From Candidatus Chloroploca mongolica (lineage in GTDB: Bacteria > Chloroflexota > Chloroflexia > Chloroflexales > Chloroflexaceae), in assembly GCF_004762035.2 (NCBI RefSeq), contig NZ_SIJK02000016.1, positions 27,069 to 91,068 of the forward strand: a stretch of DNA of 64,000 bases, in the 5' to 3' direction. Shown in pieces: positions 1 through 64,000 of this stretch; position 1 is the stretch's first letter, and the number at the start of each line of letters is the position of its first letter. Both the position numbers and the translations under genes were made by a program. The notes beneath the pieces are model-generated. The model was not told where the DNA came from. It searched no databases and saw nothing but the letters and a program-made list of their open reading frames with translations.

Positions 1-3000
1 TCACGGGCGTGAAGCTATAGCCCGCGAGCGTCGGCGTGAGCACGTGCGTGCCATAGGGTACCTCGGTCAACGTGTAGGCCCCGGTGCTATCCGTCGTGGC
101 ATTGCGCGTGCCGTCGGTGATCACCACATCCGCCAGGCCCACGCCGTCCACCGTCACCTGTCCCGTCACCGGGAAGGTGAGGAGGGTCGCCGTAAAGTCC
201 TGACCCGCCAGCACTTCCGTCACCGTGATCGTCCGCGTCACGGGCGTGAAGCTATAGCCCGCGAGCGTCGGCGTGAGCACGTGCGTGCCATACGGCACGT
301 CCGTGAGCGTGTAGGCCCCGGTCGCGGTCGTCGTCACGGTGCGCGTGCCATCCGTGATGACGACATCGGCCAGACCCACGCCATCGACCGTCACCTGCCC
401 CGTCACCGGGAAGGTCTGTAGGGTGGCGACAAAGTCTTGCCCATCGAGATCGCTGGTCACGGTCACGCTTCGGGTCGGTGGGATGAACGTGTAACCAGCG
501 AGGGTCGGCGTGAGTACATGTGGCCCATATGGCACGTTCGTGAGCGTATACGCTCCTGTATGGTCGGTCGTTGCCGTTCCGATGCCATCGGTGATCACGA
601 CATCCGCCAGACCCAGACCCTCCAGCGTGATATGTCCACGTATGCGATGCGTACTGATATGCTTCAGGTGATCAGACTCACGACCAACGAGTGCATTGCG
701 ATACAGAAAGAGCAGGCCGGTCTGTGAGGGCGAAGCCGCAGCCCCCTCGGGGCTTGACGTCCACGCGACGTTGACGCTGCCCGCAGGTGGCACATCAACC
801 AAGCGGTCAGCTTCGGGGATGGCATAACGTGACAACCCAGGCGTGTACTGATACGTTCCCGTACAGACCCCGTTCACCTTGGGCGCACAATCCCAGGCGG
901 TGCCGCCAAAGTAGGCATCGAAGAGGAAGACGCTGAAGCTGAAGGGCTGCCCTGGGGTCACCCCGACCAACGCGGCATCCATCGGCAGAATGAAGTTCTG
1001 CGTATTGAACGTCGAGTCGATGAAGTAGATAGGACTTGCAACGCGGGGCGTCGCCGCCAGATCAATAACAAAGACCACATTGCGCCCGTCGCTGCCATTG
1101 AGCGCAAGATCGGCATTGAAGATGACATAGTCATCGGTACCGTCGTTATTCGCGTCAATGTAGATGTCGATCTCGACCGGGTACTGACTCGCCCGATACG
1201 GGTTATCCCAGAGGGTCACGCCGAACTCGAGGAAATCGTTCGGACTCACAACACTGGTTGCACGGACACCGAGTTCCTTCAGATCGACAGGCGACTGATT
1301 ACAGCCGGGGTCAAAGCCACCCGAGGCACAGTCACCGACCGTATAGCCATAGTCGTTGGCATCGGCGACGATGAGATCAAAGATGTCAACCTCGCCGGTC
1401 ACGACGGAAGACGCATTGTTGAGCACAGTCGTCTGAGAGACCAGACTGGTCGTACCCAGCGACACATCAGCCACCGCCTTGGGCAACACATGCCAGACGA
1501 CATGGATCGGAGCCCCGCTGGTCGGCGTGATGCTCACGTAACCATCGTATTCCTGGAACGTCAGGGCCGCGCCATTCGCCCCAAGCAAGCCCTTATTGAC
1601 GATCCATGGGTGCAGGGCTGCGGGATCGATCGTCATCACGACGGGCACACTCACCGTGCCATTGGCCGGAATGGTGACCTCTGCCTGCCCTGGCGTGACC
1701 ACCACACCCTGATCGGCATCTTGCGCATAGCGGAAGACCGATGCGAGCGTCACGGTCTGCGCGGCATTCGCCAGATTCTTGATCGTCAGGGTTCGCGTCA
1801 AGGTCTGGCTCTCAGCAACCGGCTGATAGCCAAAGGACATGCTGCCCGTCCAGGCCAGCGACGAGGCACTGGTGCTATCCCAGGCCACGAGCGTGCTCGA
1901 GTACGCTGCGCTTGCATCAACTTGACCGCCACCAATGCGGGTAATTGGTGCCAGCACCGTACCAGGATCGCCCTGCCAGATCTCGAGATTGCCCGTATTC
2001 ATCAGCAGCGCTTTGTACTGCTGCACGATCAGCGTATCCGTGTAGACCTGCTTGAGCAACGCGGCCACACCCGAGACCATCGGCGCGGCCCCGGAGGTGC
2101 CACCAAACGGCCCGGTGGCGGCCCCACCAGCAGCGATCGCCGAAATCGAAGCACCAGGCGCACCAATGTCGGGCTTGATCACATTATCGTGATTACGTGG
2201 GCCACGCGACGAACTGCCGACCATCGTATTCGCCAGACTAATCGCATTGGCCGGATCGATCCCCACCACCACGCCATTCGCAATCTGCGCCTTGAGCAGG
2301 TTCGAGGCAGCCTGAGTGATCATAAACGACGGAATAGTGATGGGGCGGTCGCCGCCATCGCCACCCTCGAAGGGGTCGCTAGGATCTACTAGGCCGATCA
2401 ACGAGATCGCCGCACCAGCTGCCGATGCATTTACGGCTTTGGCGGTGAAATTACACCCCCCGCGATCAGCCAGAACCACCGAACCGGTCAGGGGGGTGGT
2501 ATACACCGCACACCCGTTGGTATTGGAGCCATCTGCGTTGCCATAGACAACCGGGCCTTGGATCAGCACATTCGTCGGGGGCACTGACCAGTTCTGGAAG
2601 ACGGCCGTATTGATCGTGCCACTGACCGCACTGCTTGCATAGAAGAGCGGATAGCGCGTCGCTGAGGGCACGGAGGTCTGGGCGACACTCAGCACGCCAT
2701 CGCCGATCGAAGGACTCCCGACGATGAAGGGCTTGTCTGCCGAGTTCCCCGCCGACGCGACCACGAGAATGCCCATCGCAGCCGCTCGATTCGAGAAGTA
2801 GGTGAGATCATTCTCGGGTTGCCCGTAGTTGGCACCAAGCGACATATTGATCACATCAACCGGGTCAACGGTGGCGGGATCACGGTCAAGATCGGCAGCA
2901 TTGTCAACCGAAGCCAGCAACGCCAGACCGTTACATGCGGAACTGAACGACGCACACGCCTTGAAGCCATAGATCTCGGCTTCAGGAGCCACACCGGCAC

Positions 3001-4009
3001 CCTTGGCGGGGTACGGACCATCTTCATTGGTGCCCGCCAGATAGCCAAAGCCACCGATGATATCGGCGACGTGGGTGCCGTGGCCTTCAAAGTCAATCGG
3101 GTTGCTATCAGTGATAATGGTCGTATTGGTCGAACCATTCCACTGCTCACCGAGCCAGTCAAAGCCACCCTTGATGCGCGGGGCCGCCGGGCCAAAGAGC
3201 GCCGGATCCGCGGGTTGCGCATAGGCACAATCCGGATCGTGGGCAACCGTGCGATCACAATCAGGGCTGTCGCCATAGTAGGCCGCTTCCCAGCCGGCCA
3301 CGGTTCCTGGGCCGCCAAAGGCCAGGTGGCTAAAGTCAATCCCCGAGTCAATGACCGCAACTTTGACCCCAGCCCCGGTGACATTCAGGTTTTGCAGGGT
3401 GCTGGCCCCGATGAAGGGCACCGTCTCGGCCAAGTCACGCGTGTAATTGCGCACATGCGACAGGCGCTCAACGCCAGCAATCCGGCTCACGCGGCCAGCA
3501 AGATTGGCCGGCATCTGCACGGCAAGGCCACTGCTGAGCGTCGTGAAACGATAGATCACCGTCCCACCAAGGGCCTCAATCTCACTGCCGACCCGTGTCT
3601 GCACCTGCGCAATGCGGTTGGCATACGCCGTGCGCTGGGCCGCACGAATGCTCACCTGCTCGACCAACGCGGGCATGTCAAGGTAGACCACCACATCGAT
3701 CACCTCGTTGCCCATGGCTTCGAGGGTCGGAATGGTGGTGTCCTCGCCACGTTGGGCAGCGGGAATGACCATACCACGAGGGGCGATCCGATCACGGGCA
3801 ACCAGGCCAGCGATCAGCGCCGCGTCTTCAGGGGAGACGCGCTCATACAGGAATGCGTCGAGATCTGCCTCTGAGACGGGGACAATCCGTTCTGGCGCGG
3901 CGGTGAACGACCCGCTGCCCAGATTGCTTTGCGCAAACGTGAACGCAAAGCCCGACACTAGCATTGCCAAGGCCAGTGTGACCAACAACCAACGACTACG
4001 ACCAACCAT
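1..4009 (-). CDS. Secreted S8 subtilisin-like serine peptidase (3' end outside window)
   Basis: An uninterrupted reading frame of 1,336 codons runs to the left edge, so the gene is partial at its C-terminus. The ATG at 4009 has a clear AGGAGG (complement of 4015-4020), and the protein opens with a signal peptide (hydrophobic residues 6-25, then AFTFAQS). An inhibitor-like propeptide region follows. The S8 catalytic triad is visible: Asp221 in VAVIDSGID, His310 in GHGTHVAD, Ser639 in GGTSGAAPMVSG. A PA (protease-associated) insert lies between His and Ser (about 430-520: VVLADRGGCNFTAKA). Fn3-like and beta-sandwich segments follow, and the last 240 residues are near-identical 79-residue carboxypeptidase-regulatory-like repeats. 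It probably degrades extracellular protein for nutrition or acts at the cell surface. It is last in a run of minus-strand genes for secreted proteins. Confidence in the family is high; the substrate is unknown. Confidence 0.93.
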   Translation of the reverse strand, partial: MVGRSRWLLVTLALAMLVSGFAFTFAQSNLGSGSFTAAPERIVPVSEADLDAFLYERVSPEDAALIAGLVARDRIAPRGMVIPAAQRGEDTTIPTLEAMGNEVIDVVVYLDMPALVEQVSIRAAQRTAYANRIAQVQTRVGSEIEALGGTVIYRFTTLSSGLAVQMPANLAGRVSRIAGVERLSHVRNYTRDLAETVPFIGASTLQNLNVTGAGVKVAVIDSGIDFSHLAFGGPGTVAGWEAAYYGDSPDCDRTVAHDPDCAYAQPADPALFGPAAPRIKGGFDWLGEQWNGSTNTTIITDSNPIDFEGHGTHVADIIGGFGYLAGTNEDGPYPAKGAGVAPEAEIYGFKACASFSSACNGLALLASVDNAADLDRDPATVDPVDVINMSLGANYGQPENDLTYFSNRAAAMGILVVASAGNSADKPFIVGSPSIGDGVLSVAQTSVPSATRYPLFYASSAVSGTINTAVFQNWSVPPTNVLIQGPVVYGNADGSNTNGCAVYTTPLTGSVVLADRGGCNFTAKAVNASAAGAAISLIGLVDPSDPFEGGDGGDRPITIPSFMITQAASNLLKAQIANGVVVGIDPANAISLANTMVGSSSRGPRNHDNVIKPDIGAPGASISAIAAGGAATGPFGGTSGAAPMVSGVAALLKQVYTDTLIVQQYKALLMNTGNLEIWQGDPGTVLAPITRIGGGQVDASAAYSSTLVAWDSTSASSLAWTGSMSFGYQPVAESQTLTRTLTIKNLANAAQTVTLASVFRYAQDADQGVVVTPGQAEVTIPANGTVSVPVVMTIDPAALHPWIVNKGLLGANGAALTFQEYDGYVSITPTSGAPIHVVWHVLPKAVADVSLGTTSLVSQTTVLNNASSVVTGEVDIFDLIVADANDYGYTVGDCASGGFDPGCNQSPVDLKELGVRATSVVSPNDFLEFGVTLWDNPYRASQYPVEIDIYIDANNDGTDDYVIFNADLALNGSDGRNVVFVIDLAATPRVASPIYFIDSTFNTQNFILPMDAALVGVTPGQPFSFSVFLFDAYFGGTAWDCAPKVNGVCTGTYQYTPGLSRYAIPEADRLVDVPPAGSVNVAWTSSPEGAAASPSQTGLLFLYRNALVGRESDHLKHISTHRIRGHITLEGLGLADVVITDGIGTATTDHTGAYTLTNVPYGPHVLTPTLAGYTFIPPTRSVTVTSDLDGQDFVATLQTFPVTGQVTVDGVGLADVVITDGTRTVTTTATGAYTLTDVPYGTHVLTPTLAGYSFTPVTRTITVTEVLAGQDFTATLLTFPVTGQVTVDGVGLADVVITDGTRNATTDSTGAYTLTEVPYGTHVLTPTLAGYSFTPV
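2..712 (-). repeat. 79-residue (237-bp) tandem repeats in the peptidase tail
   Basis: Within the S8 peptidase gene a 237-bp unit recurs in phase: the segment starting near base 1 is nearly identical to that at 238 and more diverged at about 475. Each unit encodes a beta-sandwich fold of the carboxypeptidase-regulatory type (FPVTGQVTVDGVGLADVVIT...GAYTLT.VPYGTHVLTPTLAGY). The array continues off the left edge, so copy number is unknown. Confidence 0.85.
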
Positions 4010-4022
4010 GTCAGCCTCCTGT

Positions 4023-5357
4023 TCAAACAACGCAGTATTGCCTCACGGAGGAAGTGCCGCTGTGGGGGCAACCGCAGCAGCACCATCCTCGTTTTAGGGA
4101 CGTGCCTCGTTCACTTACCGCCGCACCAGCGGTAAGACGATGTTCATCGGCCCACGCACCGCCTTGGTGACGGTGGTGCTGGCCTTGTTCACCGCGCCGC
4201 ACCCCGACCATGCTGCGCAGGGTGAGCGTGCGGCTGCGTTCGGTGGTGCTGAGTTGGGCATTGCCAAGCGGGATCGTAATTAGCTTCTGTTTCTCCCCCG
4301 CTGCAAAGTGCAGGCCACCCACCGTGTTCAGGGCGTCTAACCCGATGCTGCGGTACTGCACTGTCACCGGGCCACTGGCGGCTATGCTCAACTGCACCTC
4401 CACCGTGAGATGACTGCTGCCCTGGCCCACTTCGTAGGTCGCATGACTAAACGTGAACGTGGGGACGGGCACACCCTCAAGCGGCGTCAGGTGCATATGC
4501 AGATCGAGCACCTCTGGCGGCACGCCAACCATGGCAATGGTACTGACGCAACGTGCGTAGCCTGCTGCCTCCACCGTGACGTACCAGCAGCCACGAGCGA
4601 CATCCCAGCCGTAGGAGCCATCGCTGCCCGTGACCTGCGGGTTAATCTGTGGATCGATCAGGTTGGGAACGGGCATAGGGATCACACCGAGCGACTCATC
4701 GGCAGGCGGCAGGTCGTCCCAGGTGCGCGAGCCGAGTGTAGCGGGACTCTCGCAGGTGTTGGGGGTGACATCGTCGGCACTGGCCTTGGGCGCGTAGCCG
4801 GGGACATTGAAGAACTGGACGACCGCCCCGGCAATCGGTTCGTTGGTGGTCGCATCGCGCACGAAGCCGCTGGGGTCGTAGAGTATCACGCGACCCAACG
4901 GCTCACTGATGGCTTCGCCCGCGCAGGTGTAGCGCACCCCCAACACACCACTAACGACCTGTGTCGCCGGGATGGTCATGGTGAAGATGCCACTCCCTGC
5001 CGGTGTTTCGCTCAATGGGAACGTGCTGTCTCCTAAGGTAAGTGTTGCTGTCGTTGGCGTGGTACCAGGGGCACAGTTGAGCGGCAACGCAATGTGCAGG
5101 TCGCGGCGCGTAGGATGCGCCATGCCCACCGTGACGAGGCCAGTTGTGGGATCGGTAGTAACCGAGGCGCCATTGCCGTTGATCAAGACGTCCGATGCCA
5201 GAGACTGCCCAAAGATCGCGTCAATCGCACTGGTGGTGGCGTCCTGGGTGACGGCTACCAGATTGGACTGGGTGGCAGACAGACCAGTGAACTGCCCTAG
5301 CCCAAGCAAGGCCAGCGCCAGGCCCAGCAGCGTGAACCGTGTGATCGTTGTAAACAT
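4023..5357 (-). CDS. Secreted Calx-beta / carboxypeptidase-regulatory protein, C-terminus frameshifted
   Basis: The start at ATG 5357 has AAGGAGG eight bases upstream and is followed by a signal peptide (FTLLGLALALLGLG). Residues about 150-290 are a carboxypeptidase-regulatory-like domain (GFVRDATTNEPIAGAVVQFF...GSYGWDV...YVTVEAAGYARC). Residues about 295-380 resemble a Calx-beta domain (FTFSHATYEVGQGSSHLTVEVQLS). The last ~55 residues as read are out of character. Skipping one base in the C4 run at 4202-4205 restores NKASTTVTKAVRG and an ending NIVLPLVRR with a stop at 4115-4117. That tail matches the one on the neighbouring beta-helix protein. A 1-base insertion (mutation or consensus error) is therefore likely. 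The stop of the upstream gene is only 23 bases away, so the two are probably co-transcribed. The function is likely adhesive or structural at the cell surface; no enzyme signature is seen. Confidence 0.8.
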   Translation of the reverse strand: MFTTITRFTLLGLALALLGLGQFTGLSATQSNLVAVTQDATTSAIDAIFGQSLASDVLINGNGASVTTDPTTGLVTVGMAHPTRRDLHIALPLNCAPGTTPTTATLTLGDSTFPLSETPAGSGIFTMTIPATQVVSGVLGVRYTCAGEAISEPLGRVILYDPSGFVRDATTNEPIAGAVVQFFNVPGYAPKASADDVTPNTCESPATLGSRTWDDLPPADESLGVIPMPVPNLIDPQINPQVTGSDGSYGWDVARGCWYVTVEAAGYARCVSTIAMVGVPPEVLDLHMHLTPLEGVPVPTFTFSHATYEVGQGSSHLTVEVQLSIAASGPVTVQYRSIGLDALNTVGGLHFAAGEKQKLITIPLGNAQLSTTERSRTLTLRSMVGVRRGEQGQHHRHQGGAWADEHRLTAGAAVSERGTSLKRGWCCCGCPHSGTSSVRQYCVV

Positions 5358-5380
5358 TGGGTTCCTCCTTGTCTCGGCGC

Positions 5381-6940
5381 TTAGCGTTGGAGGAGCGGCA
5401 GGTACACAAGATTGCGCAGCAAACCCGCCGGCACAGTCATCTCAACTCCACTACCGTCTCTTGCCCGCAAAGGTGCGACGACATCAACCGTAAAAGCTGC
5501 CGAAGCCGTCAGGGATGTGCCAGATTGATCTGTGTCAGCGCGGGCGCTCAAGATGTAGGATCCAAGATCAGCTTGATCGGTTGCCAGTATGAGCCTGAAA
5601 TAACCATTAGCGTCGGCCTGAATTGTATCGAGAGCATATCCATTGATCGTCAGAATAACCGGGCCATTGGCGAGAAAACCACCACCTACGAAAGTGAAGT
5701 AACTGCCCGGTCTGCCGTTGAGATACGTACCAACTAACCCTGGGGACTGAACTGGATTGACTTCCACTGGTTGGGTCAGCCACGGTTCGTACACAGCTTC
5801 TTGAGAAGATGCGTTCTCACGGTAATCAAAAATCCCATCCTCAATCGCAAGGATATCGTTTGTGCCCCACCAGTTCATCCGTACATCAATTGGATCGCTG
5901 TTTGTCCGAGAAACATTCACCGTCAGATTGCGATTAGTTAGACTACCGTCAATTGGACTGCGCTTGCTATTATTGTAAATATTATTGTTCGTAATCTTCA
6001 CGCCAGGCCCAGTGACAATAATACCACCATTACCTTGATTATTTGTAATGGTATTGCCTTCGATTGTTATATTTCCACCGACTGAAATTCCACCGAGGCT
6101 AAACAGTCCAGATCCAACGTAAATGTTGTCACTGATTATATTGCCGCTGATTATGCCGAATTCGCTGGCATTAAACGACATTCCGTCGTCATTGTTTGTT
6201 ATTATGTTATTTTTGATTTGCACAATCCTACCTCTGGCAACTCCAATGGCTTTTCTCTGATTGCCGCGAATAGTGTTGCCAGCAATCAAGACTGGCTGAA
6301 TACGTGAGACAGAGGGGGGATTGATCGATGCTGAAACGGAAATACCTTCTCTGTCATAGCCCTCAATCAGATTTGCTGTAACATGAAAAGTGCCTGCAAC
6401 TTGCCCCCCAATTCCTACTCCTTGGCCGTAACGCATCGTGTTGTGATCAAGATATGGCGCAGCGCTATCCAGCCATATAGCGCTCGATGCTGTATATTCG
6501 ATCCACGCATACTGAATGACACTTCCGCCAAGGTAATTGCCGGCTGGATCAAATGTCGCGGTGGTGCTGGAACGCTTAAAGATAATACCCTTCCAGTCAC
6601 CTTTGGCGGGATTGGCCTGATTTGACGTAAAGGTAATTGCTTGTGACGCTGTTCCTCGGGCAATAAGGGTTCCTTCAATCGTCAGCGTTGGATTGGAAGC
6701 AAACTTGATCCGCGTACCGGGCAAAATCGTCAGCGTAATGCCATGCGGCACGAGCACATTGCCACTGATCACATAACCATCGGGGCACTCCGCCGGGCTC
6801 CAGGTGGTATCGCCCGTAAGCTGGCCCGAGTAGCTCTTGCAGATGAAGGCTGCCACTTCGCCTTGGGCACGTACCGGAACAACGGCGGCGACCAGACTAA
6901 CCAACAGCGTCAACAGCGCCAGCAGGGTGATCCGTTTCAT
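5381..6940 (-). CDS. Secreted right-handed parallel beta-helix repeat protein
   Basis: The 519-residue product has ATG at 6940 with AGGAGG seven bases upstream. The signal peptide (LLALLTLLVSLVAAVVPVRAQ) predicts export. Residues about 55-370 carry repeated beta-helix rungs rich in N/G/I (NTIRGNQRKAIGV, NNIITNNDDGMSF, NTITNNQGNGGIIV, NNNIYNNSK), as in NosD/pectin-lyase-fold proteins. Residues about 395-490 look like an Ig-like/IPT-type beta domain. It ends NLVYLPLLQR, a short tail shared with the restored end of the neighbouring Calx-beta protein, possibly a sorting or anchoring signal typical of this lineage (inference). No lyase active site can be assigned by eye, so a structural or carbohydrate-binding role is as likely as an enzymatic one. 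It is the first gene of a likely two-gene transcript with the downstream Calx-beta gene. Confidence 0.88.
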   Translation of the reverse strand: MKRITLLALLTLLVSLVAAVVPVRAQGEVAAFICKSYSGQLTGDTTWSPAECPDGYVISGNVLVPHGITLTILPGTRIKFASNPTLTIEGTLIARGTASQAITFTSNQANPAKGDWKGIIFKRSSTTATFDPAGNYLGGSVIQYAWIEYTASSAIWLDSAAPYLDHNTMRYGQGVGIGGQVAGTFHVTANLIEGYDREGISVSASINPPSVSRIQPVLIAGNTIRGNQRKAIGVARGRIVQIKNNIITNNDDGMSFNASEFGIISGNIISDNIYVGSGLFSLGGISVGGNITIEGNTITNNQGNGGIIVTGPGVKITNNNIYNNSKRSPIDGSLTNRNLTVNVSRTNSDPIDVRMNWWGTNDILAIEDGIFDYRENASSQEAVYEPWLTQPVEVNPVQSPGLVGTYLNGRPGSYFTFVGGGFLANGPVILTINGYALDTIQADANGYFRLILATDQADLGSYILSARADTDQSGTSLTASAAFTVDVVAPLRARDGSGVEMTVPAGLLRNLVYLPLLQR

Positions 6941-7048
6941 GGTTTCCTCCTAAATTCTGCTCATAAGCAAGACACCTTGACCGAGGATTGGGGGAGTGAT
7001 TTGCATCTGTAGAACCCAGCCTTACATCCCACTGGATGGTGGGAAGAT

Positions 7049-7071
7049 GCGAGGGAAGCAGCTTCCCTCGC
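7049..7071. terminator. Hairpin downstream of the PD40 propeller gene
   Basis: A perfect 10-bp stem (GCGAGGGAAG / CTTCCCTCGC) with a 3-base loop sits about 20 bases beyond the propeller gene's stop codon. There is no T-run on the minus strand, so it is either a terminator without a U-tract or an RNA-stabilising hairpin. Confidence 0.5.
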
Positions 7072-7092
7072 GTACCCTGACCTACCCAATCA

Positions 7093-8655
7093 CTACTGCC
7101 CCGCCCGCACCTCTTGCCCCAACAGGCCCAAGAGCACGTGGTAGGGGGGCGCATTCTCGGGGTGCAACTCGAAGCGGGCACGCTCGAAGTATTGCACCTG
7201 GTATTCGCGTCCATCGCTCAACTGCTCCGTGATCAGGCCGGTGAGCGGCAGGCCAAAGAGGGCCAGGTTTTCGCTTTCGCTCAAGCCGGGACGGCCATCG
7301 AGTTCAAGGCCATTAGCGCGCCAGGCGGCCAGAATGTCGCCACAGACGTTGCGCCCCGTCTCGACGAAGAAGCGGCAGCCAGTCTGGGGCGTTTCGGGTG
7401 CGACCGCCTGCCAGTCGTAACCGCGCTGTGCTAAACGATCCGCACCGAGCCGCCCCAGCAGCACATCGTAGGGGCGCGGGTTGGCCGGGTGCAACTCGAG
7501 GCGATTGCGCTCGAACCACTGCACCTGGATCGCCCGCCCCTCAATCATCTCCTCGCGCTGCTCCGTTAGCGGGAAGCCAAAGACCGGCAAGCCGCCATTC
7601 TGCTCCCAGTAGCTACGGATGCGCCCCGCAATGCAGAAACCAGTCTCGGCAAAACAGCGCTCGTCACCCGCCGGGGGCGGTGGGGCTGGTGCAGGTGACC
7701 CGGCTGGGCGCGACCAGTTGGGGGAGCGACCATCATCAACGAGCTTAAACCGCCCTGATCCGTCGGCGTTGACGATAAAAATGCCAATTCCTCCCAACTC
7801 CATGCCGTAATAAGCTATTTTGCTGCCGTCAGGAGACCATGTGGGCTCATAAGCCTCAAAAAAATCGTCTTCGTTGATCCAGCGAGCTGCGCTAGAACCA
7901 TCAGCAGGCATTACAAACAAGAAGCCAACATCACCAGCGGTATTAGCGATGAACGCCAAGCGGCTACCATCGGGTGACCATGCTGGGGCGCTACCTGCTG
8001 TTAAGAACTGAGCAGCACCGCCATTTTTATCAACTATATAAATAGCTGAGTAGTTATAATGATATGTAACACCTTCTCCCTCGCGTACATCCACAGATGA
8101 GAAAGAAATTCTATTCCCATCAGGATGCCAAGCAAGATCAGCGATCCAATTTGGCCGTTCGTTATTAAGTTGAAAGAATATCGGTATTTCAACGATGTCT
8201 GATCCATCAGAACGCATCGTGAAAAGCTTTCTTGCCGATTCATTTTCGCTATAAATAAAAGCGATGCGTTGACCATCAGGCGACCAAACTGGCTGAGACG
8301 CCCAATCCAATCTCGTCAGGCGTCTGATATTGCTGCCATCGGCTTGCATGACATAGATATCGCTGTGCCAGGCATCGGCTCTAAACTGTTGATAGATAGT
8401 AAAAGCAATCTGGCTTCCATCCGGCGACCAGACCGGATGCGCATAATCACCTCGAGTATCAAACGAAGTCAAGCGGGTGAGGCCACTCCCATCGGGATTG
8501 ATGACCGAGATCGCACTCTTACCTTCTGCTTCGTGATACGAAACAAACACAATCCGCCCCTGATCCGCCTGGGCCTGCACGCCAGACGGCGCAGCGGGCA
8601 ACGCCAGCAGCAGCGCAACGATGAGGATCCCCAACACCAGTGAGAAACGTTGCAT
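7093..8655 (-). CDS. Secreted TolB/PD40-type beta-propeller protein with two C-terminal FERxRxELHP domains
   Basis: The 520-residue product has ATG at 8655 with AAAGGAG upstream and a signal peptide (LVLGILIVALLLALPAAPSGVQAQ). Residues about 30-320 hold six PD40/WD40-like blades recognisable by WSPDGSQIAF, WSPDGQRIAF, WHPDGNRISF, WSPDGSRLAF and WSPDGSKIAY. The C-terminal half has two copies of a ~75-residue domain (CFAETGFCIAGRIRSYW...VQWFERNRLELHP and FVETGRNVCGDILAAW...VQYFERARFELHP). I associate this domain with Chloroflexota extracellular proteins. It is probably an extracytoplasmic binding or scaffolding protein; no catalytic residues are seen. A 152-base gap with a hairpin separates it from the next gene, so it is probably its own transcript. 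Confidence 0.88.
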   Translation of the reverse strand: MQRFSLVLGILIVALLLALPAAPSGVQAQADQGRIVFVSYHEAEGKSAISVINPDGSGLTRLTSFDTRGDYAHPVWSPDGSQIAFTIYQQFRADAWHSDIYVMQADGSNIRRLTRLDWASQPVWSPDGQRIAFIYSENESARKLFTMRSDGSDIVEIPIFFQLNNERPNWIADLAWHPDGNRISFSSVDVREGEGVTYHYNYSAIYIVDKNGGAAQFLTAGSAPAWSPDGSRLAFIANTAGDVGFLFVMPADGSSAARWINEDDFFEAYEPTWSPDGSKIAYYGMELGGIGIFIVNADGSGRFKLVDDGRSPNWSRPAGSPAPAPPPPAGDERCFAETGFCIAGRIRSYWEQNGGLPVFGFPLTEQREEMIEGRAIQVQWFERNRLELHPANPRPYDVLLGRLGADRLAQRGYDWQAVAPETPQTGCRFFVETGRNVCGDILAAWRANGLELDGRPGLSESENLALFGLPLTGLITEQLSDGREYQVQYFERARFELHPENAPPYHVLLGLLGQEVRAGQ

Positions 8656-8700
8656 GGTCTTGCACTCCTTTGTCGCTATGTGTCTCCCTTGACTTCGAGC

Positions 8701-9225
8701 CTACCTGAGCGCTTGGCCGCCTAGCAGTGGCGGAAGCTCGCCCCCCTGTCTCCTGCTCCCCTGACGGGAGCGAGGAGCGGTGATGCCCAAACACCTGATG
8801 GCGGTGCAGGAAAACGCCCCTCCACCCTGGTGGGGGCGAGGGGCGGGTGGGAGGGAAAGGCTATCGCCAGCCCAAAACGTTCTCCCTGAGCGGAGGGTGG
8901 GGGCGGGCATCCACGCCGCAGGAAAACTGACCACCCCACCCAGGTCGTGCAGGGCCGCCAGACATGCCGCACGCAAGGCAGTCTGCAGATCGTGATTCAG
9001 GTGTGCCCGCTCAGCCGGGGTGCTGCCCTCCCGCAACCGGAGCCCCGCCGTCTGCAGCGCCTCACTGCCCGATGCGCTGAGCGCATTGGCGAGGATCCCC
9101 GACGCACCGGGGAGCACCTGGTCAGCCGCTGCGCTGACGAGGCCCCCCGCCAGGCCGCCGAGCAGCGCCCCAACCGGGCCTGCGGCCAGACTTCCCACCA
9201 TGCTTCCGAGGCTCCGAAGCTGCAT
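8701..9225 (-). pseudogene. 5' remnant of a STAND-type (NLR-like) gene with a degenerate tail
   Basis: From the ATG at 9225 the first ~110 residues look like real protein: a Gly/Ala/Leu-rich hydrophobic helix (VGALLGGLAGGLVSAAADQVLPG), then GSEALQTAGLRLREG and HLNHDLQTALRAACLAALHDLGG. This resembles the N-terminal region of Chloroflexota NB-ARC proteins, including the small hydrophobic start of the NB-ARC gene at 31135. The frame then runs into Pro/Arg-rich sequence (LRSGRTFWAGDSLSLPPAPR) that looks like translated intergenic repeat and stops at 8701. The downstream NTPase and repeats are missing. The remnant assignment is an inference from sequence character; it could be a spurious ORF. Confidence 0.4.
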
Positions 9226-9264
9226 CGCTGGCTTTCTCTGGCACGGGCGAACGACACCGATCAC

Positions 9265-10092
9265 CCGGAGCCAGTCCCGCCCCCCTGCTATGGCTGGTGG
9301 GGGCTTCGGCGACCACCTCTGGCGCCCTCCCCTCGCCGCGTGGCAAGAGGCAGCGCATCGTCACGGATGGACACGGAATCAGACTCGGTGGCACGTCAAC
9401 AACCGGGACGAGGAGCAAGATGCAGCATGCAGGTGACGGGCCGCGGAGACCACCACGCTCGGTCACACCGACAACAACGAGCACCCTGATGCAGGAGCAG
9501 CTCGGTCGTCGGCCCAGGTCGGCGTCGCGAGAGGGAAGATGGGCACGATGAAGATAGCATAGAAATCAGCCCTGTTTGGTTAAGAACCATCCACGCAGCA
9601 GTGACATGTTTTTTTGTGGAAAAAGGCACAAAGAAAACGACCCGTAAAGGTTGTGGAGCATGGCGTTATCCGGGGAGGCAGAAACGGGACATGGCACCGC
9701 TGCGTGAACCCGTGAACCAGGGGGCCGGGCGAGCGCATGTTGCGACGATCACGCGACGGGTCTACCAGCGGGATCGGGGTAAACCCTCCGAAAACGCGCA
9801 TGCGCAGAGACATGCGCTCGCGGGAGCCAACATACCGCACGCGCACGCCCCATTGCCCTGACCGCATGTTCTGCCAAGCACCGCACCCACGCCATCCCTG
9901 CCCCCCATTGACCGCCGCGCAGCCCTGCGCCGCGCCCTCACACCGCAACACCCCCGCTGCGCACCGCTTTAGGCAGCGCGGTGCGCAGCGCGCCCTTCTC
10001 ACGCTCAGCTGCCAGAACGGCGAATACCGCTGCGCACCGCTTTAGGCAGCGCGGTGCGCAGCGGGGGTGCGTGGACACCAGTGAACGATTAA
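9265..10092. other. Gene-poor stretch
   Basis: I see no convincing gene on either strand. Short frames here are Pro/Arg-rich and lack ribosome-binding sites. The sequence holds GC-rich low-complexity tracts and, at its right end, a pair of 34-bp palindromic repeats annotated separately. Confidence 0.5.
9956..10062. repeat. Two identical 34-bp palindromic repeats upstream of the integrase remnant
   Basis: The same 34-bp palindrome occurs at 9956-9989 and 10029-10062. Each folds into a 12-bp stem (GCTGCGCACCGC / GCGGTGCGCAGC) around TTTAGGCAGC. The outer flanks (ACCCCC before copy 1, GGGGGT after copy 2) are themselves complementary, so the whole block is also a larger inverted repeat. It could be a REP/MITE-like element or part of an old attachment or regulatory site. 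Confidence 0.75.
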
Positions 10093-11290
10093 GGTGGAGC
10101 CATTTGTCAAGACACAACATCGGCAGGACAACGGCGCGGCAACGGAGAAGGGGCCATCTACCAGCGTGACAGCGACGGCAAGTGGTGCGCGTCCGTCGAC
10201 CTGGGCCTGGTCAATGGCAAGCGCACGCGCAAAGTGATCTACGGGAAGACCCGCAAAGAGGTTGCGGCCAAACTGAAGGCCATCCATCGCGACCAGGCCG
10301 CCGGCGTCAATCTGACGCCGCAGCAACAGACCGTTACGCAGTTCCTGAAGACCTGGCTTGAGGAGACCGTCAAGCGCCAGGTGCGCGTGCGAACGTACGC
10401 CAAGTATGCCCAGGACGTCCAGCACCACATCATTCCAGCGGTAGGCACGCTTCAACTCACCGGGCTCACTCCTGACCACGTCCAGAAGATGCTCAACCAT
10501 CTGGCAGACAACGGGCTCTCGTCCAACTCCATCCGCAACGTGCGGGCAACGCTGCGCTGCGCCCTGAATCAGGCCCTCCGCTACGGCTACGTCGTGCGCA
10601 ATGTCGCCACCCTGGTGGACATCCCTGGCAAGGTCACATTCAAAGCCCAGCCGCTCACGACGGTCCAGGCGCAGAAACTCCTTTGACACTGTCCAAGGTG
10701 GATCGTCTGGAGGCACTCTACCGTATTGCCCTGGGGCTCGGTCCACGAAAAGGCGAAATCCTCGGGCTGCGCTGGGAGGATGTCGATCTGGTCGGGGCCA
10801 CAATCTGCATCTCTGGCTCATTGCAGCGCCAGAATGGTCGCTTAGAGCGCAGCACGACCAAGACCGAGGCCAGTGTCCGCACGATCGCCCTGCCGCTGCG
10901 CCTGGTGAACGCGCTGAAGCAACACCGCGCGTGTCAGGAGGCCGAGCAGAAGGCTGCGGCAAACTGGAGCAAGAGCGGGATGGTTTTCACCTCGCGTATT
11001 GGCACGCCACTCGCACCAGAGAGCCTGACGGAGCACTTCAAGGCGCTGCTGGAGAAGGCCGGCCTGCCGAAGACCGTCCGTTTTCACGACCTGCGCCACA
11101 CTGATGATCAAGCAAGGTATTCACCCGCGCGTGGTGATGGAGATCCTGGGCCATTCCCAAATCTCGACCACGATGAACACCTATGGGCACGTGCTCCCCG
11201 AGGTCCAGCGCGAGGCGGTGAACGTCCTGGACGAGCTTTTCGCCGAGGGAGATGACGACGCTGCGACAACGGCGCCCCCGCCCAATCCCC
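10093..11290 (+). pseudogene. Tyrosine recombinase (phage-type integrase), inactivated by several frameshifts
   Basis: Assembled across three frames, the product is a complete-looking integrase. It has an N-terminal AP2-like segment (RRGNGEGAIYQRDSDGKW...GKTRKEVAAKL), a core-binding domain (TVTQFLKTWLEETVKR...VQKMLNHLADNGLSSNSIRNVRATL) and a catalytic domain (GPRKGEILGLRWEDVDL; TKTEASVRTI; FHDLRH; ILGHSQISTT; TYGHV). The catalytic R, K, HxxR, H and Y are all present. Lesions: an extra base near 10681-10684 and a compensating shift near 10695-10705, then loss of sequence at LRHT (about 11101), where 11 bp seem to be missing. The first frame opens after a stop at 10090 with no ATG/GTG/TTG before conserved sequence, so the start is also lost. 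It is likely the relic integrase of an element once integrated nearby. Confidence 0.85.
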
Positions 11291-11344
11291 CGACGTCTTC
11301 GGCGCCGGAGACAGCCGACTGGGAGGGGAGCATTTCCACGCCGA

Positions 11345-11516
11345 TTTCGTCATCGGTGACGAAAAGGCATGACGAAATTGGCGGGCAGAAGTCAACGCGG
11401 TTCGAGCATCCCGGGCAAGAAGCGGTGATGGTGCCGCACACGCGCCATTACAACGACAGGAAACCTACGATTTCGCCACACCATTTCGTCAAGCCTGACG
11501 AAATGGTGTGGCGAAA
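11345..11516. repeat. Cluster of five TTTCGTCA octamers with a 21-bp perfect inverted repeat
   Basis: TTTCGTCA or its complement occurs at 11345-11352, 11357-11364, 11370-11377, 11484-11491 and 11496-11503. The last two form the core of a perfect 21-bp inverted repeat (11471-11491 / 11496-11516, 4-base loop AGCC). The first and third sit in a 14-bp imperfect inverted repeat. No T-run follows on either strand, so this is not a classic terminator. Being directly 3' of the integrase relic, they could be arm-type recombinase or excisionase sites, or operators. This is a hypothesis. Confidence 0.7.
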
Positions 11517-11526
11517 AAGAAACGGA

Positions 11527-12483
11527 TCAGGGCAGGTAGAAACGTTTCGCCCGGCGCTTTCCACGGGCAACGAGCAGCCCGTGCGCGGCAAGTTCGGTCA
11601 AGTCACGCAGGCCGGTGCTTGGCGAGACACCCGTCGCGACACAGTACTCGCTGGTGCTGATGCTCCCGGCCACCCGCACCATCTCCAGCGCCTTCAACTG
11701 GCGCTCGTTCAGCCCTTCCGGCTCCATCCCCTTCCCACCATTGCGGAAGGTCACGACGAAGTCGAAGTGCTCGGAGAACTCCGGCGGCGGCAGGCCCAGG
11801 GCTTCCATCTCGCGGAGCATAAAGCGGATACCGGAGCCAATGCGCTCCATGTACCCCGGCAAATCGCGGAGCAGGCCGGCCAGTACAGGGTTACGCGGCA
11901 CTGAGGTGACGCGAAGCGCGACCAGGTCGTTGAGTGAGACGCCGGGCAGCAAGGCCCCTGGGCTGCGGATCTCAACGCGGTCGGAGTACAGAAAGACGCG
12001 CACCGTCTCGCCGGAGCGGGCGTAGTCGCGGTGGATCACCGCATTGACCACCGCCTCGCGGAGGGCTTCATAGGGATATTCGGGCTCGTCCTCGCGGTAA
12101 AAGCCGCGGATGGTGGCTCCCACGCGGATATACTGTCGCAGGAAGCTGCTCGCCTTGTCGATCAGTTCAGGCATCGTTCCCACGAAGTTTTTGCGGTCGA
12201 TGTAGGTGCGGATGCCCTGGGTGTCGGCGTACTTAATGCAGACGACCTCGCTCTGCGGCAGGTAAAGCTGCGGGTCGTAGCCGAACATCAGGAGGCCGGC
12301 GTGCGTGGGGCGAGCCTCGCCAGTCTGCGGGTCCTCGGCCACCGCCTTGAGGCCGATGAGCATCTCGGTTCCAGAGCTATGGCGCTGGCGTGCCCGGCTC
12401 TCGGGCGACCGGCTTGCGAAGTAGCGGTCGAGCGCCTCGCCGCCGTATCTCCCAAGAGCGCACCTGTGATGTTTTCGGTTCAA
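11527..12483 (-). CDS. AlbA/Schlafen-type ATP-binding protein lacking its N-terminal domain
   Basis: The C-terminal two-thirds match the HATPase_c_4 part of 'divergent AAA-4/RecG-like' regulators: PTHAGLLMFG, YEALREAVVNAVIHRDY (ATP-binding N-box), SDRVEIRSPGALLPGVS, SVPRNPVLAGLL and ERIGSGIRFMLREMEALGLPPPEF. A winged-helix domain follows (LNERQLKALEMVRVAGSISTSEY...GLRDLTELAAHGLL). Family members normally begin with an AlbA_2 domain of ~120 residues. Here it is absent: the frame opens with a TTG codon only ten codons after a stop, in sequence resembling an intergenic repeat. The first ATG is at 12363, inside the domain. I infer a 5' deletion and a probably non-functional gene. Such proteins are thought to be transcriptional regulators or defence-associated factors. 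Confidence 0.65.
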   Translation of the reverse strand: MNRKHHRCALGRYGGEALDRYFASRSPESRARQRHSSGTEMLIGLKAVAEDPQTGEARPTHAGLLMFGYDPQLYLPQSEVVCIKYADTQGIRTYIDRKNFVGTMPELIDKASSFLRQYIRVGATIRGFYREDEPEYPYEALREAVVNAVIHRDYARSGETVRVFLYSDRVEIRSPGALLPGVSLNDLVALRVTSVPRNPVLAGLLRDLPGYMERIGSGIRFMLREMEALGLPPPEFSEHFDFVVTFRNGGKGMEPEGLNERQLKALEMVRVAGSISTSEYCVATGVSPSTGLRDLTELAAHGLLVARGKRRAKRFYLP

Positions 12484-12786
12484 GCATTGACACCCTACGG
12501 CTTGCTGACAGGGTCAGGTATGCCACCTGGGCGGCTCGTAGACGGCCTGAGCGCCCGCCAAAGAGCGTGCCTGTTCCAACGTCTCCTGTCTCCTGGGAGC
12601 CCGGGCGGCCCGCCCACGCTCCCAGCGGCAATGCTGCCCCCAGGTGTGAAGCAGTACCAATGAGTGTTCTTTGCGTTCTTTGCGTTCTTTCGTGGCTGAA
12701 AGAATCAACCAATGGGTGTTCTTTACGTTCTTTCGTGACTGAAAGAATCAACCATCTCGTTCGAGAACAAGCGGCCCGCCTATCCC
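12484..12786. repeat. Non-coding stretch with GTTCTTT-type tandem repeats
   Basis: No gene is seen. At about 12660-12755 short units (TTTGCGTTCTTTGCGTTCTTT; TTTACGTTCTTTCGTGACTG) repeat, and GGCTGAAAGAATCAACCA recurs about 55 bases later as GACTGAAAGAATCAACCA. It looks like an interspersed intergenic repeat, and it abuts the truncated 5' end of the AlbA-type gene. Confidence 0.6.
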
Positions 12787-12984
12787 TCAGAAGCGGATCA
12801 CACCCAACAGCACCAGCATCACCAGCGCGGTAATGATCAGAGGCAGGCAACCGCCACCCGATGCGGACGGCTCGGGCTGGGGCACCGGAATGTAGATAAC
12901 CTGCGGCGCTGGCGGACTGCGAAAGAATCCGCCAAGCAGGGCCGCAAGAGCGACGACCAGAGCCATCAGTGATAAAATCTCCAT
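12787..12984 (-). CDS. Small two-pass membrane protein (65 residues)
   Basis: ATG at 12984 has GAGGAGG seven bases upstream. The product has two hydrophobic segments, residues about 3-21 (ILSLMALVVALAALLGGFF) and 47-64 (LPLIITALVMLVLLGVI), joined by a Pro-rich linker (SPPAPQVIYIPVPQPEPS). No family is recognised. It is transcribed away from the HTH-NB-ARC gene, with the two starts 193 bases apart. A second tiny membrane protein lies just beyond that gene's 3' end. A membrane effector or immunity role linked to the STAND protein is possible but unproven. Confidence 0.65.
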   Translation of the reverse strand: MEILSLMALVVALAALLGGFFRSPPAPQVIYIPVPQPEPSASGGGCLPLIITALVMLVLLGVIRF

Positions 12985-13176
12985 CGGGGGCCTCCTCTCG
13001 GTGTGGACACGGTTCCTGGTTGGAGTAAACTACAGACCAGCGCGGATCTGGCCCCCAGGCAACGCGGAACATTCCCCAGTGGTGACACCGAAATTTCGGC
13101 GTGCCTGCGCCGACATGTCCGCGTGGTGACACGGCAGCATGGTCAGGTGAGCCAATGCAACTGCCAGGAGAAGACA

Positions 13177-15444
13177 ATGCGTAACCGTAGCGAAACCTTT
13201 GGCCGCCTGCTCAAGGGGGCCATCAACAGCATCGCCACCTATGAAGGCAAGACCGCGCCGATCATCGAGGAGGAACTGGCCGAGCAGGTTGGCCTGGCCG
13301 GCTCAGCGATCCAGCGCTACAAAGCCGGCTCCCTGCCCCCCGACCCGCGCACCATCGAAATCATCGCCGAAGCTGCCGTTCGGCGCGGCCTCTTCTCGCG
13401 TGAGTGGCTCCAGCGCTTCCTGCACGCCGCCCGCTACCACCAAGCCGACCAACTGCTCGACCGCCTCTGTCCCCTCGGCCCGGCGCGCCCGCGGCCACCA
13501 CGGGTCTACCAGAACCTGCCAGCCCCAACCTATAGCCAGTTTGTGATGCGTGCCGAAGCCTTTGCTGAGGTACTGGACGGCCTGAGCAAACGCTCGGCGG
13601 CGGTAATCATCGTCGGTCTCGGTGGCAACGGCAAGACCAGTCTCGCCCGCGAAGTTGCCGACGCCTGCCTGAAAGACGAGAACAGCCCGGCACGGTTCGA
13701 TGCAGCGGTCTGGGTCAGCGACAAAGACCGCCCAGGCACGACCAACCTCAGCATCGTGCTCGACGAGATCGCCCGCACGCTCGACTACCCCGGCTTCACC
13801 CAGTTCGAGCACGACGAAAAACGCCGCGAGGTCGAGCAACTGCTACGCCGCCAGCGCGTGCTCGTCTGCCTCGACAACGTCGAGACGATCACTGACGGCG
13901 CACTGCTCTCCTGGCTCCTAAATCTACCCGAACCGAGCAAGACGCTGATCACCACCCGCGAGTACCGCCGCGAGTATCGGCGCGGTGGCTGGCCGGTGGA
14001 GTTGCGCGGGATGAGTGACAGCGAGGCGTGGCAATTGATCCACGAACGTGCCTGCCTGCTCAAGATCGATCAACTCATTGGCGCACCAGACCAGGTGGAA
14101 CCCTTGCTCGCGGCTACGGGCGGCAACCCCAAAGCCTTGACCATCACCCTGGGGCTGCTCAAATACGAACGGCGACCCTTGCAGCAGGTGGTTGATGATC
14201 TGTATGCAGCCCGTGGCGAGCTTTTCGCTGACCTCTTTGATCGTGCCTGGTCACTCCTTGACGAAGCCGCTCGACGCGTGCTTCTGGTTGCCACCTTCTT
14301 CCCAACCAATGCGAGCGCCGAAGCACTGAGTGCCAGCGCTGATGTCCAGGGGTTTGCCTTCGACCGAGCAGTAGAGCGTCTCGCTGATCTTGCGCTGCTT
14401 GATGTGCAGCAGGATGATCTCAATCATCCACCACGCTACACCATTCATCCTCTGGTTCATGCCTTTGCCATGGCGCACTTGGCCGATCAGCCATTATTTG
14501 AGCGTGATGCCCGCGAACGATGGGTTTCTTGGTGTGTAACTCTTGCACTACAAGTAGGCCATTGCCCTCATGAAGTGGAAAAATTATCACTGCTCGATCT
14601 GGAACACGAGACAACCTTCTGGGCGATGAAGTGGGCTTACCACAATCGGTGCTATGAAGATGTCCTCCAACTCGGGCACGGTTCTATGTACTATTATTAT
14701 GTGAAAGGGTTATGGGATAAATGGTTTGATGCAAACTTGATGCGGCTCGAAGCAGTGCGAAAGATAGAAAATTTCATTGAAGAGGTTCGTGCGCTCGCAT
14801 ATCAAGTTCAGATGTTAAGTCGACAGGGAAAAATTAGTGAGGCAACGGAGTTTCGCCAAGCACTTGAACATCGCATCCACAACCGACCTCTCTCTGGGGA
14901 TACCTTCTTCCTCGTTCACCATTGTCTCGGTGCATATGCTCTTGCCATTGATGATGTTAAAGCGGCTGAAATGTCTTGGCGAAGGATTCTTGCTGAACCC
15001 GAACAGCTCTCCCACTATCGAAGTGTGACAAGTCGTCAATGGGTAGGTCTGTGCTTATACTACCAAGGACAGAAGCAAGCAGCCCGTGCGCTGTTCCAGG
15101 AGGCACTTCACGAGGCCGTTGTGCATAACTATGGGCGCTACATGCTCTTCAACCAGATCCGTCTCGCTGCGCTTGAGCTGGATGAAGAAAACATCGATCG
15201 TGCCGAACAAGCACTTGAGCAAAGTGTTCGGCTAGCACGCCACTACCATGATCGCGAACAGCTCGCATACGCTTTACGTCTGACTTCGCGTCTGTGCGCG
15301 ATGCAGGAGAATACCCATGCCGCAAAGGCAGCGCTTGCCGAGGCAATTGATCTCTTTGAACGAATAGGCCTACGCCGTGACCTCGCCGAGGCCCGCGAGG
15401 AGTTGCGTCGACTCGATGAGATGGGCGACGCGCCAGCGGTCTGA
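13177..15444 (+). CDS. HTH-NB-ARC STAND NTPase with helical C-terminal repeats
   Basis: I chose ATG 13177 (CAGGAG eight bases upstream). Reading from 13003 would add 58 low-complexity residues and an ATG without a ribosome-binding site. The product is 755 residues. Residues about 1-60 look like a helix-turn-helix (EEELAEQVGLAGSAIQRYKAGSLPPDPRTI), followed by an NB-ARC core: P-loop GLGGNGKTSLAREVA (Lys153), Walker B LVCLDNVETI (Asp233), LITTREYRR and the ARC segment ATGGNPKALTITLGLL. From about residue 400 the protein is alpha-helical with TPR-like motifs (DRAEQALEQSVRLARHYHDREQLAYALRL). Proteins of this design are ATP-dependent switches; in bacteria many act in antiphage defence or signalling. 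The N-terminal HTH suggests either DNA/operator binding or an adaptor module. The neighbours are two small membrane proteins on the opposite strand. Confidence 0.85.
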   Translation: MRNRSETFGRLLKGAINSIATYEGKTAPIIEEELAEQVGLAGSAIQRYKAGSLPPDPRTIEIIAEAAVRRGLFSREWLQRFLHAARYHQADQLLDRLCPLGPARPRPPRVYQNLPAPTYSQFVMRAEAFAEVLDGLSKRSAAVIIVGLGGNGKTSLAREVADACLKDENSPARFDAAVWVSDKDRPGTTNLSIVLDEIARTLDYPGFTQFEHDEKRREVEQLLRRQRVLVCLDNVETITDGALLSWLLNLPEPSKTLITTREYRREYRRGGWPVELRGMSDSEAWQLIHERACLLKIDQLIGAPDQVEPLLAATGGNPKALTITLGLLKYERRPLQQVVDDLYAARGELFADLFDRAWSLLDEAARRVLLVATFFPTNASAEALSASADVQGFAFDRAVERLADLALLDVQQDDLNHPPRYTIHPLVHAFAMAHLADQPLFERDARERWVSWCVTLALQVGHCPHEVEKLSLLDLEHETTFWAMKWAYHNRCYEDVLQLGHGSMYYYYVKGLWDKWFDANLMRLEAVRKIENFIEEVRALAYQVQMLSRQGKISEATEFRQALEHRIHNRPLSGDTFFLVHHCLGAYALAIDDVKAAEMSWRRILAEPEQLSHYRSVTSRQWVGLCLYYQGQKQAARALFQEALHEAVVHNYGRYMLFNQIRLAALELDEENIDRAEQALEQSVRLARHYHDREQLAYALRLTSRLCAMQENTHAAKAALAEAIDLFERIGLRRDLAEAREELRRLDEMGDAPAV

Positions 15445-15466
15445 CGCCTCGTCCACCTTCTTGCGC

Positions 15467-15646
15467 TCAGCCCCCTTCCAGCGCCCGCAGCGCGACGCGC
15501 AGCAACTCGATCAGCGCCGGCAGCGTCGGCATCAGCGGGATAGCACCGGGGGCCAGCAGCGCGGCGAGCAGCACGAAGGCGAACAGGACGAAGGCGGCCA
15601 GGGCGAGCGTCGCTCGGTAGTCGCGGGCGGTGCGGTTGCTGTTCAT
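15467..15646 (-). CDS. Tiny membrane protein (59 residues)
   Basis: ATG at 15646 is preceded by AGGAGG with 7-base spacing; the stop is TGA at 15467-15469. The protein has a charged start (MNSNRTARDYRAT), one long hydrophobic helix (LALAAFVLFAFVLLAALLAPG) and an amphipathic Leu-rich tail (LPALIELLRVALRALEGG). No family is recognised. It is convergent with the HTH-NB-ARC gene (22-base gap). Size and architecture recall holin-like or type I-toxin-like peptides, but nothing proves that. Confidence 0.6.
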   Translation of the reverse strand: MNSNRTARDYRATLALAAFVLFAFVLLAALLAPGAIPLMPTLPALIELLRVALRALEGG

Positions 15647-15877
15647 CTCTAACCTCCTGGCCTATCATTGCTTGGGCCGATGGTTAGAGTATCGCGTGAA
15701 ATCGCTCGGATGTGCGGGATATCTTATGAGGCAAACTTCAGCATCGGGGTGGCCGGAGCAGGCTCGAAGTTGTAAGGAATTTCCGAACACCTCATCAACG
15801 CACGCCTGGCGTATGGCGACACACAGCCGTGGACGGCAACAGACGCTCCGACTTTGGCTACATGATTGGCTACATGA

Positions 15878-15918
15878 AACGCCTCCGGGCCGATCTTGGC
15901 GACCGACCCGGAGGCGTT
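15878..15918 (-). terminator. 12-bp hairpin downstream of the tRNA-Leu fragment
   Basis: AACGCCTCCGGG (15878-15889) pairs perfectly with CCCGGAGGCGTT (15907-15918) across a 17-base loop. On the minus strand it lies 17 bases after the tRNA CCA end and is followed by TTT, so it is plausibly the original tRNA transcript terminator. If so, this side of the tRNA fragment is native chromosome and the inserted DNA lies to the right. Confidence 0.65.
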
Positions 15919-15935
15919 CCAGAGCATCCCAATGC

Positions 15936-15990
15936 TGGTGCCGGAGACGGGACTCGAACCCGTAAGGGGTTGCCCCCAGCGGTTTTTAAG
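15936..15990 (-). tRNA. tRNA-Leu 3' fragment (partial; candidate att site)
   Basis: Read on the minus strand, the sequence runs from the anticodon loop CTTAAAA (anticodon TAA, Leu) through the 3' side of the anticodon stem (CCGCT), a long class-II variable arm (GGGGGCAACCCC) and the T-arm ACGGGTTCGAGTCCCGT, to the acceptor 3' strand CTCCGGCACCA. The 5' half is absent: upstream sequence does not pair with the anticodon stem. The break lies at the anticodon loop, a common crossover point for tyrosine integrases, so this is best read as the attR-type duplicate left by an integrated element. It is not a functional tRNA gene. Confidence 0.85.
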
Positions 15991-16496
15991 GGCGAACAGG
16001 TGGGGCGACACAGTCCGTCAGATGCCCGCGAACCTGATCAGGACGCATAAACCGTTGCGTGAGGATCAGCCTCAGCAGGGCAGCGAGCCGGTCTCGAACA
16101 CTCTCACCATTACTCACAGGTGCGGCCTGAGGGCGGCGCGACCCTGCCTCGTGTTGGGTATGGCGCTGCTCGCTTGGGTTGCCGCGCACAGCCTGCGCGA
16201 TGCTGCGCGAAGGCCGCGTGCGCCGCTGTGGGCTCTCCATCTGCCTGGCTGGCACGCGGGTCTCCCGCCATAAGGCGGTTCCCGTTGTGCGGCATTCACG
16301 ATGAGAGGAGCCCCCAGGAGGCCGGGGAATCAACAAGGCTCAATCGACTTCCGTTGCCGCCAAGCACCAGTCGAGTGAGCCTCCCCGGATCAAGCTTTCG
16401 GACCGAGTCCGTAGGCCTGGTTTCCTGTTGTCTGCTCCATTATAACATCCGCCGATCCCTTGTCAAGCTATTGGATGGAAAAAAGGAGCATTGACC
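15991..16496. other. Non-coding leader of the integrative module
   Basis: No supported gene. The stretch begins at the break of the tRNA fragment and ends with the AAAGGAG ribosome-binding site of the next gene. TATAAC at about 16441 could be a -10 element, but no matching -35 is clear. If the tRNA fragment is an attachment site, excisionase-type binding sites or an origin could lie here; none is recognisable by eye. Confidence 0.4.
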
Positions 16497-18521
16497 ATGA
16501 CCGTGTTTTCATCATCGGGGTCATCGGTACGCGGGCGCACGGGCGCGGTACAGGATGGCCTGTCTCCGCATCCCGCCCCATATCTGCGGGTGCCTGAGCG
16601 TCTGTTGCGCACCTATGCGCACGACCCGCTGGCCGTGGGAGTCTATCTGGTCGTCGCTCGGTGTGCGTTGGCCCACCAGGCACCGGTACCGTTGTCGGCA
16701 GCTGATCTGGCTGCGTTGTCGGGAGATCTGCACGTGCGCGATGCGAAGGTGATGCGTCGTATTCGTCATCTGGTTGCCGCTGGCTGGCTGGTAGCCCATG
16801 CTGCGCCGGCGGTGAAACCCCGCCTCTGGCCAGTGTGGGCACCGCAGGTTCCCTGGTGTCTGGATTCAGCGCAACAGGGCAAGCCCGGGCGGGTACAGAC
16901 CTGCCGTGTGCCGCTGGAACTCTTCGATACCTATCTGGGACGCCTAGAGCCACACGCCGGTCGCCGTCCGGCAATCATTGTGCGCTATTTTACGCATCCG
17001 TTGCTCGATCTCGCTGATTTGGGTCGTTTCGTGTTGTGTCACGCTGGGTATGCTCTGCCAAACTACCGGCTTTTTGAATTGGCATTGATGGAAGGAACGT
17101 CTGCGTTGCCCGCCGTTCCGCTGACTCTGACGGAGTTGTTGCACCGCGCTGTGGCCGGAACGCTGCGGGTGACCACTGCCTGCGGGATAGTGAAAATCGA
17201 ACCGAGTCGCGCGGGCTGGCGCAAACTGGGCTATGAGGGCGACCCGCGCGCAGCAGCCAACGGATCACCTAACGGATCATGCAACGGATCAGCATTGAAC
17301 CCTCAGCAGATCGCGGAACCGATCACGCAACGGATCGCCCGCTCCCCTTCAGAGGAGACGGTCCTTTCGGCTTCAGGATGCGACAAAGTCCCTCAAGAAG
17401 AGCCAAACGGCGCGTATGCATGGGATTCATGGGATATGAATCAACGAATGAATCCCCCACCGCACGCGTCGGGGGGCATGGGCGGCGGCGAAGTTGCTCA
17501 GACCACTGGATCGCGAGCACCGCTCCTGGCAAGCGCAGGAACCGGAGGAGGCCAGGCGATGGACGGCGACGACCTCCCACGGGGAGGGGATGTGCGCCTC
17601 GGTGAGCTCGATCCGGCACTGCGCGATGGTCACGCAACCCTCAATGCGGCGCGCCCGATCCATCCAGGCGAGTGGTTTGAGCTGCTGCACTTGCAGCAGA
17701 CCTATGGAGCGGAACGTATGCTGGTCTGGCAGGCCCGGGCGGCCCGGGCGGCCCGTGATCCTGCTCGTGGCATTGTGCCAGCCTATTATCAGGTCTGCGC
17801 CGCCGATGAGGGCGCTGCTGAAGCGGAGTTTCGGTTGATCGCGCCAGGTCTGACGCACGCTCACCTGGGTGACCAACTGGCACCCGGAGAATGCCATCCC
17901 GACGCGTGCGCATTCGCCCGCGAGCCGACGGAGCATGCACACGACCAGTACGCCACCGGAGACGTAGCCAGGGATCAGGCGTCCCCTTCGCGCCAGCATG
18001 AGGCTGCCACTGCGCCACTACCGCCGCCAACGTACCCTCCCCCTTGCAGGGCACCCGGACTCGATCCTGCGTGTGAGGCGTTGCTGCAGGCGATGGGTGT
18101 GCGTGCCCGTTACAAACTGGTCGGGGTCCCGCTTGCGCTAATCCATGCCTGGCACGAAGCCCTCCTGCATCCTGGCATTGCTGCGCGGTTTGCCGATCCG
18201 GTCGCGTTTGCTGTTTCGCAAATGATGCAGCAGATCCCGCCACCACCGTTGCACGAACGTGAGCGCTGGGCGGCCTGGGAGGCTTCCTCAGGAGGCGTCC
18301 GCTCCATACCGCTCATTGCCCCGCAGGACGCAGAACCCAGTGACGGGGAAGCGGCAGCCTGGATCGCACATGCCCGTCGACTTGTGCCGACGGCCTCATC
18401 GGATGATCTGGCAACCCTGGTGAGCTTTTTGCTGCAGGGGGCAACTGATACGGAAGCGCAAACCTGGCTAGCTGAACAACGAGCTAATGAGGGACAACGA
18501 GCCAGGCAGGAGGTGGTGTGA
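16497..18521 (+). CDS. Putative replication initiator of an integrative element
   Basis: ATG 16497 is preferred over the TTG at 16491, because AAAGGAG (16482-16488) is correctly spaced for it. The product is 674 residues. The N-terminal ~130 residues look like a winged-helix DNA-binding domain (YLRVPERLLRTYAHDPLAVGVYLVVAR...LSAADLAALSGDLHVRDAKVMRRIRHLVAAGWLV). This recalls the start of RepA_N/DnaD-type initiators, but I cannot assign a family. Residues about 250-290 are low complexity, encoded by 12-bp-spaced repeats (see the separate entry). The C-terminal region (EALLQAMGVRARYKLVGVPLALIHAWHEAL...) is helical. The gene is the first of a tight co-directional module and overlaps the next ATG by one base at TGATG, so translation is coupled to a DnaC-like loader, which supports a replication role. 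Confidence 0.6.
   Translation: MTVFSSSGSSVRGRTGAVQDGLSPHPAPYLRVPERLLRTYAHDPLAVGVYLVVARCALAHQAPVPLSAADLAALSGDLHVRDAKVMRRIRHLVAAGWLVAHAAPAVKPRLWPVWAPQVPWCLDSAQQGKPGRVQTCRVPLELFDTYLGRLEPHAGRRPAIIVRYFTHPLLDLADLGRFVLCHAGYALPNYRLFELALMEGTSALPAVPLTLTELLHRAVAGTLRVTTACGIVKIEPSRAGWRKLGYEGDPRAAANGSPNGSCNGSALNPQQIAEPITQRIARSPSEETVLSASGCDKVPQEEPNGAYAWDSWDMNQRMNPPPHASGGMGGGEVAQTTGSRAPLLASAGTGGGQAMDGDDLPRGGDVRLGELDPALRDGHATLNAARPIHPGEWFELLHLQQTYGAERMLVWQARAARAARDPARGIVPAYYQVCAADEGAAEAEFRLIAPGLTHAHLGDQLAPGECHPDACAFAREPTEHAHDQYATGDVARDQASPSRQHEAATAPLPPPTYPPPCRAPGLDPACEALLQAMGVRARYKLVGVPLALIHAWHEALLHPGIAARFADPVAFAVSQMMQQIPPPPLHERERWAAWEASSGGVRSIPLIAPQDAEPSDGEAAAWIAHARRLVPTASSDDLATLVSFLLQGATDTEAQTWLAEQRANEGQRARQEVV
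17259..17336 (+). repeat. Iteron-like AACGGATC repeats, 12-bp phased, inside the initiator gene
   Basis: AACGGATC starts at 17259, 17271 and 17283, then AACCGATC at 17317 and AACGGATC at 17329. The spacing within each group is exactly 12 bp. They encode a low-complexity Asn-Gly-Ser stretch, so protein function probably does not force the pattern. Plasmids of the RepA_N type carry origin iterons in the middle of the rep gene, so these could be binding sites of the encoded initiator (inference). Confidence 0.6.
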
Positions 18522-19384
18522 TGAAACGCGCTTGTTTGCATCAGTCCAGGGCCGTTGAGCGAGAAGCGCACGAGGAGATGCCTGAGCGAGCTTTCGCCCC
18601 ATCGATTGACGATGACGCCACATGGAGCGACGGCCCCGACACGCCGCATTGCGCGGCATGCGAGGGCATCGGGTGGTTGCGTCCCAAGCTTCCCGTTGGT
18701 GCTCCAGGCTATAACCAGCTGATCCCGTGCGCATGTACCACCATCCGGCGTGCCCGTCGTCGGCTGGCCCAGTTACAGGAACTCAGCCATATCGACGCGT
18801 TTCAGGCCCAGACCTTCGCCACCTTCAACCGATTGGTGCCTGGCCTTCAGGTCGCGTACCAACGGGCACGCACGTTTGCGCAGAACCCAACCGGCTGGTT
18901 GACCCTGCTTGGGCCGTGCGGTTGTGGCAAAACCCATCTGGCAGCGGCCATTGCGCATGCGGCATTTGCCGCTGAACAACCGGCACTGCTGGTGGTTGTG
19001 CCGGATCTGCTCGATCACCTTCGTGCGACCTACAGCCCAACCAGCACCGTCTCGTACGACCAGGTCTTCACACATGTGCGCGAAGTCGAGTTGCTGATCC
19101 TCGACGACCTGGGAACCGAAAGTGCCACCCCCTGGGCGCGCGAAAAGATGTACCAGTTGATCAACCATCGCTACAACCACCGGTTAGCGACCGTCTTTAC
19201 CAGCAACATTCGCCTTGAGCAACTCGATCCGCGGGTCGCCTCACGCATGCACGACCCGGCGCTTCCTGCCTGCATTGTCACGATTCAAGCCCAGGATTAT
19301 CGACGCCGCCCCCTCACCCCTGACCAGCGTCATCGTCCGACAACACCTGATGAAGGAGCCCAGGGATGCCTAAACAAGCGTTGA
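18521..19384 (+). CDS. DnaC/IstB-like AAA+ ATPase (helicase loader)
   Basis: ATG 18521 overlaps the previous TGA, with AGGAGG upstream. The product is 287 residues. An N-terminal Cys cluster (HCAACEGIGWLRP...IPCACTTIRRARRR) looks like a zinc-binding segment as in DnaC/DnaI-type loaders. The AAA+ core has Walker A LLGPCGCGKTHLAAAIAH (Lys137), Walker B LLILDDLGTES, sensor 1 VFTSNI and the Arg-rich ASRMHDP region. Such proteins load replicative helicase at an origin. It sits between a putative initiator and a nucleic-acid-binding protein, consistent with autonomous replication of the element. The transposition helper IstB is the alternative, but no transposase is adjacent. Confidence 0.85.
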   Translation: MKRACLHQSRAVEREAHEEMPERAFAPSIDDDATWSDGPDTPHCAACEGIGWLRPKLPVGAPGYNQLIPCACTTIRRARRRLAQLQELSHIDAFQAQTFATFNRLVPGLQVAYQRARTFAQNPTGWLTLLGPCGCGKTHLAAAIAHAAFAAEQPALLVVVPDLLDHLRATYSPTSTVSYDQVFTHVREVELLILDDLGTESATPWAREKMYQLINHRYNHRLATVFTSNIRLEQLDPRVASRMHDPALPACIVTIQAQDYRRRPLTPDQRHRPTTPDEGAQGCLNKR

Positions 19385-20100
19385 CCCATGCGACGATCGC
19401 ACAGGTGACCCAGCAACTGGCGGCGCAATTAGGCGAGACAGCAGCGGCACCACTTCGCCAGATCCAGCGTATTGTCACGGTTCTGGGACGCGAGCGTGCG
19501 CAGGCCTTCGTCGCCGAAGCCCTGGCACGCCAAGCCGAGGGCGGCTTGCTGGTGCCAGATGGCAGTCGCCAGCGCACCCTGGGCGGAATTTTCTTTTATC
19601 TCGTGAAAGCCCACGTCACCCCACAGCAGCGCAGGCAGCTCTTTCATCACCCACCACCACGCCGTCACCCACCGCAAAGCAACGCTCCAGCGCTGCCTGC
19701 TCTCACGTGGCCTACACGGAAGAGCGCGGTACGTGAGGGACTTGAGCAGAAAGGAGTCGCCCATTCTGTGAAGATCACGCTGATTGGTCGCCCCGGCATC
19801 ATTGTCACCCGCTCGAATTGTGTATTGACGGCAATGGAGAGCACCCGTGGACCCAGCCTGCCCAGAGGCTTGCCTCCCATCCCGCCAACCCCAACAACCT
19901 ACACCATCTACATTGCCCACCGCCACTGGGCTCGGGTCGCTGACGCGCTTGCCAATCCTGATGACAAACTCATCGTTGAAGGTTGGGCCGCCTATGATCC
20001 CGAGCTTGAAGGGATCGCCGTCTTTGCCACCTTTGTCACCACGACGCTCACCCGTGCGCAGCAGCACCAGTCCGCAACAGAAACTGAACCACTGCTATGA
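19366..20100 (+). CDS. PHAX RNA-binding-domain protein with C-terminal OB/SSB-like region
   Basis: ATG 19366 has AAGGAG nine bases upstream and overlaps the previous gene by 19 bases. Residues about 10-88 fit the PHAX RNA-binding domain, best known from a eukaryotic snRNA-export adaptor but also found in bacterial mobile DNA: IAQVTQQLAAQLGE, IQRIVTVLGRERAQAFVAEAL, EGGLLVPDGSRQRTLGGIFFYLVK. The C-terminal part (VKITLIGRPGIIV...LIVEGWAAYDPELEGIAVFATFVTTT) looks like a beta-rich OB-fold-type region suited to single-stranded nucleic acid. Its place between the helicase loader and the segregation ATPase suggests a replication, transfer or antisense-RNA role for the element. The family is assigned by pattern only, with moderately high confidence. 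Confidence 0.72.
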   Translation: MPKQALTHATIAQVTQQLAAQLGETAAAPLRQIQRIVTVLGRERAQAFVAEALARQAEGGLLVPDGSRQRTLGGIFFYLVKAHVTPQQRRQLFHHPPPRRHPPQSNAPALPALTWPTRKSAVREGLEQKGVAHSVKITLIGRPGIIVTRSNCVLTAMESTRGPSLPRGLPPIPPTPTTYTIYIAHRHWARVADALANPDDKLIVEGWAAYDPELEGIAVFATFVTTTLTRAQQHQSATETEPLL

Positions 20101-21116
20101 ATACGGTCTCAGAAAGGAACCTTCGCATGCAACACGCAGGACATGGCCCGAATATTGGTCACGGTTATGTGAAATATGTCATCATTGACGCGAAAGGATG
20201 CGAACTGCCGCCGGTGATCTTTCCGGCGATGATCAGCCCGGCTGGACGCAGCGTCACAGGTGCGCTGGCGCACGTAGCAACGGTGCGTGCGGGTGGGGGC
20301 GCGTGGTGGAGTGGTGAGGATGCGTTGCTGGCGGGGTCACCCCTGACTATCCTGGCGCAAGAACGCCTCACCGATCCGGTATTTCTGCCGGTGCTCCTAC
20401 GCAGTGCCTTGCACCGCCTAGGGGCGCTGAATGGCACCGCTCGTGGCGTGTGTGTCACGGGCCTCCCGGCAACCTGGGCGCTGGATCACGCGAAAGCGCG
20501 GGCATTGGGGGCCCATTTGCGTGACGCGCATAGCGGGTATAGCAGCATTCGGGTGATCCCTGAACCACTCGGCCTGGTGTATGCCGCAGCCCTCGATAAT
20601 CATGGGCACCTTGTGGGCGATCCCGCGCTGCTTGAAGGTCAGATTGCCGTAGTTGATCTGGGCCACCACACGGTTGATCTCGCTGTCTTGCGCCGTCTGG
20701 TGCCGGTGCCAGCCAGCCTGGATACGTATCATCTTGGTACTTCGCGCCCCCTTCAGGCGATCCGCGCCCGTTTGAGTGCGACCTTTGAACGTGAACTCAC
20801 ACTCTTTGAAACTGATCAGGCGGTGCGGGCCGAAGCCCTGCTCGTCGCAGGCGAACCACGCTCGCTTCCGCATGGCTGGGATCGCCCCCTCCTCCAGCAT
20901 GGTGAGGCTATCGCGGCGCGACTGGTCGAAGCTTGGGGCCGGGGCAGCCAGTTTGATACCATCCTCATCGGTGGGGGCGGGGCCGAACTTGCGCCTCTGG
21001 TCACGGCTATTCAGCAACGGTTTCGGCATGCCCAGCTGGTTGCGCAGCCGCAGACCGCAATCGCCCGTGGGTATGCCCGTCTCGCACGACGCCTGGGCGG
21101 GGCATCTGCGCCATGA
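20097..21116 (+). CDS. ParM/Alp-type actin-like plasmid segregation ATPase
   Basis: ATG 20097 overlaps the previous stop (ATGA). The 339-residue product shows actin-fold nucleotide motifs: phosphate-1 NIGHGYVKYVIID (about 19-31), phosphate-2 IAVVDLGHHTVDLAVL (about 182-197) and adenosine motif TILIGGGGAELAPL (about 290-303). Phosphate-1 begins with Asn instead of the usual Asp, a conservative deviation. ParM-type filaments push sister plasmids apart through a small adaptor bound to a centromere; the next gene, overlapping by four bases, is a good candidate for that adaptor. The gene implies the element has, or once had, a plasmid-like replicating phase. It is unusual to see it next to an FtsK-type transfer ATPase. 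Confidence 0.85.
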   Translation: MNTVSERNLRMQHAGHGPNIGHGYVKYVIIDAKGCELPPVIFPAMISPAGRSVTGALAHVATVRAGGGAWWSGEDALLAGSPLTILAQERLTDPVFLPVLLRSALHRLGALNGTARGVCVTGLPATWALDHAKARALGAHLRDAHSGYSSIRVIPEPLGLVYAAALDNHGHLVGDPALLEGQIAVVDLGHHTVDLAVLRRLVPVPASLDTYHLGTSRPLQAIRARLSATFERELTLFETDQAVRAEALLVAGEPRSLPHGWDRPLLQHGEAIAARLVEAWGRGSQFDTILIGGGGAELAPLVTAIQQRFRHAQLVAQPQTAIARGYARLARRLGGASAP

Positions 21117-21607
21117 CAACATCGATGCGCCTCTTACCCGTGCGCGTAAGTGCGCCAGTGCGCCACCTGATTGACCAGGTAGGGGCAGTCAACCCGGCCA
21201 CCCGTGCGCTCCTGTTGCTAGGAGCAGCACGGGCTGGCCTCGATCTGCGCGGCCTCGACCGAGAGCTTGCCATCGTGCTGGCGGCAGGCTTGGCCCCAGA
21301 AGTGCAGACGGCGCTGCGCGAGGTGTTTGATCAGGTGCATGCTGCCACGCGCACCGAGCAGGCTCCAGTGCATAGCCACGCTAGACAAGCAAGCAGCGCC
21401 TGCACCGGGTGTACGGCGCTTGTGCCAGAAGCGCACGCCTATGCCACAGAGCGATCAACGGGCACCGCGCCCACAAAGCAGGCTCAAGCCGGGGGGCCGT
21501 GGCTGTCCAGCGAACTGGTCGCTGACCCAGCACCCACAACCGACCCGCCACCTGCGCGAGCCGATGCAGGTGCCGATCCGTTCGCGATGGTTGGCATTGA
21601 CGTGTGA
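21113..21607 (+). CDS. Putative ParR-like partner of the actin-like ATPase
   Basis: ATG 21113 overlaps the ParM-like stop (ATGA). The first ~75 of 164 residues are compact and helical (VRVSAPVRHLIDQVGAVNPATRALLLLGAARAGLDL...LAPEVQTALREVFDQV). The rest is Pro/Ala/Thr-rich and probably disordered, a layout common in ParR-type adaptors (N-terminal DNA-binding, flexible C-terminal filament-binding). The position directly after the actin-like gene supports this. I do not recognise a named family. A 9-bp inverted repeat just downstream could be part of its binding region. Confidence 0.55.
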   Translation: MTTSMRLLPVRVSAPVRHLIDQVGAVNPATRALLLLGAARAGLDLRGLDRELAIVLAAGLAPEVQTALREVFDQVHAATRTEQAPVHSHARQASSACTGCTALVPEAHAYATERSTGTAPTKQAQAGGPWLSSELVADPAPTTDPPPARADAGADPFAMVGIDV

Positions 21608-21632
21608 CGGTTCCCACGGCGATCACTGCGAG

Positions 21633-21667
21633 GAGCCGGGATATCTGCCGTCGACAGCTCCCGGCTC
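21633..21667. repeat. Inverted repeat (9-bp arms) after the ParM/ParR-like pair
   Basis: GAGCCGGGA (21633-21641) pairs perfectly with TCCCGGCTC (21659-21667), with a 17-base loop. There is no T-run, so it is less likely to be an intrinsic terminator. It lies in the only sizeable gap (121 bases) of the module and could be an operator, a centromere component or an mRNA structure. Confidence 0.5.
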
Positions 21668-21728
21668 ACCGCTGTCACCCTGTCCCGTGGCTTCCGTAAT
21701 GGTCGAACATTAGAAGGAGCAAACAGTT

Positions 21729-22451
21729 ATGCCCATTCGCGTTCCGGATCAATCCACGCCAGCGCATAGACAAGACCCTGCAGAGCTGTCAGTTGATGGT
21801 GACTCATTGCCCGAGGCGGCACTTCCCGATCCCAAACCGGGCGCGCCTGACGTCACCGTCCCACCACGGTTACCACGGCCGCGACGCGACCGCCGTGACG
21901 ACGCGTCACTGCCCCCACCCACCGCGATTCGGGGTCTGTACCGTCGCATCGGAACCAGCTTTGCCCTGGTCGGTGCCGCCCTGATTGGGAGCCTCATGTG
22001 GTACTATGGAGGTATCTTTTCGCTCGACTATCTGGCTGACACCTTTGCCCCCATCAACGCCTTGATGCACGGCAACCCCTGGTGGTATTTCTGGTGGATC
22101 CCGGTCGTCATTTCGGCAATCGAGCTTTTTCTCTGGCCGCGCCGCGAACGGCGTTTCGCTATCTTCACACTCCGGCTGGTCATCTGGGTGCTGGTGCTGG
22201 CATTTGATGTCTTGACGACAATGCGTGGCTTGTTACCAATCTTGGCCGAGCTCGGGCTGCCTGCCTTTCAGCACACCGACGGCCCTCCATGGCTCGCCTA
22301 TGGCATCAGTGGTATCATCGGCCTGGCCTTTGCCTATATGCCCGAAAAGATCGCCCGCTGGGTGCTCAGCGATCTCTGGAATCTCTGGATCGCACCGCTC
22401 TGGAAGCGGTTTCGCCACAGCGCACCGCACGTCGAGCGAGCGTCGGCATAG
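21729..22451 (+). CDS. Membrane protein of the integrative module
   Basis: ATG 21729 has AAGGAG eight bases upstream. The 240-residue product has a disordered, Pro/Asp-rich N-terminus (~70 residues), then about four hydrophobic helices: FALVGAALIGSLMWYYGGIF, WYFWWIPVVISAIELFLW, FAIFTLRLVIWVLVLAFDVL and WLAYGISGIIGLAFAYM. No family is recognised. It is followed 27 bases later by the FtsK-like ATPase, so it could be the membrane partner of the DNA translocation apparatus, analogous to small membrane proteins accompanying TraB in AICEs. This comes from position alone. Confidence 0.65.
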   Translation: MPIRVPDQSTPAHRQDPAELSVDGDSLPEAALPDPKPGAPDVTVPPRLPRPRRDRRDDASLPPPTAIRGLYRRIGTSFALVGAALIGSLMWYYGGIFSLDYLADTFAPINALMHGNPWWYFWWIPVVISAIELFLWPRRERRFAIFTLRLVIWVLVLAFDVLTTMRGLLPILAELGLPAFQHTDGPPWLAYGISGIIGLAFAYMPEKIARWVLSDLWNLWIAPLWKRFRHSAPHVERASA

Positions 22452-22478
22452 TGGGCCAAGCGACGGGAAGAGAGTGGC

Positions 22479-24062
22479 ATGGAAGCATGGTTTCGTGACC
22501 CGGGAAATATGGTTCTGGCGCTGGGCGTGGCCCTCTGCTTGCTCGGCCTTGCCCGCTTCGGGAGGCTTGTCGCGTGGGGTCAACGGATGCAGGCGCTGCA
22601 CGGGCACGCCCTCACCAGCATGCGCGTCTGGCCGCGTGCTCTCGCACGTGCAGGCACCTCCGCTACGTCGGCGCGACCGGCAGCGCCCCCTCGCGCCGAT
22701 CTCGCCGCACCCCCAGCCCTGCTGGCCGGTGCCGGACGGGCCTTACGCGATCCTCCGGGGATCGAAGCAACGCTCAGCTATCTGCGGCGCCACTCGCCGA
22801 ACGACCGGTATCGCTTGCCGTTGGGTTGGTGCCGTTCTGATCGCCAGGAAGCTGGCCTTGTCCATACCGCGCTGGTCGGCGAAACTAACCACATCCTGAT
22901 CAGCGGGGCGAGCGACAGCGGCAAAGACAACCTCGCCTGGTGGATGCTCCTCGCGCTCGCACTGGTGCATCACGAACCGCACGAACTGCACGTGGCGATC
23001 ATTGACGGCAAAGGTCTAGACTTTCAGCCGTGGGCGAGCAAAGCGCAGACCTGGGCGTTGGCAACTGACCCGGAAACGATCCCGGACGTCCTCCGCGCCC
23101 TGACCGCCGAACGCCAACGCCGCAAAGCAGTGCTCACTGCGGCGGGCGTGAGCAAATGGGATCACTATCACGGGCACGATCTGCCCCTCCTGGTCGTCTT
23201 CATCTCGGAACTGAGCCTGCTCGAAACCGCGCTGAAGCGCGAGCGCACCCAGCGTGAGCGTGATCGCACCCTCGACCTCGAACTTGACCTATGGCTCAAC
23301 ACAGAACTGACCGCAGGGCGTGCCTTTGGCATGCGCTATCTCATCGGCATGCAGACCGTCACCGGCATGGACATGCTCTGGCGTTCGCAAATCGGCGTCT
23401 TTATGGGAAGTTATCAACCCGACGAAACCCAGGTCAAACCCAACCTCGCCAAAACCGCGAAGCAGATCGCCGCCGCAGGCGCAGTTCCTCCGCACCACCT
23501 GCCCCCACCGCCAACTGGGGCTGGCGTCTTCACGATTGTCAGTGGCGAGCAATGCATCACCACCCGTGCCCCCTACCTGAGCGATGCCGAACGCCGCCGC
23601 TGGCTGGGCCTGCTGCCGGATCGTCTGCCGACACCTGACCCAGGGTGCCCTGAACCTCCAGCCAATGCGCAGCTTTACCCCAGGCACCGCACCCCATATG
23701 CCCGTTCCAGCGAATATTGCACCACCGCAACCGGCACCTCACCCGGAGCAGCCGCCAGCAGCGGTGTGCTCCCAAACACGGCCTTCGACGGTGCCGCCAA
23801 CGGCGCAGCCCACCCATCAGACGAAACGACTGGCGAATTCAACGCCCCCACAAACCCGATGACAGCAGCCAGCAGCGCAGGTGACCCACTTGCGCTCCTG
23901 CCCTTCACCATCAGCGACATCGCCCGGCTCAGCGCCCGCATCGCCCGGGGCGACACCAAAACCGAGATTGTGCGCAGCATGCCGGGCTACGCCACCCGAC
24001 GACACCGGGAATTTGTCGGGTATTATGACGCCATTGCGGCCATCCTGGGCGAAGAAGGCTGA
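22479..24062 (+). CDS. FtsK/SpoIIIE-type DNA translocase (TraB-like)
   Basis: The 527-residue product has one N-terminal hydrophobic helix (MVLALGVALCLLGLARFGRLV). The FtsK-like ATPase core runs from ~residue 110 to 370 (SLPLGWCRSDRQ-type strand, LVGETNHILISGASDSGKDN, HELHVAIIDGKGLDF, LLVVFISELSLLE, GMRYLIGMQTV...SQIGVFMGSYQPDET). A C-terminal winged-helix-like segment follows (DISDIARLSARIARGDTKTEIVRSMPG). Both nucleotide motifs deviate: Walker A has GKD at 148-150 instead of GKS/T, and Walker B has Ser243-Glu244 where Asp-Glu is usual. AICE-type elements use one FtsK-like hexamer to move double-stranded DNA between cells; no relaxase or type IV genes are visible here. A fragment of this gene's 3' part is duplicated at 31356-31524. 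Confidence 0.8.
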   Translation: MEAWFRDPGNMVLALGVALCLLGLARFGRLVAWGQRMQALHGHALTSMRVWPRALARAGTSATSARPAAPPRADLAAPPALLAGAGRALRDPPGIEATLSYLRRHSPNDRYRLPLGWCRSDRQEAGLVHTALVGETNHILISGASDSGKDNLAWWMLLALALVHHEPHELHVAIIDGKGLDFQPWASKAQTWALATDPETIPDVLRALTAERQRRKAVLTAAGVSKWDHYHGHDLPLLVVFISELSLLETALKRERTQRERDRTLDLELDLWLNTELTAGRAFGMRYLIGMQTVTGMDMLWRSQIGVFMGSYQPDETQVKPNLAKTAKQIAAAGAVPPHHLPPPPTGAGVFTIVSGEQCITTRAPYLSDAERRRWLGLLPDRLPTPDPGCPEPPANAQLYPRHRTPYARSSEYCTTATGTSPGAAASSGVLPNTAFDGAANGAAHPSDETTGEFNAPTNPMTAASSAGDPLALLPFTISDIARLSARIARGDTKTEIVRSMPGYATRRHREFVGYYDAIAAILGEEG

Positions 24063-24172
24063 CGGGGAGTGGGGCGGGCCTGACTAAGGATATAAAGAAA
24101 TTGATGAAGGTGATAGTATATGTTGCAGTCAACACGTAATAATGACGTCACCTTGCAACAAAACTTTGTCTT

Positions 24173-26200
24173 ATGAACAAACAACGTAACACCATAGTTG
24201 TTGGTGCTCTGATACTACTATTAATGTCTGTCTACTCACTACTCGACAGCTTAGTTGCGAGTTGGCTCCAAGAAATACTTGGTTCAAACCTATGGGTGTC
24301 AATTATACCTTTCCTTATCATTGGGGCTATTTTGTTTGGCTGGCAACTGCGAGAGTATAAGAGGAGAAATGACCAAGACTCAATGCCCATTCCCGAAGCA
24401 ATTCGACGAAAGCTTGACCAGGATAGTTTTACTGATGATCTAAACCGCCGTCTACTAAACCGAATGGAACGTGATTGGATACAAGGCTTCTTGCTACCTA
24501 ATACTAAGACCTTTAATCATTTACGATTGACTTATCAGACATCTCATCAAATTAAGAGACCATTTGATGATAGAATTAAATTTCCAAATCCTGTTGTAAA
24601 AAATTTTTCAGGTCTTTCAGATTTATTAACCTACTTTGATGATCATGATAAATGTATTCTTATACTAGGAGATGCAGGGTCTGGAAAAACCATCACGTTG
24701 CTTCAAATTATGAATCAACTTATTATTCGAGCACGTAAACAAAAAGATGATCCCGTACCGGTTTTTTTGCCATTATCAACTTGGTCTGCTGTGGCGGATG
24801 ATTTTGAGTCTTGGATAGTAGAGGCACTAGACAGAGAGTATCATTTTCCAAAAACTGAGATTGCTGAGTTAATACAGAATCGTCGCCTGATCTTCGTATT
24901 AGATGGTTTAAATGAAGTAAAATCTGATCTGCGTGAAACATGTGTCTCTGCAATCAATAGTTATCAGCGCAAATATATGGGAACAGGTCTTATTATTTCC
25001 AGTCGTACTGATGAATATCTTGAAATCAAAAATAAACTTCAAATAGAAGGTGAAATCATTATTCAATCGCTTACAGATAGCATGATTAGAAATGCACTAA
25101 CAACGGCTTTACCAGTGAATTCTATAAATATTTTTCTTCGAGACACGGAAATTCGAAGCTTAATCAACACACCTTTCATGCTTACTATAATTTGTCAAGT
25201 ACATGAAGAACTGATAAACGATTCTTTTCAAAAATCAACATCACCAGAGATCTTGCAAAAAAGACTATTACATGCTTATATCAACCATTTATTTCATCAT
25301 CGCCCTCTAAAAAGAATGTATAACCAAAGCACTACGATTTACTGGCTTTCAAAATTAGCAGTACAAATAAAAAAGAATAATCGCCCGTCATTTCAAATAG
25401 AAAGCATAAGAGTTGAATGGTTGCCAAAGCGTCTTCGTATTATACCTACCTGGATTTTAGGATTTACCTTCAGCCTTATTATTGGAAGTTTCATCGGTGT
25501 AATTTTTGCAATTCTTGATAATAGTATAGTTTTAGGTTTTTTTGCCACTCTTATAATTGGCTCAATTATTTTCGCTTTCTCACAATTTTGGCGTGATATC
25601 GAACCGGTCGAAGCGGTTCGGGTTCGCTTCTCCGCAAAGGAATTTCTAGCGGGCCTCATCTCAACTGTCTTTACAGCGTATGTTCTTTTGTTAATAAGTC
25701 CAAGCAATCCTGTTTACACTTGGATTTTTGCTATATTCCATAGCAGTCTTATAACTGTGAGACGAATGTTAAAGGCAGACATAATTGAAGAAGTCGTATT
25801 TCCAAATCAGCCAATTTTGCGTTCTCTCAGAAATGGGGTACTCATTGGTGTTAGTTATTGGATACTTTCTGGTATTCTTATGGGTCCAGCTTTTGATGTT
25901 GTAACAGGACTAACTGGTGGAGTGAGAGATGGGATAATTGTCGGTTTCTTTTTTGGTTCAATTTTCGGATTACGTTGGGGAGGTCGATCTGCAATTCAGC
26001 ACTACTCAGTTAGGGTAATCTTGAGAATATATAACATCTTACCATTAAGGCTATTTGCTTTTTTAACACATTGCACCGAACTTTCATTAATACGAAAGAC
26101 TGGCGGTAATTATGTGTTTTCTCACCCGATTTTATTAGATTACTTTGTTGATCTGCAAAATAGTAAGATCAAGATAGATGATCCTGATTTTGAATCATAA
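24173..26200 (+). CDS. Membrane-embedded NACHT NTPase (AT-rich, foreign)
   Basis: The 675-residue product has two N-terminal transmembrane helices (IVVGALILLLMSVYSLL; WVSIIPFLIIGAILFGW). A NACHT core follows: Walker A ILILGDAGSGKTITLLQ (Lys172), VPVFLPLSTW, Walker B LIFVLDGLNEV and LIISSRTDEY. The C-terminal half has four to six more membrane helices (WILGFTFSLIIGSFIGVIFAIL, FFATLIIGSIIFAF, FLAGLISTVFTAYVLLLI, GIIVGFFFGSIFGL). Base composition is strikingly AT-rich against GC-rich neighbours, so it was acquired separately from another lineage. The ribosome-binding site is weak. NACHT NTPases are innate-immunity-type switches, some antiviral in bacteria. With both ends membrane-embedded, this one would report or act at the inner membrane. 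It lies directly behind ftsK as cargo. Confidence 0.85.
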   Translation: MNKQRNTIVVGALILLLMSVYSLLDSLVASWLQEILGSNLWVSIIPFLIIGAILFGWQLREYKRRNDQDSMPIPEAIRRKLDQDSFTDDLNRRLLNRMERDWIQGFLLPNTKTFNHLRLTYQTSHQIKRPFDDRIKFPNPVVKNFSGLSDLLTYFDDHDKCILILGDAGSGKTITLLQIMNQLIIRARKQKDDPVPVFLPLSTWSAVADDFESWIVEALDREYHFPKTEIAELIQNRRLIFVLDGLNEVKSDLRETCVSAINSYQRKYMGTGLIISSRTDEYLEIKNKLQIEGEIIIQSLTDSMIRNALTTALPVNSINIFLRDTEIRSLINTPFMLTIICQVHEELINDSFQKSTSPEILQKRLLHAYINHLFHHRPLKRMYNQSTTIYWLSKLAVQIKKNNRPSFQIESIRVEWLPKRLRIIPTWILGFTFSLIIGSFIGVIFAILDNSIVLGFFATLIIGSIIFAFSQFWRDIEPVEAVRVRFSAKEFLAGLISTVFTAYVLLLISPSNPVYTWIFAIFHSSLITVRRMLKADIIEEVVFPNQPILRSLRNGVLIGVSYWILSGILMGPAFDVVTGLTGGVRDGIIVGFFFGSIFGLRWGGRSAIQHYSVRVILRIYNILPLRLFAFLTHCTELSLIRKTGGNYVFSHPILLDYFVDLQNSKIKIDDPDFES

Positions 26201-26381
26201 TTAAATATATTTCTTCGTGCAAAGAAGCTCTGCGCCTGCGAGTATGCGAGAGTGGAAAAGTCTTTGCCGCAGTGCCCTTGCTAACGCATCTGGGCATTGC
26301 TGGCATCGGGCCTGTGGCTAGTGTCCGGTTGGTCGTATCCTACTCAGTTAGGCGTGAGTTGGCGAAGGTCGCAACAAGGTT

Positions 26382-28553
26382 TTAGGGCCGCTCGCCAAGT
26401 TGGCGAAGCAAGGATTCGGCTTCAGCCTGTTCACGCTTCATCCCCAGGCGGCGGAAGAGGTCGAGGGCATAGTGGGTATATTCATTAGCTAATGGTGCAT
26501 CTTCCTGATGATAAAGCTTTGCTGATTGATAGTACGCACGGGCGATCACATCTGCACGACCACACTCACGAGCAAGTTGTAACGCTTCCATACAACACTC
26601 TTGCGCAAGCTTTATCTCAGCATTGTTACTATAGACCACACCCAACAAAAAAACGCTCAATGAAAGTCCGGGCACATTATCTGCCTTTTTACTCGCGACG
26701 ATAGACTGACGATACCACTTAATTGCATCATCCACATTACCTCTGGCAGCTTCTAAGCTACCCATTGCGTCTAAAAAATTTGACGCCATATAGCCTTCCA
26801 ATAATTGACCATAGCTCTTGAATGCCTCGGTTATCAAGTACTCTGCATCTGCGATTCTCCCCTGATCTAAAGCAACTAGACCCAGAATGCGATCAGCATA
26901 GCAGAGACGCTGGGGCGAATGATGCTCCCATGCCAGTCGAGCCTCACGAGCCCACTCTTCTGCCAATTCTATATCTCCACGGAAGTAGCTAATCCTGCTG
27001 AGGTCATAGTAACGCCATCCTACTTCCTCGAGGGCATTCAATAGCCTTCCTAATTGTACTCCTAGCATGGACAGTTGATCGCAATCACTCCAGTATCCTC
27101 GGAGACGACATACGCGAGTCACTTTAGGGATGAGATTCAGGATATACTTTCCTCGATCCAAAAAATCAGCAGAGAAATTTTGATCTTCACGCTGAGTTTC
27201 ACTGAGATTCAATTTCTTAATGAATAAATGGAGAACCGCAAGAATATTGGGAAGATCCTGCTCTACAAGATTATGAGCACGCCAATCAGGATTCCATCCG
27301 CCATAGGTAGCTGCAAATTCAGAGAAATAAGCCTGCCAGCGCTCCTGCGCTGCCTCTATCCACTGCTGAGTGCCAATGATTTCGCCTTGCACATAGCTTC
27401 GCGTAAGCGGCAGCAGACTAAAGCGATCCGCATCCTTATTCACCAGTGAGAGTCGGAGCAACTCTTCGAGGCCCACATCGCGACCAAAATGATCCTCGCC
27501 AAGCCCAGCGACCACCCCCAATGCCTCGCGGCTAGCGTCAGTGGCAAAGAGCGAGAGCGCCAGCAGCAGCCAGTAGGCATCGCGGACGCGGATCTGGGCT
27601 ACGCTCTCGGCGAAGCAGAATTGGGCAATATCGCTTTGGCCGCTACCGAGTCGGCGCAGGACACTCTCGACCGAGCCACCAAGGCCCATCAGGCCGATGC
27701 TCCAGACAATCGCCAGCGGGACGCCGCCAGTTCGTTGCCAAAGCTGTTCGTGGTCGTCAGGCGCGAGCGGAACGCGTTTACGCATGGCCTCCTGGGCAAT
27801 CAGCACCAGTGCATCGGGGTGTGGCATGCCGGTGAGTCGGATCGGGTGGGCGACATCAATGCGGTGACGTGTCGTCACCAGGGCTTTGGTCGGGTCAGGC
27901 AACTCGCGCAGGAAGGCCATCAACTCTTCGTCGTCAACCGTTTCCAGGTTGTCGAGAATGAGCAGGGTGCGCTGCTCCGTGAGCACTTGCTCGACGATGG
28001 TGCGCTGCTCTTCGGCACGGGCACGGGTAATGGCCGGGAAGTCAAGCACCTGAGCAATCGCCGCGTAAAGGTCGTTCAGGGCACGGAAGACCTGGCGGCG
28101 CTCGAGAATGCCATCAGCGGTCAGGTAACTGCGCTTGGCCGAAGCCCAGACAATGGCATCGAAACGTTCGCTCTCGGGCTGATCTGCATAGCTTTCACAT
28201 AAGTTATAGGCAGCCTCCAGGGCCAGGGCACTCTTGCCAATGCCACCAATGCCATCAATCGTGATCACGAAGGCCCGGCTGCGTGACCCGAGCAAGCGTC
28301 GGACTTCAGCCAACTCGGTCTGGCGCCCAACGAAGCGCTCGTAGTCGCGCGGGGGCAGATTGTGGCGGGGCAGCATCGTCGTCATCTGTTCCTCCAGTTG
28401 GGCGATCTGTTGCTGATAATCGGCGATTTGCAGGATGATGTGGCTAGGCACGTGCACGGAGCCAAACTTCGCCTGCTGCACCTCCAACTCGCGCAGGTGG
28501 GCACGGTTGATCGCCATCAGGCGTTGAAGGTGGGCGCGTTCTTCGCGGCTCAT
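26382..28553 (-). CDS. NB-ARC STAND NTPase with coiled-coil N-terminus and TPR-like C-terminus
   Basis: ATG 28553 overlaps the stop of the upstream NB-ARC gene (ATGA), so translation is coupled. Of 723 residues, 1-60 form a charged helical/coiled-coil domain (REERAHLQRLMAINRAHLRELEVQQAKFG...YQQQIAQLEEQM), likely a death-like or effector-associated module. NB-ARC: FVITIDGIGGIGKSALALEAA (Lys107), TLLILDNLETVDDEEL, ALVTTRHRIDVAHPIRLTGM and RTGGVPLAIVWSIGLM. The C-terminal ~350 residues are helical repeats (GDIELAEEWAREARLAW; GRIADAEYLITEAFKSYGQL; GNVDDAIKWYRQSI), probably the ligand sensor. The NTPase core is very similar to that of its operon partner but the N-terminus differs, suggesting paralogues with different output domains. 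Confidence 0.87.
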   Translation of the reverse strand: MSREERAHLQRLMAINRAHLRELEVQQAKFGSVHVPSHIILQIADYQQQIAQLEEQMTTMLPRHNLPPRDYERFVGRQTELAEVRRLLGSRSRAFVITIDGIGGIGKSALALEAAYNLCESYADQPESERFDAIVWASAKRSYLTADGILERRQVFRALNDLYAAIAQVLDFPAITRARAEEQRTIVEQVLTEQRTLLILDNLETVDDEELMAFLRELPDPTKALVTTRHRIDVAHPIRLTGMPHPDALVLIAQEAMRKRVPLAPDDHEQLWQRTGGVPLAIVWSIGLMGLGGSVESVLRRLGSGQSDIAQFCFAESVAQIRVRDAYWLLLALSLFATDASREALGVVAGLGEDHFGRDVGLEELLRLSLVNKDADRFSLLPLTRSYVQGEIIGTQQWIEAAQERWQAYFSEFAATYGGWNPDWRAHNLVEQDLPNILAVLHLFIKKLNLSETQREDQNFSADFLDRGKYILNLIPKVTRVCRLRGYWSDCDQLSMLGVQLGRLLNALEEVGWRYYDLSRISYFRGDIELAEEWAREARLAWEHHSPQRLCYADRILGLVALDQGRIADAEYLITEAFKSYGQLLEGYMASNFLDAMGSLEAARGNVDDAIKWYRQSIVASKKADNVPGLSLSVFLLGVVYSNNAEIKLAQECCMEALQLARECGRADVIARAYYQSAKLYHQEDAPLANEYTHYALDLFRRLGMKREQAEAESLLRQLGERP

Positions 28554-31135
28554 GAGGTACGTTCCAAAACGTGCAATATCGCCTCAGCCTGCTGCTGCTC
28601 TTGAACCAATCCGAGCTGCCTACCCACATCAAGTGCCTCGCGCGCATGAGCTTCAGCTTGACGAAGCTGATCACATTGAAGCTCGAGATCAGCTAACCGA
28701 ACCAGCAAGGTTGCCAAATAACCACGTCCGCCAAACTGACGAAAGTAGGCCAGGCTGCGTTCGTACAGTTGTGCAGCTTCGTCGAGTTCCCCGAGTTGAT
28801 GCAACACAAATCCAAGGTTCCCGGCAATCCCCCAGGCTCGCTCAGGGTTAAAAGGTGATAGCTCATCATCAAGTGGGAAGATGCGTTGTGCCTCTGTAAA
28901 GATTTGTCGCGCCAACTGATAATCACCCCGATCACGAGCGATCTTGCCGCGTTCGAACATGAGATCTGAGCGAGTGTGGGCTGCCACATCCTCAGGTAAG
29001 CGTTCGATCAATTGAACAGCCTCTGAGAGGAGTTCTTCCGCACGTGTTAGATCGCCTTCGCGTCGTACAATTTGGACATACCGTCCAAGCGATTCAACTT
29101 GCCACACAACTTCACCACGCCGTGCTGACACGTCAAGTGCTTGTTCGATTGAACGCCTCGCCGCTTCATGTTGACCTTGCTGGCTCTCGATCCAGGATTT
29201 GCCACAAAGTATCAATGGCAACAGCCGTTCGTCGCCCAGAAGTTGTGTATAATCAATCATTTGGTCGGCAAGCCGCAGGATATCGCCCCAGCGTCCGACA
29301 ACATCCAGGTAGACCATCAGCGCAGGAAAAAGTGCGAGCACAAGATCAATGCGTTCGACTTGTTCAGCCCAACGAGCGAGATTCTCGAGATGCTGTCCAT
29401 CGAGGATGAGTTGAGCAGCGCTCGGCTGGAGGTGATGTAGCTCAGCATATGGACGCGAAATTGACAGCAGAAAGGTTATCCAACCCTCACGCAACTCTTG
29501 CTCAAGGTAGGGGATCGTCGCGAGTTCCTCACGGGCAAAGGCGTGGGTCAGTGGCAGCAAACTGAAACGGTCGCCTTTCTGATTGACCAGCGAGAGGCGC
29601 AACAGTTCGGCAAGGCCCTCGTCGCGGCCAACAGGATCATTGGCAAGGCCCGCGACGTCGCCGAGCATGGTGCGGCTGACGCTGCGCTCAAAGAGGGCCA
29701 GCGCAAGCAGCAAGCGATGGGCGTCACGGCCACGAATACGCTCTACGCTCTCGGCAAAGCAGAAGCGGGCAATGTCGCTCTGGCCCTGGCCTAGCCGACG
29801 CAGGACGGCCTCGACACTCAGGCCCATGCTCATAAGACCGATACTCCATTGGATAGCCAGGGGCACGCCGCCGGTACGCCGCTCGAGGTCGTCCATCGCA
29901 GGCGCAGTCAACTGCACGCCTTTGGCTGCACCTTCGACCTGCATCAGCTTGAGGGCATCGGCGCGTGGCATACCGGTCAGCCTGAGGGCGTAGGCGATGT
30001 CGATGCGATGCCGTGTGGTGAGCAATGCCTTGGTCGGATCAGGCAGTTCACGCAAGAAGCTGAGCAGTTCGTCGTCATCCACCGTCTCCAGATTATCCAC
30101 GATCAGCAACGTTCGTTGCGCCGCGAGGGCATGCTCAACCAGGCTGCGGCGTTCATGCAGGGGAGCCTGCACGATTGAAGGTTGTTCCAACACGGTCGCC
30201 ACCTCGCGGAAGAGGTCGTCCAGGGTGTTGAAGCTCTGGCGACGCTGCTGGATACCGCTTGCAGTGAGCAACGTGCGCTTGGCCGAGACCCAGACAATCG
30301 CCGCAAAGCGCTCTTCTTCAGGGATGGAGTGATAGTGCTTGCGATACCCATAGGCAAGCTCAAGCGCCAGGGCACTCTTGCCAACCCCGCCAATCCCATC
30401 AATGGTAATGACAAAGTGACGCGAGCGGGGGTGTGGGAGCATCAGCCGCGCAAGCTGCTCCAATTCATCCAGCCGGCCGATGAACTCAGGATAGGTACGT
30501 TGCGGAAGGTTATGCCAGGGCCGCTGGCGCTCTGGCAGGAGAGGGCGAGATGTGCTCAGGAGGTGTGGATCAGGCCGAGCGGCGATCAGGCGCAAGCCCT
30601 CCTGCAGTTCACGAAAGCCATCGTTCAGCACAGCCAACTGGTGCGCCGTCGCAGCGGTATGCTCCGCAGTGGCGCGGCTACTCTCGGCGCTGATTTTCTG
30701 AAAGCTGAGGGCGTAGAGCTCACGCAGTTGAGGGATGTAGAGAACCTCACGACCAAGGGCGGCGAGAAAGGCTGCCATCATCGCATCGACCCGCGTTCGA
30801 TCGAAGCGCTCCGGTAGGACATCGGTGAACGAGCGTCGCAGTACGTCCACCGCGCCGTGGGGATCGTGGAAAGGACGAGCGAGCAGATCGCGGAGGGCAG
30901 CCCGCACACTAGGCAGATCGCTGAAGCGGGTCTGGTAGAGCAACGCCTGCACCAATTCAGGGTCATGCTCGGCATAGGTAGAAGCAAACTGCTGTTCGGC
31001 GCTGCTCACGGCCGCCACCAATGCTCGTTGGAGCGCTCGTCGTTCCGCACGCTGATTCAGTGTCTCGCCGAAAAGGTCGGCCAGCAGTTCACCGAGGGCA
31101 TTTGCGAGCAAATCTGCGAAGAAGCCTGCCATCAT
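28550..31135 (-). CDS. NB-ARC STAND NTPase with novel N-terminal domain and TPR-like C-terminus
   Basis: The 861-residue product starts at tandem ATGs (31135/31132) behind GGGGAG. Residues 1-190 are a helical domain beginning with a short hydrophobic amphipathic helix (MMAGFFADLLANALGELLADLF) and containing FSDLPSVRAALRDLLARPFHDPHGAVDVLRRSF. I do not recognise it; it may be an effector-associated or membrane-targeting module. NB-ARC: FVITIDGIGGVGKSALALELAYGY (Lys253), TLLIVDNLETVDDDELL, ALLTTRHRIDIAYALRLTGM and RRTGGVPLAIQWSIGLM. The C-terminal repeats are TPR-like (GELDEAAQLYERSLAYFRQFG; LRQAEAHAREALDVGRQLGL). It is first of a two-gene operon with the NB-ARC gene ending at 26382. Both were probably carried as defence cargo downstream of ftsK. 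Confidence 0.87.
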   Translation of the reverse strand: MMAGFFADLLANALGELLADLFGETLNQRAERRALQRALVAAVSSAEQQFASTYAEHDPELVQALLYQTRFSDLPSVRAALRDLLARPFHDPHGAVDVLRRSFTDVLPERFDRTRVDAMMAAFLAALGREVLYIPQLRELYALSFQKISAESSRATAEHTAATAHQLAVLNDGFRELQEGLRLIAARPDPHLLSTSRPLLPERQRPWHNLPQRTYPEFIGRLDELEQLARLMLPHPRSRHFVITIDGIGGVGKSALALELAYGYRKHYHSIPEEERFAAIVWVSAKRTLLTASGIQQRRQSFNTLDDLFREVATVLEQPSIVQAPLHERRSLVEHALAAQRTLLIVDNLETVDDDELLSFLRELPDPTKALLTTRHRIDIAYALRLTGMPRADALKLMQVEGAAKGVQLTAPAMDDLERRTGGVPLAIQWSIGLMSMGLSVEAVLRRLGQGQSDIARFCFAESVERIRGRDAHRLLLALALFERSVSRTMLGDVAGLANDPVGRDEGLAELLRLSLVNQKGDRFSLLPLTHAFAREELATIPYLEQELREGWITFLLSISRPYAELHHLQPSAAQLILDGQHLENLARWAEQVERIDLVLALFPALMVYLDVVGRWGDILRLADQMIDYTQLLGDERLLPLILCGKSWIESQQGQHEAARRSIEQALDVSARRGEVVWQVESLGRYVQIVRREGDLTRAEELLSEAVQLIERLPEDVAAHTRSDLMFERGKIARDRGDYQLARQIFTEAQRIFPLDDELSPFNPERAWGIAGNLGFVLHQLGELDEAAQLYERSLAYFRQFGGRGYLATLLVRLADLELQCDQLRQAEAHAREALDVGRQLGLVQEQQQAEAILHVLERTS

Positions 31136-31302
31136 TCGCTCCCCTGCATAGTGGTAAAGACGGCGAAATGAAGGTGATCACGACGCTAAAAGCTGCTAGG
31201 ATTGAGGGTACTGAAAGGTGCTTAAACCAATAGTGAAGGCTCTGCCTACCTCCTCACATCTATCTCTGTATAATACCAACGGGTGCAGCTGGCGTCAAAG
31301 CT

Positions 31303-31353
31303 TCACGAACGTTGAGCATAGAGGAAAGACGGACTAGATTGAACGAGGGTACT
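31303..31353 (+). repeat. Direct repeat, left copy (5'-leader of the gene at 38661)
   Basis: The sequence TCACGAACGTTGAGCATAGA...GACTAGATTGAACGAGGGTACT matches 38596-38657 almost base for base, except that the right copy has about 11 extra bases in the middle. The right copy is the leader and ribosome-binding site (GAACGAGGGTACT) of the coiled-coil membrane protein gene. The left copy breaks off exactly there, into a ftsK fragment. It implies the ~7.2 kb between was inserted into, or duplicated around, that leader. Confidence 0.85.
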
Positions 31354-31355
31354 CT

Positions 31356-31524
31356 ACGATTGTCAGTGGCGAGCAATGCATCACCCTACCTGAGCGATGC
31401 CGAACGCCGCCGCTGGATGGGCCTGTTGCCGGATCGTCTCCCGGCACCCGATCCAGGGTGCCCTGAACCTCCGCCAGTGCGCAGCTTTACCCCAGGCACC
31501 GCGCCCCATATGCCCGTTCCAGCG
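31356..31524 (+). pseudogene. Duplicated 3' fragment of the ftsK-like gene
   Basis: This 169-bp segment is roughly 90% or more identical to 23532-23712 inside the FtsK-like gene. It encodes the same IVSGEQCIT...YLSDAERRRW.GLLPDRLP.PDPGCPEPP, but with an 11-bp deletion after GCATCACC that breaks the frame. It has no start or ATPase core, so it is a relic. It places a second copy of the element's 3' end just upstream of another cargo-like defence block. Confidence 0.88.
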
Positions 31525-31715
31525 CACTATTCTGCTCCTGTACCTGACCGATGTGGGCCTGCATACCGCAGACAGGTCTGCCATTGTCTGCCAGCTACAT
31601 GCTATACTACCAACCACGATGCCTCAAATCTATGCCATCGCCAGCCAAGCGAAAGCTCGGTGACAGCGAAGGTGCAGAACTCACAGCGTGCCCTGCGGTA
31701 AGAGAGAAAAGATCT

Positions 31716-33026
31716 ATGATGATTAGCCGTGTCGAGGCCCTGTATTACCGAAGTTTGCGCTATGTTGCTCAAGATGTACGCGCTTTCCAGGTACTCGTAG
31801 GCCCCAATGCCTCAGGGAAATCGACCTTTCTTGATGTGATCGCGCTCCTGGGCGACTTTGTCCGCTACGGGCTCGATCGTGCCTTGCTTTTTGGCACCGA
31901 GTCCGGACGTGGCCGCGCCAGCCGTTTTGAGGAGCTTGTCTTTAATCAGCAGCATGACTATGTTGAACTGGCCCTTGAATTCGCTGTCCCAGCAGCACTC
32001 CGTCAGCCGGTTGGCGAGCATGGCAGCAGCACGATGTATGACCGTGCCCGCTATGAGGTTGTCTTCGGGCTCGCCGACACTGGTGAAGTGCACATCCGTG
32101 CCGAAACCCTCTGGCTCATCGAACACGCACGGCATCCAGCGTCGATCATCGCCACGGATCGTCACCCCGAGCCTGACCTCTTCCCGAGAGAACGCACGCC
32201 GCCAGCGTCGCTGATGACAACGGGAAAGATACCCGCCGGCTGGCAGACGGTGGTGCGCAAGGTGGCAGATGGCGGCAACGATTATTACCAGGCTGAGGGC
32301 GGTACGTGGAACATTGTCTATCGTATTGGTCCACGACGGGCAGCCCTCGCCGGATTGCCAGAGGATGCGGTACGCTTCCCCATCACCCTCTGGATCCGCA
32401 ACCTGCTCCTCGAGGGGGTGCGTGTGCTGGCGTTAAATAGCGTTGCGATGCGTCGCCCCGCAAGCCCATCCCTCTCACGGAGCTTCAGTGTCGACGGAGC
32501 GAATCTGCCGCTGGTGATTCAGGATCTTCAGCGCAACCACCCGCAGGCCTATGCAGACTGGGTGGCCCATCTGAAGACCATCCTCCCCGATCTGACCAGT
32601 GTCTCGGTTCGTGAACGCCCAGAAGATCGGCATCTCTACCTTGCGGTGAGCTATGCCAGTACGGCCGAGCCGGTACCATCCTGGCTGGTTTCTGACGGCA
32701 CCCTGCGTCTTCTTGCACTAACCTTGCTGGCCTATCTTCCCCAGCAAGAGGGCATTTATCTGATCGAAGAGCCTGAAAATGGTATTCACCCGAAAGCACT
32801 GGAGGGGGTCTACCAATCGTTGTCATCAGTCTATAGCAGTCAGATCCTGGTCGCCACGCACTCGCCGCTCTTCCTCGGTCTGGCTGAGCCAGCACAACTG
32901 CTCTGCTTCGCCCGGAATCCTTCCGGGGCCGTAGCGATCGTCACCGGGGATCACCACCCGGCACTCCAGAACTGGCAAGGTGAGGTCGATCTGTCCACCA
33001 TGTATGCCGCCGGGGTACTCGGATGA
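31716..33026 (+). CDS. AAA_21/OLD-like ABC-type ATPase
   Basis: I chose the tandem ATG at 31716/31719, where the conserved start (ISRVEALYYRSLRYV) begins; upstream frame sequence is ftsK-derived junk. Of 436 residues: Walker A VGPNASGKSTFLDVI (Lys35), signature-like SDGTLRLLALTLLAY, Walker B IYLIEEPENGIHP and switch His ATHSPLFL. These are the features of AAA_21 ATPases related to RecF/OLD, used in many two-gene defence systems in which the ATPase senses and a small partner acts. The next gene starts at ATG 33023 overlapping this stop (ATGA), but it is internally deleted, so this module is probably inactive or now relies on other genes. Confidence 0.85.
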   Translation: MMISRVEALYYRSLRYVAQDVRAFQVLVGPNASGKSTFLDVIALLGDFVRYGLDRALLFGTESGRGRASRFEELVFNQQHDYVELALEFAVPAALRQPVGEHGSSTMYDRARYEVVFGLADTGEVHIRAETLWLIEHARHPASIIATDRHPEPDLFPRERTPPASLMTTGKIPAGWQTVVRKVADGGNDYYQAEGGTWNIVYRIGPRRAALAGLPEDAVRFPITLWIRNLLLEGVRVLALNSVAMRRPASPSLSRSFSVDGANLPLVIQDLQRNHPQAYADWVAHLKTILPDLTSVSVRERPEDRHLYLAVSYASTAEPVPSWLVSDGTLRLLALTLLAYLPQQEGIYLIEEPENGIHPKALEGVYQSLSSVYSSQILVATHSPLFLGLAEPAQLLCFARNPSGAVAIVTGDHHPALQNWQGEVDLSTMYAAGVLG

Positions 33027-33158
33027 CAAAAGATCTCGTCATCCTGACGACTGATGTGCAGCAAGAAAAGATGCTGGAGACGCTGCTCCGTGAGCGATTG
33101 TAGCGACCCGTCCTTTGTCCTCCTGCGTGAGACCTTAGCGCGCTGGTTTGCTCAGTAG
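33023..33158 (+). pseudogene. Internally deleted partner gene of the AAA_21 ATPase
   Basis: An ATGA overlap starts a frame reading MTKDLVILTTDVQQEKMLETLLRERL and stopping at 33103. In another frame the following bases read SDCSDPSFVLLRETLARWFAQ with a stop at 33156-33158. The two pieces look like the beginning and end of one small protein, with the middle (and one frame step) removed. I recall AAA_21-coupled proteins with this kind of start (K-D-L-V-I-L..D...E..L..LL) and a WF ending, but I cannot name the family. The deleted part would have been the probable effector. Confidence 0.6.
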
Positions 33159-33224
33159 GTAGCTCATCGCGTTAGCTTTATCCACCGGCAAAGTCTATGC
33201 CCGCTTTATCCCGACAGGTACCCG

Positions 33225-34475
33225 ATGAGCATGCCGCGTTTGACCCACTTCCTCACCCTGGCCCGCGATCAGACCGCGCTGATTGTGGATCTCTGTGCGG
33301 ATCCTGATTGGCTCAGCCGAGCCCAGTTGCTGCATTACCTCGAACACCACGGGGTACCGGCAGCACAAAAGGACGACCTGATTGAGGCGCTCTGCCAGGC
33401 CGCGATTCTGCTGGTCGAACATCAGGCCGGCTTCATCGTAAACCCGGCAGTGGTTGACCTGGTCAACTACTACGAGCGACGCGGTCGGCTGATCAGTGCG
33501 ACCTTCCTGCGCGATCAGATGCTCGCCATTGCCGACTTGACCGGACGCCTCCAGCGCGAGCTCTTTGCCGCCGAGGTTGATCACCATGCGATCTTCGATG
33601 TGATTGACGATCTCTACCGTCTGGTACGTGAGGTGCGTCAGGCTGGCCACGACCACTATGTCGCCTGTATGCGTCTCCTTGGCGATATTAAGCGCGCCGG
33701 CGGCAAGCATTCGCTTGCGCAGCGCCTGCAGGATCTTGAGCATGCCCAGCGCCGCTATATCGAGCCGCTGCGTGAACTGATTGACCCCAGCGGTGATTAT
33801 GTGCTGCACATCACCCAGTTACGGCGGCAGGTCGGCGAACTTGGTCGTCAGGATGTGCTGCTCGCCCAGTCGCAGGAGCTCGACAGCCGACGTCGGCGTC
33901 TGATCAGTGACCTGCACTTTATCGACCACGAACTCCTCCGCGGCTTTGCGGCGATCGTCGACACCGCTCGCACCCTGCTGCACTCGCTCCTTGATGAAAA
34001 GTCGCTCAAGGATGCGCTCACCTTCTGCCTGGCCCGCCTCGATCAGGTCTGGCTGGCAGTTGGAACGACAACGCTGATCGCGGCCGGGCGCAATACCTTC
34101 CATGCTGCGCCGATGGAGCGCATCGAGACCTTCTTTGCTGATGTGGTTCACCGCCGATTGCTGCCACAGCCCCGGGCCCTGACCATCAGCCCTGCTGTGC
34201 AGCGCCACGCTGAGGATATGGTGCTGACTGAGCGCCACCTCTGGCAGACGATCGCGACGGTTGGGACGATTTCGAGTTGGCCTGCTTTCGTGACCAGAAC
34301 CTTCCCGACCTACGTTGAGGAAGAACAACTCCGGGCGATGGTGCTGCCGTTGCTGCGTCCACATCCACAGGTCGCTCTGGAGCTCCACGATACGCTGTTC
34401 CGCCACGAGCTCAGTGCGCAGACGCTGCAGTTGCGCGACTTTGGCGTGCGTTGGGAGGAACGTTATGCCCGCTGA
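33225..34475 (+). CDS. jetA: Wadjet-like JetA (MukF/kleisin-type subunit)
   Basis: The 416-residue protein is almost entirely helical. Its winged-helix-like N-terminus (DPDWLSRAQLLHYLEHHGVPAAQKDDLIEALCQAAILLVEH) and long helical middle (QDLEHAQRRYIEPLRELIDPSGDYVLHITQLRRQVGEL) fit a kleisin of the MukF/JetA class. Identification rests mainly on context: it is first of four overlapping or closely spaced genes whose third is an SMC-like ATPase and fourth a Toprim nuclease, the jetABCD order. In Wadjet the kleisin bridges the SMC heads and helps recruit the nuclease, which cuts plasmids after loop extrusion. The start at 33225 has only a weak AGGT; a second ATG lies at 33231. It overlaps jetB by 11 bases. 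Confidence 0.78.
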   Translation: MSMPRLTHFLTLARDQTALIVDLCADPDWLSRAQLLHYLEHHGVPAAQKDDLIEALCQAAILLVEHQAGFIVNPAVVDLVNYYERRGRLISATFLRDQMLAIADLTGRLQRELFAAEVDHHAIFDVIDDLYRLVREVRQAGHDHYVACMRLLGDIKRAGGKHSLAQRLQDLEHAQRRYIEPLRELIDPSGDYVLHITQLRRQVGELGRQDVLLAQSQELDSRRRRLISDLHFIDHELLRGFAAIVDTARTLLHSLLDEKSLKDALTFCLARLDQVWLAVGTTTLIAAGRNTFHAAPMERIETFFADVVHRRLLPQPRALTISPAVQRHAEDMVLTERHLWQTIATVGTISSWPAFVTRTFPTYVEEEQLRAMVLPLLRPHPQVALELHDTLFRHELSAQTLQLRDFGVRWEERYAR

Positions 34476-35022
34476 TGTACCACCCCATAGCGCCGAGATC
34501 TGCCAGCGTCTGCTGCGGGGATATCAATTTAGTCGGTCGGATCTGTCTTCCGGTGATCTCGGCCCCCTCTATGCTGAACTCGATGATCGCTTCGTTTGGT
34601 TCCAGAACCACCTCGCGGCATCAGGCTTCAGCCTTGTCCGTGATGGCGAGGTCATGCTGCTGGAGAAGGAGCAGAAGGAACTGACCAATGAAGAGCGTCA
34701 GACGGTAGTCACGCTCTTCCTGCTCAGCGATCTCTGGCTCGAGCAGGGCGGCAGTTACGCCGATCTCTTCAGTATGCCCATGCGCTGGTTTGATCTCAGT
34801 TGGCTGCGCGATGGCTATGGTCGTGAGTATCTGGCCCAGGTTGGCATCCAGGATCTCGATACCATCGAAGACCTCTGGCGACGCATCGCCCGCAAAGGCT
34901 TCGTCACCTACCATCCCGAGACGCGCACCCTGACCCTGCGTGATCCTGCCGCACGCATCCTTACTATGGCGCGCCGACTCCATCAGCACCTGCGGAGCGC
35001 CGAGGAGGACGCACATGCGTGA
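34465..35022 (+). CDS. jetB: Wadjet-like JetB (MukE-type subunit)
   Basis: ATG 34465 lies inside the jetA end and has GGGAGG seven bases upstream. The 185-residue protein has features of a MukE/JetB winged-helix subunit: SGDLGPLYAELDDRFVWFQNHLAASGFSLVRDGEVMLLEKEQKELTNEERQTVVTLFLLSDLWLEQGG, then a second winged helix (GREYLAQVGIQDLDTIEDLWRRIARKGFVTYHPETRTLTLRDPAARIL). JetB binds the kleisin and tunes its interaction with the SMC dimer. It overlaps jetC by eight bases, indicating translational coupling throughout the operon. Confidence 0.8.
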   Translation: MPADVPPHSAEICQRLLRGYQFSRSDLSSGDLGPLYAELDDRFVWFQNHLAASGFSLVRDGEVMLLEKEQKELTNEERQTVVTLFLLSDLWLEQGGSYADLFSMPMRWFDLSWLRDGYGREYLAQVGIQDLDTIEDLWRRIARKGFVTYHPETRTLTLRDPAARILTMARRLHQHLRSAEEDAHA

Positions 35023-37687
35023 GATGGTCAGCAGCATTCTCAAACTTGGCTTGATCAATAGTGGCATGTTCGACACGCTGGAGCTCAATACCGATGTGCG
35101 TGCCGTACACCTGGTGGGCGACAACAACGTCGGCAAGACCAGCCTGATTGAACTCATTCAATTCCTCTATTTCCCTGACCTACGCGAGATGCATTTCTCA
35201 AAAAGCCTCTCCGAGACGTTAGCCTTCTACTTCCGCCGCGAGGGTTCCTATATCCTTTTCACCGTGCGCACGGTGCGCGGCACCCAGCGCACGCTCGGTG
35301 TCTATGGCACTGGCACCGCCGACTCGCGCCAGGTCTTCGCCTTCGACGGGGCCTTTCACCTGGTGGACTTTCTCGATGAGCAACGCCACGTACTATCGCC
35401 TCAGCGCGTCGGCGTACGTCTGGCCGACCGGCGCTTCTATCTTTACCAGCGTGCCGAAGATCACGAACGTGGGCTGGTCGGTGAGCAGAACGAGGATCAG
35501 GCGAACGTCCATCTCTTTGACCTGGGACGCGGCAACTTTCGCCTGCTACGGCGCTTGCTCCAGAACCTCCTGCGCCTGGAGCGTCTGACTGCCCGCGATA
35601 TTCGTCTCTTCCTCAACGCCCTGGTGGAGAGCACTGGTGCGAAGACGCGTATTGACGTTGCGCGTGACTTCGACCGCAAGTATACCGAGGCCCGCAACAT
35701 CCGCGATCGCATCAATAGTTTGTTGCGCCTCAAGCCATTGATTGACCAGTGGACTGCGGCTGTCGAACGACGCGAACAGGCCGCGAGGGACGAACATGTG
35801 GCCCGCCTCCGCCTGAGCTACGCGGCGCAACGCTACGCTGAGATGCTTGAAGAAGAGCAGGGCCACCTGGGCAGGCGTGCCGCTGCTCTGAGCGTGGCCT
35901 TGGTCGAGCTTGAGGAGCAGCGCCAGCGGCTTGCCAATCAAATTGCCGAGCAGCGTAGCCGAACGGTTGAACTGCAGCGCATGCTTGATGAGTTGCAGCG
36001 CCTAGCCGAGCGCTGCGTCGGCTATCGGCGGGAGCAGGTGCGCACCGAGCGCAACCAGCTCAGCTACCAGGCGATCGAGCTCGAGAAGCGGATCGAGCAG
36101 GCCGGCAGCGTGAGCGTCGCGCAGATCGAGGGTCGGCTACGAAAAGCCCACGATGATCGGGATCGTATCCGCCGCCTCATCGAGAGCCGCACCGTCAGCC
36201 ACCTGCTGGCCGAGGCCGACCTGAGCGATGATCAGCGTGCCCTCCTACGCTTCCTTGTCTCCGAGCAATTGCTCAGCCTGCCCCTCGCCGACACCGTCAC
36301 CGATGCAGCACAGCTGCTGGCGTCCGCGCATGCCGCCGCCGCCCGGATCGACCCGCAGGGGGTCTTCCACGGCTTTGGTCTCAGCATCGTTCGCAGTGTC
36401 TGGTATCGCCCGACCGCCGACGAAGAGCCGCTCGCCGACCGACTCGCCGAGGTCGAGCAGCGCATCCTCACCCACGAGCGTGAGCTGGCGATTGCCCGCG
36501 ACCGCGAGCAGATCCAGCAGCAGATTCGATCCCTGCAGCGCCAGGTCAACGAGCTCGAAACACTGCTCGGCACGCTTCAGCGTCTGGAAGAGCTGGAAAT
36601 AAGCAGCGGCGGAGCGGCGGCCGTCGCGCGGGAGCTAGAGTCCTGTCGGCGCGAGCAGCAGGAGTTGGAAGCACAGCAGCGCCCGCTCGCCGAGCGCGTT
36701 CGCGCACATCAGGATGCGCAAGTGACGCTTCGGACGGAGCTAAGCACGCTCCAGCATCGGCTCGACGAGGTGCGCCAGGTGGGCAGAGAGATCGGCGACG
36801 CGGCAGAGCCTTGCCCGGCCGACATCGCCAGTGTGGCTGCCGAAGAATTACCCGAGCTCTTTCGGCTGAGCCGCGAGCGACATCGCGATCTCCGCAACGA
36901 GCGGCGGCGCACTGAAGAGGCGCTGCACGAGCCACGTGCCCGTCTGGACGATCTCTATGAGCGCGAGGCACCAGAGACGACCTTCACCGCCTGGGTGACC
37001 GAAAAACGCCTGCTGACAGCCGAAGTTGATCGGCTCGAAGCCCAGTTGCATGAAAGCTACGCCAACCTGGTTACGCTGGTCAAAGGCGAGCTTGACAAGC
37101 TCACGCAGGCTTTCGAGATCATACGCAGCCGGGTTGCCGAGCTGAACAACGGCATTCGGCGGGTAAGCATCTCGAACATCGAGCGCATCGAGCTCCATGT
37201 ACAGGAGAGCCAATTGGTTGAAGCCATCAGGCAAACCAGCCAGCTCCAATTCGATATGTTCGCGCCGAGCACAGGGAGCCTCTCGCTGGAGGCAGCTGAG
37301 CAACAGATCGAGCACTACTTGGTCGACACGCTGCGTGCGCACGGGCGCGAACTGAACCTCGACGATCTCTTTCAGCTGGAATTTCGGGTGACCTACGCCC
37401 AGACCGGTGAGCAGCGTACCGTCACCGAGATCCACGCCTTCGAGTCGAACGGAACGGCAATCGGCGTCAAGATCGTCGTCTACCTGGGCCTGATCCGTCT
37501 GCTGCAGGGCACCCGGCGCAGCATTGTTACCCGCATTCCCTTCTTCCTTGACGAAGTTGGCAGCCTTTCCAGCAACAACCTCCGCCAGATCATCGCCTAC
37601 TGCACCGAGCATCACTTTCTACCGATCTTCGCGAGCCCAACCATCACTCCTACATCTTGCAGCGCGATGGAGATCGAAGTTGGCTGA
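35015..37687 (+). CDS. jetC: Wadjet-like JetC (SMC/MukB-type ATPase), 3' end frameshifted
   Basis: ATG 35015 has GAGGAGG nine bases upstream. The 890 residues as read comprise an N-terminal ATPase half with Walker A LVGDNNVGKTSLIELIQFL (Lys41), two long coiled-coil arms (about 240-400 and 480-740, rich in RLEELE, RREQQELEAQQRPL) around a shorter hinge, and a C-terminal half with Walker B/D-loop FFLDEVGSLSSNNLRQII (Asp846). The end is odd: after FLPIFASP the frame gives TITPTSCSAMEIEVG and stops. Adding one C near 37643 gives HHSYILQRDGDRSWLINEVILTEREH and a stop at 37761, overlapping jetD. A 1-base deletion (real or consensus error) is therefore likely. JetC extrudes DNA loops in plasmid defence. 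Confidence 0.85.
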   Translation: MREMVSSILKLGLINSGMFDTLELNTDVRAVHLVGDNNVGKTSLIELIQFLYFPDLREMHFSKSLSETLAFYFRREGSYILFTVRTVRGTQRTLGVYGTGTADSRQVFAFDGAFHLVDFLDEQRHVLSPQRVGVRLADRRFYLYQRAEDHERGLVGEQNEDQANVHLFDLGRGNFRLLRRLLQNLLRLERLTARDIRLFLNALVESTGAKTRIDVARDFDRKYTEARNIRDRINSLLRLKPLIDQWTAAVERREQAARDEHVARLRLSYAAQRYAEMLEEEQGHLGRRAAALSVALVELEEQRQRLANQIAEQRSRTVELQRMLDELQRLAERCVGYRREQVRTERNQLSYQAIELEKRIEQAGSVSVAQIEGRLRKAHDDRDRIRRLIESRTVSHLLAEADLSDDQRALLRFLVSEQLLSLPLADTVTDAAQLLASAHAAAARIDPQGVFHGFGLSIVRSVWYRPTADEEPLADRLAEVEQRILTHERELAIARDREQIQQQIRSLQRQVNELETLLGTLQRLEELEISSGGAAAVARELESCRREQQELEAQQRPLAERVRAHQDAQVTLRTELSTLQHRLDEVRQVGREIGDAAEPCPADIASVAAEELPELFRLSRERHRDLRNERRRTEEALHEPRARLDDLYEREAPETTFTAWVTEKRLLTAEVDRLEAQLHESYANLVTLVKGELDKLTQAFEIIRSRVAELNNGIRRVSISNIERIELHVQESQLVEAIRQTSQLQFDMFAPSTGSLSLEAAEQQIEHYLVDTLRAHGRELNLDDLFQLEFRVTYAQTGEQRTVTEIHAFESNGTAIGVKIVVYLGLIRLLQGTRRSIVTRIPFFLDEVGSLSSNNLRQIIAYCTEHHFLPIFASPTITPTSCSAMEIEVG

Positions 37688-37723
37688 TCAATGAGGTCAT
37701 TCTGACCGAACGAGAACACGTTG

Positions 37724-38545
37724 ATGAAACCACCCACGTGGATCGCGCAACTCGCCCATGACGGGGCGGTCGCATATAGCCAGATCAGCCGTGCGCACGA
37801 AACGCTCCTTGCACAACTGCGTGCGCTCCGCCTAGTCGAGGTTGACGTGCAAGGCAGTCGGCGTCGAGTGATCGTACGCGAACCAGACGGGTTTGCCGAG
37901 TGGCTCGCGAAGCACTATCCCGATGTGGTAGCTCCGCCAGTACCTGGCCAGCGGGCCGCGAACATTGCCCGTGTCCGCAACAGCAAGTCTGGTCTAGTCA
38001 CCCACACGGCTCAGCCGCTGCTGCTGCGCTGGTTCAGCAGCGAACCTGCCTCACCCTGGGCCGAACTGACCCGGCGCTGCGGCATGATCGGCATCACCAG
38101 TGATCGTCTTGCCGTGCTCGACCTCCCCGATCTCTGGACACTGCTAACCGTCGAGAATTGGGAGTCATTCCTGGCGCTGGACGACGCACCCCAAACCGGC
38201 ACGATCATCGCCGTCTTCACCGGCGGCAATATCGCGGAAACAACGCTCCAGGCGCTGGCCGCACTGCGACCAGCACCAGGGTACGCCGTTCACTTCGGCG
38301 ACTATGACTGGTCTGGCCTAGCGATCTATCGACGTATCCGAGCGGTCTTCCCGCAGAGTCTGCTCCATGTCCCGGCTGACCTCGCGACACTCTTCCACAG
38401 ATTCGCCAACCACGAACTCCTCCATGGACAGTTGCCCCTCGTGGCCCGTGAAGACGACTCATCTGAGGTGCGTGCCGTCATTGCGCTGATCGCGCAATAC
38501 AATGCTGGCCTGGAGCAGGAGATTGTGCCCCCGCCGAGGCTCTGA
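37724..38545 (+). CDS. jetD: Wadjet-like JetD (Toprim/DUF2220-type nuclease subunit)
   Basis: ATG 37724 follows jetC directly (it would overlap the restored jetC end by about 38 bases). The 273-residue product has an N-terminal helical/winged segment (AYSQISRAHETLLAQLRALRLVEVDVQGSRRRVIV). Its C-terminal Toprim-like core shows the DUF2220 pattern: the conserved Glu in LLTVENWESFLALD, then TGTIIAVFTGGN, and the acidic pair in YAVHFGDYDWSGLAIYRRI. JetD cleaves plasmid DNA once the SMC complex has extruded it. It is shorter than the ~400-residue JetD of type I Wadjet, pointing to another subtype (II or III; not resolved here). Confidence 0.82.
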   Translation: MKPPTWIAQLAHDGAVAYSQISRAHETLLAQLRALRLVEVDVQGSRRRVIVREPDGFAEWLAKHYPDVVAPPVPGQRAANIARVRNSKSGLVTHTAQPLLLRWFSSEPASPWAELTRRCGMIGITSDRLAVLDLPDLWTLLTVENWESFLALDDAPQTGTIIAVFTGGNIAETTLQALAALRPAPGYAVHFGDYDWSGLAIYRRIRAVFPQSLLHVPADLATLFHRFANHELLHGQLPLVAREDDSSEVRAVIALIAQYNAGLEQEIVPPPRL

Positions 38546-38595
38546 AGGTGCGCGTTGACCAGGGCGGTCTCTTGATGATGGTTAGAGTTTACTGG

Positions 38596-38657
38596 TCACG
38601 AACGTTGAGCATAGAGGAAAAGAAGGCACATGACGAACTAGATTGAACGAGGGTACT
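38596..38657 (+). repeat. Direct repeat, right copy, carrying leader and RBS
   Basis: This matches 31303-31353 (see that entry) and includes GAACGAGGGTACT, the ribosome-binding region of the gene starting at 38661. Together the copies bracket the ftsK relic, AAA module and jetABCD. Confidence 0.85.
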
Positions 38658-38660
38658 TTT

Positions 38661-41396
38661 ATGCGAAGATCAAAGCTCATGTCATCTGTGGTAATTACTA
38701 TCGTCGTGATGTTCTGCTTGCTTGGATTCGATGGAAAGACCCAAGCCCAAGCCGTAAGCGCTGCTGACCCCGGGTTGGCTGGGCAGACTGCACCGCCAAA
38801 ACAAAATCAGGAGCAGCGGCCGAACGTAATCCTTGAGCCAACAGCCACAACCATCGCTACTACCTTGTGGTACTGGCCGTTCACCAGTCCGGTTATGCTT
38901 GAGTTCGTCGTACGCATCCCACCAGGAAGCAACCCGGCAACCTTCACGCCAAGCATTGATCCCGTGCGCGTCGTGCGCGAGAATGGGGTTGATGCAAACG
39001 TCGGCGGGCTAACGCAGAGTCTCCAGTGGCGCACTGCGGATGGGAGTCTGGCACCAATCAGCACGTTAGCCGACTCAACCCAAGCAGTAGCCGACGATAC
39101 CGAACAAACAATTAGCTATGTCGCAACGCTTCAGGGCCTGGGGCCGGGCAAGTACACGAGTGCGGTCAGAATCGCCGGTGCTCCTCCCGAGGTTCGCACT
39201 GAGCTAACTATTTTGGTTCGTAGTAGCCCGCTCTTGCCTACGATAATCATCGCGCTGAGTATGATCGCGACCCTGCTGCTCTACACTTGGAACAAGACGA
39301 TGCGCACGCGAACCAGACGTCAGTTGGAGGTTGAACAGCAACGAGCGAAACTTGCCCAACTTCATCCACCGCTGGACAGACCGACCGCTGCGCCTGTGAC
39401 CCAGAAACCATTACCAGATACACCGCCCGATCCGATCTGGTTCCAGCTTGATCGTGAGTTGCAGCGGTTAGGTCAACGTGATGATCTGGATCGACAGCAG
39501 TTTCAGACCATGTTTGATGTGCTGCAGGAGTGTTTTGAGCGTTACAGTACTGTGTTGACGCACGCAGCGCAATTGTCAGCGCAGATTGCGAGCATAAAAT
39601 GTACGGAGAACGAGCGTGCATTGCTCAAGCAACGATACGAGGCAAACCTGACGCATCTGCGCACCACACTAGGTGAACCGCTCGATCGTCGACTGACAGC
39701 GGTGCGTGAAGCGCATAATGCGCTGGACAACCTGCGTGCCGAGGTACAGCGTACGATCCTTACCTCAGTGGCCGAGCCACTCATCAAAAACCTGAGCGAA
39801 CTTGCCACAGGTAAGGCTAAGGCTGCCATCGTCACTGATGCCAGGGTCTTGCAGCAACAACTGGAGACTGCTGATCAGGCCGCCACCGATTTCGCCGGAC
39901 TTCATCGGTGGCAAACGACCATCGAGGAAGCGCAGTTCAAGTTCGTGGCGCTCAAGGTGCGCCAACTCAAGCATGCGGCAGGACAATTAGCTGCCGAGGC
40001 GCACGAGTTAGAGCCACCCCTCACGCTTGATCAACAACTCATCCTGACACAAGTTGAGGCAGCCGAGCAAAGCGGGCCGGATCTGGACAAGGCCTTTGAA
40101 GCGATCGGAGTTGCTGAAAAGCATCTGCGCAAGCTGCAAGATGACCTCCTCCTCAGCCTGACATCTGGAACATGCCGCCCACACCAATGGAGTCAGCAGC
40201 AGTGGCAGGAAGCCCTGCAGTCCATGTCCCCACCTGATTTGACTGCCCTCGCCATTGCCGTTCAGCATACGACTGACGGTGAGGTGCGTGAACAGTTGCT
40301 AGCGACGATGCGGGCCAACTATAGCGGGGTTCTGCTTAAAGCGGCTGACCAGTTTCGCACGGAGTATCTGGCGAGCACATTTGATCAACTGATGCCCGTG
40401 TCAGATCAGGATGCGAGCCTGATTCAACGCATCCAGCAACTCAGACAAACTATCGAGCAGATCGACTTTGCGGTTCAGCCCGCCACCAGTGAGCCTCGAC
40501 AGCTACACGCGGATCTGCAACGCTTGCACTCAGGTCTACAGCAGCTGTGTGCGGCGCGCCTGGATGCAATTGATCTCGCCATTCAATGGCTCTATGATCC
40601 TGCCCATTTAAAGTTCGAACAACCCATGCAACCTGATAAACTGGCCGCCGTATACCAGAACCAAGCCAGAGCCCGTCATGCTCTGCAGCACGGGCAGGCT
40701 GAAGATGCAACAGTATCCTTCGTCCAGACCGAGCAAGCACTGAACAGTGCTGAAACTGTGCTGCAAGAGCTGCATGCGGAGATGTTAGACCAATTGGAAA
40801 CATTCGTATCGATAGAAATGCAAGACCTCTATCCGGATTTTACTGAACGCCCTATGGAAGACCTGATAGAAGAACTCCGTTCGAAAGACCCCACTTTGAA
40901 ACATATTCGTTTGCAAAACCCCGCTTTGAACAACTTCCAGGTGAAAGACTTCTTTTCGGAAGATCGTCCTTTCAACATCTCTCTCGAAGGCATCCCTGGA
41001 GCAACCGCATTGAACGTGGGGCCTGCGAAGAAGAGGGAAGAGCGCAGTACGAGCACGCCATCGACGCCTTCTGTTAGGGCTCTGCCCACCACCGTACCAA
41101 CCTGGCTTATCACAAGTGGGGGCGAGATCCTTACCCTGAAGTTGGTACCGCAGCAGCGGCATGGCGAACGTCGTGCTGATTTCGCAGAGCGTGTGCGTAA
41201 ACGGATCGCCCTGCTAGATTGGGCAGCTTTAGGCGTAGCGCTCTCTTTCAGTGTGGCGATCGGGCTAGGTGTACTCTGGATGCCCAACCCAACCTTCGGC
41301 GCACCACAAGACTGGTTGCTCGCGCTGCTCTGGGGGACGACCACGCAGGCTGGAGTGACGACCCTTGTGGGCGATCCGTCCACACCTGAAAGCTGA
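38661..41396 (+). CDS. Membrane-anchored coiled-coil protein of unknown function
   Basis: ATG 38661 is preferred (GAGGG eight bases upstream); an in-frame TTG lies at 38643. The 911-residue product has a signal peptide (VVITIVVMFCLLGFDGKTQAQA), an extracytoplasmic beta-rich domain (about 40-180), and a membrane helix near 190-210 (LLPTIIIALSMIATLLLYTW). A long charged helical region (~210-690: LTHAAQLSAQIASIKCTENERALLKQRYEANL) and a short pentapeptide-like patch (PTLKHIRLQNPALNNFQVKDF) come next. Two hydrophobic segments end the protein (WAALGVALSFSVAIGLGVLW; DWLLALLWGTTTQAGVTTLV). I recognise no family. The topology (outside domain, cytoplasmic stalk, C-terminal membrane hairpin) would suit a mechanosensor, scaffold or defence-associated membrane protein. 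Its leader is duplicated on the far side of the Wadjet block. Confidence 0.75.
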   Translation: MRRSKLMSSVVITIVVMFCLLGFDGKTQAQAVSAADPGLAGQTAPPKQNQEQRPNVILEPTATTIATTLWYWPFTSPVMLEFVVRIPPGSNPATFTPSIDPVRVVRENGVDANVGGLTQSLQWRTADGSLAPISTLADSTQAVADDTEQTISYVATLQGLGPGKYTSAVRIAGAPPEVRTELTILVRSSPLLPTIIIALSMIATLLLYTWNKTMRTRTRRQLEVEQQRAKLAQLHPPLDRPTAAPVTQKPLPDTPPDPIWFQLDRELQRLGQRDDLDRQQFQTMFDVLQECFERYSTVLTHAAQLSAQIASIKCTENERALLKQRYEANLTHLRTTLGEPLDRRLTAVREAHNALDNLRAEVQRTILTSVAEPLIKNLSELATGKAKAAIVTDARVLQQQLETADQAATDFAGLHRWQTTIEEAQFKFVALKVRQLKHAAGQLAAEAHELEPPLTLDQQLILTQVEAAEQSGPDLDKAFEAIGVAEKHLRKLQDDLLLSLTSGTCRPHQWSQQQWQEALQSMSPPDLTALAIAVQHTTDGEVREQLLATMRANYSGVLLKAADQFRTEYLASTFDQLMPVSDQDASLIQRIQQLRQTIEQIDFAVQPATSEPRQLHADLQRLHSGLQQLCAARLDAIDLAIQWLYDPAHLKFEQPMQPDKLAAVYQNQARARHALQHGQAEDATVSFVQTEQALNSAETVLQELHAEMLDQLETFVSIEMQDLYPDFTERPMEDLIEELRSKDPTLKHIRLQNPALNNFQVKDFFSEDRPFNISLEGIPGATALNVGPAKKREERSTSTPSTPSVRALPTTVPTWLITSGGEILTLKLVPQQRHGERRADFAERVRKRIALLDWAALGVALSFSVAIGLGVLWMPNPTFGAPQDWLLALLWGTTTQAGVTTLVGDPSTPES

Positions 41397-41422
41397 GAGA
41401 GCAAGCGATAATTTTTTGGAGC

Positions 41423-41449
41423 GTCCGCACGGCACTTCGTCGTGCGGAC
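41423..41449. terminator. Hairpin between convergent genes
   Basis: GTCCGCACG (41423-41431) pairs perfectly with CGTGCGGAC (41441-41449) around a 9-base loop, in the 68-base gap between convergent genes. No T-run follows on either strand (the T6 run at 41413-41418 precedes the hairpin on the plus strand), so it is at best a weak or bidirectional terminator. Confidence 0.45.
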
Positions 41450-41464
41450 GTGCGAGCTATCCTG

Positions 41465-44400
41465 CTAAACCGCATACGTTCCCGTCCCCAGCATCGTCGC
41501 AGCAATCTTGGCATAGTCAGGATTGATTGGCCGGTCATCCTGGCTAAACTGCTCCGCCCGGTCAATAAAGAGTGTGGCTGATTCACGGTTTTTGCCAAGT
41601 TGAAGATGCGGATGCAAGCTGGCCAACTGGTGAGCTCTGACGCATCGGCCAGCCTGCACAAGCGCTTCAATTTGGAAGGCTAGCGGGGTGAGGTAGGTTG
41701 GTCTGACCCAGGTACGTACCTGTTCGAGGGTTATAGCGAGCATATCAGCGTACTCCGGATCACGCTGTGGCTCGAACGTGTACTTCAGCTTCGCAGGCAT
41801 CTCCCAAGTCACCTCGTTGTGGCGCAATGAGCCCATTGGACCAAAGATATCTTCCAGGATGCGTGCCATGCGTACCGCAAGATTCCAGCGCCTGAATGGC
41901 AATGGCTCAGGTAGCTTTGCCAACGTCGCAGCATACCCACCAGTAAGCAGCGAGTCGATGCATGTGTGGCTCAACGCAAGCCCATCCTGATGCTGCTTAC
42001 AGAAGTCTAGATAGGCGCAGATCGCGTTCGTGTATGAGTTGAAGCGACTCTGGATGAGTCGGTGCGCCTCGGTGGAAAGCGTTCCACTCGCATTGAGGAG
42101 CGCATGAAATGTGGTCAGCAGCCAGGCCACCGACGAAGCTTGCGTGTGATTGGTTGCTTGCGATCTAGTCAATAATTGCAATAGCCGCAGCTGATCCTCA
42201 AGGGGAAAATACGCGATCTCATCAGGAAGGAGGGTACAAATTCGTTCTTGCAATGCTTCAGGAGCTTGGCGTAGTTTCTGGTGAACATACAGGCGAAAAT
42301 CTGGTTGCGTTGCGAGCTGTGCTTGAATCCACGCTAAGCTGTGCGGATGGAAGGCGGGTACGGCAAGGGTCTGCATCACATAGGCAACAAATAGGTCGGC
42401 TTCATGCGCACACACCGTTTGCCATGCCTGATGGGCTTGGGCGGCAAGCGGTGGAATCTGGAACAGTGCATAGGCCATAGGCCCGAGTTGGGCAATGGCG
42501 TCGGTTCGCTCCGGGGGGCTTGGCAAGAGGCGGATCCCTACCTGGAGCAGATGAAGCCGATCCTCATGGGGGAGACTGGCTTCAATATTCGCAAAGCGCT
42601 TCATCCATGTAGCAAAATCGTCCCAGGTTTGCGGTGAAAATGATGGTTTGAGCAGGCCATAGAGCGCGTTGAGCCATGTGGGAGTGGCTGGCACTGCCGC
42701 CAAGAAGCTATCGCGGTGCGGCCCTGGCGGAAAGGCCGCACATGTTGCGAGATAGGATGTGAGCAGAGCAGGGCTTTGCTCACATCCTTCTTGCCACTGC
42801 TGGTGAACCGTTGCGCGTATCACCGGATTGTCCACAGTAAAGAGCGAAACGGCAAGCGGCTGAAGCAATTCGGCGGTTAGGGTGCAAACTTCTTCTTGAG
42901 ACCGCAGCACCCCAATGTATTGTGTGAATTGGCGCAACCTCTCCTCAGGTGGTTCGGCCAGGATCTGGGTACTATGATGCAACAGCCAATTATGGAGTGT
43001 GGATCGATAGGCCAAGATGATGGCACGATCTTCGCTGCGATAGACGAAATCGTCGAGGTGAGGGATTTGAGCTTGTAACCAGGCGTATGCGTTATCAGGC
43101 AAGCGATCGGCATTACGCGAGAGCATCCGTAAGGTTGCACCTAGGACTTCAAGTGCATTGGTACGATCCTCACTGGTCGCAAGCATCGACAGCGCATATT
43201 TGACCAGCTGCAGCTGAACATCCAAGCTCTCGCCACAAATTTCTTTCTGCCAGCATGTTATCCAGGGCGCCAACTCATGCCAATTCGATGGCAATTCCGT
43301 TGATTGCGCCCAGCGGTAGATGGTCGGCCGCATTGAAGCGTGCGCAGGATCAAGCGTTGCCATAAACTGCATGAGTAGAGCTTGTCCACCAGGGATAAGC
43401 AGATATAGCAATGCGTGTATGCGTGCGTGTTTAGGATAGCGCTGGGCCTCGGCTTGCAGGGCGGCCTGAGCGGTCGGTGGTAATGGAGCATCAATCAGTG
43501 TCCCCGCCTGGGCGCGTAACCACTCGGGAATGGTGCTTAGTTCCGCTTTTTCGCTCACGACGAGCGTGATCGTATGACGAAGCACAGCTAGGCGATCATC
43601 GAGTTCATCAGCGCGTAGCTCATCAATGAAACGGCAGACCCAGCGACGAAAAGAGTCTGTGTGTTTACTCTGGAGTGCCGTTGGTTTCAGTTTCAGGTAG
43701 ACCGCACGATGGGTAACAGGGTGGTGCGTACGCAAGAAGGCGAGAAATTGGTTGATCAACTCCTCGCTGAACAGCGATGTTTCATGATGGGTGATGTAGG
43801 TGGCAATGGCATCGGGATCAGGCATGCAGATCCGTTGCCATACTTTGTGCGCAATGGGGCCAGTTTCAGGATCGCTAAGCAACGGCATGAGCAGCGGACT
43901 CAGCGCCGCAACGAACTGATCGTGTGGAGCATCAGACCTCGCCAGTTCACCCCACCTGTTGACTAGCCGTACCCGTTCCCTAGCTTCCTCAGCACAAATT
44001 TCAGCGCGAAACCAGGTAAGCCAGATCTGTAACGCCCGCCAACTTTTGATTTCCCCGTGGCGCTTGAGCTTTGCGTAGACGGCACTGCGGGTCGCTGGAT
44101 CCTGGCGGGCAAGCAGGTTGAGGAGCTCAATAGCGTATAGAGCCGTCTCGGGGCGGCGCTGGGTGAGGATAAGATACTCAACGGCAAGGTTCGTGCAGCC
44201 AACGCAAGCTTGCTGCCACAGTGGGTGAACCTCGGAGGCGCTGCTCGGCTCGCTCAACAGCGGTAACGCAAGGGGCTGGAGCTGGATGGCTGCTTGTTCC
44301 CGGCTTGGGCCAACGGGAAGCGCCGCGATCCCCTCACGCAGACGCCGCAGGCGTTCTTCAGGAGTATCGCTCAGGAGTTCGCTCGCGAACTCGGTGAGAT

Positions 44401-47400
44401 ACCACACCGTCGTCGCCCATGTCTCCAGCCCCAGGCGGGTACGGATGACTTGATACACCGCTGCTTGCAGAGGCTGGATCTGATGAAGTTGCGCAATGAT
44501 ATTCAAGTTGGCTGGGGCAACCTGGAGTGCAGTGGTGGTGATCTGTTGGGCGATCACACTCGTCAACACAGCGCTCCCAGCAAGAGCGATCTGCGCCATA
44601 CGCAGCCGCTCGTTGGGGGTTTCCAGCAGACTGATCAGCCGTGTGGTGAGCGACAGATGCGTGCTCAGCGCCTCATCAGAAAGCTCCGCCACCACCGCAC
44701 GCCGATCATCGGCAGACCAGGCTTCCCAGGCAACCGCGTTCTGGTCAAGGGCCGTAGCAATTGGTTCAGCCCGCGTCGCACGGTCGCCGGTGAGCCAAAC
44801 CTTCAGCAGCAGCGGTGCTTCTGGGCCAGACCAGGCGACCGGGTAGGCCTCGTCAAGCAGCAGCCCTAACGTTGTCCAACTCAGCGCAGGTACGGCACGA
44901 GCGTAGAATGGTTCAGCGAGCGAGCGATCCTTGGCTAGTCGTGCCGCACGCAGTGCAAAGTGCTGATGCCGTTGTTCGTCGTGCAGGACGCCAGGGGCAG
45001 CGTAGAGGTCGGCGAGGGCCGCACATGGCTCAAAGAGGAATCGATGACTGTCGGGGTTCCGCTGCTCTTGTAGAGCCAGCAAGTCTTGCCATGTCTGGGC
45101 TTCGACCTCCGGCTGACCTTGACGTTGGGCTAGCTTAATCCGCTGGCGACATATGCCCAATGAAGTAGGCTGAGCGCGCCACGCTTGTTCGACGAGCGCA
45201 CTAACGACCTTTACATCGGCGTCGGTGGCTATCTGCACCAGGTTCTGGATAAGCTCAAGCAGATCACTCTTTCGAACTTCTAGCAGGCCTCTGATCATCG
45301 TAGACGCCCGGATGACTAGTGCGCCACGATGCGTCGGTGTATCAAGTAGCAGACGATTTGTCCATCCCTGGAGGTAAGCAAGCAAGGCGTGGCCGGACTG
45401 CTGCGCACGCTGCATTGCGTTCAGTAGCGCTTCGACTTGGTCGGGAGACGGAAAATCGGTGACGTACTGTTCAATCGTGTCAAACAACTGCGCTAGCTCA
45501 GCACTCATGCGGGCCACTACCTGCTTGCGCTGCTCGAGCGATGCCGTGAAGTTCTCGGAAGGTACGCAGCGGCTACAACTCAGGCAGTTGTCGCCGACAA
45601 TCACCTCAAAGGTCTTGAGGTAGCCAAGCAGCACTCCGCGCAGGCAAAGCTTGTTGCCCTGGGTACCGATCTGACCGTCAGGCTCGACCCCAACATAGTC
45701 AGTGAGCAGTCGGTGGTAGGCAGCCCAGTCGTTGTCCTCGCGACTATCGTGGAGCGCCATGAATGCGTTCAAGTAAGCGTCAAAATCCTGATCACGCTCC
45801 AGAGCCGGTCCAGCCAGAATCTCCCAGCCCTGTGGCCTACGTAGTTCGGGCCAAGCAAACCAATCGTCCAGCGTGATCTCCTGACGCCCGTTTTTGTACG
45901 GACGTCTAGCTTTACGCGCCCGCTGGTCGGCCTCATTCTTTTTTGCTCGTCGTACTGCGCCCGCATAGGCTCGCCAAGCAGCCAGACTCTCGCGGCCCTG
46001 GGCAGGGCCGTAATAGGGTGCGCCAATGGCTCTATAGGTAAGGAGTTTATCCTGACGCGACCCGGAGGCACCGGATTGAAACTGCTTGATGTCGCTCACG
46101 AGTTGGGTAACTTCGCTCAGAGGCTGCTTGATCCGGGTAGCAAGCTCGATCAGATCGCCGCTGTGCAAGATGCTGGTGAGTTCTGCTGCCGTTAGACGAG
46201 TCTCACACAACACCGCCCCGAAGTACGCATTTGAATTCAGGATGGCTGGGGCATCGTGAACCTGAGGCTGGATGAGGAGGGCACCAACCTGACAGTATGC
46301 CTGCACCAGGCTCTCGCGGGGGCCGTCCGAACCCACGCGAGGACGGATACGATAGACGACGTCGAGGATGCGCTTGATATAGTCGGTTTTGTGGGCATAG
46401 CGATAGCCACGCTCAAGCAACTCCTGATGCTCGGCAGACTCTTTGCCTTCAGGCTCACGGTCTGGCCATTCAGGCCATGTGTAGGGTGCGGTTAGTCCAG
46501 CCAGACTAGGCTGTTCGCTACAGCGCTCAAAGAAAGCGATGGCCTCATCATTGGTGATGTAGATGCGCCCAACGATCTTGCGTCGCGCTGAGCGGAGAAA
46601 CGCACGCATAACCAAAACATCCTCACGGCGAATATACTTATCGGCCAGGAAGCGTCGCTGAATCTCATCATCAGAGGGAAGTTGAGTTTGTTTCCGTTCG
46701 CTCTGCTCCATAGGCGCATCAGGGCTGTAGTAGAGGATCACTGTTGCTGGTTCACCGTCACGCCCGGCCCGTCCGGCCTCCTGTGCATAGGCCTCAAGAT
46801 TGCCAGGAGCGCTCCGATGGATGACGAGACGAATGTTCGGCTTATCAATGCCCATGCCGAAGCCTTTCGTCGCCACCATGATCGCTCGCTCGCCTTTGAT
46901 GAAGGCCTGCTGCTGCTCTCGTCGGCTACGCCCGCTCAGGTCACCCAGGGGGGGCGCTTGTTGCGGAGCGAAGCAATCCTCTGGCTCTTCCTCCTCGTCG
47001 TCCTCCGGTGCTGCGCTGGCGCTATCAAACTCCATCCTGCCGTGGTAGACCGCAACCCGTTCGGCAAGCGCTCGCTCCAGATAGGAGGCAAACGACGAAG
47101 CGCCGGGACTGAGGCGGCCTTGGTTTGCTTCACCGTTTCGACGGGTATACGCTAGTTTGCCCCCGGTGTAGGGCATAAAGACAATCGCTGCGCCAGGGGC
47201 CTCGTTCTGCTGATTATGGGCAAGGAGTTGTTGCAACTCAGTGAGGATGCTCTCGGTTTTGTCTTCAGTCGTTCGACAGACGCGCACCACCAGATTGAGC
47301 TCTGGTCGGTTTGAGGATTCGATGAAGAGATTGCCGCCGGCATCAAGCGGGCGCGGATCCAGATCTAACTCTTCACAAATGTCGCGACGCACCTCGGGGC

Positions 47401-49462
47401 TCGCCGTTGCCGTCAGGGCAATGGGCAAGGGGTGAATGTCACGAGTGCGGAGGCGCGCCAACAGATTCAGGTAGGACGAACGAAAGTCGTGGCCCCACTG
47501 ACTGATGCAGTGCGCTTCATCCAGGGCTAGGTAGCGAATGCCAATTTGCTTATGCGCCCGGTGGAGACTCTCAAGCACATAGCTGCGCTCGAGTTGTTCG
47601 GGGGTGAGATAGACCAGTTTATAGTGGCCGAGTTCCATCCGGCGCAGGCGCGCCATGCGTTCAGCAATACTGACATCACCATTAATGACTGTGGTTAAAC
47701 TATCAAGCCCATACCGCTGATAGATACGCTGCTCGTATTGATCCATCATCAGCGATTTGAGCGGCGAGATGACGATGGTGATGCCGGGCAGCAGCATAGC
47801 AGGGAGGATATAACACTCGCTTTTGCCGCCGCCTGTTGCAGCAATGCCCAATATCGGTTTGCCGGTGAGTGACTGCCCGAGAATCTGATGTTGGAACGCC
47901 CGCATCCCTGCGAAGCCAAAGAGTCGATAGGCAATCTCATCAACTGCGCGGCGCACCTGAGGCGTATATGCGGGCAGGAAGGTGTTGGCGATATTGAGTG
48001 GTTGTTGAATTTGATCAAACATCGTCTTTGAATCAGGCTTAATACGAGCTGTCTTGGGGCTCTTTACCGCATATGTTGCATGAATAATTTTGATCAACTC
48101 ACCATAGCGCAGGCGTGGAAGTTGGATACCCTGATCGCGGATGAGGGTAAGGGTTTGGATGTTTGCCACCGCAGCAGGACACAGCTTGACAAACTCAGTC
48201 CATGCGTCGTTAGCCTCTGGTCGGCGATCAGGTTTCTGATGATCAATGCGGATGTCATAGCCGTCATCATTTTTGCGAGCACAAAACGCACCAATGAAGG
48301 TGAGCGCTTGATCCGCCGGCCATTGTGCTTTGTCGTTAGGCGTAAGCGGTGCGGTCATCGTCGCAGCGGAAGCTTGCGCGTGATGGAGCAGGACATAGCT
48401 CCATGAGAGCAAGTTGTTCTCCGCATCGTCAAACGATCGATCATCGCGCTGGTAGCGTGCGGCATGCCTACGAAAGGATATATAGAGCGCAGGTTGGTGC
48501 AGCGACTCGCGGCGACCATTCCAGCAGGTGTCGCAAGCCGCACTCACCGTAGCGCCCGGGACAACACCACAGGGGCCAAGGGTCGTGAGATGATCTGATT
48601 TCTCAAGCAACGCACGGCGCCAGGCCATGAGTTGCTGCGCATTCTGTTGTGCCCCCGGCTCAATGATAATTGCACTCGCCTGCTGCGGCAGGCTGCTGAT
48701 CAACGCTCCGAGATGCTTTCGGCCTTCAGGCGAAAGCTCATTAAAGACGTTAGAGGCGATCACCAGATTGCTAGAGCCGCCGCTATAGGGCTGCTGATTC
48801 AAATCGTGCAGTTGCCATGCAGCGTGCGTAACCCACTGCTCGACAGTCTCCAGCCGCACCTGACTCTCCTCGTCATGGCTCAGTTCACGACGACGGCCTA
48901 GCGCCCCCGCATAGGCGGCGGCAATTTTGCGCGCATACGCAAGATTCTCCTGGGTGCAATCAACACCCGTGAAGGTCAAACTCTGGATTGGAAAAGGGGC
49001 TGCATAGAGATCGCAGACGGTCGCCCAGGCGAGGAGAAAATCCATCAGACCAAGCAGCGTTGTACCTGTGCCGACGCCAATATCAAGAACATGCAGCACC
49101 GGGCCGACCAACGCTGATCGCGCCACCAGATCGAGTAGGCTGAGTTGTACTTTCGCCACATTGGTCGTACAGTAGTAGGCCAAGTAGGCGTCAAGAAAAT
49201 CCGGCGAGGTATAGCTCGTCGACGTGAACTTCTTCCCATGCGCCGCAAACGTTGTCCAGACTTGCGCAAGCTGAGCAATGCGCTGATCCGCCGCGTCAAG
49301 AATGGTACGCATATCTTCGTGGTGGCGTTGGATATCCGGAGGCCGACCGCAGAGGATTTCGCATTGGGTAGCCTCAATGTAGTTTGAGATGCGTGCCCGT
49401 CCGCCGGGTGCAAGCAACCCCTCTAGGGTTTCGACGAGAGTTGGATCAAAAGGAGTTGCCAT
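41465..49462 (-). CDS. Giant Rsm22-like methyltransferase / RecQ-type helicase fusion
   Basis: ATG 49462 (AAAGGTG upstream) gives 2,665 residues; a TTG at 49513 would overlap the upstream gene and adds 17 residues. Residues about 50-380 resemble Rsm22-type SAM methyltransferases (VLDIGVGTGTTLLGLMD, FTGVDCTQENL, NLVIASNVFNELS, then CGVV...AACDTCW). Residues about 500-1000 are a RecQ-like SF2 helicase: Walker A IAATGGGKSECYILP (Lys547), DEAHCISQWGHDFR (Asp648), IALTATAS, VATKGFGMGIDKPN and AYAQEAGRAGRDG, with a 40-residue acidic insert (PEDDEEEEPEDCF). A Cys cluster near 1290 (NCLSCSRCV) may bind zinc. The last ~1,300 residues are helical repeats without recognised homology. I infer a DNA-unwinding sensor or effector for defence. 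The upstream radical-SAM-like gene is in the same operon. Confidence 0.83.
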   Translation of the reverse strand: MATPFDPTLVETLEGLLAPGGRARISNYIEATQCEILCGRPPDIQRHHEDMRTILDAADQRIAQLAQVWTTFAAHGKKFTSTSYTSPDFLDAYLAYYCTTNVAKVQLSLLDLVARSALVGPVLHVLDIGVGTGTTLLGLMDFLLAWATVCDLYAAPFPIQSLTFTGVDCTQENLAYARKIAAAYAGALGRRRELSHDEESQVRLETVEQWVTHAAWQLHDLNQQPYSGGSSNLVIASNVFNELSPEGRKHLGALISSLPQQASAIIIEPGAQQNAQQLMAWRRALLEKSDHLTTLGPCGVVPGATVSAACDTCWNGRRESLHQPALYISFRRHAARYQRDDRSFDDAENNLLSWSYVLLHHAQASAATMTAPLTPNDKAQWPADQALTFIGAFCARKNDDGYDIRIDHQKPDRRPEANDAWTEFVKLCPAAVANIQTLTLIRDQGIQLPRLRYGELIKIIHATYAVKSPKTARIKPDSKTMFDQIQQPLNIANTFLPAYTPQVRRAVDEIAYRLFGFAGMRAFQHQILGQSLTGKPILGIAATGGGKSECYILPAMLLPGITIVISPLKSLMMDQYEQRIYQRYGLDSLTTVINGDVSIAERMARLRRMELGHYKLVYLTPEQLERSYVLESLHRAHKQIGIRYLALDEAHCISQWGHDFRSSYLNLLARLRTRDIHPLPIALTATASPEVRRDICEELDLDPRPLDAGGNLFIESSNRPELNLVVRVCRTTEDKTESILTELQQLLAHNQQNEAPGAAIVFMPYTGGKLAYTRRNGEANQGRLSPGASSFASYLERALAERVAVYHGRMEFDSASAAPEDDEEEEPEDCFAPQQAPPLGDLSGRSRREQQQAFIKGERAIMVATKGFGMGIDKPNIRLVIHRSAPGNLEAYAQEAGRAGRDGEPATVILYYSPDAPMEQSERKQTQLPSDDEIQRRFLADKYIRREDVLVMRAFLRSARRKIVGRIYITNDEAIAFFERCSEQPSLAGLTAPYTWPEWPDREPEGKESAEHQELLERGYRYAHKTDYIKRILDVVYRIRPRVGSDGPRESLVQAYCQVGALLIQPQVHDAPAILNSNAYFGAVLCETRLTAAELTSILHSGDLIELATRIKQPLSEVTQLVSDIKQFQSGASGSRQDKLLTYRAIGAPYYGPAQGRESLAAWRAYAGAVRRAKKNEADQRARKARRPYKNGRQEITLDDWFAWPELRRPQGWEILAGPALERDQDFDAYLNAFMALHDSREDNDWAAYHRLLTDYVGVEPDGQIGTQGNKLCLRGVLLGYLKTFEVIVGDNCLSCSRCVPSENFTASLEQRKQVVARMSAELAQLFDTIEQYVTDFPSPDQVEALLNAMQRAQQSGHALLAYLQGWTNRLLLDTPTHRGALVIRASTMIRGLLEVRKSDLLELIQNLVQIATDADVKVVSALVEQAWRAQPTSLGICRQRIKLAQRQGQPEVEAQTWQDLLALQEQRNPDSHRFLFEPCAALADLYAAPGVLHDEQRHQHFALRAARLAKDRSLAEPFYARAVPALSWTTLGLLLDEAYPVAWSGPEAPLLLKVWLTGDRATRAEPIATALDQNAVAWEAWSADDRRAVVAELSDEALSTHLSLTTRLISLLETPNERLRMAQIALAGSAVLTSVIAQQITTTALQVAPANLNIIAQLHQIQPLQAAVYQVIRTRLGLETWATTVWYLTEFASELLSDTPEERLRRLREGIAALPVGPSREQAAIQLQPLALPLLSEPSSASEVHPLWQQACVGCTNLAVEYLILTQRRPETALYAIELLNLLARQDPATRSAVYAKLKRHGEIKSWRALQIWLTWFRAEICAEEARERVRLVNRWGELARSDAPHDQFVAALSPLLMPLLSDPETGPIAHKVWQRICMPDPDAIATYITHHETSLFSEELINQFLAFLRTHHPVTHRAVYLKLKPTALQSKHTDSFRRWVCRFIDELRADELDDRLAVLRHTITLVVSEKAELSTIPEWLRAQAGTLIDAPLPPTAQAALQAEAQRYPKHARIHALLYLLIPGGQALLMQFMATLDPAHASMRPTIYRWAQSTELPSNWHELAPWITCWQKEICGESLDVQLQLVKYALSMLATSEDRTNALEVLGATLRMLSRNADRLPDNAYAWLQAQIPHLDDFVYRSEDRAIILAYRSTLHNWLLHHSTQILAEPPEERLRQFTQYIGVLRSQEEVCTLTAELLQPLAVSLFTVDNPVIRATVHQQWQEGCEQSPALLTSYLATCAAFPPGPHRDSFLAAVPATPTWLNALYGLLKPSFSPQTWDDFATWMKRFANIEASLPHEDRLHLLQVGIRLLPSPPERTDAIAQLGPMAYALFQIPPLAAQAHQAWQTVCAHEADLFVAYVMQTLAVPAFHPHSLAWIQAQLATQPDFRLYVHQKLRQAPEALQERICTLLPDEIAYFPLEDQLRLLQLLTRSQATNHTQASSVAWLLTTFHALLNASGTLSTEAHRLIQSRFNSYTNAICAYLDFCKQHQDGLALSHTCIDSLLTGGYAATLAKLPEPLPFRRWNLAVRMARILEDIFGPMGSLRHNEVTWEMPAKLKYTFEPQRDPEYADMLAITLEQVRTWVRPTYLTPLAFQIEALVQAGRCVRAHQLASLHPHLQLGKNRESATLFIDRAEQFSQDDRPINPDYAKIAATMLGTGTYAV

Positions 49463-49502
49463 ACACACCTTTGACAGAAATAGCTTGGCCCAATGATGGA
49501 CT

Positions 49503-50462
49503 TTACATATCAAGCGGAATGGTGAACTGTTGAGGCGGCAGGTCTTCTTCTGGCGGTTGCTTGGGGCCGCGCTTGATCAATGCATCATGTTCAACATCGT
49601 GCTCTTTATAGCGCTTCAGCGCCAGAGGACGGTTGATGACCGCATAGCAGTAGACACAACCATGAGGACAGGTGTCGTAGGCACCGATGTCACGACTGTC
49701 ATAGCATCCACACTTGTTGCGGTTCGGTGAAAGTTTCAGCTTGTGCTGCTGTTTGTGTGGCCAAAGCTCGTCAATCAGTTCCTTGTCAACGCAGGCTCCG
49801 CGCTGAATGGGCGGGACGACTGCAAAGTCTTCGGCACATGTATAAAGACCAATTCCATGAGCTTCAGCGATGGATGCCAACTCACCAGCTAGTTCAAGTT
49901 TCTCGTTTTGTGGAGGGTCATAGGGTCGCAGGCTATCAGGAAGCTTCCTTGTGTTCCGTGCGACTTTGTCGTAGCCATCAAGAAAGCTGAAGTAACAGCG
50001 TTCCGTGGAACCAGCAAGCCGCTGCGCTAGCGTACGAAAGGTTCGCCGATGCCAGTCAGCATCCGTGAGCGGGGTGAAGATAATCGGATCGTAGCGCCAG
50101 AGCACATGCTTGTGGCTGTAATGGCGGGCAAGTGCTTGGAATGACTCGATCACCTGATCAGGTTGGGGAACGCGCTCCTCAAGTGGATGGGTCGTCCGTT
50201 CAGCAGTGTAGCCGGTCAGTGAATAGTGGAAATAGCACGCTAATCCGGCACGATCCAGCTCATCGAGGTGACGCAGGAATGGGCCGTAATGCTTAGACCA
50301 GAACACAATCGCGCGGACATCCTCTGAACGCAGCGAGACGGTGACGACTTGAGGGCCGTAGGGGTTATGGTAGCGAACATAGCCTTCACGAACCCGCTGC
50401 ATAAACCAGTCACCGTAAAAGGCGGGGATGTCGGTACGATAGGAGACGGATAGCACATGCAT
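49503..50462 (-). CDS. DUF1848-type radical-SAM-like protein
   Basis: The 319-residue product matches the DUF1848 pattern: MHVLSVSYRTDIPAFYGDWFMQRVREGYV, RAIVFWSKHYGPFLRHLDELD, WRYDPIIFTPLTDADWHRRTF, and the C-terminal Cys cluster KCGCYDSRDIGAYDTCPHG followed by CVYCYA. The CPHGCVYCYA cluster supports an iron-sulfur centre like that of radical SAM or spore-photoproduct-lyase relatives; the reaction is unknown. It lies 40 bases upstream of, or overlaps (if TTG 49513 is used), the giant helicase gene on the same strand, so the two are almost surely one operon. That makes a nucleic-acid repair or modification role in concert with the helicase reasonable, as an inference. Confidence 0.82.
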   Translation of the reverse strand: MHVLSVSYRTDIPAFYGDWFMQRVREGYVRYHNPYGPQVVTVSLRSEDVRAIVFWSKHYGPFLRHLDELDRAGLACYFHYSLTGYTAERTTHPLEERVPQPDQVIESFQALARHYSHKHVLWRYDPIIFTPLTDADWHRRTFRTLAQRLAGSTERCYFSFLDGYDKVARNTRKLPDSLRPYDPPQNEKLELAGELASIAEAHGIGLYTCAEDFAVVPPIQRGACVDKELIDELWPHKQQHKLKLSPNRNKCGCYDSRDIGAYDTCPHGCVYCYAVINRPLALKRYKEHDVEHDALIKRGPKQPPEEDLPPQQFTIPLDM

Positions 50463-50731
50463 GAGGAGTCTGCTTTCATTCGACCAAGCTGGGCCGGAAA
50501 ACTCGTACTGGAGTTGTCACCACTGCATCTTCCTAAATTGTAAGATGAACGTGATGCCATGTCGCACAGTAGAATTATGGTACAAACGGATTACCATACC
50601 ATTACCAGATAGTGTTTGCCCAGAAAATGCCATCGCCTTAGCCTCGCCAGCAGTGGTATACTTAACACCAAGCTTTGTCTCTTGAGTGTACCGCTAGATG
50701 CAGTGAGAACAAAGGACGCTGAGCGCAATCT
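50463..50731. promoter_or_regulatory. Divergent intergenic region
   Basis: This 269-base gap separates the DUF1848/helicase operon (left, minus) from the CHAT operon (right, plus) and must hold promoters for both. AT content is above the flanks. TATACTTAAC at about 50658 is a possible -10 region for the rightward operon, but no confident -35 can be matched. No gene is seen. Confidence 0.4.
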
Positions 50732-53700
50732 ATGGAACTGACGATCTCGTCCCAATCCGCGAACGAAGCGCTCGTCAGGTGCGATGGCGTTGCGTCGCAC
50801 TGTTTCATTCCGCGAGAAGTCTTGCCAGCACCGCAGGATGGCTCACGTTTGCCCAACCCCCTGGACGATCCGGTCGCTTATGGACGTGCGCTCTTCACGG
50901 CGCTCTTCCCCACCGGCTCGCTCGCCCACGCGGCCCTGGCGGCCCGCCCTGAGCGGATCGTGCTGGTTGCCGAGGGCGCGCTGGATGCCGTGCCCTGGGA
51001 GTATCTCTACGGGCCGGATGGTTTTGTGGTGCTGGAGGTGCCTTTTGTACGTGGATTGCCGATAGAACGGCGTGTGGCCCCACCAACGCTTGATGGCGGG
51101 CTGCACATCGTGGCGGTGCCGAGCAATCCGCTTGACGCCGCTGTGGTGCCGCTGAATATTGACGGCGAGTGGCTGCGGCTGCGCGAGAGTGTGCAGGCCG
51201 TCGAGGGTGCGGTCGTCCTGGAGCGCACGCGCCCGGCTACCGATGAGCAACTGCGCCGCCTGGTCGCTGGCAAGCGCCACCGTGTCGTCCACTTTATGGG
51301 CCACGGCAGCGCACAGCAGGACGAGGCGCAGCTCTGCTTCGAGCGCGCTGACGGGGGCCTTGAACTGGTCAGCGCCCGCACGCTGGCCCAGCGGTTGCGC
51401 GGCACGGTCTTCCTGGTCACACTGAACGCCTGCGTCAGTGCCACGCCCGGCCCCACGCCCTTCAGCAACTTGGCGCGCCTGCTGATCGAACAGGGTACCC
51501 CCTACGCACTCGGCATGCGCTTCAGCATTGTGGATGACGACGCACGAGCCTTCGCGCGCACCCTGTATGACGATCTCGCCCGTGGCGTCCCCATTGAAGA
51601 GGCGTTGCTCCAGGCCCGTCTGAGCCTAGCGCGCAGCGCCCGACCATGGGCCGTCGGCGTCCCAGTGCTCTATACTGCCCTGACCACACCCGCTGGCGGC
51701 TTTGCGACCCCGGCGGGCCAGCCCGACGTGCGCGACCGTCGCCCGCCGATCCAGGTGAGCGCCCTCCCCCGCGCCGAGGGTGCCTTCCAGGGTCGTCAGG
51801 AAGAGTTGCGGGCCATTGGTGCGCACCTGACTGGCGATAGCCGCCCGCCGGTGCTGACCATCCACGGCATCGGCGGTCAGGGCAAGACCGCCCTGGCCCG
51901 CGAAGTTGCCGAACGTTTCGCTTGGGCCTTCCCCGGGGGCGTTTGGGCCATCTCGCTGGAGAGCCTACCCAGCCGCGAACTGGTGGTGGCCGATCTCGCC
52001 CGCTTCTACGAGATCAGTAGTAACGCCATCGCACCAGAGCAACTCGAACGTCAAATGCTGACCTCGCTCAGCCATAACGTCGTTATCCCACCGGAGCAAC
52101 TCGAACGCCAGGTGCTGATCCGCTTGAGCCAGCAGCGCACGTTGCTCATCTTCGACAATGCCGAGACCCTCATAGCAGCGGTGGAGGCGGGCGAGAGAGA
52201 GGCGCTGCGCTTGGTCGAGTTGTTGCGGCAGGAATTGACCGGCGCACAGGCGACCCTGCTGGTAACGTCGCGCTCATTGCTGGGCTGGCCTGGCGAAATT
52301 TACCTGAGCCTGGGCGGGCTATCGGCCCCAGATGGGGCGCGACTGTTCCGCCAAAGTGCGCCAGCCCGGGCAGGTGCGATTGATCAGCGTATGGCTGAGG
52401 TGCTAAGTGCAAGGGTTGAAGGACATCCCCTGAGCCTGCGTCTGCTCGGTGGTGCCTTCAACGACACAACTATGGCTTTGGAGTCGTTTGTAGCCGCCTA
52501 CGAAGCGCAGCTTGCGATGGCCCACAACACGTACCTGGGCGAAGATCACCGCCATCGTACGCTGTACGCCAGCATTGAAACCAGTGTGCGCTACCTGGCC
52601 CCCGCGTTGCGCGATCTGCTCAGCGGTCTCTGGATCTTCCACGCACCCTTCCTGCCCGAGACAGCCCAGGCGATCTTTGATCCCGCTCCTACTACTGATG
52701 ATGTGCAACGCCCAGATGTCCGCGACCAGTTGCACGCGCTCTGGCAGCGCGGGCTGATCGAGCGTGAACAGATCACCCTGGAAGAGGGCAGGCTACTATA
52801 TTATCGGCTACATCCTATCCTGCGGCTATACGCCGAGCACCACCTGCAACCCCAGGCCTATGCGCCTGACCTGCTCCAGTCTCACTTCGCCACGATCTAC
52901 CTCGAGCTAGTGCGCTTGGTCAGTGAGAAACTGAACAATGACAGTCGTGCATCATCAATTGCACAGCAAGTCCGCGAAGATTTCGAGCGAGGACTTAGCT
53001 TGTGTAGCCTAGAGCAACGCGATGAATATCAAGTACTATGGGGTTTGGTTACGGCACGACTTGGCGATCTGCGGCGTGCGTTGCAATTGTGCGAAGCCGC
53101 TTTGGAGCGGCTTCAGGGTGGTGATACACAAATCCACTTACTAGCACTGCAAAGTATGGCATTGGTGTACCAGGGTCTAGGCCAACCACAGCGAGCAATT
53201 CAGATCTACGAGGAAGCCATGCCAGTCTGGCGTGCAATTTGTGATCGCGCTGGCGAAGCCATCACACTGCGAGGTATGGCGGAAGTGTACCAAGTTCTGG
53301 GCCAGCCGCAGCGGGCGCTCGCACTCTACGAGGAAGCATTGTCGATCTTGCGTGTGTTGTGCGAAGATGATCTCATAGCCGTCACACTGAGTGGTATGGC
53401 AGGGTTATACATGGATCTGGGCGAGACGCAACGGGCGCTCCAGATTTTAGACGAAGCCTTACCGATTCTACGTGCAGTGGGTGACCGTTCCAACGAAGCT
53501 GTCACATTGAACTATATGGCCACAGTGTACCGGAGTAAGGGGCAACCACAGCAGGCACTCCAACTTTACGATGAAGCTTTACCGCTCGTGCGTGCAGTTG
53601 GTAACCGTGCCGGCGAAGCCACTACGCTGAATGGTATGGCGATGGTCTATCAGAGCCTAAGTCAATTCCATCGGGCTCTTCAGTTCTACGAGGAGGTTTT

Positions 53701-56341
53701 GCCAATCTGGCGTGCGATGGGCAACCCCACTGGCGAAGCCGCTACGTTGAACAACATGGCGACAGTTTACCAGATGCTGGGAGAGCCGATGCAGGCGCTC
53801 CAGTTTTACGAGAAGTCCTTGCTGATTAGACGTATGGTGAGCGACCTTGCAGGCGAAGCCTATACGCTGAACAACATGGCAGAATTATATCGAAGCATAG
53901 GCCAGCCTCAGCGGGCGCTCCTGTTGTGCGAAGAAGCTATCCTGATCTGGCAGTCAGTGGGCAACGCTAATGGAAAAGCTTCTACGCTCAATAATATGGC
54001 GATAGTCTATCAGATTTTGGGTCAACCAGAGCGTTCGATTACGATCTGCGACGAAGCCTTACCAATCTGGCGTGCAGCAGGCAATCCCGCTGGCGAAGCC
54101 AGCACCCTGAACGTTATGGCAGAGGTGTACCGAAACCTGGGCCAGCCGACGCAGGCGCTCCAGTTCTATGAGAAGACATTGCCAATCTTCCGTACGGTGG
54201 GTGACCGCGTAGGCGAAGCCCAAACACTAAATAACATGGCACTGCTATATCACGGTCTAGGGCAACCCGATCAATCGCTCCAGTTCTACGATGAAGCCTT
54301 GTCGCTCTGCCGTATGATAAGCTATCGAACTGGAGAAGCCGCTACCCTGCACGGGATGGCGATGGTGTACCAGAGCATAGGGCAACCAGAGCGAGCCCTC
54401 CACCTCTTCGCCGAAGCCATCCCAATCTCTCGTGAGATAGACGACTGGGCTAGCGAAGCATCTATGCACAAAAGCATGGCGCTGGTGTACCAAACACTAG
54501 GGCAACCGCAGCGAGCACTTCAACTCTTAGACGAAGTCTTGCCAATTTTTCGTGAAGTTGGGAACCGCACCGAAGAAGCCGATACGCTGAATGGTATGGC
54601 GCTAGTGTACCAGACCATAGGGCAGCCGCAACGAGCACTCGAACTCTTCGACAAAGCCCTGTCGATCTGGCGTGCAATTGGCAATCGTGCTGGCGAAGCC
54701 GCCGCATTGAATGCTATGGGCATGGTGTACCAAACACTAGGACAACCACAACGAGCATTTGAACTCTTCGATGAAGCCTTGCCGATCCTGCGCAAGGTGG
54801 GTAGCCGCGCTGGCGAAGCTGAAGCATTGCTTGGTCTGGGAGTGTTATACCAGAGCATAGGGCAACCAGAACGAGCACTTGAACTCTTCGACGAAGTCCT
54901 GCCGATCTGGCGTGCAATTGGTAATCGCGCTGGCGAAGCCGCCGCATTGAATGCTATGGGCATGGTGTATCAGACCATAGGACAGCCGACGCAAGCCTTC
55001 CAACTCTTCGACGAAGCTTTGCCGATCTGGCGTGAAATTGGTAACCGCGCTGGCGAGGCTGCCACGCTAAGCAATATGGCATCGTTGTACCAGAGTCTAG
55101 GACAGCCGGAGTGGGCACTCGAACTTTACGAGGAGGCTCTGCCAATCTGTCGCGAAGTAGGTAATCGTACTGGCGAAGCCGTCATACTAAGTAATATGGC
55201 ATATCTGTATATGTACTTGCAGCAATTTGAACAAGCTTTAATGCAATTTGAAGCATCTATTTTGCTAGCTCAGCAGACAGCTTATCCCGCCGTAGAGACC
55301 GCCAGCCTCATTGGTCAAGCCATACTTTTGTACCAACACTTGGAACGCCCCCAAGAGGCCATGATTCAGATCGAGGCAGCACTTCAAATTTTTGTAAACA
55401 CTGATTTGCCCCAAGATATTTCTGGTAATACACCTGAACATATACACCAAATCCGTGCGGCAATGCAGAGCGGTGAATCTCTCATGCAGTCTGACCCAAT
55501 AACCCTGCCCACAGAACAACTCCAGGTGTTGATTGCCAGTACCGTTGCTGTATTGACGAGCGTTCCTGAACATCATTCCGGTTGGCGGGATGATGTAGCT
55601 AACATGCTTATGAATGCTCAGCAAAGGGGCAATCACTGGCAGATGGAAGTTGATCTCTATGCTGCACTGCTCGCGCTGCTGGACGGTGAATTGGTGGTGC
55701 TTGCGCCAGATCACCCTTATGCACCTACGTTAGCTGCTATACAAGTGGAAATCGATAACAGGAACATTCCCCCGGTCGAGGTTTCGGAAGAAGTGATGCA
55801 GGTGGTACTTGCTTTTGTGAATGCTCCTAACTGCTCCACCCGTCGCCAGGTGGTCGAAAATCATCAATCCATCCTCTTCTCTCCTGAAGTCGAGGCGCTT
55901 CTCGAAGAGTACATTCAACTCGCACTCGACCAGGGCGATCAGGATACGGCAAAGGGACTCGCTATTCGTCAGAGTATACTCAAGAGCTGTCAGTCTAGCG
56001 GGATCGAAACTGTTTTTAGCAACTTAATGCTGATAGAGTCTATCTTTAGCCCACAAGCAGCGGATCAAGCACTGGATGTATCACCAATTGACCCCGATCT
56101 CGTTCCGCGCTCGATTGTCGCCCTGCTCGCTGGCCCACAAGAGAAAATGGCCCACGCGCAATACCTCAATGCGCTTGCCGCTGCCAATGATGATCAGGGG
56201 CTCACGGCGCTTGTCCAGGCCATCCAGACCGCCCTCTTCGGCGGTGACTTAGCCCAACTTGGTGCCAAGCTGACTGGCCCGTATGCCGAGGCGTGTGCGG
56301 CCATTGTGGCTGGGGTGGAGCATGCGCAGCAGCAGGAGTAG
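50732..56341 (+). CDS. CHAT peptidase-NB-ARC-TPR giant STAND protein
   Basis: The 1,869-residue product has an N-terminal CHAT (caspase-like) domain, residues about 60-325, with the catalytic dyad visible: His191 in HFMGHGSA and Cys234 in TLNACVSAT. NB-ARC: VLTIHGIGGQGKTALAREVAERF (Lys385), TLLIFDNAETL (~473), ATLLVTSRSLLGWPG and EGHPLSLRLLGGAF. From ~800 to ~1,500 there are some 17 forty-residue TPRs (MAxVYQxLGQPQRALQLYEEALPIWRAxGNRAGEAxTLNN), each exactly 120 bp. A C-terminal ~370-residue domain (LPTEQLQVLIASTVAVLTSVPEHH...FGGDLAQLGAKLTGPYAEACAAIVAG) is shared with the protein at 62108. The TPRs probably sense a ligand, NB-ARC oligomerises, and CHAT cleaves a target. It is first of a three-gene operon. 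Confidence 0.9.
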   Translation: MELTISSQSANEALVRCDGVASHCFIPREVLPAPQDGSRLPNPLDDPVAYGRALFTALFPTGSLAHAALAARPERIVLVAEGALDAVPWEYLYGPDGFVVLEVPFVRGLPIERRVAPPTLDGGLHIVAVPSNPLDAAVVPLNIDGEWLRLRESVQAVEGAVVLERTRPATDEQLRRLVAGKRHRVVHFMGHGSAQQDEAQLCFERADGGLELVSARTLAQRLRGTVFLVTLNACVSATPGPTPFSNLARLLIEQGTPYALGMRFSIVDDDARAFARTLYDDLARGVPIEEALLQARLSLARSARPWAVGVPVLYTALTTPAGGFATPAGQPDVRDRRPPIQVSALPRAEGAFQGRQEELRAIGAHLTGDSRPPVLTIHGIGGQGKTALAREVAERFAWAFPGGVWAISLESLPSRELVVADLARFYEISSNAIAPEQLERQMLTSLSHNVVIPPEQLERQVLIRLSQQRTLLIFDNAETLIAAVEAGEREALRLVELLRQELTGAQATLLVTSRSLLGWPGEIYLSLGGLSAPDGARLFRQSAPARAGAIDQRMAEVLSARVEGHPLSLRLLGGAFNDTTMALESFVAAYEAQLAMAHNTYLGEDHRHRTLYASIETSVRYLAPALRDLLSGLWIFHAPFLPETAQAIFDPAPTTDDVQRPDVRDQLHALWQRGLIEREQITLEEGRLLYYRLHPILRLYAEHHLQPQAYAPDLLQSHFATIYLELVRLVSEKLNNDSRASSIAQQVREDFERGLSLCSLEQRDEYQVLWGLVTARLGDLRRALQLCEAALERLQGGDTQIHLLALQSMALVYQGLGQPQRAIQIYEEAMPVWRAICDRAGEAITLRGMAEVYQVLGQPQRALALYEEALSILRVLCEDDLIAVTLSGMAGLYMDLGETQRALQILDEALPILRAVGDRSNEAVTLNYMATVYRSKGQPQQALQLYDEALPLVRAVGNRAGEATTLNGMAMVYQSLSQFHRALQFYEEVLPIWRAMGNPTGEAATLNNMATVYQMLGEPMQALQFYEKSLLIRRMVSDLAGEAYTLNNMAELYRSIGQPQRALLLCEEAILIWQSVGNANGKASTLNNMAIVYQILGQPERSITICDEALPIWRAAGNPAGEASTLNVMAEVYRNLGQPTQALQFYEKTLPIFRTVGDRVGEAQTLNNMALLYHGLGQPDQSLQFYDEALSLCRMISYRTGEAATLHGMAMVYQSIGQPERALHLFAEAIPISREIDDWASEASMHKSMALVYQTLGQPQRALQLLDEVLPIFREVGNRTEEADTLNGMALVYQTIGQPQRALELFDKALSIWRAIGNRAGEAAALNAMGMVYQTLGQPQRAFELFDEALPILRKVGSRAGEAEALLGLGVLYQSIGQPERALELFDEVLPIWRAIGNRAGEAAALNAMGMVYQTIGQPTQAFQLFDEALPIWREIGNRAGEAATLSNMASLYQSLGQPEWALELYEEALPICREVGNRTGEAVILSNMAYLYMYLQQFEQALMQFEASILLAQQTAYPAVETASLIGQAILLYQHLERPQEAMIQIEAALQIFVNTDLPQDISGNTPEHIHQIRAAMQSGESLMQSDPITLPTEQLQVLIASTVAVLTSVPEHHSGWRDDVANMLMNAQQRGNHWQMEVDLYAALLALLDGELVVLAPDHPYAPTLAAIQVEIDNRNIPPVEVSEEVMQVVLAFVNAPNCSTRRQVVENHQSILFSPEVEALLEEYIQLALDQGDQDTAKGLAIRQSILKSCQSSGIETVFSNLMLIESIFSPQAADQALDVSPIDPDLVPRSIVALLAGPQEKMAHAQYLNALAAANDDQGLTALVQAIQTALFGGDLAQLGAKLTGPYAEACAAIVAGVEHAQQQE

Positions 56342-56357
56342 TTAGGAAGGTAATATC

Positions 56358-57170
56358 ATGGCCCAACTCTTTCTCATTGCGACCCCTGCCGACGCCACTT
56401 GCACCGATGCGCTGCGTGATCTGCTCACTGCGCAGGGCTATGGTATCTGGTCACTCCCAGCCCACCTCGATTCCGGCTCAGCCTCCTATCCCAGCGCACT
56501 GGAGCGTGGGATTCGCGGTAGCGCCGCCTTGGTGTTGATCTGGAGCGCGGCGGCGGCGGGCGATGAGTGGGTTGAGCGCATGGTGCGCTATGGGCAGCAA
56601 CTGAAGAAGCCGGTCATCACGCTGGCCCGCGATGCGACGCCACTGCCAATTACGCTGGTTGATGCGCCGGGGCTGCGCGAGAACGGCGACCTTGCAGCGG
56701 CAGTCACGCGGCTTGTCCCGCTGCTGCCGCCACCCGAGCAGGACGATCTGCTGCTGGCGCTGCTGAGCCACGAGTATATCCGTGAGCAGAAACGTGGCAT
56801 TGCCGAGGCGGTCACCTTGATTCAGCGCGGTGAGCGCCGTGAGGAACTGCTCGCAATGCTTGAAGATCTGGCCCGCCATAGTCTGTACAACACGGTTGCG
56901 GCAGAGGCGCAGCAGGCGCTCGCCAGCCTCAGCGGTCAGCCCGCGCCGGAAGCCCCGCCCGCTGCGTCGCGCCATACCTTTGGCGTCCGCTGCCCCAAGG
57001 GGCACGTCAGTTGGTACGATAAGCGCGAGGTCTGCCCCGCCAGCGGGACAATCCCGCGTAGTACGGTGCGTAAGGCCGGGCAAGATCTGGACGAACTGCT
57101 GTTGCCCTGCCGTACCGCCGGTTGTACCGAGACGGTCGTGGTGCGCGTGGACTGTGAGGGCTACACATGA
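56358..57170 (+). CDS. TIR-like domain protein with C-terminal zinc ribbon
   Basis: ATG 56358 follows the CHAT stop by 16 bases, with GGAAGG upstream. Of 270 residues, 1-135 have the TIR/SEFIR-like pattern: AQLFLIATPADATCTDALRDLLTAQGYGIWSLP, RGIRGSAALVLIWSAAAAGDEWVERMV and KPVITLARD. Residues about 210-270 are a Cys/His-rich segment (FGVRCPKGHVSWYDKREVCPASG...LPCRTAGCTETVVVRVDCEGY) that probably binds zinc. By eye the paralogue at 61470 does not conserve a Glu at the usual TIR NADase position, so an adaptor role seems likelier than NAD cleavage. It is sandwiched between the CHAT sensor and a membrane protein, overlapping the latter by four bases. Confidence 0.8.
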   Translation: MAQLFLIATPADATCTDALRDLLTAQGYGIWSLPAHLDSGSASYPSALERGIRGSAALVLIWSAAAAGDEWVERMVRYGQQLKKPVITLARDATPLPITLVDAPGLRENGDLAAAVTRLVPLLPPPEQDDLLLALLSHEYIREQKRGIAEAVTLIQRGERREELLAMLEDLARHSLYNTVAAEAQQALASLSGQPAPEAPPAASRHTFGVRCPKGHVSWYDKREVCPASGTIPRSTVRKAGQDLDELLLPCRTAGCTETVVVRVDCEGYT

Positions 57171-57667
57171 CCAAACCGCCACCCACTACGCGCACCAGTC
57201 CGCCCGTCCCCGACCCACCAGTGCCAGAGATCAAGGATGGGGTGCCGCCCCGCGCCGAGCAGCAGCAACTCGCCGCCTTCTTTGCCGAGGCCGAGCGCAA
57301 GCAGGTGGACTTCCTCGACGAGGCCGGTAAGCGCATCATCGAACTGACCACCTTGCTGCTCGGCGTGCTCTTTACCGTGGTTGCCTTTGGCGACACATAC
57401 CCGCCGCCCTATCTCGCCGACAATCCCGTCGCCAAACTGCTCAGTCTGGTCATCCTGGCCTGCTACGTGGTGGCGATGCTGCTCGGGCTGCGCACGGTTC
57501 ACCCGCGTGACTATGCGCGATACCGCTACAACCTCGATGGGATGCGTGAAGAGCTTGACCGCATCCTGGCCAACAAGAAGCGCTCGCTCTTCTGGGCCGG
57601 GCTCACCTTCTGGGCCGGCTCGGGTTGCCTGGCGCTGCTGATCGGCATCATCATCATGCTAGCCTGA
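57167..57667 (+). CDS. Three-pass membrane protein of the CHAT operon (candidate effector)
   Basis: ATG 57167 overlaps the previous stop (ATGA). The 166-residue product has a Pro-rich start and an amphipathic helix (AFFAEAERKQVDFLDEAGKR), then three hydrophobic helices: IIELTTLLLGVLFTVVAF, LLSLVILACYVVAMLLGL and GSGCLALLIGIIIMLA. The loop between helices 2 and 3 is basic (HPRDYARYRYNLDGMREELDRILANKKR). The paralogue at 61018 keeps this design, including FLDEA.KRIIEL and YPPPYLA-type residues. No family is recognised. Conserved linkage to a protease-sensor suggests a membrane-disrupting or anchoring effector (inference). Confidence 0.8.
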   Translation: MTKPPPTTRTSPPVPDPPVPEIKDGVPPRAEQQQLAAFFAEAERKQVDFLDEAGKRIIELTTLLLGVLFTVVAFGDTYPPPYLADNPVAKLLSLVILACYVVAMLLGLRTVHPRDYARYRYNLDGMREELDRILANKKRSLFWAGLTFWAGSGCLALLIGIIIMLA

Positions 57668-57673
57668 GCTGCT

Positions 57674-57742
57674 TTTTGACGCAAAGGCGCAGAGGCGCAG
57701 CGGTATTACATATCTTTGCGCCGTTGCGCCTTTGCGTCAAAA
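57674..57742. terminator. Bidirectional intrinsic terminator
   Basis: TTTTGACGCAAAGGCGCA (57674-57691) and TGCGCCTTTGCGTCAAAA (57725-57742) are perfect 18-bp complements. The arm ends supply T-runs on both strands. It sits exactly between convergent operons and overlaps the last codons of the peptidase gene on the minus strand. Confidence 0.85.
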
Positions 57743-58099
57743 CAACCAGTCTTTTTTGCGGAGCCGCTCCTCACGCTCTTCCCAGTCGGGCAGGTAGGCC
57801 CACATGAAGCTTTTGAAAAGCTTGCTGTGGTTGGGCGCGAGCAGGTGGACGAGTTCGTGGACGATGACGTATTCGCCAAGTTCGCGCGGGAGGTCAACCA
57901 GTTCGCTGTTGAGGGTCAGGTTGCCGGCGGTGGACATTGAGGCCCACTTTGTGCGCATGGCCCGTACCTGGATGCGTACGACGCGTACGCCGATGCGCGC
58001 CGCCCATGCGCGGGTGGCCCAGCGCAGGTCATCGGCGTCGTGCCAGGTGCGCGCAGGCACCTGCGGCATGGTTGTCGCGCCCACGGCTCGCTCGCTCAT
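57737..58099 (-). CDS. YgjP/DUF45-type zinc metallopeptidase
   Basis: The 120-residue product has the DUF45 signature: RAMRTKWASMSTAGNLTLNSELVDLP, then YVIVHELVHLLAPNHSKLF, with zinc ligands His81, His85 and His91 and catalytic Glu82. ATG 58099 overlaps the hsdR stop (ATGA), so it is co-translated with hsdR. This pairing with type I restriction genes is a recurrent arrangement; the peptidase is presumed to act on the restriction complex or on proteins released by damage, but its substrate is unknown. It is short compared with E. coli YgjP (~167 residues) because only the core is present. Confidence 0.85.
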   Translation of the reverse strand: MSERAVGATTMPQVPARTWHDADDLRWATRAWAARIGVRVVRIQVRAMRTKWASMSTAGNLTLNSELVDLPRELGEYVIVHELVHLLAPNHSKLFKSFMWAYLPDWEEREERLRKKDWLF

Positions 58100-60966
58100 A
58101 TGCGTTGGAGTTTCATCAGCGCGGTGGTTGCCACGATAAAGTGTTGCTGGCCGACTAGGGGGAGCAGGGCTTGGTAGAGGGCGGTGCGCAGGGCACTTGC
58201 TTGCTGGGCGTTCCAGCCGTAGTCGGGGTGCTGCTGGAAGAGGGCGTTGAGCATGGTGGCTTGCGCGGCGGTTACGCCTGCTTGGTAGGGCTGGAGCGCG
58301 ACGTACAGCGCGTAGCTGTTTGCGTCGAGGCCCAGATGCGTGCGTTCGTCGGCTGCCTGCGCTGCTTGCTGCGCGAGGGCCTCGAAGGCGGCCAGGGCCT
58401 GCTGGGTGGTCAGTTGCCGATCTTCGTAGGCCTGGGCGACGCTTTCGGCCTGCTCGCCGATGGAGATCAGGAAGGGTTGGCTGGTGGCCTGGTCGTCAAC
58501 CGCCTTGGCCAGTGCCCGGCGTAGGTTGAGCACCTTCACGGTGTCGGAGCTGTCTGATTGCTTCAGGGCGGCCAACTCCTGCGGCCCCAGTTCGTGAATG
58601 GTGGCGGGTGGCGTCAGGTTGTAGAGGGTGGTGTGCTCGTGGAGCAGCGTGCGGGTCTTGTCGGTTAGTTCGCGATCCACGTAGGGCCGGGCGCTGTAGG
58701 CGCTGCGCACGAGATGGTAGAGCGCGGCCAGCGCCTCGTAGTCGTTCAGGTAGGGCCGCAGGAAGGCGTCGGGCGAGAGCACATCGTAGACCATTTGGAG
58801 TTGGCGGTAGAAGGTGAAGAATGCCTCACGCAGCTCCTTCGGCTCGAAGTACTCAATCGCCCGCTCCTTGGCCTTGTCGTCCCAGCCACGGGTCAGCGGC
58901 AGATACTGCGGGGCGGTCGCGCCCATCTGGGTCGCGAAGAGGTTGCGCAGCACATCGAGGTTCTGGATCACCGAGGCGACGACATCGGCGTCGAAGGCGA
59001 GGGCGCGCTCCAGCTTCTCGAAGATGCCCACGAAGTCGAGCACAAAGCCGTAGGGCTTCACCAGGCCGTCGTCGTCCTCGTAGGGTCGGTTGACGCGGGC
59101 GATCGCCTGGAGCAGCACATGGTCGCGCATCGGCTTGTCCAGGTACATCGCGTAGAGGATCGGCGCGTCGAAGCCGGTCAGCAGCTTCTCGGTGACGATG
59201 AGGATCTTCGGCGTGGTGCCCTTTTGGGCGAATATCTTGCGGACTTCTTTCTCCTGCGGGGCGCTCAGGTAGTGGGCCTTCAGCCGCTCGGGGTCGTTGT
59301 GGGCGGGGGAGATCACGACCTGGCTGTAGGCGGGCGGCAGGTGCTGGTCGAGTGCGGTTTTGTAGCGCACGCAGGCATCGCGATCCACTGCGACGAGAAA
59401 CGCCTTGAAGCCCAGCGGCTCGACGTTCTCACGGAAGTGCGTCGCCACAAAGGCGGCCACCTCGGCGACGCGCTGCTCGGCCTTCAGTGCCTCGGTGAGC
59501 GTCACGGCCTTGCGCAGGATGGCGTTCAGTTCTTCAAAATCGCTCACGCCCTCGGCTTCGGCCAGCGACAGGAACTCGCGCTCGAGGGTTTCGCGCTCGA
59601 CGCGCAGGTCAGAGGGGGCCAGGGCGTAGTTCAGCCGCACGGTGGTGCCATCCTCGACCGACTCGGCGATGTTGTATTTGTCGAGGTAGCCCTGCTCGTC
59701 ATCAATGCCAAAGACCTTGAAGGTGCCCTGGCCTTTGGCGAGCTTGTCGATAGGCGTGCCAGTGAAGCCGATGTAGGTGGCATTGGGCAGGGCGGCCAAC
59801 AGGTAGGTGCCAAGATCGCCGCCGGTGGTGCGGTGGGCCTCGTCGACCAGGACGACCACGCCGGTGCGCAGGTTTACATTGGCCGGGATGTCATCGAACT
59901 TGTGGATCATCGAGACGATCAGACCGCGGTAGTCGTCGGCGAGCAGCTTCTGCAGGTCGCGTTTGCTCTCGGCCACTTCCAGGGTGGTGATGCCGTAGCC
60001 GGTGATGTTCTTAAAAAGCTGGGCTTCCAGCTCGTTGCGATCCACGATCATCAGCACGGTCGGCTTCTCGCCATCGGGGGCCTCGCGCAACAGCTTGCTG
60101 GCGATGGTGATCATCGTCAGGGTCTTGCCGCTGCCCTGGGTGTGCCAGATCAACCCGCGCCGCCTGGTCGGCTCGGCCACCCGCACCAGCGCCTTCTCGA
60201 CCGCACGGGTCTGGTGCTGGCGCAGGATCATCTTGCTCAGGATGTCGTCGCGGCTCAGGAAGACAATGTAGTCACGCAGCACCTTGAGCATCCGGGCGCG
60301 GTCGAAGAAGGCTTTGACCTTGCGCTCGTAGTTGCCCGGCTCCTCCTCTTTCCAGTTGAAGAGGCTCTTGCGGCTGGTATTCCAGGTGACGCCGTAGAAG
60401 AAGTCGAGCAACTGCGTGACCTCAAAGAGCTGCGGCGTGATCAGCAATTCGGGGGTCTCGCGGTGATAGCGGCGCACCTGAGTCACACCCTGCTCCAGGC
60501 CATCCTGCTTGCCGGCGGCCTTGGTCTCGGCCAGGGCAAGCGGGATGCCGTTGATCAAGAAGACCACATCGGCGCGGTTGGCGTAGACCGTGCCGCGATA
60601 CGTCCACTCATCGGTGACCTGGAAGATGTTTGCGTCAGGGTTGTCGAAGTCGATCAGGCGCACATTGCGCTCGCGGTGCTCGGCGGGCACAAAGACCGAA
60701 TGCTCGCCGCGCAGCCAGGCCAGCGCATCGCGGTTGCCCTCAATGGTCGCGTTGAGCAGCCCAAGCTGGCGCACAATCTCGCCGGCCCGCGCCGCATCCA
60801 CCACGCCGGGGTTGAGCCGCAGCAACTGCGCCGTCAGCACCTCGGCGAAGATGCGCCCCGTCTCGCCACCGCGCAGGCGCAGCGCCTCCTCGCGGGGCAC
60901 AAAGCGCCAGCCAATCGCCTCGGCATAGCGGAGCATCGGATTTTGGACGGCGGAGCGTTCGGACAT
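58096..60966 (-). CDS. hsdR: Type I restriction endonuclease R subunit
   Basis: Of 956 residues, the N-terminal PD-(D/E)xK nuclease shows Asp133 (RADVVFLING) and Glu147-x-Lys149 (LALAETKAA). The SF2 translocase has Walker A WHTQGSGKTLTM (Lys281), DEAH at 375-378 (VLVDEAHRTTGG), FTGTPI and VTEKLLTGFDAP, and motif VI QAIARVNRPYEDDD. A helical C-terminal domain binds the methylase core. The architecture is complete and intact. No hsdM or hsdS lies in the window: the upstream neighbours are the second CHAT-type operon on the same strand. Either the other subunits are elsewhere or this is a displaced orphan. The downstream gene is the coupled YgjP-type peptidase. Confidence 0.93.
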   Translation of the reverse strand: MSERSAVQNPMLRYAEAIGWRFVPREEALRLRGGETGRIFAEVLTAQLLRLNPGVVDAARAGEIVRQLGLLNATIEGNRDALAWLRGEHSVFVPAEHRERNVRLIDFDNPDANIFQVTDEWTYRGTVYANRADVVFLINGIPLALAETKAAGKQDGLEQGVTQVRRYHRETPELLITPQLFEVTQLLDFFYGVTWNTSRKSLFNWKEEEPGNYERKVKAFFDRARMLKVLRDYIVFLSRDDILSKMILRQHQTRAVEKALVRVAEPTRRRGLIWHTQGSGKTLTMITIASKLLREAPDGEKPTVLMIVDRNELEAQLFKNITGYGITTLEVAESKRDLQKLLADDYRGLIVSMIHKFDDIPANVNLRTGVVVLVDEAHRTTGGDLGTYLLAALPNATYIGFTGTPIDKLAKGQGTFKVFGIDDEQGYLDKYNIAESVEDGTTVRLNYALAPSDLRVERETLEREFLSLAEAEGVSDFEELNAILRKAVTLTEALKAEQRVAEVAAFVATHFRENVEPLGFKAFLVAVDRDACVRYKTALDQHLPPAYSQVVISPAHNDPERLKAHYLSAPQEKEVRKIFAQKGTTPKILIVTEKLLTGFDAPILYAMYLDKPMRDHVLLQAIARVNRPYEDDDGLVKPYGFVLDFVGIFEKLERALAFDADVVASVIQNLDVLRNLFATQMGATAPQYLPLTRGWDDKAKERAIEYFEPKELREAFFTFYRQLQMVYDVLSPDAFLRPYLNDYEALAALYHLVRSAYSARPYVDRELTDKTRTLLHEHTTLYNLTPPATIHELGPQELAALKQSDSSDTVKVLNLRRALAKAVDDQATSQPFLISIGEQAESVAQAYEDRQLTTQQALAAFEALAQQAAQAADERTHLGLDANSYALYVALQPYQAGVTAAQATMLNALFQQHPDYGWNAQQASALRTALYQALLPLVGQQHFIVATTALMKLQRI

Positions 60967-61017
60967 GGAGGAGCCTTTCCGTCACGAGCAAATACGACGT
61001 GTTTCGGTGCGCTTATC

Positions 61018-61473
61018 CTACGCCTGGACAAGCACCAGCACAATCAAGCCTGCCAGCAGCACGGACGCAACACCAAACACGCCGCCTGCCCAACGCATCC
61101 AGAACATTTTGTGCGCCAACATCGCATCCAGTTCCTCACGCATGCCTTTCAGGTTGTACTGGTAGTGCTTGTACCTGCGCGGCTGGACACCCCAGAGCGC
61201 CAGCATCAGCGCACCAAGGTAGCCGCCTAAAGCGCTGATGCTCAGCACCTTCAGTAGCACATTGCCGGCCAGGTAGGGCGGTGGAAAAGCGTTGCCGAAG
61301 GCGATGACGGCGAAGAGAAGACCGAGCAGCGCCGAGACGAGTTCGATGATGCGCTTGGCCGCCTCGTCGAGAAATTCCAGTTGTTTCTTTTCAAGTTCGG
61401 CAAAGAGCTCGATCAAACGCTGTTCCTCGGTGGTCGGCGTTCGCCCTTCGAGGATCGGAGGCGGCGTCGTCAT
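61018..61473 (-). CDS. Three-pass membrane protein, paralogue of 57167-57667
   Basis: ATG 61473 overlaps the stop of the TIR-like gene (ATGA). The 151-residue product repeats the design of the first copy: amphipathic LIELFAELEKKQLEFLDEAAKR, then IIELVSALLGLLFAVIAFG, LKVLSISALGGYLGALMLALWG and GGVFGVASVLLAGLIVLVLV. It has the same AFPPPYLAGN element and the basic loop YKHYQYNLKGMREELDAMLAHK. Conservation of the N-terminal helix and first membrane segment exceeds that elsewhere, suggesting a functional interface. It is last gene of the second three-gene operon, 51 bases before the hsdR start. Confidence 0.8.
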   Translation of the reverse strand: MTTPPPILEGRTPTTEEQRLIELFAELEKKQLEFLDEAAKRIIELVSALLGLLFAVIAFGNAFPPPYLAGNVLLKVLSISALGGYLGALMLALWGVQPRRYKHYQYNLKGMREELDAMLAHKMFWMRWAGGVFGVASVLLAGLIVLVLVQA

Positions 61474-62111
61474 CGGTAGCCCTCACAATCCACTTCAACA
61501 ACGACCCATTCGGAACAGCCAGAAGTACCACAGCGAAGCCGCAAAGCATCAAAGTTTTTGCCATCACGCAACTCTGTCAAGCGGACAATGGTACCACCAG
61601 CCCGGCAAACCACCTGCTTGTCGAAGTAGGTAACGTGGCCTTTCGCACAGCGCACGCCAAAGATATGATTCACCGCAGCATTCTGCGCTTTTATCGCGGT
61701 TCCAAAGGGCGCTGACGGTTTAGGTGAAGCATTGTTGCTCGCCCCAGGCGGCAGGTGCGCCAGCAGGTGCGCCACGGCATCAGGAAACGGCGCACGGCTG
61801 TGCACGAGCGGCGCTTTCGCCAACGCCTGCGGAAACGAAGTCCCATCAAGTGCAAGAACCACCAATGGTTTATGGAGCCATTGGGCATGCTCGATTTGCG
61901 TTATGACAGGTTGCGCCTGGGCTGCCGTTGCACTCCAGACAACGAGGATGCTTTGGCTGTCACGCACGCCGGCCTGCCAGACTTGCTCGCGCCCATGTGG
62001 CGAACCAGATGGGTCGGCCCAGATGACATACCCGCGGTCGGCCAACGCGTGGCGCAGTTGCAAGCCAGTGGCCGCATCCTGGGGGCTGTGAATGAGAAAG
62101 AGCTGGGTCAT
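61470..62111 (-). CDS. TIR-like + zinc-ribbon protein, paralogue of 56358-57170
   Basis: ATG 62111 overlaps the stop of the upstream TPR gene (ATGA); an earlier in-frame start would lie inside that gene. The product is 213 residues. TIR-like part: TQLFLIHSPQDAATGLQLRHALADRGYVIWAD, AGVRDSQSILVVWSATAAQAQPVITQIEHAQWLHKPLVVLALDG. Zinc-ribbon part: IFGVRCAKGHVTYFDKQVVCRAGGTIVRL...LRLRCGTSGCSEWVVVEVDCEGY. The Cys pattern, KGH, DK and VDCEGY are identical in both copies, whereas the linker is ~60 residues shorter. The position where the first copy has Glu (DEWVE) is not acidic here, so it is likely non-enzymatic. Confidence 0.8.
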   Translation of the reverse strand: MTQLFLIHSPQDAATGLQLRHALADRGYVIWADPSGSPHGREQVWQAGVRDSQSILVVWSATAAQAQPVITQIEHAQWLHKPLVVLALDGTSFPQALAKAPLVHSRAPFPDAVAHLLAHLPPGASNNASPKPSAPFGTAIKAQNAAVNHIFGVRCAKGHVTYFDKQVVCRAGGTIVRLTELRDGKNFDALRLRCGTSGCSEWVVVEVDCEGYR

Positions 62112-64000
62112 GCCGCATTCCCTCCGTGTGAAAGACCGGCCACAATTGCCGCCCATGCCTGGGCATAGACGCCTTCGAGGTTCTGCCCAAGTGTGCGCAG
62201 CTTGCCGCCAAAGAGGGCCGTCTGAATCGTGGTGACCAGGAGCTTGAGCTGCGGATCATCCGTCTGTCCGGCAAGCTGACTGAGAAACTGGGCATGGGCC
62301 ATTTTCGCCTGCGGATTGCCGCGCAAGGCCGCGATCGTGCGTGGAATCACCTCGGCGTCGAAGGGCAATTCCGCTTGCGCTTGCACCATCTCAGCGAGTT
62401 GATCAAAAGCGGTAGCGATACCCTGCGCCTTACAAACTCGCAGCAGGTCAAGATGGAATTGGAGCATTTCGGTTCCACCTTGATCGCCCTGACTCTGAGT
62501 CTGAGCAATGTTGTGCGCAAAAATCGTCTCAACCTCTGGCTGGAACAACAGCGCCTGCTGTTGCTCCACTACCTGACGCATCGCAGCAAGATCGCCTGCA
62601 TTCACGAAATCGCGAATCGCCTGGATAAGCTCATTAATGTTTGTTGGTTGCCCCATTGCCCCGTCTTCAACCCCGTGCCGGATTGCAGCAATAGCACTGG
62701 CATAGGGATGATCCGCCGGTAAGTCGGTTGGCTGCCCATCAAGCCAGGCGAGAACCGCAGTGTACAGTTCAACCTCAATCTGCCAATCAGCGCCGTCCTG
62801 CTGGGCCTGTTGCAGCGCACCGCTGATGACGCCGCGCCATTCGACATGTTTTTCTGGCATCTGTGTAAGGACGGCAACCGTATTGCTGACGACAACACGA
62901 AGCTGTTCTGCGGGCAGGGTTGCCGGGCTGGTCGAGGACTCACTATCTAAGGAGTCGCCGCGTTGCATAACGCCCAATAGCTGTTGCATTGCTACAATGG
63001 TAGTACCGGATGCAGCACGATCCAGCCCACTCATTTGCAAGACACCAATGGCTTGTTGCAAAGACTGGATTGCTTCTGAAGCACGATCAAGGCTTTGATA
63101 GAGCACCACGGCTACACCTGTCAGGGTGTCTGCCTCGCCGGCCCGGTCGCCCACTTCGCGCCGCAGGGGCAGCGCCTCCTCGTAGAGCGCCAAGGCCCGC
63201 TGCGGCTGCCCCGTGGCATCGTACACCCCCGCCATGTTGGTCAGCGTCGACGCCTCGCCGGCCCGGTCGCCCACTTCGCGCCTCAGGGGCAGCGCCTGCT
63301 CGTAGAGCGCCAAGGCCCGCTGCGGCTGTCCCGTGGCACCGTACACCAACGCCATGCTGTTCAGCGTCGTCGCCTCGCCGGCCCGGTCGCCCACTTCGCG
63401 CGTCAGGGGCAGCACCTGCTCGTAGAGCGCCAAGGCCCACTGCGGCTGCCCCGTCTGCTGGTACACCAACGCCATGTTGTGCAACGTCGCGGCCTCGCCG
63501 GCCCGGTCGCCCACTTCGCGCCTCAGGGGCAGCGCCTGCTCGTAGAGCGCCAAGGCCCGCTGCGGCTGCCCCGTCAGCTGGTACACCGCCGCCATGTTGG
63601 TCAGCGTCGCGGCCTCGCCGGCCCGGTCGCCTACCGCGCACCGCAGAGGGAGCGCCTGCTCCAAGAGCGCCAAGGCCCGCTGCGGCTGCCCCATGTTCTG
63701 GTAAACCATCGCCATGTTGTTCAGCGTCACGGCCTCGCCGGCCCGGTCGCCCACTTCGCGCCTCAGGGGAAGCGCCTGCTCTAAGAGCGCCAAGGCCCGC
63801 TGCATCTGCCCCGTGGCATCGTACACCATCGCCATGTTGTTCAGCGTCACGGCCTCGCCGGCCCGGTCGCCCACCGCGCGCCTCAGAGAGAGCACCTCCT
63901 CGTAGAGCGCCAAGGCCTGCTGCGGCTGCCCCGTCTGCTGATAGATCAACGCCATGTTGGTCAAGGCGTGGAGTTTCAGATCCTGATCATCTGTGCCGGC
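62108..64000 (-). CDS. TPR protein of second CHAT-type operon (5' part outside window)
   Basis: The frame is open to the right edge (AGTDDQDLKLHALTNMALIYQQTG...), so the N-terminus is missing. About eight 40-residue TPRs occupy 63110-64000 (MALVYQQTGQPQWALALYEQVLPLTREVGDRAGEATTLNS). They are followed by the ~370-residue C-terminal domain found also in the CHAT protein at 50732 (LPAEQLRVVVSNTVAVLTQMPEKHVEWRG...FGGKLRTLGQNLEGVYAQAWAAIVAG). The downstream ATGA-coupled genes are the same TIR-like and membrane types. I therefore predict CHAT and NB-ARC domains beyond the edge, but they are not seen. Confidence 0.85.
   Translation of the reverse strand, partial: AGTDDQDLKLHALTNMALIYQQTGQPQQALALYEEVLSLRRAVGDRAGEAVTLNNMAMVYDATGQMQRALALLEQALPLRREVGDRAGEAVTLNNMAMVYQNMGQPQRALALLEQALPLRCAVGDRAGEAATLTNMAAVYQLTGQPQRALALYEQALPLRREVGDRAGEAATLHNMALVYQQTGQPQWALALYEQVLPLTREVGDRAGEATTLNSMALVYGATGQPQRALALYEQALPLRREVGDRAGEASTLTNMAGVYDATGQPQRALALYEEALPLRREVGDRAGEADTLTGVAVVLYQSLDRASEAIQSLQQAIGVLQMSGLDRAASGTTIVAMQQLLGVMQRGDSLDSESSTSPATLPAEQLRVVVSNTVAVLTQMPEKHVEWRGVISGALQQAQQDGADWQIEVELYTAVLAWLDGQPTDLPADHPYASAIAAIRHGVEDGAMGQPTNINELIQAIRDFVNAGDLAAMRQVVEQQQALLFQPEVETIFAHNIAQTQSQGDQGGTEMLQFHLDLLRVCKAQGIATAFDQLAEMVQAQAELPFDAEVIPRTIAALRGNPQAKMAHAQFLSQLAGQTDDPQLKLLVTTIQTALFGGKLRTLGQNLEGVYAQAWAAIVAGLSHGGNAA
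63110..64000 (-). repeat. 120-bp near-identical tandem repeats (TPR-coding)
   Basis: A 120-bp unit recurs at exact spacing, with the core CGCCAAGGCCCGCTGCGGCT and CCTCGCCGGCCCGGTCGCC repeated nearly unchanged in each copy. Nucleotide identity between units is far higher than among the 120-bp repeats of the paralogue at 53100-55220, implying recent expansion or gene conversion. The repeat continues past the right edge. Confidence 0.85.

Follow-up and report, generated by a model that had tools for sequence, protein, structure and literature searches.

A compact jetABCD-like operon of probable MksBEF affinity, with a frameshifted SMC gene, in a defence island of Candidatus Chloroploca mongolica

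Gene content of the operon

The stretch of DNA analysed here (64,000 nucleotides; hereafter the window) comes from contig 68 of a 6.3-Mb draft genome whose family also includes Candidatus Oscillochloris fontis. Positions 33225–38545 of the forward strand comprise four co-directional genes, jetA, jetB, jetC and jetD. The first, jetA (33225–34475, +), encodes a 416-aa protein in the kleisin position and is kept in 11 operons. It is followed by jetB (34465–35022, +; ATG at 34465), encoding a 185-aa KITE subunit; jetC (35015–37687, +), encoding a frameshifted SMC-type ATPase of 890 aa; and jetD (37724–38545, +; ATG at 37724), encoding a predicted winged-helix and Toprim nuclease of 273 aa. jetA and jetB overlap by 11 bp and jetB and jetC by 8 bp; the overlap throughout reported in the initial annotation does not extend to the last pair, where the jetC stop at 37687 precedes the jetD start. 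Because dN/dS against three relatives is 0.06–0.23 for all four genes, indicating purifying selection, they are not chance open reading frames. No sigma-70 promoter-like site was found in 32900–38800, a search that is uninformative. An imperfect direct repeat (left copy 31303–31353, right copy 38596–38657, +) flanks an upstream ATPase gene together with jetABCD, and is possibly a cassette boundary or a duplicated promoter region; two copies are also present in a same-genus genome (G260), with none elsewhere in the five genomes searched.

Profile searches recovered the SMC, MukE-like and Toprim features first noted by eye, as SMC, MksE and Toprim/JetD domains, respectively. JetB matches Pfam MksE (PF21980; 54.4 bits against a cut-off of 27, E = 2.5e-14). 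JetC aligns along its whole length with NCBIfam MksF (E = 2.1e-26), a name that there denotes the SMC-type ATPase subunit, at 92 bits against an equivalog cut-off of 1900. JetA has no significant match to a curated family, and its assignment as kleisin is based on where its gene lies in the operon and on its profile match to the first genes of MksF-type operons. Searches of PDB sequence profiles returned no credible relative.

JetD contains the Pfam JetD_C domain (E = 9.2e-10; 38.6 bits, cut-off 22). Five residues, E144, D193, D195, E264 and E266, are invariant in the family. They line up with residues of type I JetD and match the pattern of catalytic residues in Corynebacterium glutamicum MksG, where E236 and D279 bind metal and E349 and E351 have been proposed as nucleophiles (PMC10123090). 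A winged helix is predicted with good local confidence for the first ~65 residues, and a PDB fold search gave only weak winged-helix matches to this N-terminus (best E 0.02). The rest of the AlphaFold model is poor; the JetD and JetA models, both built from four-row alignments, reached mean pLDDT values of 58 and 40, respectively. No relatives of JetD were found in phage records, nor relatives of JetC on the viral contigs searched.

The jetC lesion and loss of the operon

Comparison with three close relatives places a 16-bp deletion in jetC at the junction 37644–37645 (+), the missing nucleotides being present in all three. Beyond this point the frame runs through about 13 unrelated residues to the stop at 37687, leaving the last ~39 residues of JetC out of frame. 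The original 3' end (37645–37761, +; HSYILQRDGDRSWLINEVILTERE...) is still recognisable, being readable in the other frame up to a stop at 37759–37761, and the family profile recovers it there (model positions 874–919, E = 7e-11); in relatives the JetC end reads FASPTIRSDIPHSYILQRDGDRSRLVNEVILTERE. Eight positions that are invariant in all ten intact relatives fall within the lost tail, which, by analogy with the heads of other SMC proteins, should form the final strands of the ATPase head. The shortness of JetC that had been taken to set it apart is thus partly an artefact of the frameshift, as the family norm is 909–923 aa. The deletion also abolished the overlap of jetC and jetD, which is ~35 bp in intact relatives (in the OHK40 locus, jetC ends at 10515 and jetD starts at 10481). 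A programmed frameshift was considered and rejected, given the 16-bp gap relative to the relatives and the lack of a slippery heptamer.

The operon has been lost elsewhere. G260, ~96% identical in the flanking genes, lacks 33027–38373 (jetABC and most of jetD); this deletion occurred across a short shared motif, CGG[A/C]TGAC, and leaves a 268-bp stretch starting in the 3' end of jetD. A second, older remnant, in which the ATPase gene that lies upstream is joined at its end to mid-jetD, is found on contig 72 of the source genome (at ~320 kb) and has a shorter counterpart in G260. In Clostridium cellulovorans, spontaneous loss of jetABCD has been described in a mutant whose plasmid uptake is raised (PMC12287153); for Mycobacterium smegmatis, a null mutation in the system is reported (PMC10586767). 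Together, the natural frameshift and the deletions suggest repeated loss of the system. More widely, comparison of G260 with window positions 17223–50621 showed several deletions that leave gene stubs, including 19147–22274, a NACHT gene at 24173–26200 (of which the last ~30 bp are kept) and 425 bp of the ATPase gene.

Could the window allele nevertheless be functional, either because the frameshift is an assembly error or because the shortened JetC still works? The deletion is read from a single assembly of the species, so that an assembly error is possible, and the absence of further decay in the out-of-frame tail means that the lesion is either recent or such an error. The Walker A (GDNNVGKTS), signature and Walker B (FFLDEV) motifs of JetC are all intact, the remaining genes are under purifying selection, and JetC could keep part of its activity even with its last strands missing. 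Against this, a 16-bp gap is atypical of sequencing error, the eight invariant residues are gone, and the same operon has left deletion remnants in the same-genus genome and at a second site. We consider a working allele unlikely, although it is the most serious of the alternatives. With ~39 residues of the ATPase head lost, eight of them invariant, the system in the window most likely has no activity, or is strongly impaired, and is heading to loss; plasmid restriction by this allele is, on sequence grounds, doubtful.

Relatives and genomic context

Genome searches in Chloroflexota and Desulfobacterota identified ten further distinct intact operons that share these four genes and their sizes. 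Three are from the same bacterial family (OHK40, O. fontis and an Oscillochloris bin), one is from another Chloroflexi MAG, and the others are from Desulfobacterota or related proteobacterial genomes, among them the complete Desulfosarcina widdelii chromosome; two loci of this last group with near-identical scores were counted once. JetA spans 413–437 aa and intact JetC 909–923 aa across these operons. JetD is 269–277 aa in the 11 loci, so its shortness, remarked upon at the outset, is a true family trait.

The operon resides recurrently in defence islands. That of O. fontis adjoins Eco57I methylase and GmrSD genes, and that of the other Chloroflexi MAG adjoins genes for MZB and PLD proteins, neighbours suggestive of DISARM. 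In the window, the island includes STAND/NACHT NTPases, a TIR protein, a CHAT-STAND protein, the type I restriction subunit HsdR and a giant helicase. Directly downstream of jetD, 38643–41396 encodes a 917-aa membrane-type protein without a Pfam match. A 2682-aa protein (41465–49513) combines an N-terminus that by eye is methyltransferase-like with a helicase core of DEAD/RecQ type, and its C-terminal region is very long and has no Pfam match; 50732–57170 encodes a 1869-aa CHAT protease-like/NB-ARC/TPR protein followed by a TIR-domain protein. The NACHT gene at 24173–26200 has 36–39% G+C within an island of ~60% G+C, which suggests import; its stub in G260 shows that the gene was present before the two species diverged.

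The replication and partition genes that the initial annotation placed beside the operon are real: an IstB/DnaA-like ATPase (18518–19384), an actin-like ParM-type protein (20097–21116) and an FtsK-like protein (22479–24062). This module (18518–24062) lies 9–15 kb (about 12 kb) upstream, with three STAND/NACHT genes and one ATPase gene in between. Nothing found here ties its function to that of the operon, and the proposed competition with a plasmid-like element is unsupported.

The operon is patchily distributed (4 of 41 family genomes), and this spread, the defence-island context and the loss in the same-genus genome argue for an accessory system rather than a housekeeping one. These observations weigh against the operon being a chromosomal MksBEF condensin whose fourth gene is a topology helper and no plasmid nuclease, as does the retention in JetD of all the proposed catalytic residues. 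In favour of a condensin, the SMC and KITE subunits match MksF and MksE, and MksBEF of Pseudomonas aeruginosa, of the MksF branch, contributes to chromosome segregation (PMC10586767, PMC7485682); this chromosome-acting relative counts against a role in plasmid defence. On balance a condensin is improbable. The outcome that the initial annotation named as refuting a Wadjet, best matches to MksBEF without JetD function, was found by half: SMC and KITE group with MksF and MksE, but a JetD with a complete active site accompanies them.

Classification of the operon

PADLOC models for JetA and JetB (DUF4194) of Wadjet types I, II and III gave no match, for JetA at E ≤ 1. The JetC models (DUF3584/MukB-like) were marginal for window JetC (best E 0.008) and reached 1.9e-7 in some relatives, for which LmuB models give the higher scores. 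The JetD1 models match window JetD at 36 bits over its last half, the Toprim domain, only. Across the family, Toprim/JetD_C is present in 11 of 11 members and the DUF3322 arm in none of the 11. The same genome carries an intact type I Wadjet (contig 72, at ~287 kb) that scores 191–1258 bits per subunit (JetA 487, JetB 204, JetC up to 1171 and JetD 385 aa); as PADLOC finds this operon, the models work in this organism. The early impression of an unusual subtype was therefore borne out, at least in that these models do not assign the operon to types I–III.

Profile–profile comparison (hhalign) points elsewhere. Against plasmid-borne four-gene operons, probabilities were 95, 97, 100 and 99% for JetA, JetB, JetC and JetD, respectively; against type I they were 0.3, 22, 95 and 97%, the JetC value covering 308 columns in the N-terminal part and the JetD value only the Toprim domain. 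These plasmid operons score 147–314 bits on the MksF model, above window JetC, and their match to the present operon indicates an MksBEF branch carrying a JetD-type nuclease. The tree has long branches; from it we take only that the close family groups together, apart from the two type I sequences. An ordinary if diverged Wadjet belonging to one of types I–III, for which the A-B-C-D gene order and the JetD1 match speak, is very unlikely in view of the PADLOC results beside those for this genome's type I operon, the hhalign values for JetA and JetB, and the restriction of the JetD alignment to Toprim.

What stood of the original Wadjet-like label is an SMC-plus-nuclease operon in a defence island; its branch is MksBEF, and its jetC is broken here. 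A kleisin, a KITE, an SMC and a Toprim nuclease with invariant catalytic residues do occur in one operon, as in Wadjet in the broad sense, with all four genes intact in ten relatives and jetC frameshifted in the window. Judged by sequence, the compact operon is a variant of Wadjet-like SMC-nuclease systems barely recognised by PADLOC models, so surveys relying on those profiles undercount this family.

Proposed function

We propose that the locus is a compact, MksBEFG-like JetABCD operon of the MksBEF branch, plasmid-cutting by design, with jetC broken and the system likely inactive in the window, a reading to which we assign a probability of roughly three in four. Type I systems work through JetABC dimers that extrude loops of DNA; when the substrate is a small circle, the two motors run into each other and JetD makes the cut (PMC10586767). 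By analogy, the ATP-driven, loop-extruding motor of the present operon would consist of JetA (kleisin position), JetB (KITE) and JetC (SMC), and the short winged-helix and Toprim nuclease JetD would cut small circular DNA once extrusion completes; circle sensing and plasmid cleavage are both carried over from type I. The ancestral function was probably that of a plasmid-cutting SMC-nuclease, of which this strain holds a probably inactive copy. With the motor gene damaged, no or weak activity is expected here, and protection of the cell may still come from contig 72, where the type I operon is intact.

In type I JetB, an IFDR motif is reported to contact JetD (PMC10586767); it is absent from the N-terminus of the JetB alignment here. 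More tentatively, and at somewhat less than even odds, these operons may represent a fourth, compact class of plasmid-cutting SMC-nuclease systems within the MksBEF branch, in which a minimal winged-helix/Toprim JetD is activated without a DUF3322 arm or the JetB IFDR contact. If true, this would link Wadjet to the chromosomal condensin MksBEF, and it touches on the question of whether MksBEF condensins descend from defence systems that lost the nuclease. Nearly all of the Wadjet mechanism comes from type I, and a review calls the other types uncharacterised (PMC10586767); a compact relative from the MksBEF branch could reveal which parts of JetD are needed for activation.

Comparison with known systems

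With Wadjet type I (JetABCD; C. glutamicum MksBEFG), the compact operon shares the kleisin–KITE–SMC–Toprim order and the same Toprim active-site residues. It differs in its SMC, of 909–923 aa as opposed to about 1100 in type I; in JetA and JetB, which are unrelated at the profile level; in its 273-aa JetD, which has no DUF3322 arm; and in the N-terminus of JetB, which has no IFDR. With the MksBEF condensin (NCBIfam MksF, Pfam MksE) it has in common an SMC and a KITE of the same branch and their size, whereas JetC scores far under the MksF cut-off and a JetD-type nuclease gene is added. The likeness extends to all four subunits, alignable profile to profile, in the MksF-type operons with a JetD-like gene, annotated as hypothetical, on plasmids of Salinibacter (pSR76), Polaromonas (pPNAP02) and Pseudomonas Leaf58 (pBASL58). 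The JetD proteins of these operons are 231–336 aa; their SMC proteins are ~27–34% identical to that of the compact operon in matching pieces, and, unlike it, these operons are plasmid-carried.

Follow-up and report, generated by a model that had tools for sequence, protein, structure and literature searches.

We believe that the tandem array of 120-bp TPR units close to the edge of the window, by which we mean the whole 64,000-nucleotide stretch analysed here (C68:27069-91068 in a 6.32-Mb genome of 160 contigs), serves a bacterial NLR-like (STAND) receptor as its ligand sensor. Its units would be homogenised by exchange and their inner face would be kept diverse by selection; judging from the sequence, we give this reading about two chances in three. 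The comparisons below support the receptor architecture, the CHAT and ATPase motifs, a chassis present at two loci with different arrays, polymorphisms shared between those arrays and an excess of change at contact sites, while the nature of the ligand and the steps that would lead to killing are our inference. The main point is where the units differ from one another, which the original prediction, with its emphasis on copy number, missed.

The seven units, each of 40 residues or 120 bp, lie on the minus strand at 63131..63970 and correspond to protein residues 784-1063, as delimited with Tandem Repeats Finder and codon tables. Tandem Repeats Finder itself reported the array at 63132-63963 (period 120, 6.9 copies, 87% matches, score 1157). 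Since a single reading frame stays open through the array (minus strand) and Pfam found TPRs along it (TPR_12, E 2.5e-64), the 120-bp TPR array that had been proposed is real. Before counting, we excluded the degenerate units that flank every array, the partial units at the ends of contigs C35 and C126, a sixth, degenerate unit in the related array L037 and 4 of the 21 listed units of the paralogue encoded nearby. Pairs of the seven remaining units share 0.767-0.917 of their DNA positions (mean 0.852), with a mean protein identity of 0.785, in contrast to a mean DNA identity of 0.634 among the paralogue's 17 analysed units. Thus, 'nearly identical' overstates repeats that are 77-92% alike at the DNA level (mean 85%), but the contrast with a paralogue whose repeats are well diverged was drawn correctly. 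Similarly, the wording 'recently homogenised' holds when the paralogue is the yardstick, with a pS between units of 0.17 compared to 0.64, but does not extend to a fresh duplication of units. The assembler is unlikely to have collapsed or expanded this copy, since all seven units differ from each other and no exact repeat within the array is longer than 77 bp; on the strength of that length we discarded a collapse artefact for the window copy. The same cannot be said of the C35 array described below, which carries a 181-bp exact repeat near the contig end and whose assembled length is not necessarily its true length.

In the Pfam TPR_1 alignment, in which unit position k corresponds to TPR position k+1, the units differ from each other mainly at TPR positions 2, 5, 9, 12, and 13. 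Mean protein identity among the window units is 0.22 at these five positions versus 0.87 elsewhere. Across the 14 units of the two loci, the ratio of pN at the five positions to whole-unit pS comes to 3.04 (bootstrap 2.20-4.23), as opposed to 0.40 at the other positions; the excess of amino-acid change on the interaction surface that marks fungal-type NLRs is therefore found here, at five concave positions. These ratios were obtained by counting, without a codon model, and because the units are few and recombine they do not amount to a formal selection test. Only 4 of the 658,008 possible five-position sets show as much change, 12 of the 14 units carry distinct five-residue combinations, and the five positions span a 100-degree arc on an ideal helix. 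We picked the five positions out of the unit variation, as contact sites, before comparing them with the literature. In PMC1261162, TPR positions 2, 5, 9, 12, 13, 33, and 34 are given as the most variable sites, located on the concave face, and the five belong to the peptide contacts of HOP. Positions 33 and 34 of the published seven were left unused because the unit has 40 rather than 34 residues; pN at position 33 is 0.14. Positions 24 and 31 vary as well and are absent from the published contact sets. The paralogue has a high pS and a ratio of 0.76 at the five positions.

Such a pattern might also arise by neutral homogenisation, in which a young or converted array varies at five positions that are merely exposed and unconstrained, with no diversifying selection. 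It is in keeping with this view that TPRs at large vary most at these sites (PMC1261162), that the units are few and that recombination can mislead such tests. However, an unconstrained pN/pS should lie near 1, rather than at the value above for the two loci or at the 5.31 seen in L037, and TPR positions 16, 18, and 22, which we took to be exposed, vary in only 1, 0, and 0 of the 14 units. We consider neutral homogenisation unlikely and favour diversifying selection on the ligand-contacting face.

The genome contains a second operon, split over three contigs, with hsdM on C116, part of hsdS and the stretch from CHAT to the array on C35, and the end of the array through to hsdR on C126. Between the two loci, receptor codons 1-775 agree in 2321 of 2325 bases, and there are no mismatches in the compared stretch of hsdM (1749 bases), the TIR gene (687) or the membrane-protein gene (456). 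Counted from 300 bp upward, exact-match tracts of 2,483, 2,259, 1,933, and 439 bp add up to 7,114 bp. In the genes compared, the loci differ in the array, in the hsdS specificity domains (for the part available for comparison), in the C-terminal region of the receptor and in a patch of hsdR; intergenic stretches and those beyond the genes differ too. The two hsdR copies (L011:2113-4983 and that of the window) show 23 mismatches over 2871 bases, none of them outside bases 942-1215; most are silent, with 3 of the 23 altering amino acids, and this 274-base patch looks like a conversion tract. As for hsdS (L010:3274-4282 and L009:18496-19443), the specificity domains differ and the adjoining CHAT DNA is identical.

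Could the second copy be chimeric, or the allele of another strain, so that shuffling between loci is an illusion of assembly? The genome is in 160 contigs, C35 and C126 each end inside the array, and the assignment of arrays to loci depends on the assembler having crossed a 2.5-kb identical tract. Against this, collapse cannot create different unit sequences, completeness is 99.84 and contamination 1.22, and similar arrays are present in the single-contig genomes G033, G038, and G046. In addition, G001, a genome of the same genus, matches the flank of C116 at 97.9% over 2,727 bp and that of C126 at 97.8% over 1,478 bp. Both flanks are collinear there on one contig, about 1 kb apart and without the operon genes, and for this reason we regard C116 and C126 as one real second locus; to place C35 between them is the simplest reading. 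We judge an artefact or strain mixture to be quite improbable, and take the second copy to be a genuine locus of this genome.

Several further features mark these sites. The G001 site keeps a stretch resembling that behind hsdM. A palindromic repeat roughly 100 bp long is scattered through the genome with dozens of matches (102 rows, in which operon matches and double counts are included); it occurs close to the duplicated operon's borders and at the matching G001 site (window 57676-57761; L025:2802-2944 and 731-841; L011:5350-5440). After hsdR, C126 holds a remnant of the paralogue's membrane-protein gene (L011:5543-5737), and a similar remnant is found at the G001 site.

To compare the arrays, we set the seven window units against the seven complete units of C35 and C126. 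The two sets show no fixed differences, 29 shared polymorphic columns and 11 and 6 private ones, and mean unit identity is 0.868 between loci versus 0.852 and 0.876 within them. Pairing the units in register does no better than chance, as 6549 of 20000 random pairings equal it, so there is no positional correspondence. Compared to relatives, the arrays have 6 fixed differences from L056 and 13 from L037. Both arrays thus seem to draw on a single pool of units, distinct from those of other species, as expected of concerted evolution, and the comparison supports unit shuffling from one pool together with diversifying selection on the binding face. An almost identical second copy with a differently shuffled array suggests a bacterial means of altering what a receptor recognises; since the two copies in this genome combine the same chassis with a different sensor, their triggers should differ.

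The expectation that the sensor evolves rapidly is well supported by this second locus, with its four exact tracts around a different array, by the concentration of differences at ligand-contact positions and by the variation in the arrays of relatives. The original prediction also proposed, as a check, to compare repeat number and sequence among strains. Between species the arrays differ in both, and the analysed units number 3, 5, 7, or 17 per array across the receptor and its relatives, the paralogue included; a related clade has about 10-12 copies, the longest of its arrays being cut by the locus edge. In the closest pair, however, the second array is cut by a contig end. L056 and L091 (genome G003) are 97.8% identical past the array (2135 of 2184 bases), and the two complete units of L091 match three L056 units at 90-95%, the first of them best off register. 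Copy number may change between strains.

How general is the pattern at the five positions? The same direction is seen in L037 (5 units) and in L056, where the ratio is 10.3 against 1.06 at other positions (3 units), and the three units of L047 show no change at all at the five positions. Arrays of a second clade, clade B (L039, L041, and L046), vary at positions 6, 9, and 31, and we therefore rejected the exact five-position rule as a general one. For these arrays the five-position set is unremarkable, with 3764, 7696, and 1568 of 20000 random sets doing equally well in L039, L041, and L046, respectively. When the six contact positions of HOP are used instead, L039 and L046 are exceptional (226 and 150 of 20000 random sets do equally well), which hardly applies to L041 (1179). 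Arrays of 120-bp units with 93-98% matches occur in 9 of the 20 loci scanned (L037-L055 and L056), some of them in single-contig genomes. Mean protein identity between units is 0.838 in the C35 array, 0.858 in L056 and 0.918 in L037. L037 is nearer to the window paralogue (74%) than to the window receptor (57%), and its units are alike although the paralogue's are diverged; homogenisation therefore comes and goes.

The gene that carries the array is a CHAT-NACHT/NB-ARC-TPR gene, the 3' part of which occupies 62108..64000 on the minus strand according to the ORF calls, the window cutting the gene. The full gene runs past the window edge (L009:14177-18388, equivalent to window positions 62108-66319) and encodes 1403 aa, with a CHAT protease, a NACHT/NB-ARC ATPase, the TPR sensor and a C-terminal region in that order. 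Pfam places CHAT at residues 49-305 (1.1e-29) and NACHT (1.2e-9) and NB-ARC (5.1e-7) at about residues 356-496, all outside the window. With these matches above cut-off, the protein has the architecture of STAND/NLR-like receptors, that is, an N-terminal effector, a central ATPase and C-terminal repeats. In all six aligned proteins, the window protein among them, Walker A is retained and an H[FY]xGHG motif is followed by an AC motif; we take these two motifs to be the catalytic His and Cys of CHAT, which points to a probable protease. AlphaFold2 (AF2) predicts a regular TPR solenoid for the array, with a 10-residue mean pLDDT of 85-97, and the structures nearest to this model are the TPRs of LGN, most of them solved in complexes. 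The C-terminal region after the array (62108..63130, minus strand) is 89 residues shorter in the second copy on C126 (alignment A1), and its AF2 confidence is mostly low to middling. For the full receptor protein PADLOC returned only TPR and SAVED_CHAT (E 1.5e-6), and PADLOC 2023 gave no Avs-named match for the receptor or the paralogue. The sole PDB sequence match was 8tl0, a 'CHAT domain-containing protein' (E 3.3e-4), which we presume to be SAVED-CHAT.

The operon runs hsdM, hsdS, CHAT-STAND-TPR, TIR-fold gene, membrane-protein gene, hsdR. It is a type I restriction operon by its N6_Mtase, HsdM_N, and Methylase_S matches in Pfam and its REase_I match in PADLOC; hsdM and hsdS are situated outside the window, and hsdR, the type I restriction subunit, lies at 58096..60966 on the minus strand (REase_I, E 2.1e-91). 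The TIR-fold protein (61470..62111, minus strand; Pfam TIR_2, E 3e-6) has a cysteine-rich C-terminal part; we set the start of its gene at the ATG at 62111, the longer listed ORF reaching 62156. Its AF2 model (pLDDT 74.8) resembles the TIR domains of SPARTA and SARM1 in Foldseek. At the presumed site of the TIR catalytic glutamate, the three proteins of alignment A2 have Gln, Met, and Gln by eye. The small membrane protein (61018..61473, minus strand), with hydrophobic segments identified by eye, is a recurrent neighbour of CHAT-STAND-TPR genes: in lists read by hand for the 158 genomes of the class, 16 of its 23 listed places have a CHAT-STAND-TPR match no more than about 4 kb away, while of the other seven one is the C126 remnant and six have no assignment.

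The paralogue set at 50732-57667 contains the same three gene types and is oriented towards the receptor operon. It comprises, on the plus strand, the CHAT-NB-ARC-TPR paralogue itself (50732..56341; 1869 aa, 17 diverged 40-residue units analysed), a TIR-like gene (56358..57170; Pfam TIR_2, 1e-9) and a membrane-protein gene (57167..57667), the product of which is 52% identical to that of 61018-61473. A YgjP-like metallopeptidase gene (57737-58099) sits between the paralogue operon and hsdR.

We propose the following model for the receptor. Exchange of 120-bp units within and between the two loci would keep the array similar, and selection would maintain differing residues on the inner, ligand-contacting face. 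Shuffling of units would therefore give rise to receptors of new specificity while leaving the signalling chassis as it is. The TPR face may bind a ligand, most likely a protein of a phage or other invader; binding would open and oligomerise the ATPase, which in turn would activate the CHAT protease. Activated CHAT could then release the small membrane protein as a membrane effector, with the TIR-fold protein perhaps acting as an adaptor or substrate of CHAT, and the released effector would stop or kill the infected cell. If true, a shuffling receptor would represent a second, simpler route to variable immunity beside retroelements. A stronger form of this proposal is a retroelement-free combinatorial repertoire, in which units are exchanged between loci, selection acts on five contact residues per unit, the TPR array and hsdS change together on an almost invariant chassis, and arrays possibly vary between cells; we hold this only tentatively, as something that could be so but probably is not.

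The protein may, on the other hand, have nothing to do with immunity, being either a HetF-like regulatory or scaffold CHAT-TPR protein that adapts to host partners or a device for kin or self-non-self recognition, comparable to the heterokaryon incompatibility of fungi. It does match the NCBIfam HetF model, although at E 1.3e-4 and 20.4 bits against a cut-off of 1200, and fungal NLRs of the same regime act in allorecognition, according to PMC12222747 and PMC12881547. That the gene is embedded in a type I restriction operon, that it has a membrane-protein partner, that it is missing at the matching G001 site and that its distribution is patchy all speak against such roles. The receptor was found in 3 of the 158 class genomes at E 1e-60, its own genome included and the G003 copy, of which the C-terminal end alone is present, uncounted. 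In a plasmid collection 23 records held distant relatives only, none spanning 80% of the query. A role outside immunity is in our view improbable, and we retain that of a receptor for invaders.

According to PMC10907252, the sensors of STAND proteins in multicellular bacteria are diversified by diversity-generating retroelements (DGRs), and the fast-changing NLR-like sensors described there use such elements. Targeted mutagenesis of this kind could in principle yield the variable codons, and the genome does contain reverse-transcriptase matches (9 rows). None of these is on C68, C35, C116, or C126, and apart from the copies on C68, C35, and C126 no match of >70% identity to the array region was found that could serve as a template repeat. 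Furthermore, the variation recurs in each unit, and adenine changes do not account for all variable codons. Having found neither a reverse transcriptase on the operon contigs nor a template repeat, we ruled out a DGR origin, to which we give almost no credence. Like the DGR-diversified sensors (PMC10907252), the array is a hypervariable sensor on a STAND protein; it is built of repeat units, however, where theirs have a C-type lectin fold.

A close parallel is found in fungi, whose NLRs, as described by Dyrka et al. (PMC4986451), follow the same regime and include TPRs in which the sites under selection lie on the concave face. The HNWD/HET-E WD40 and NB-ARC/TPR genes of Podospora share a STAND core, highly similar repeats that form a superstructure, unit shuffling and excess variation on the concave (TPR) face (PMC4986451 and PMC12222747). 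In contrast, the window receptor is bacterial, has a CHAT protease as effector and lies inside a type I restriction operon; exchange occurs among alleles in the fungi and between two loci of one genome here, and the fungal proteins have a role in incompatibility, for which there is no known equivalent in the window receptor. The criterion of Dyrka 2014 asks for repeats that are 85% alike or more across 100 aa; mean protein identity, a measure unlike that of the paper's program, reaches 0.785 in the window array, 0.838 in C35, 0.858 in L056 and 0.918 in L037. With Avs and bNACHT the receptor shares an N-terminal effector, a STAND ATPase and a repeat sensor and, probably, the sensing of invaders. 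According to PMC10907252, the antiviral STANDs that have been characterised bind phage proteins that are conserved, whereas the window sensor appears built to change and matches none of the curated Avs models in PADLOC. Prokaryotic highly repetitive WD40 proteins similarly have young internal repeats with variable interaction hotspots, but on WD40 rather than TPR units, and two-locus exchange is not described in the excerpt of PMC5587647. TPR-CHAT (Csx29, Craspase) and SAVED-CHAT have the CHAT protease in common with the receptor, which differs in the NTPase between CHAT and TPR and in its restriction-system operon genes.

In the titles and abstract beginnings searched, we recognised no precedent for recombination-diversified TPR arrays in bacterial STAND proteins. 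What appears to be new is the combination of a bacterial CHAT-STAND-TPR receptor, lacking a detected DGR, with a restriction operon in which hsdS specificity differs between copies. Taken at the level of sequence, the evidence supports a bacterial counterpart of the fungal NLR regime in which no retroelement was detected.

TPR arrays seem to break the assembly of this genome elsewhere too. Contig C6 ends (L012:8237-8464) inside another CHAT-STAND-TPR array, with 1.9 copies of a 120-bp unit that are 100% identical, and contigs C10 and C31 (L028:1-321 and L029:19-260) start within 126-bp TPR arrays with 95% and 91% matches, respectively. The contig of L056 (L056:1-7283) bears the label of a Chromatiaceae MAG and shares 97.8% identity past the array with G003, a member of the window's family, which reflects either misbinning or transfer. 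Finally, the window itself starts with a tandem repeat of period 237, present in 2.6 copies at positions 1-615.
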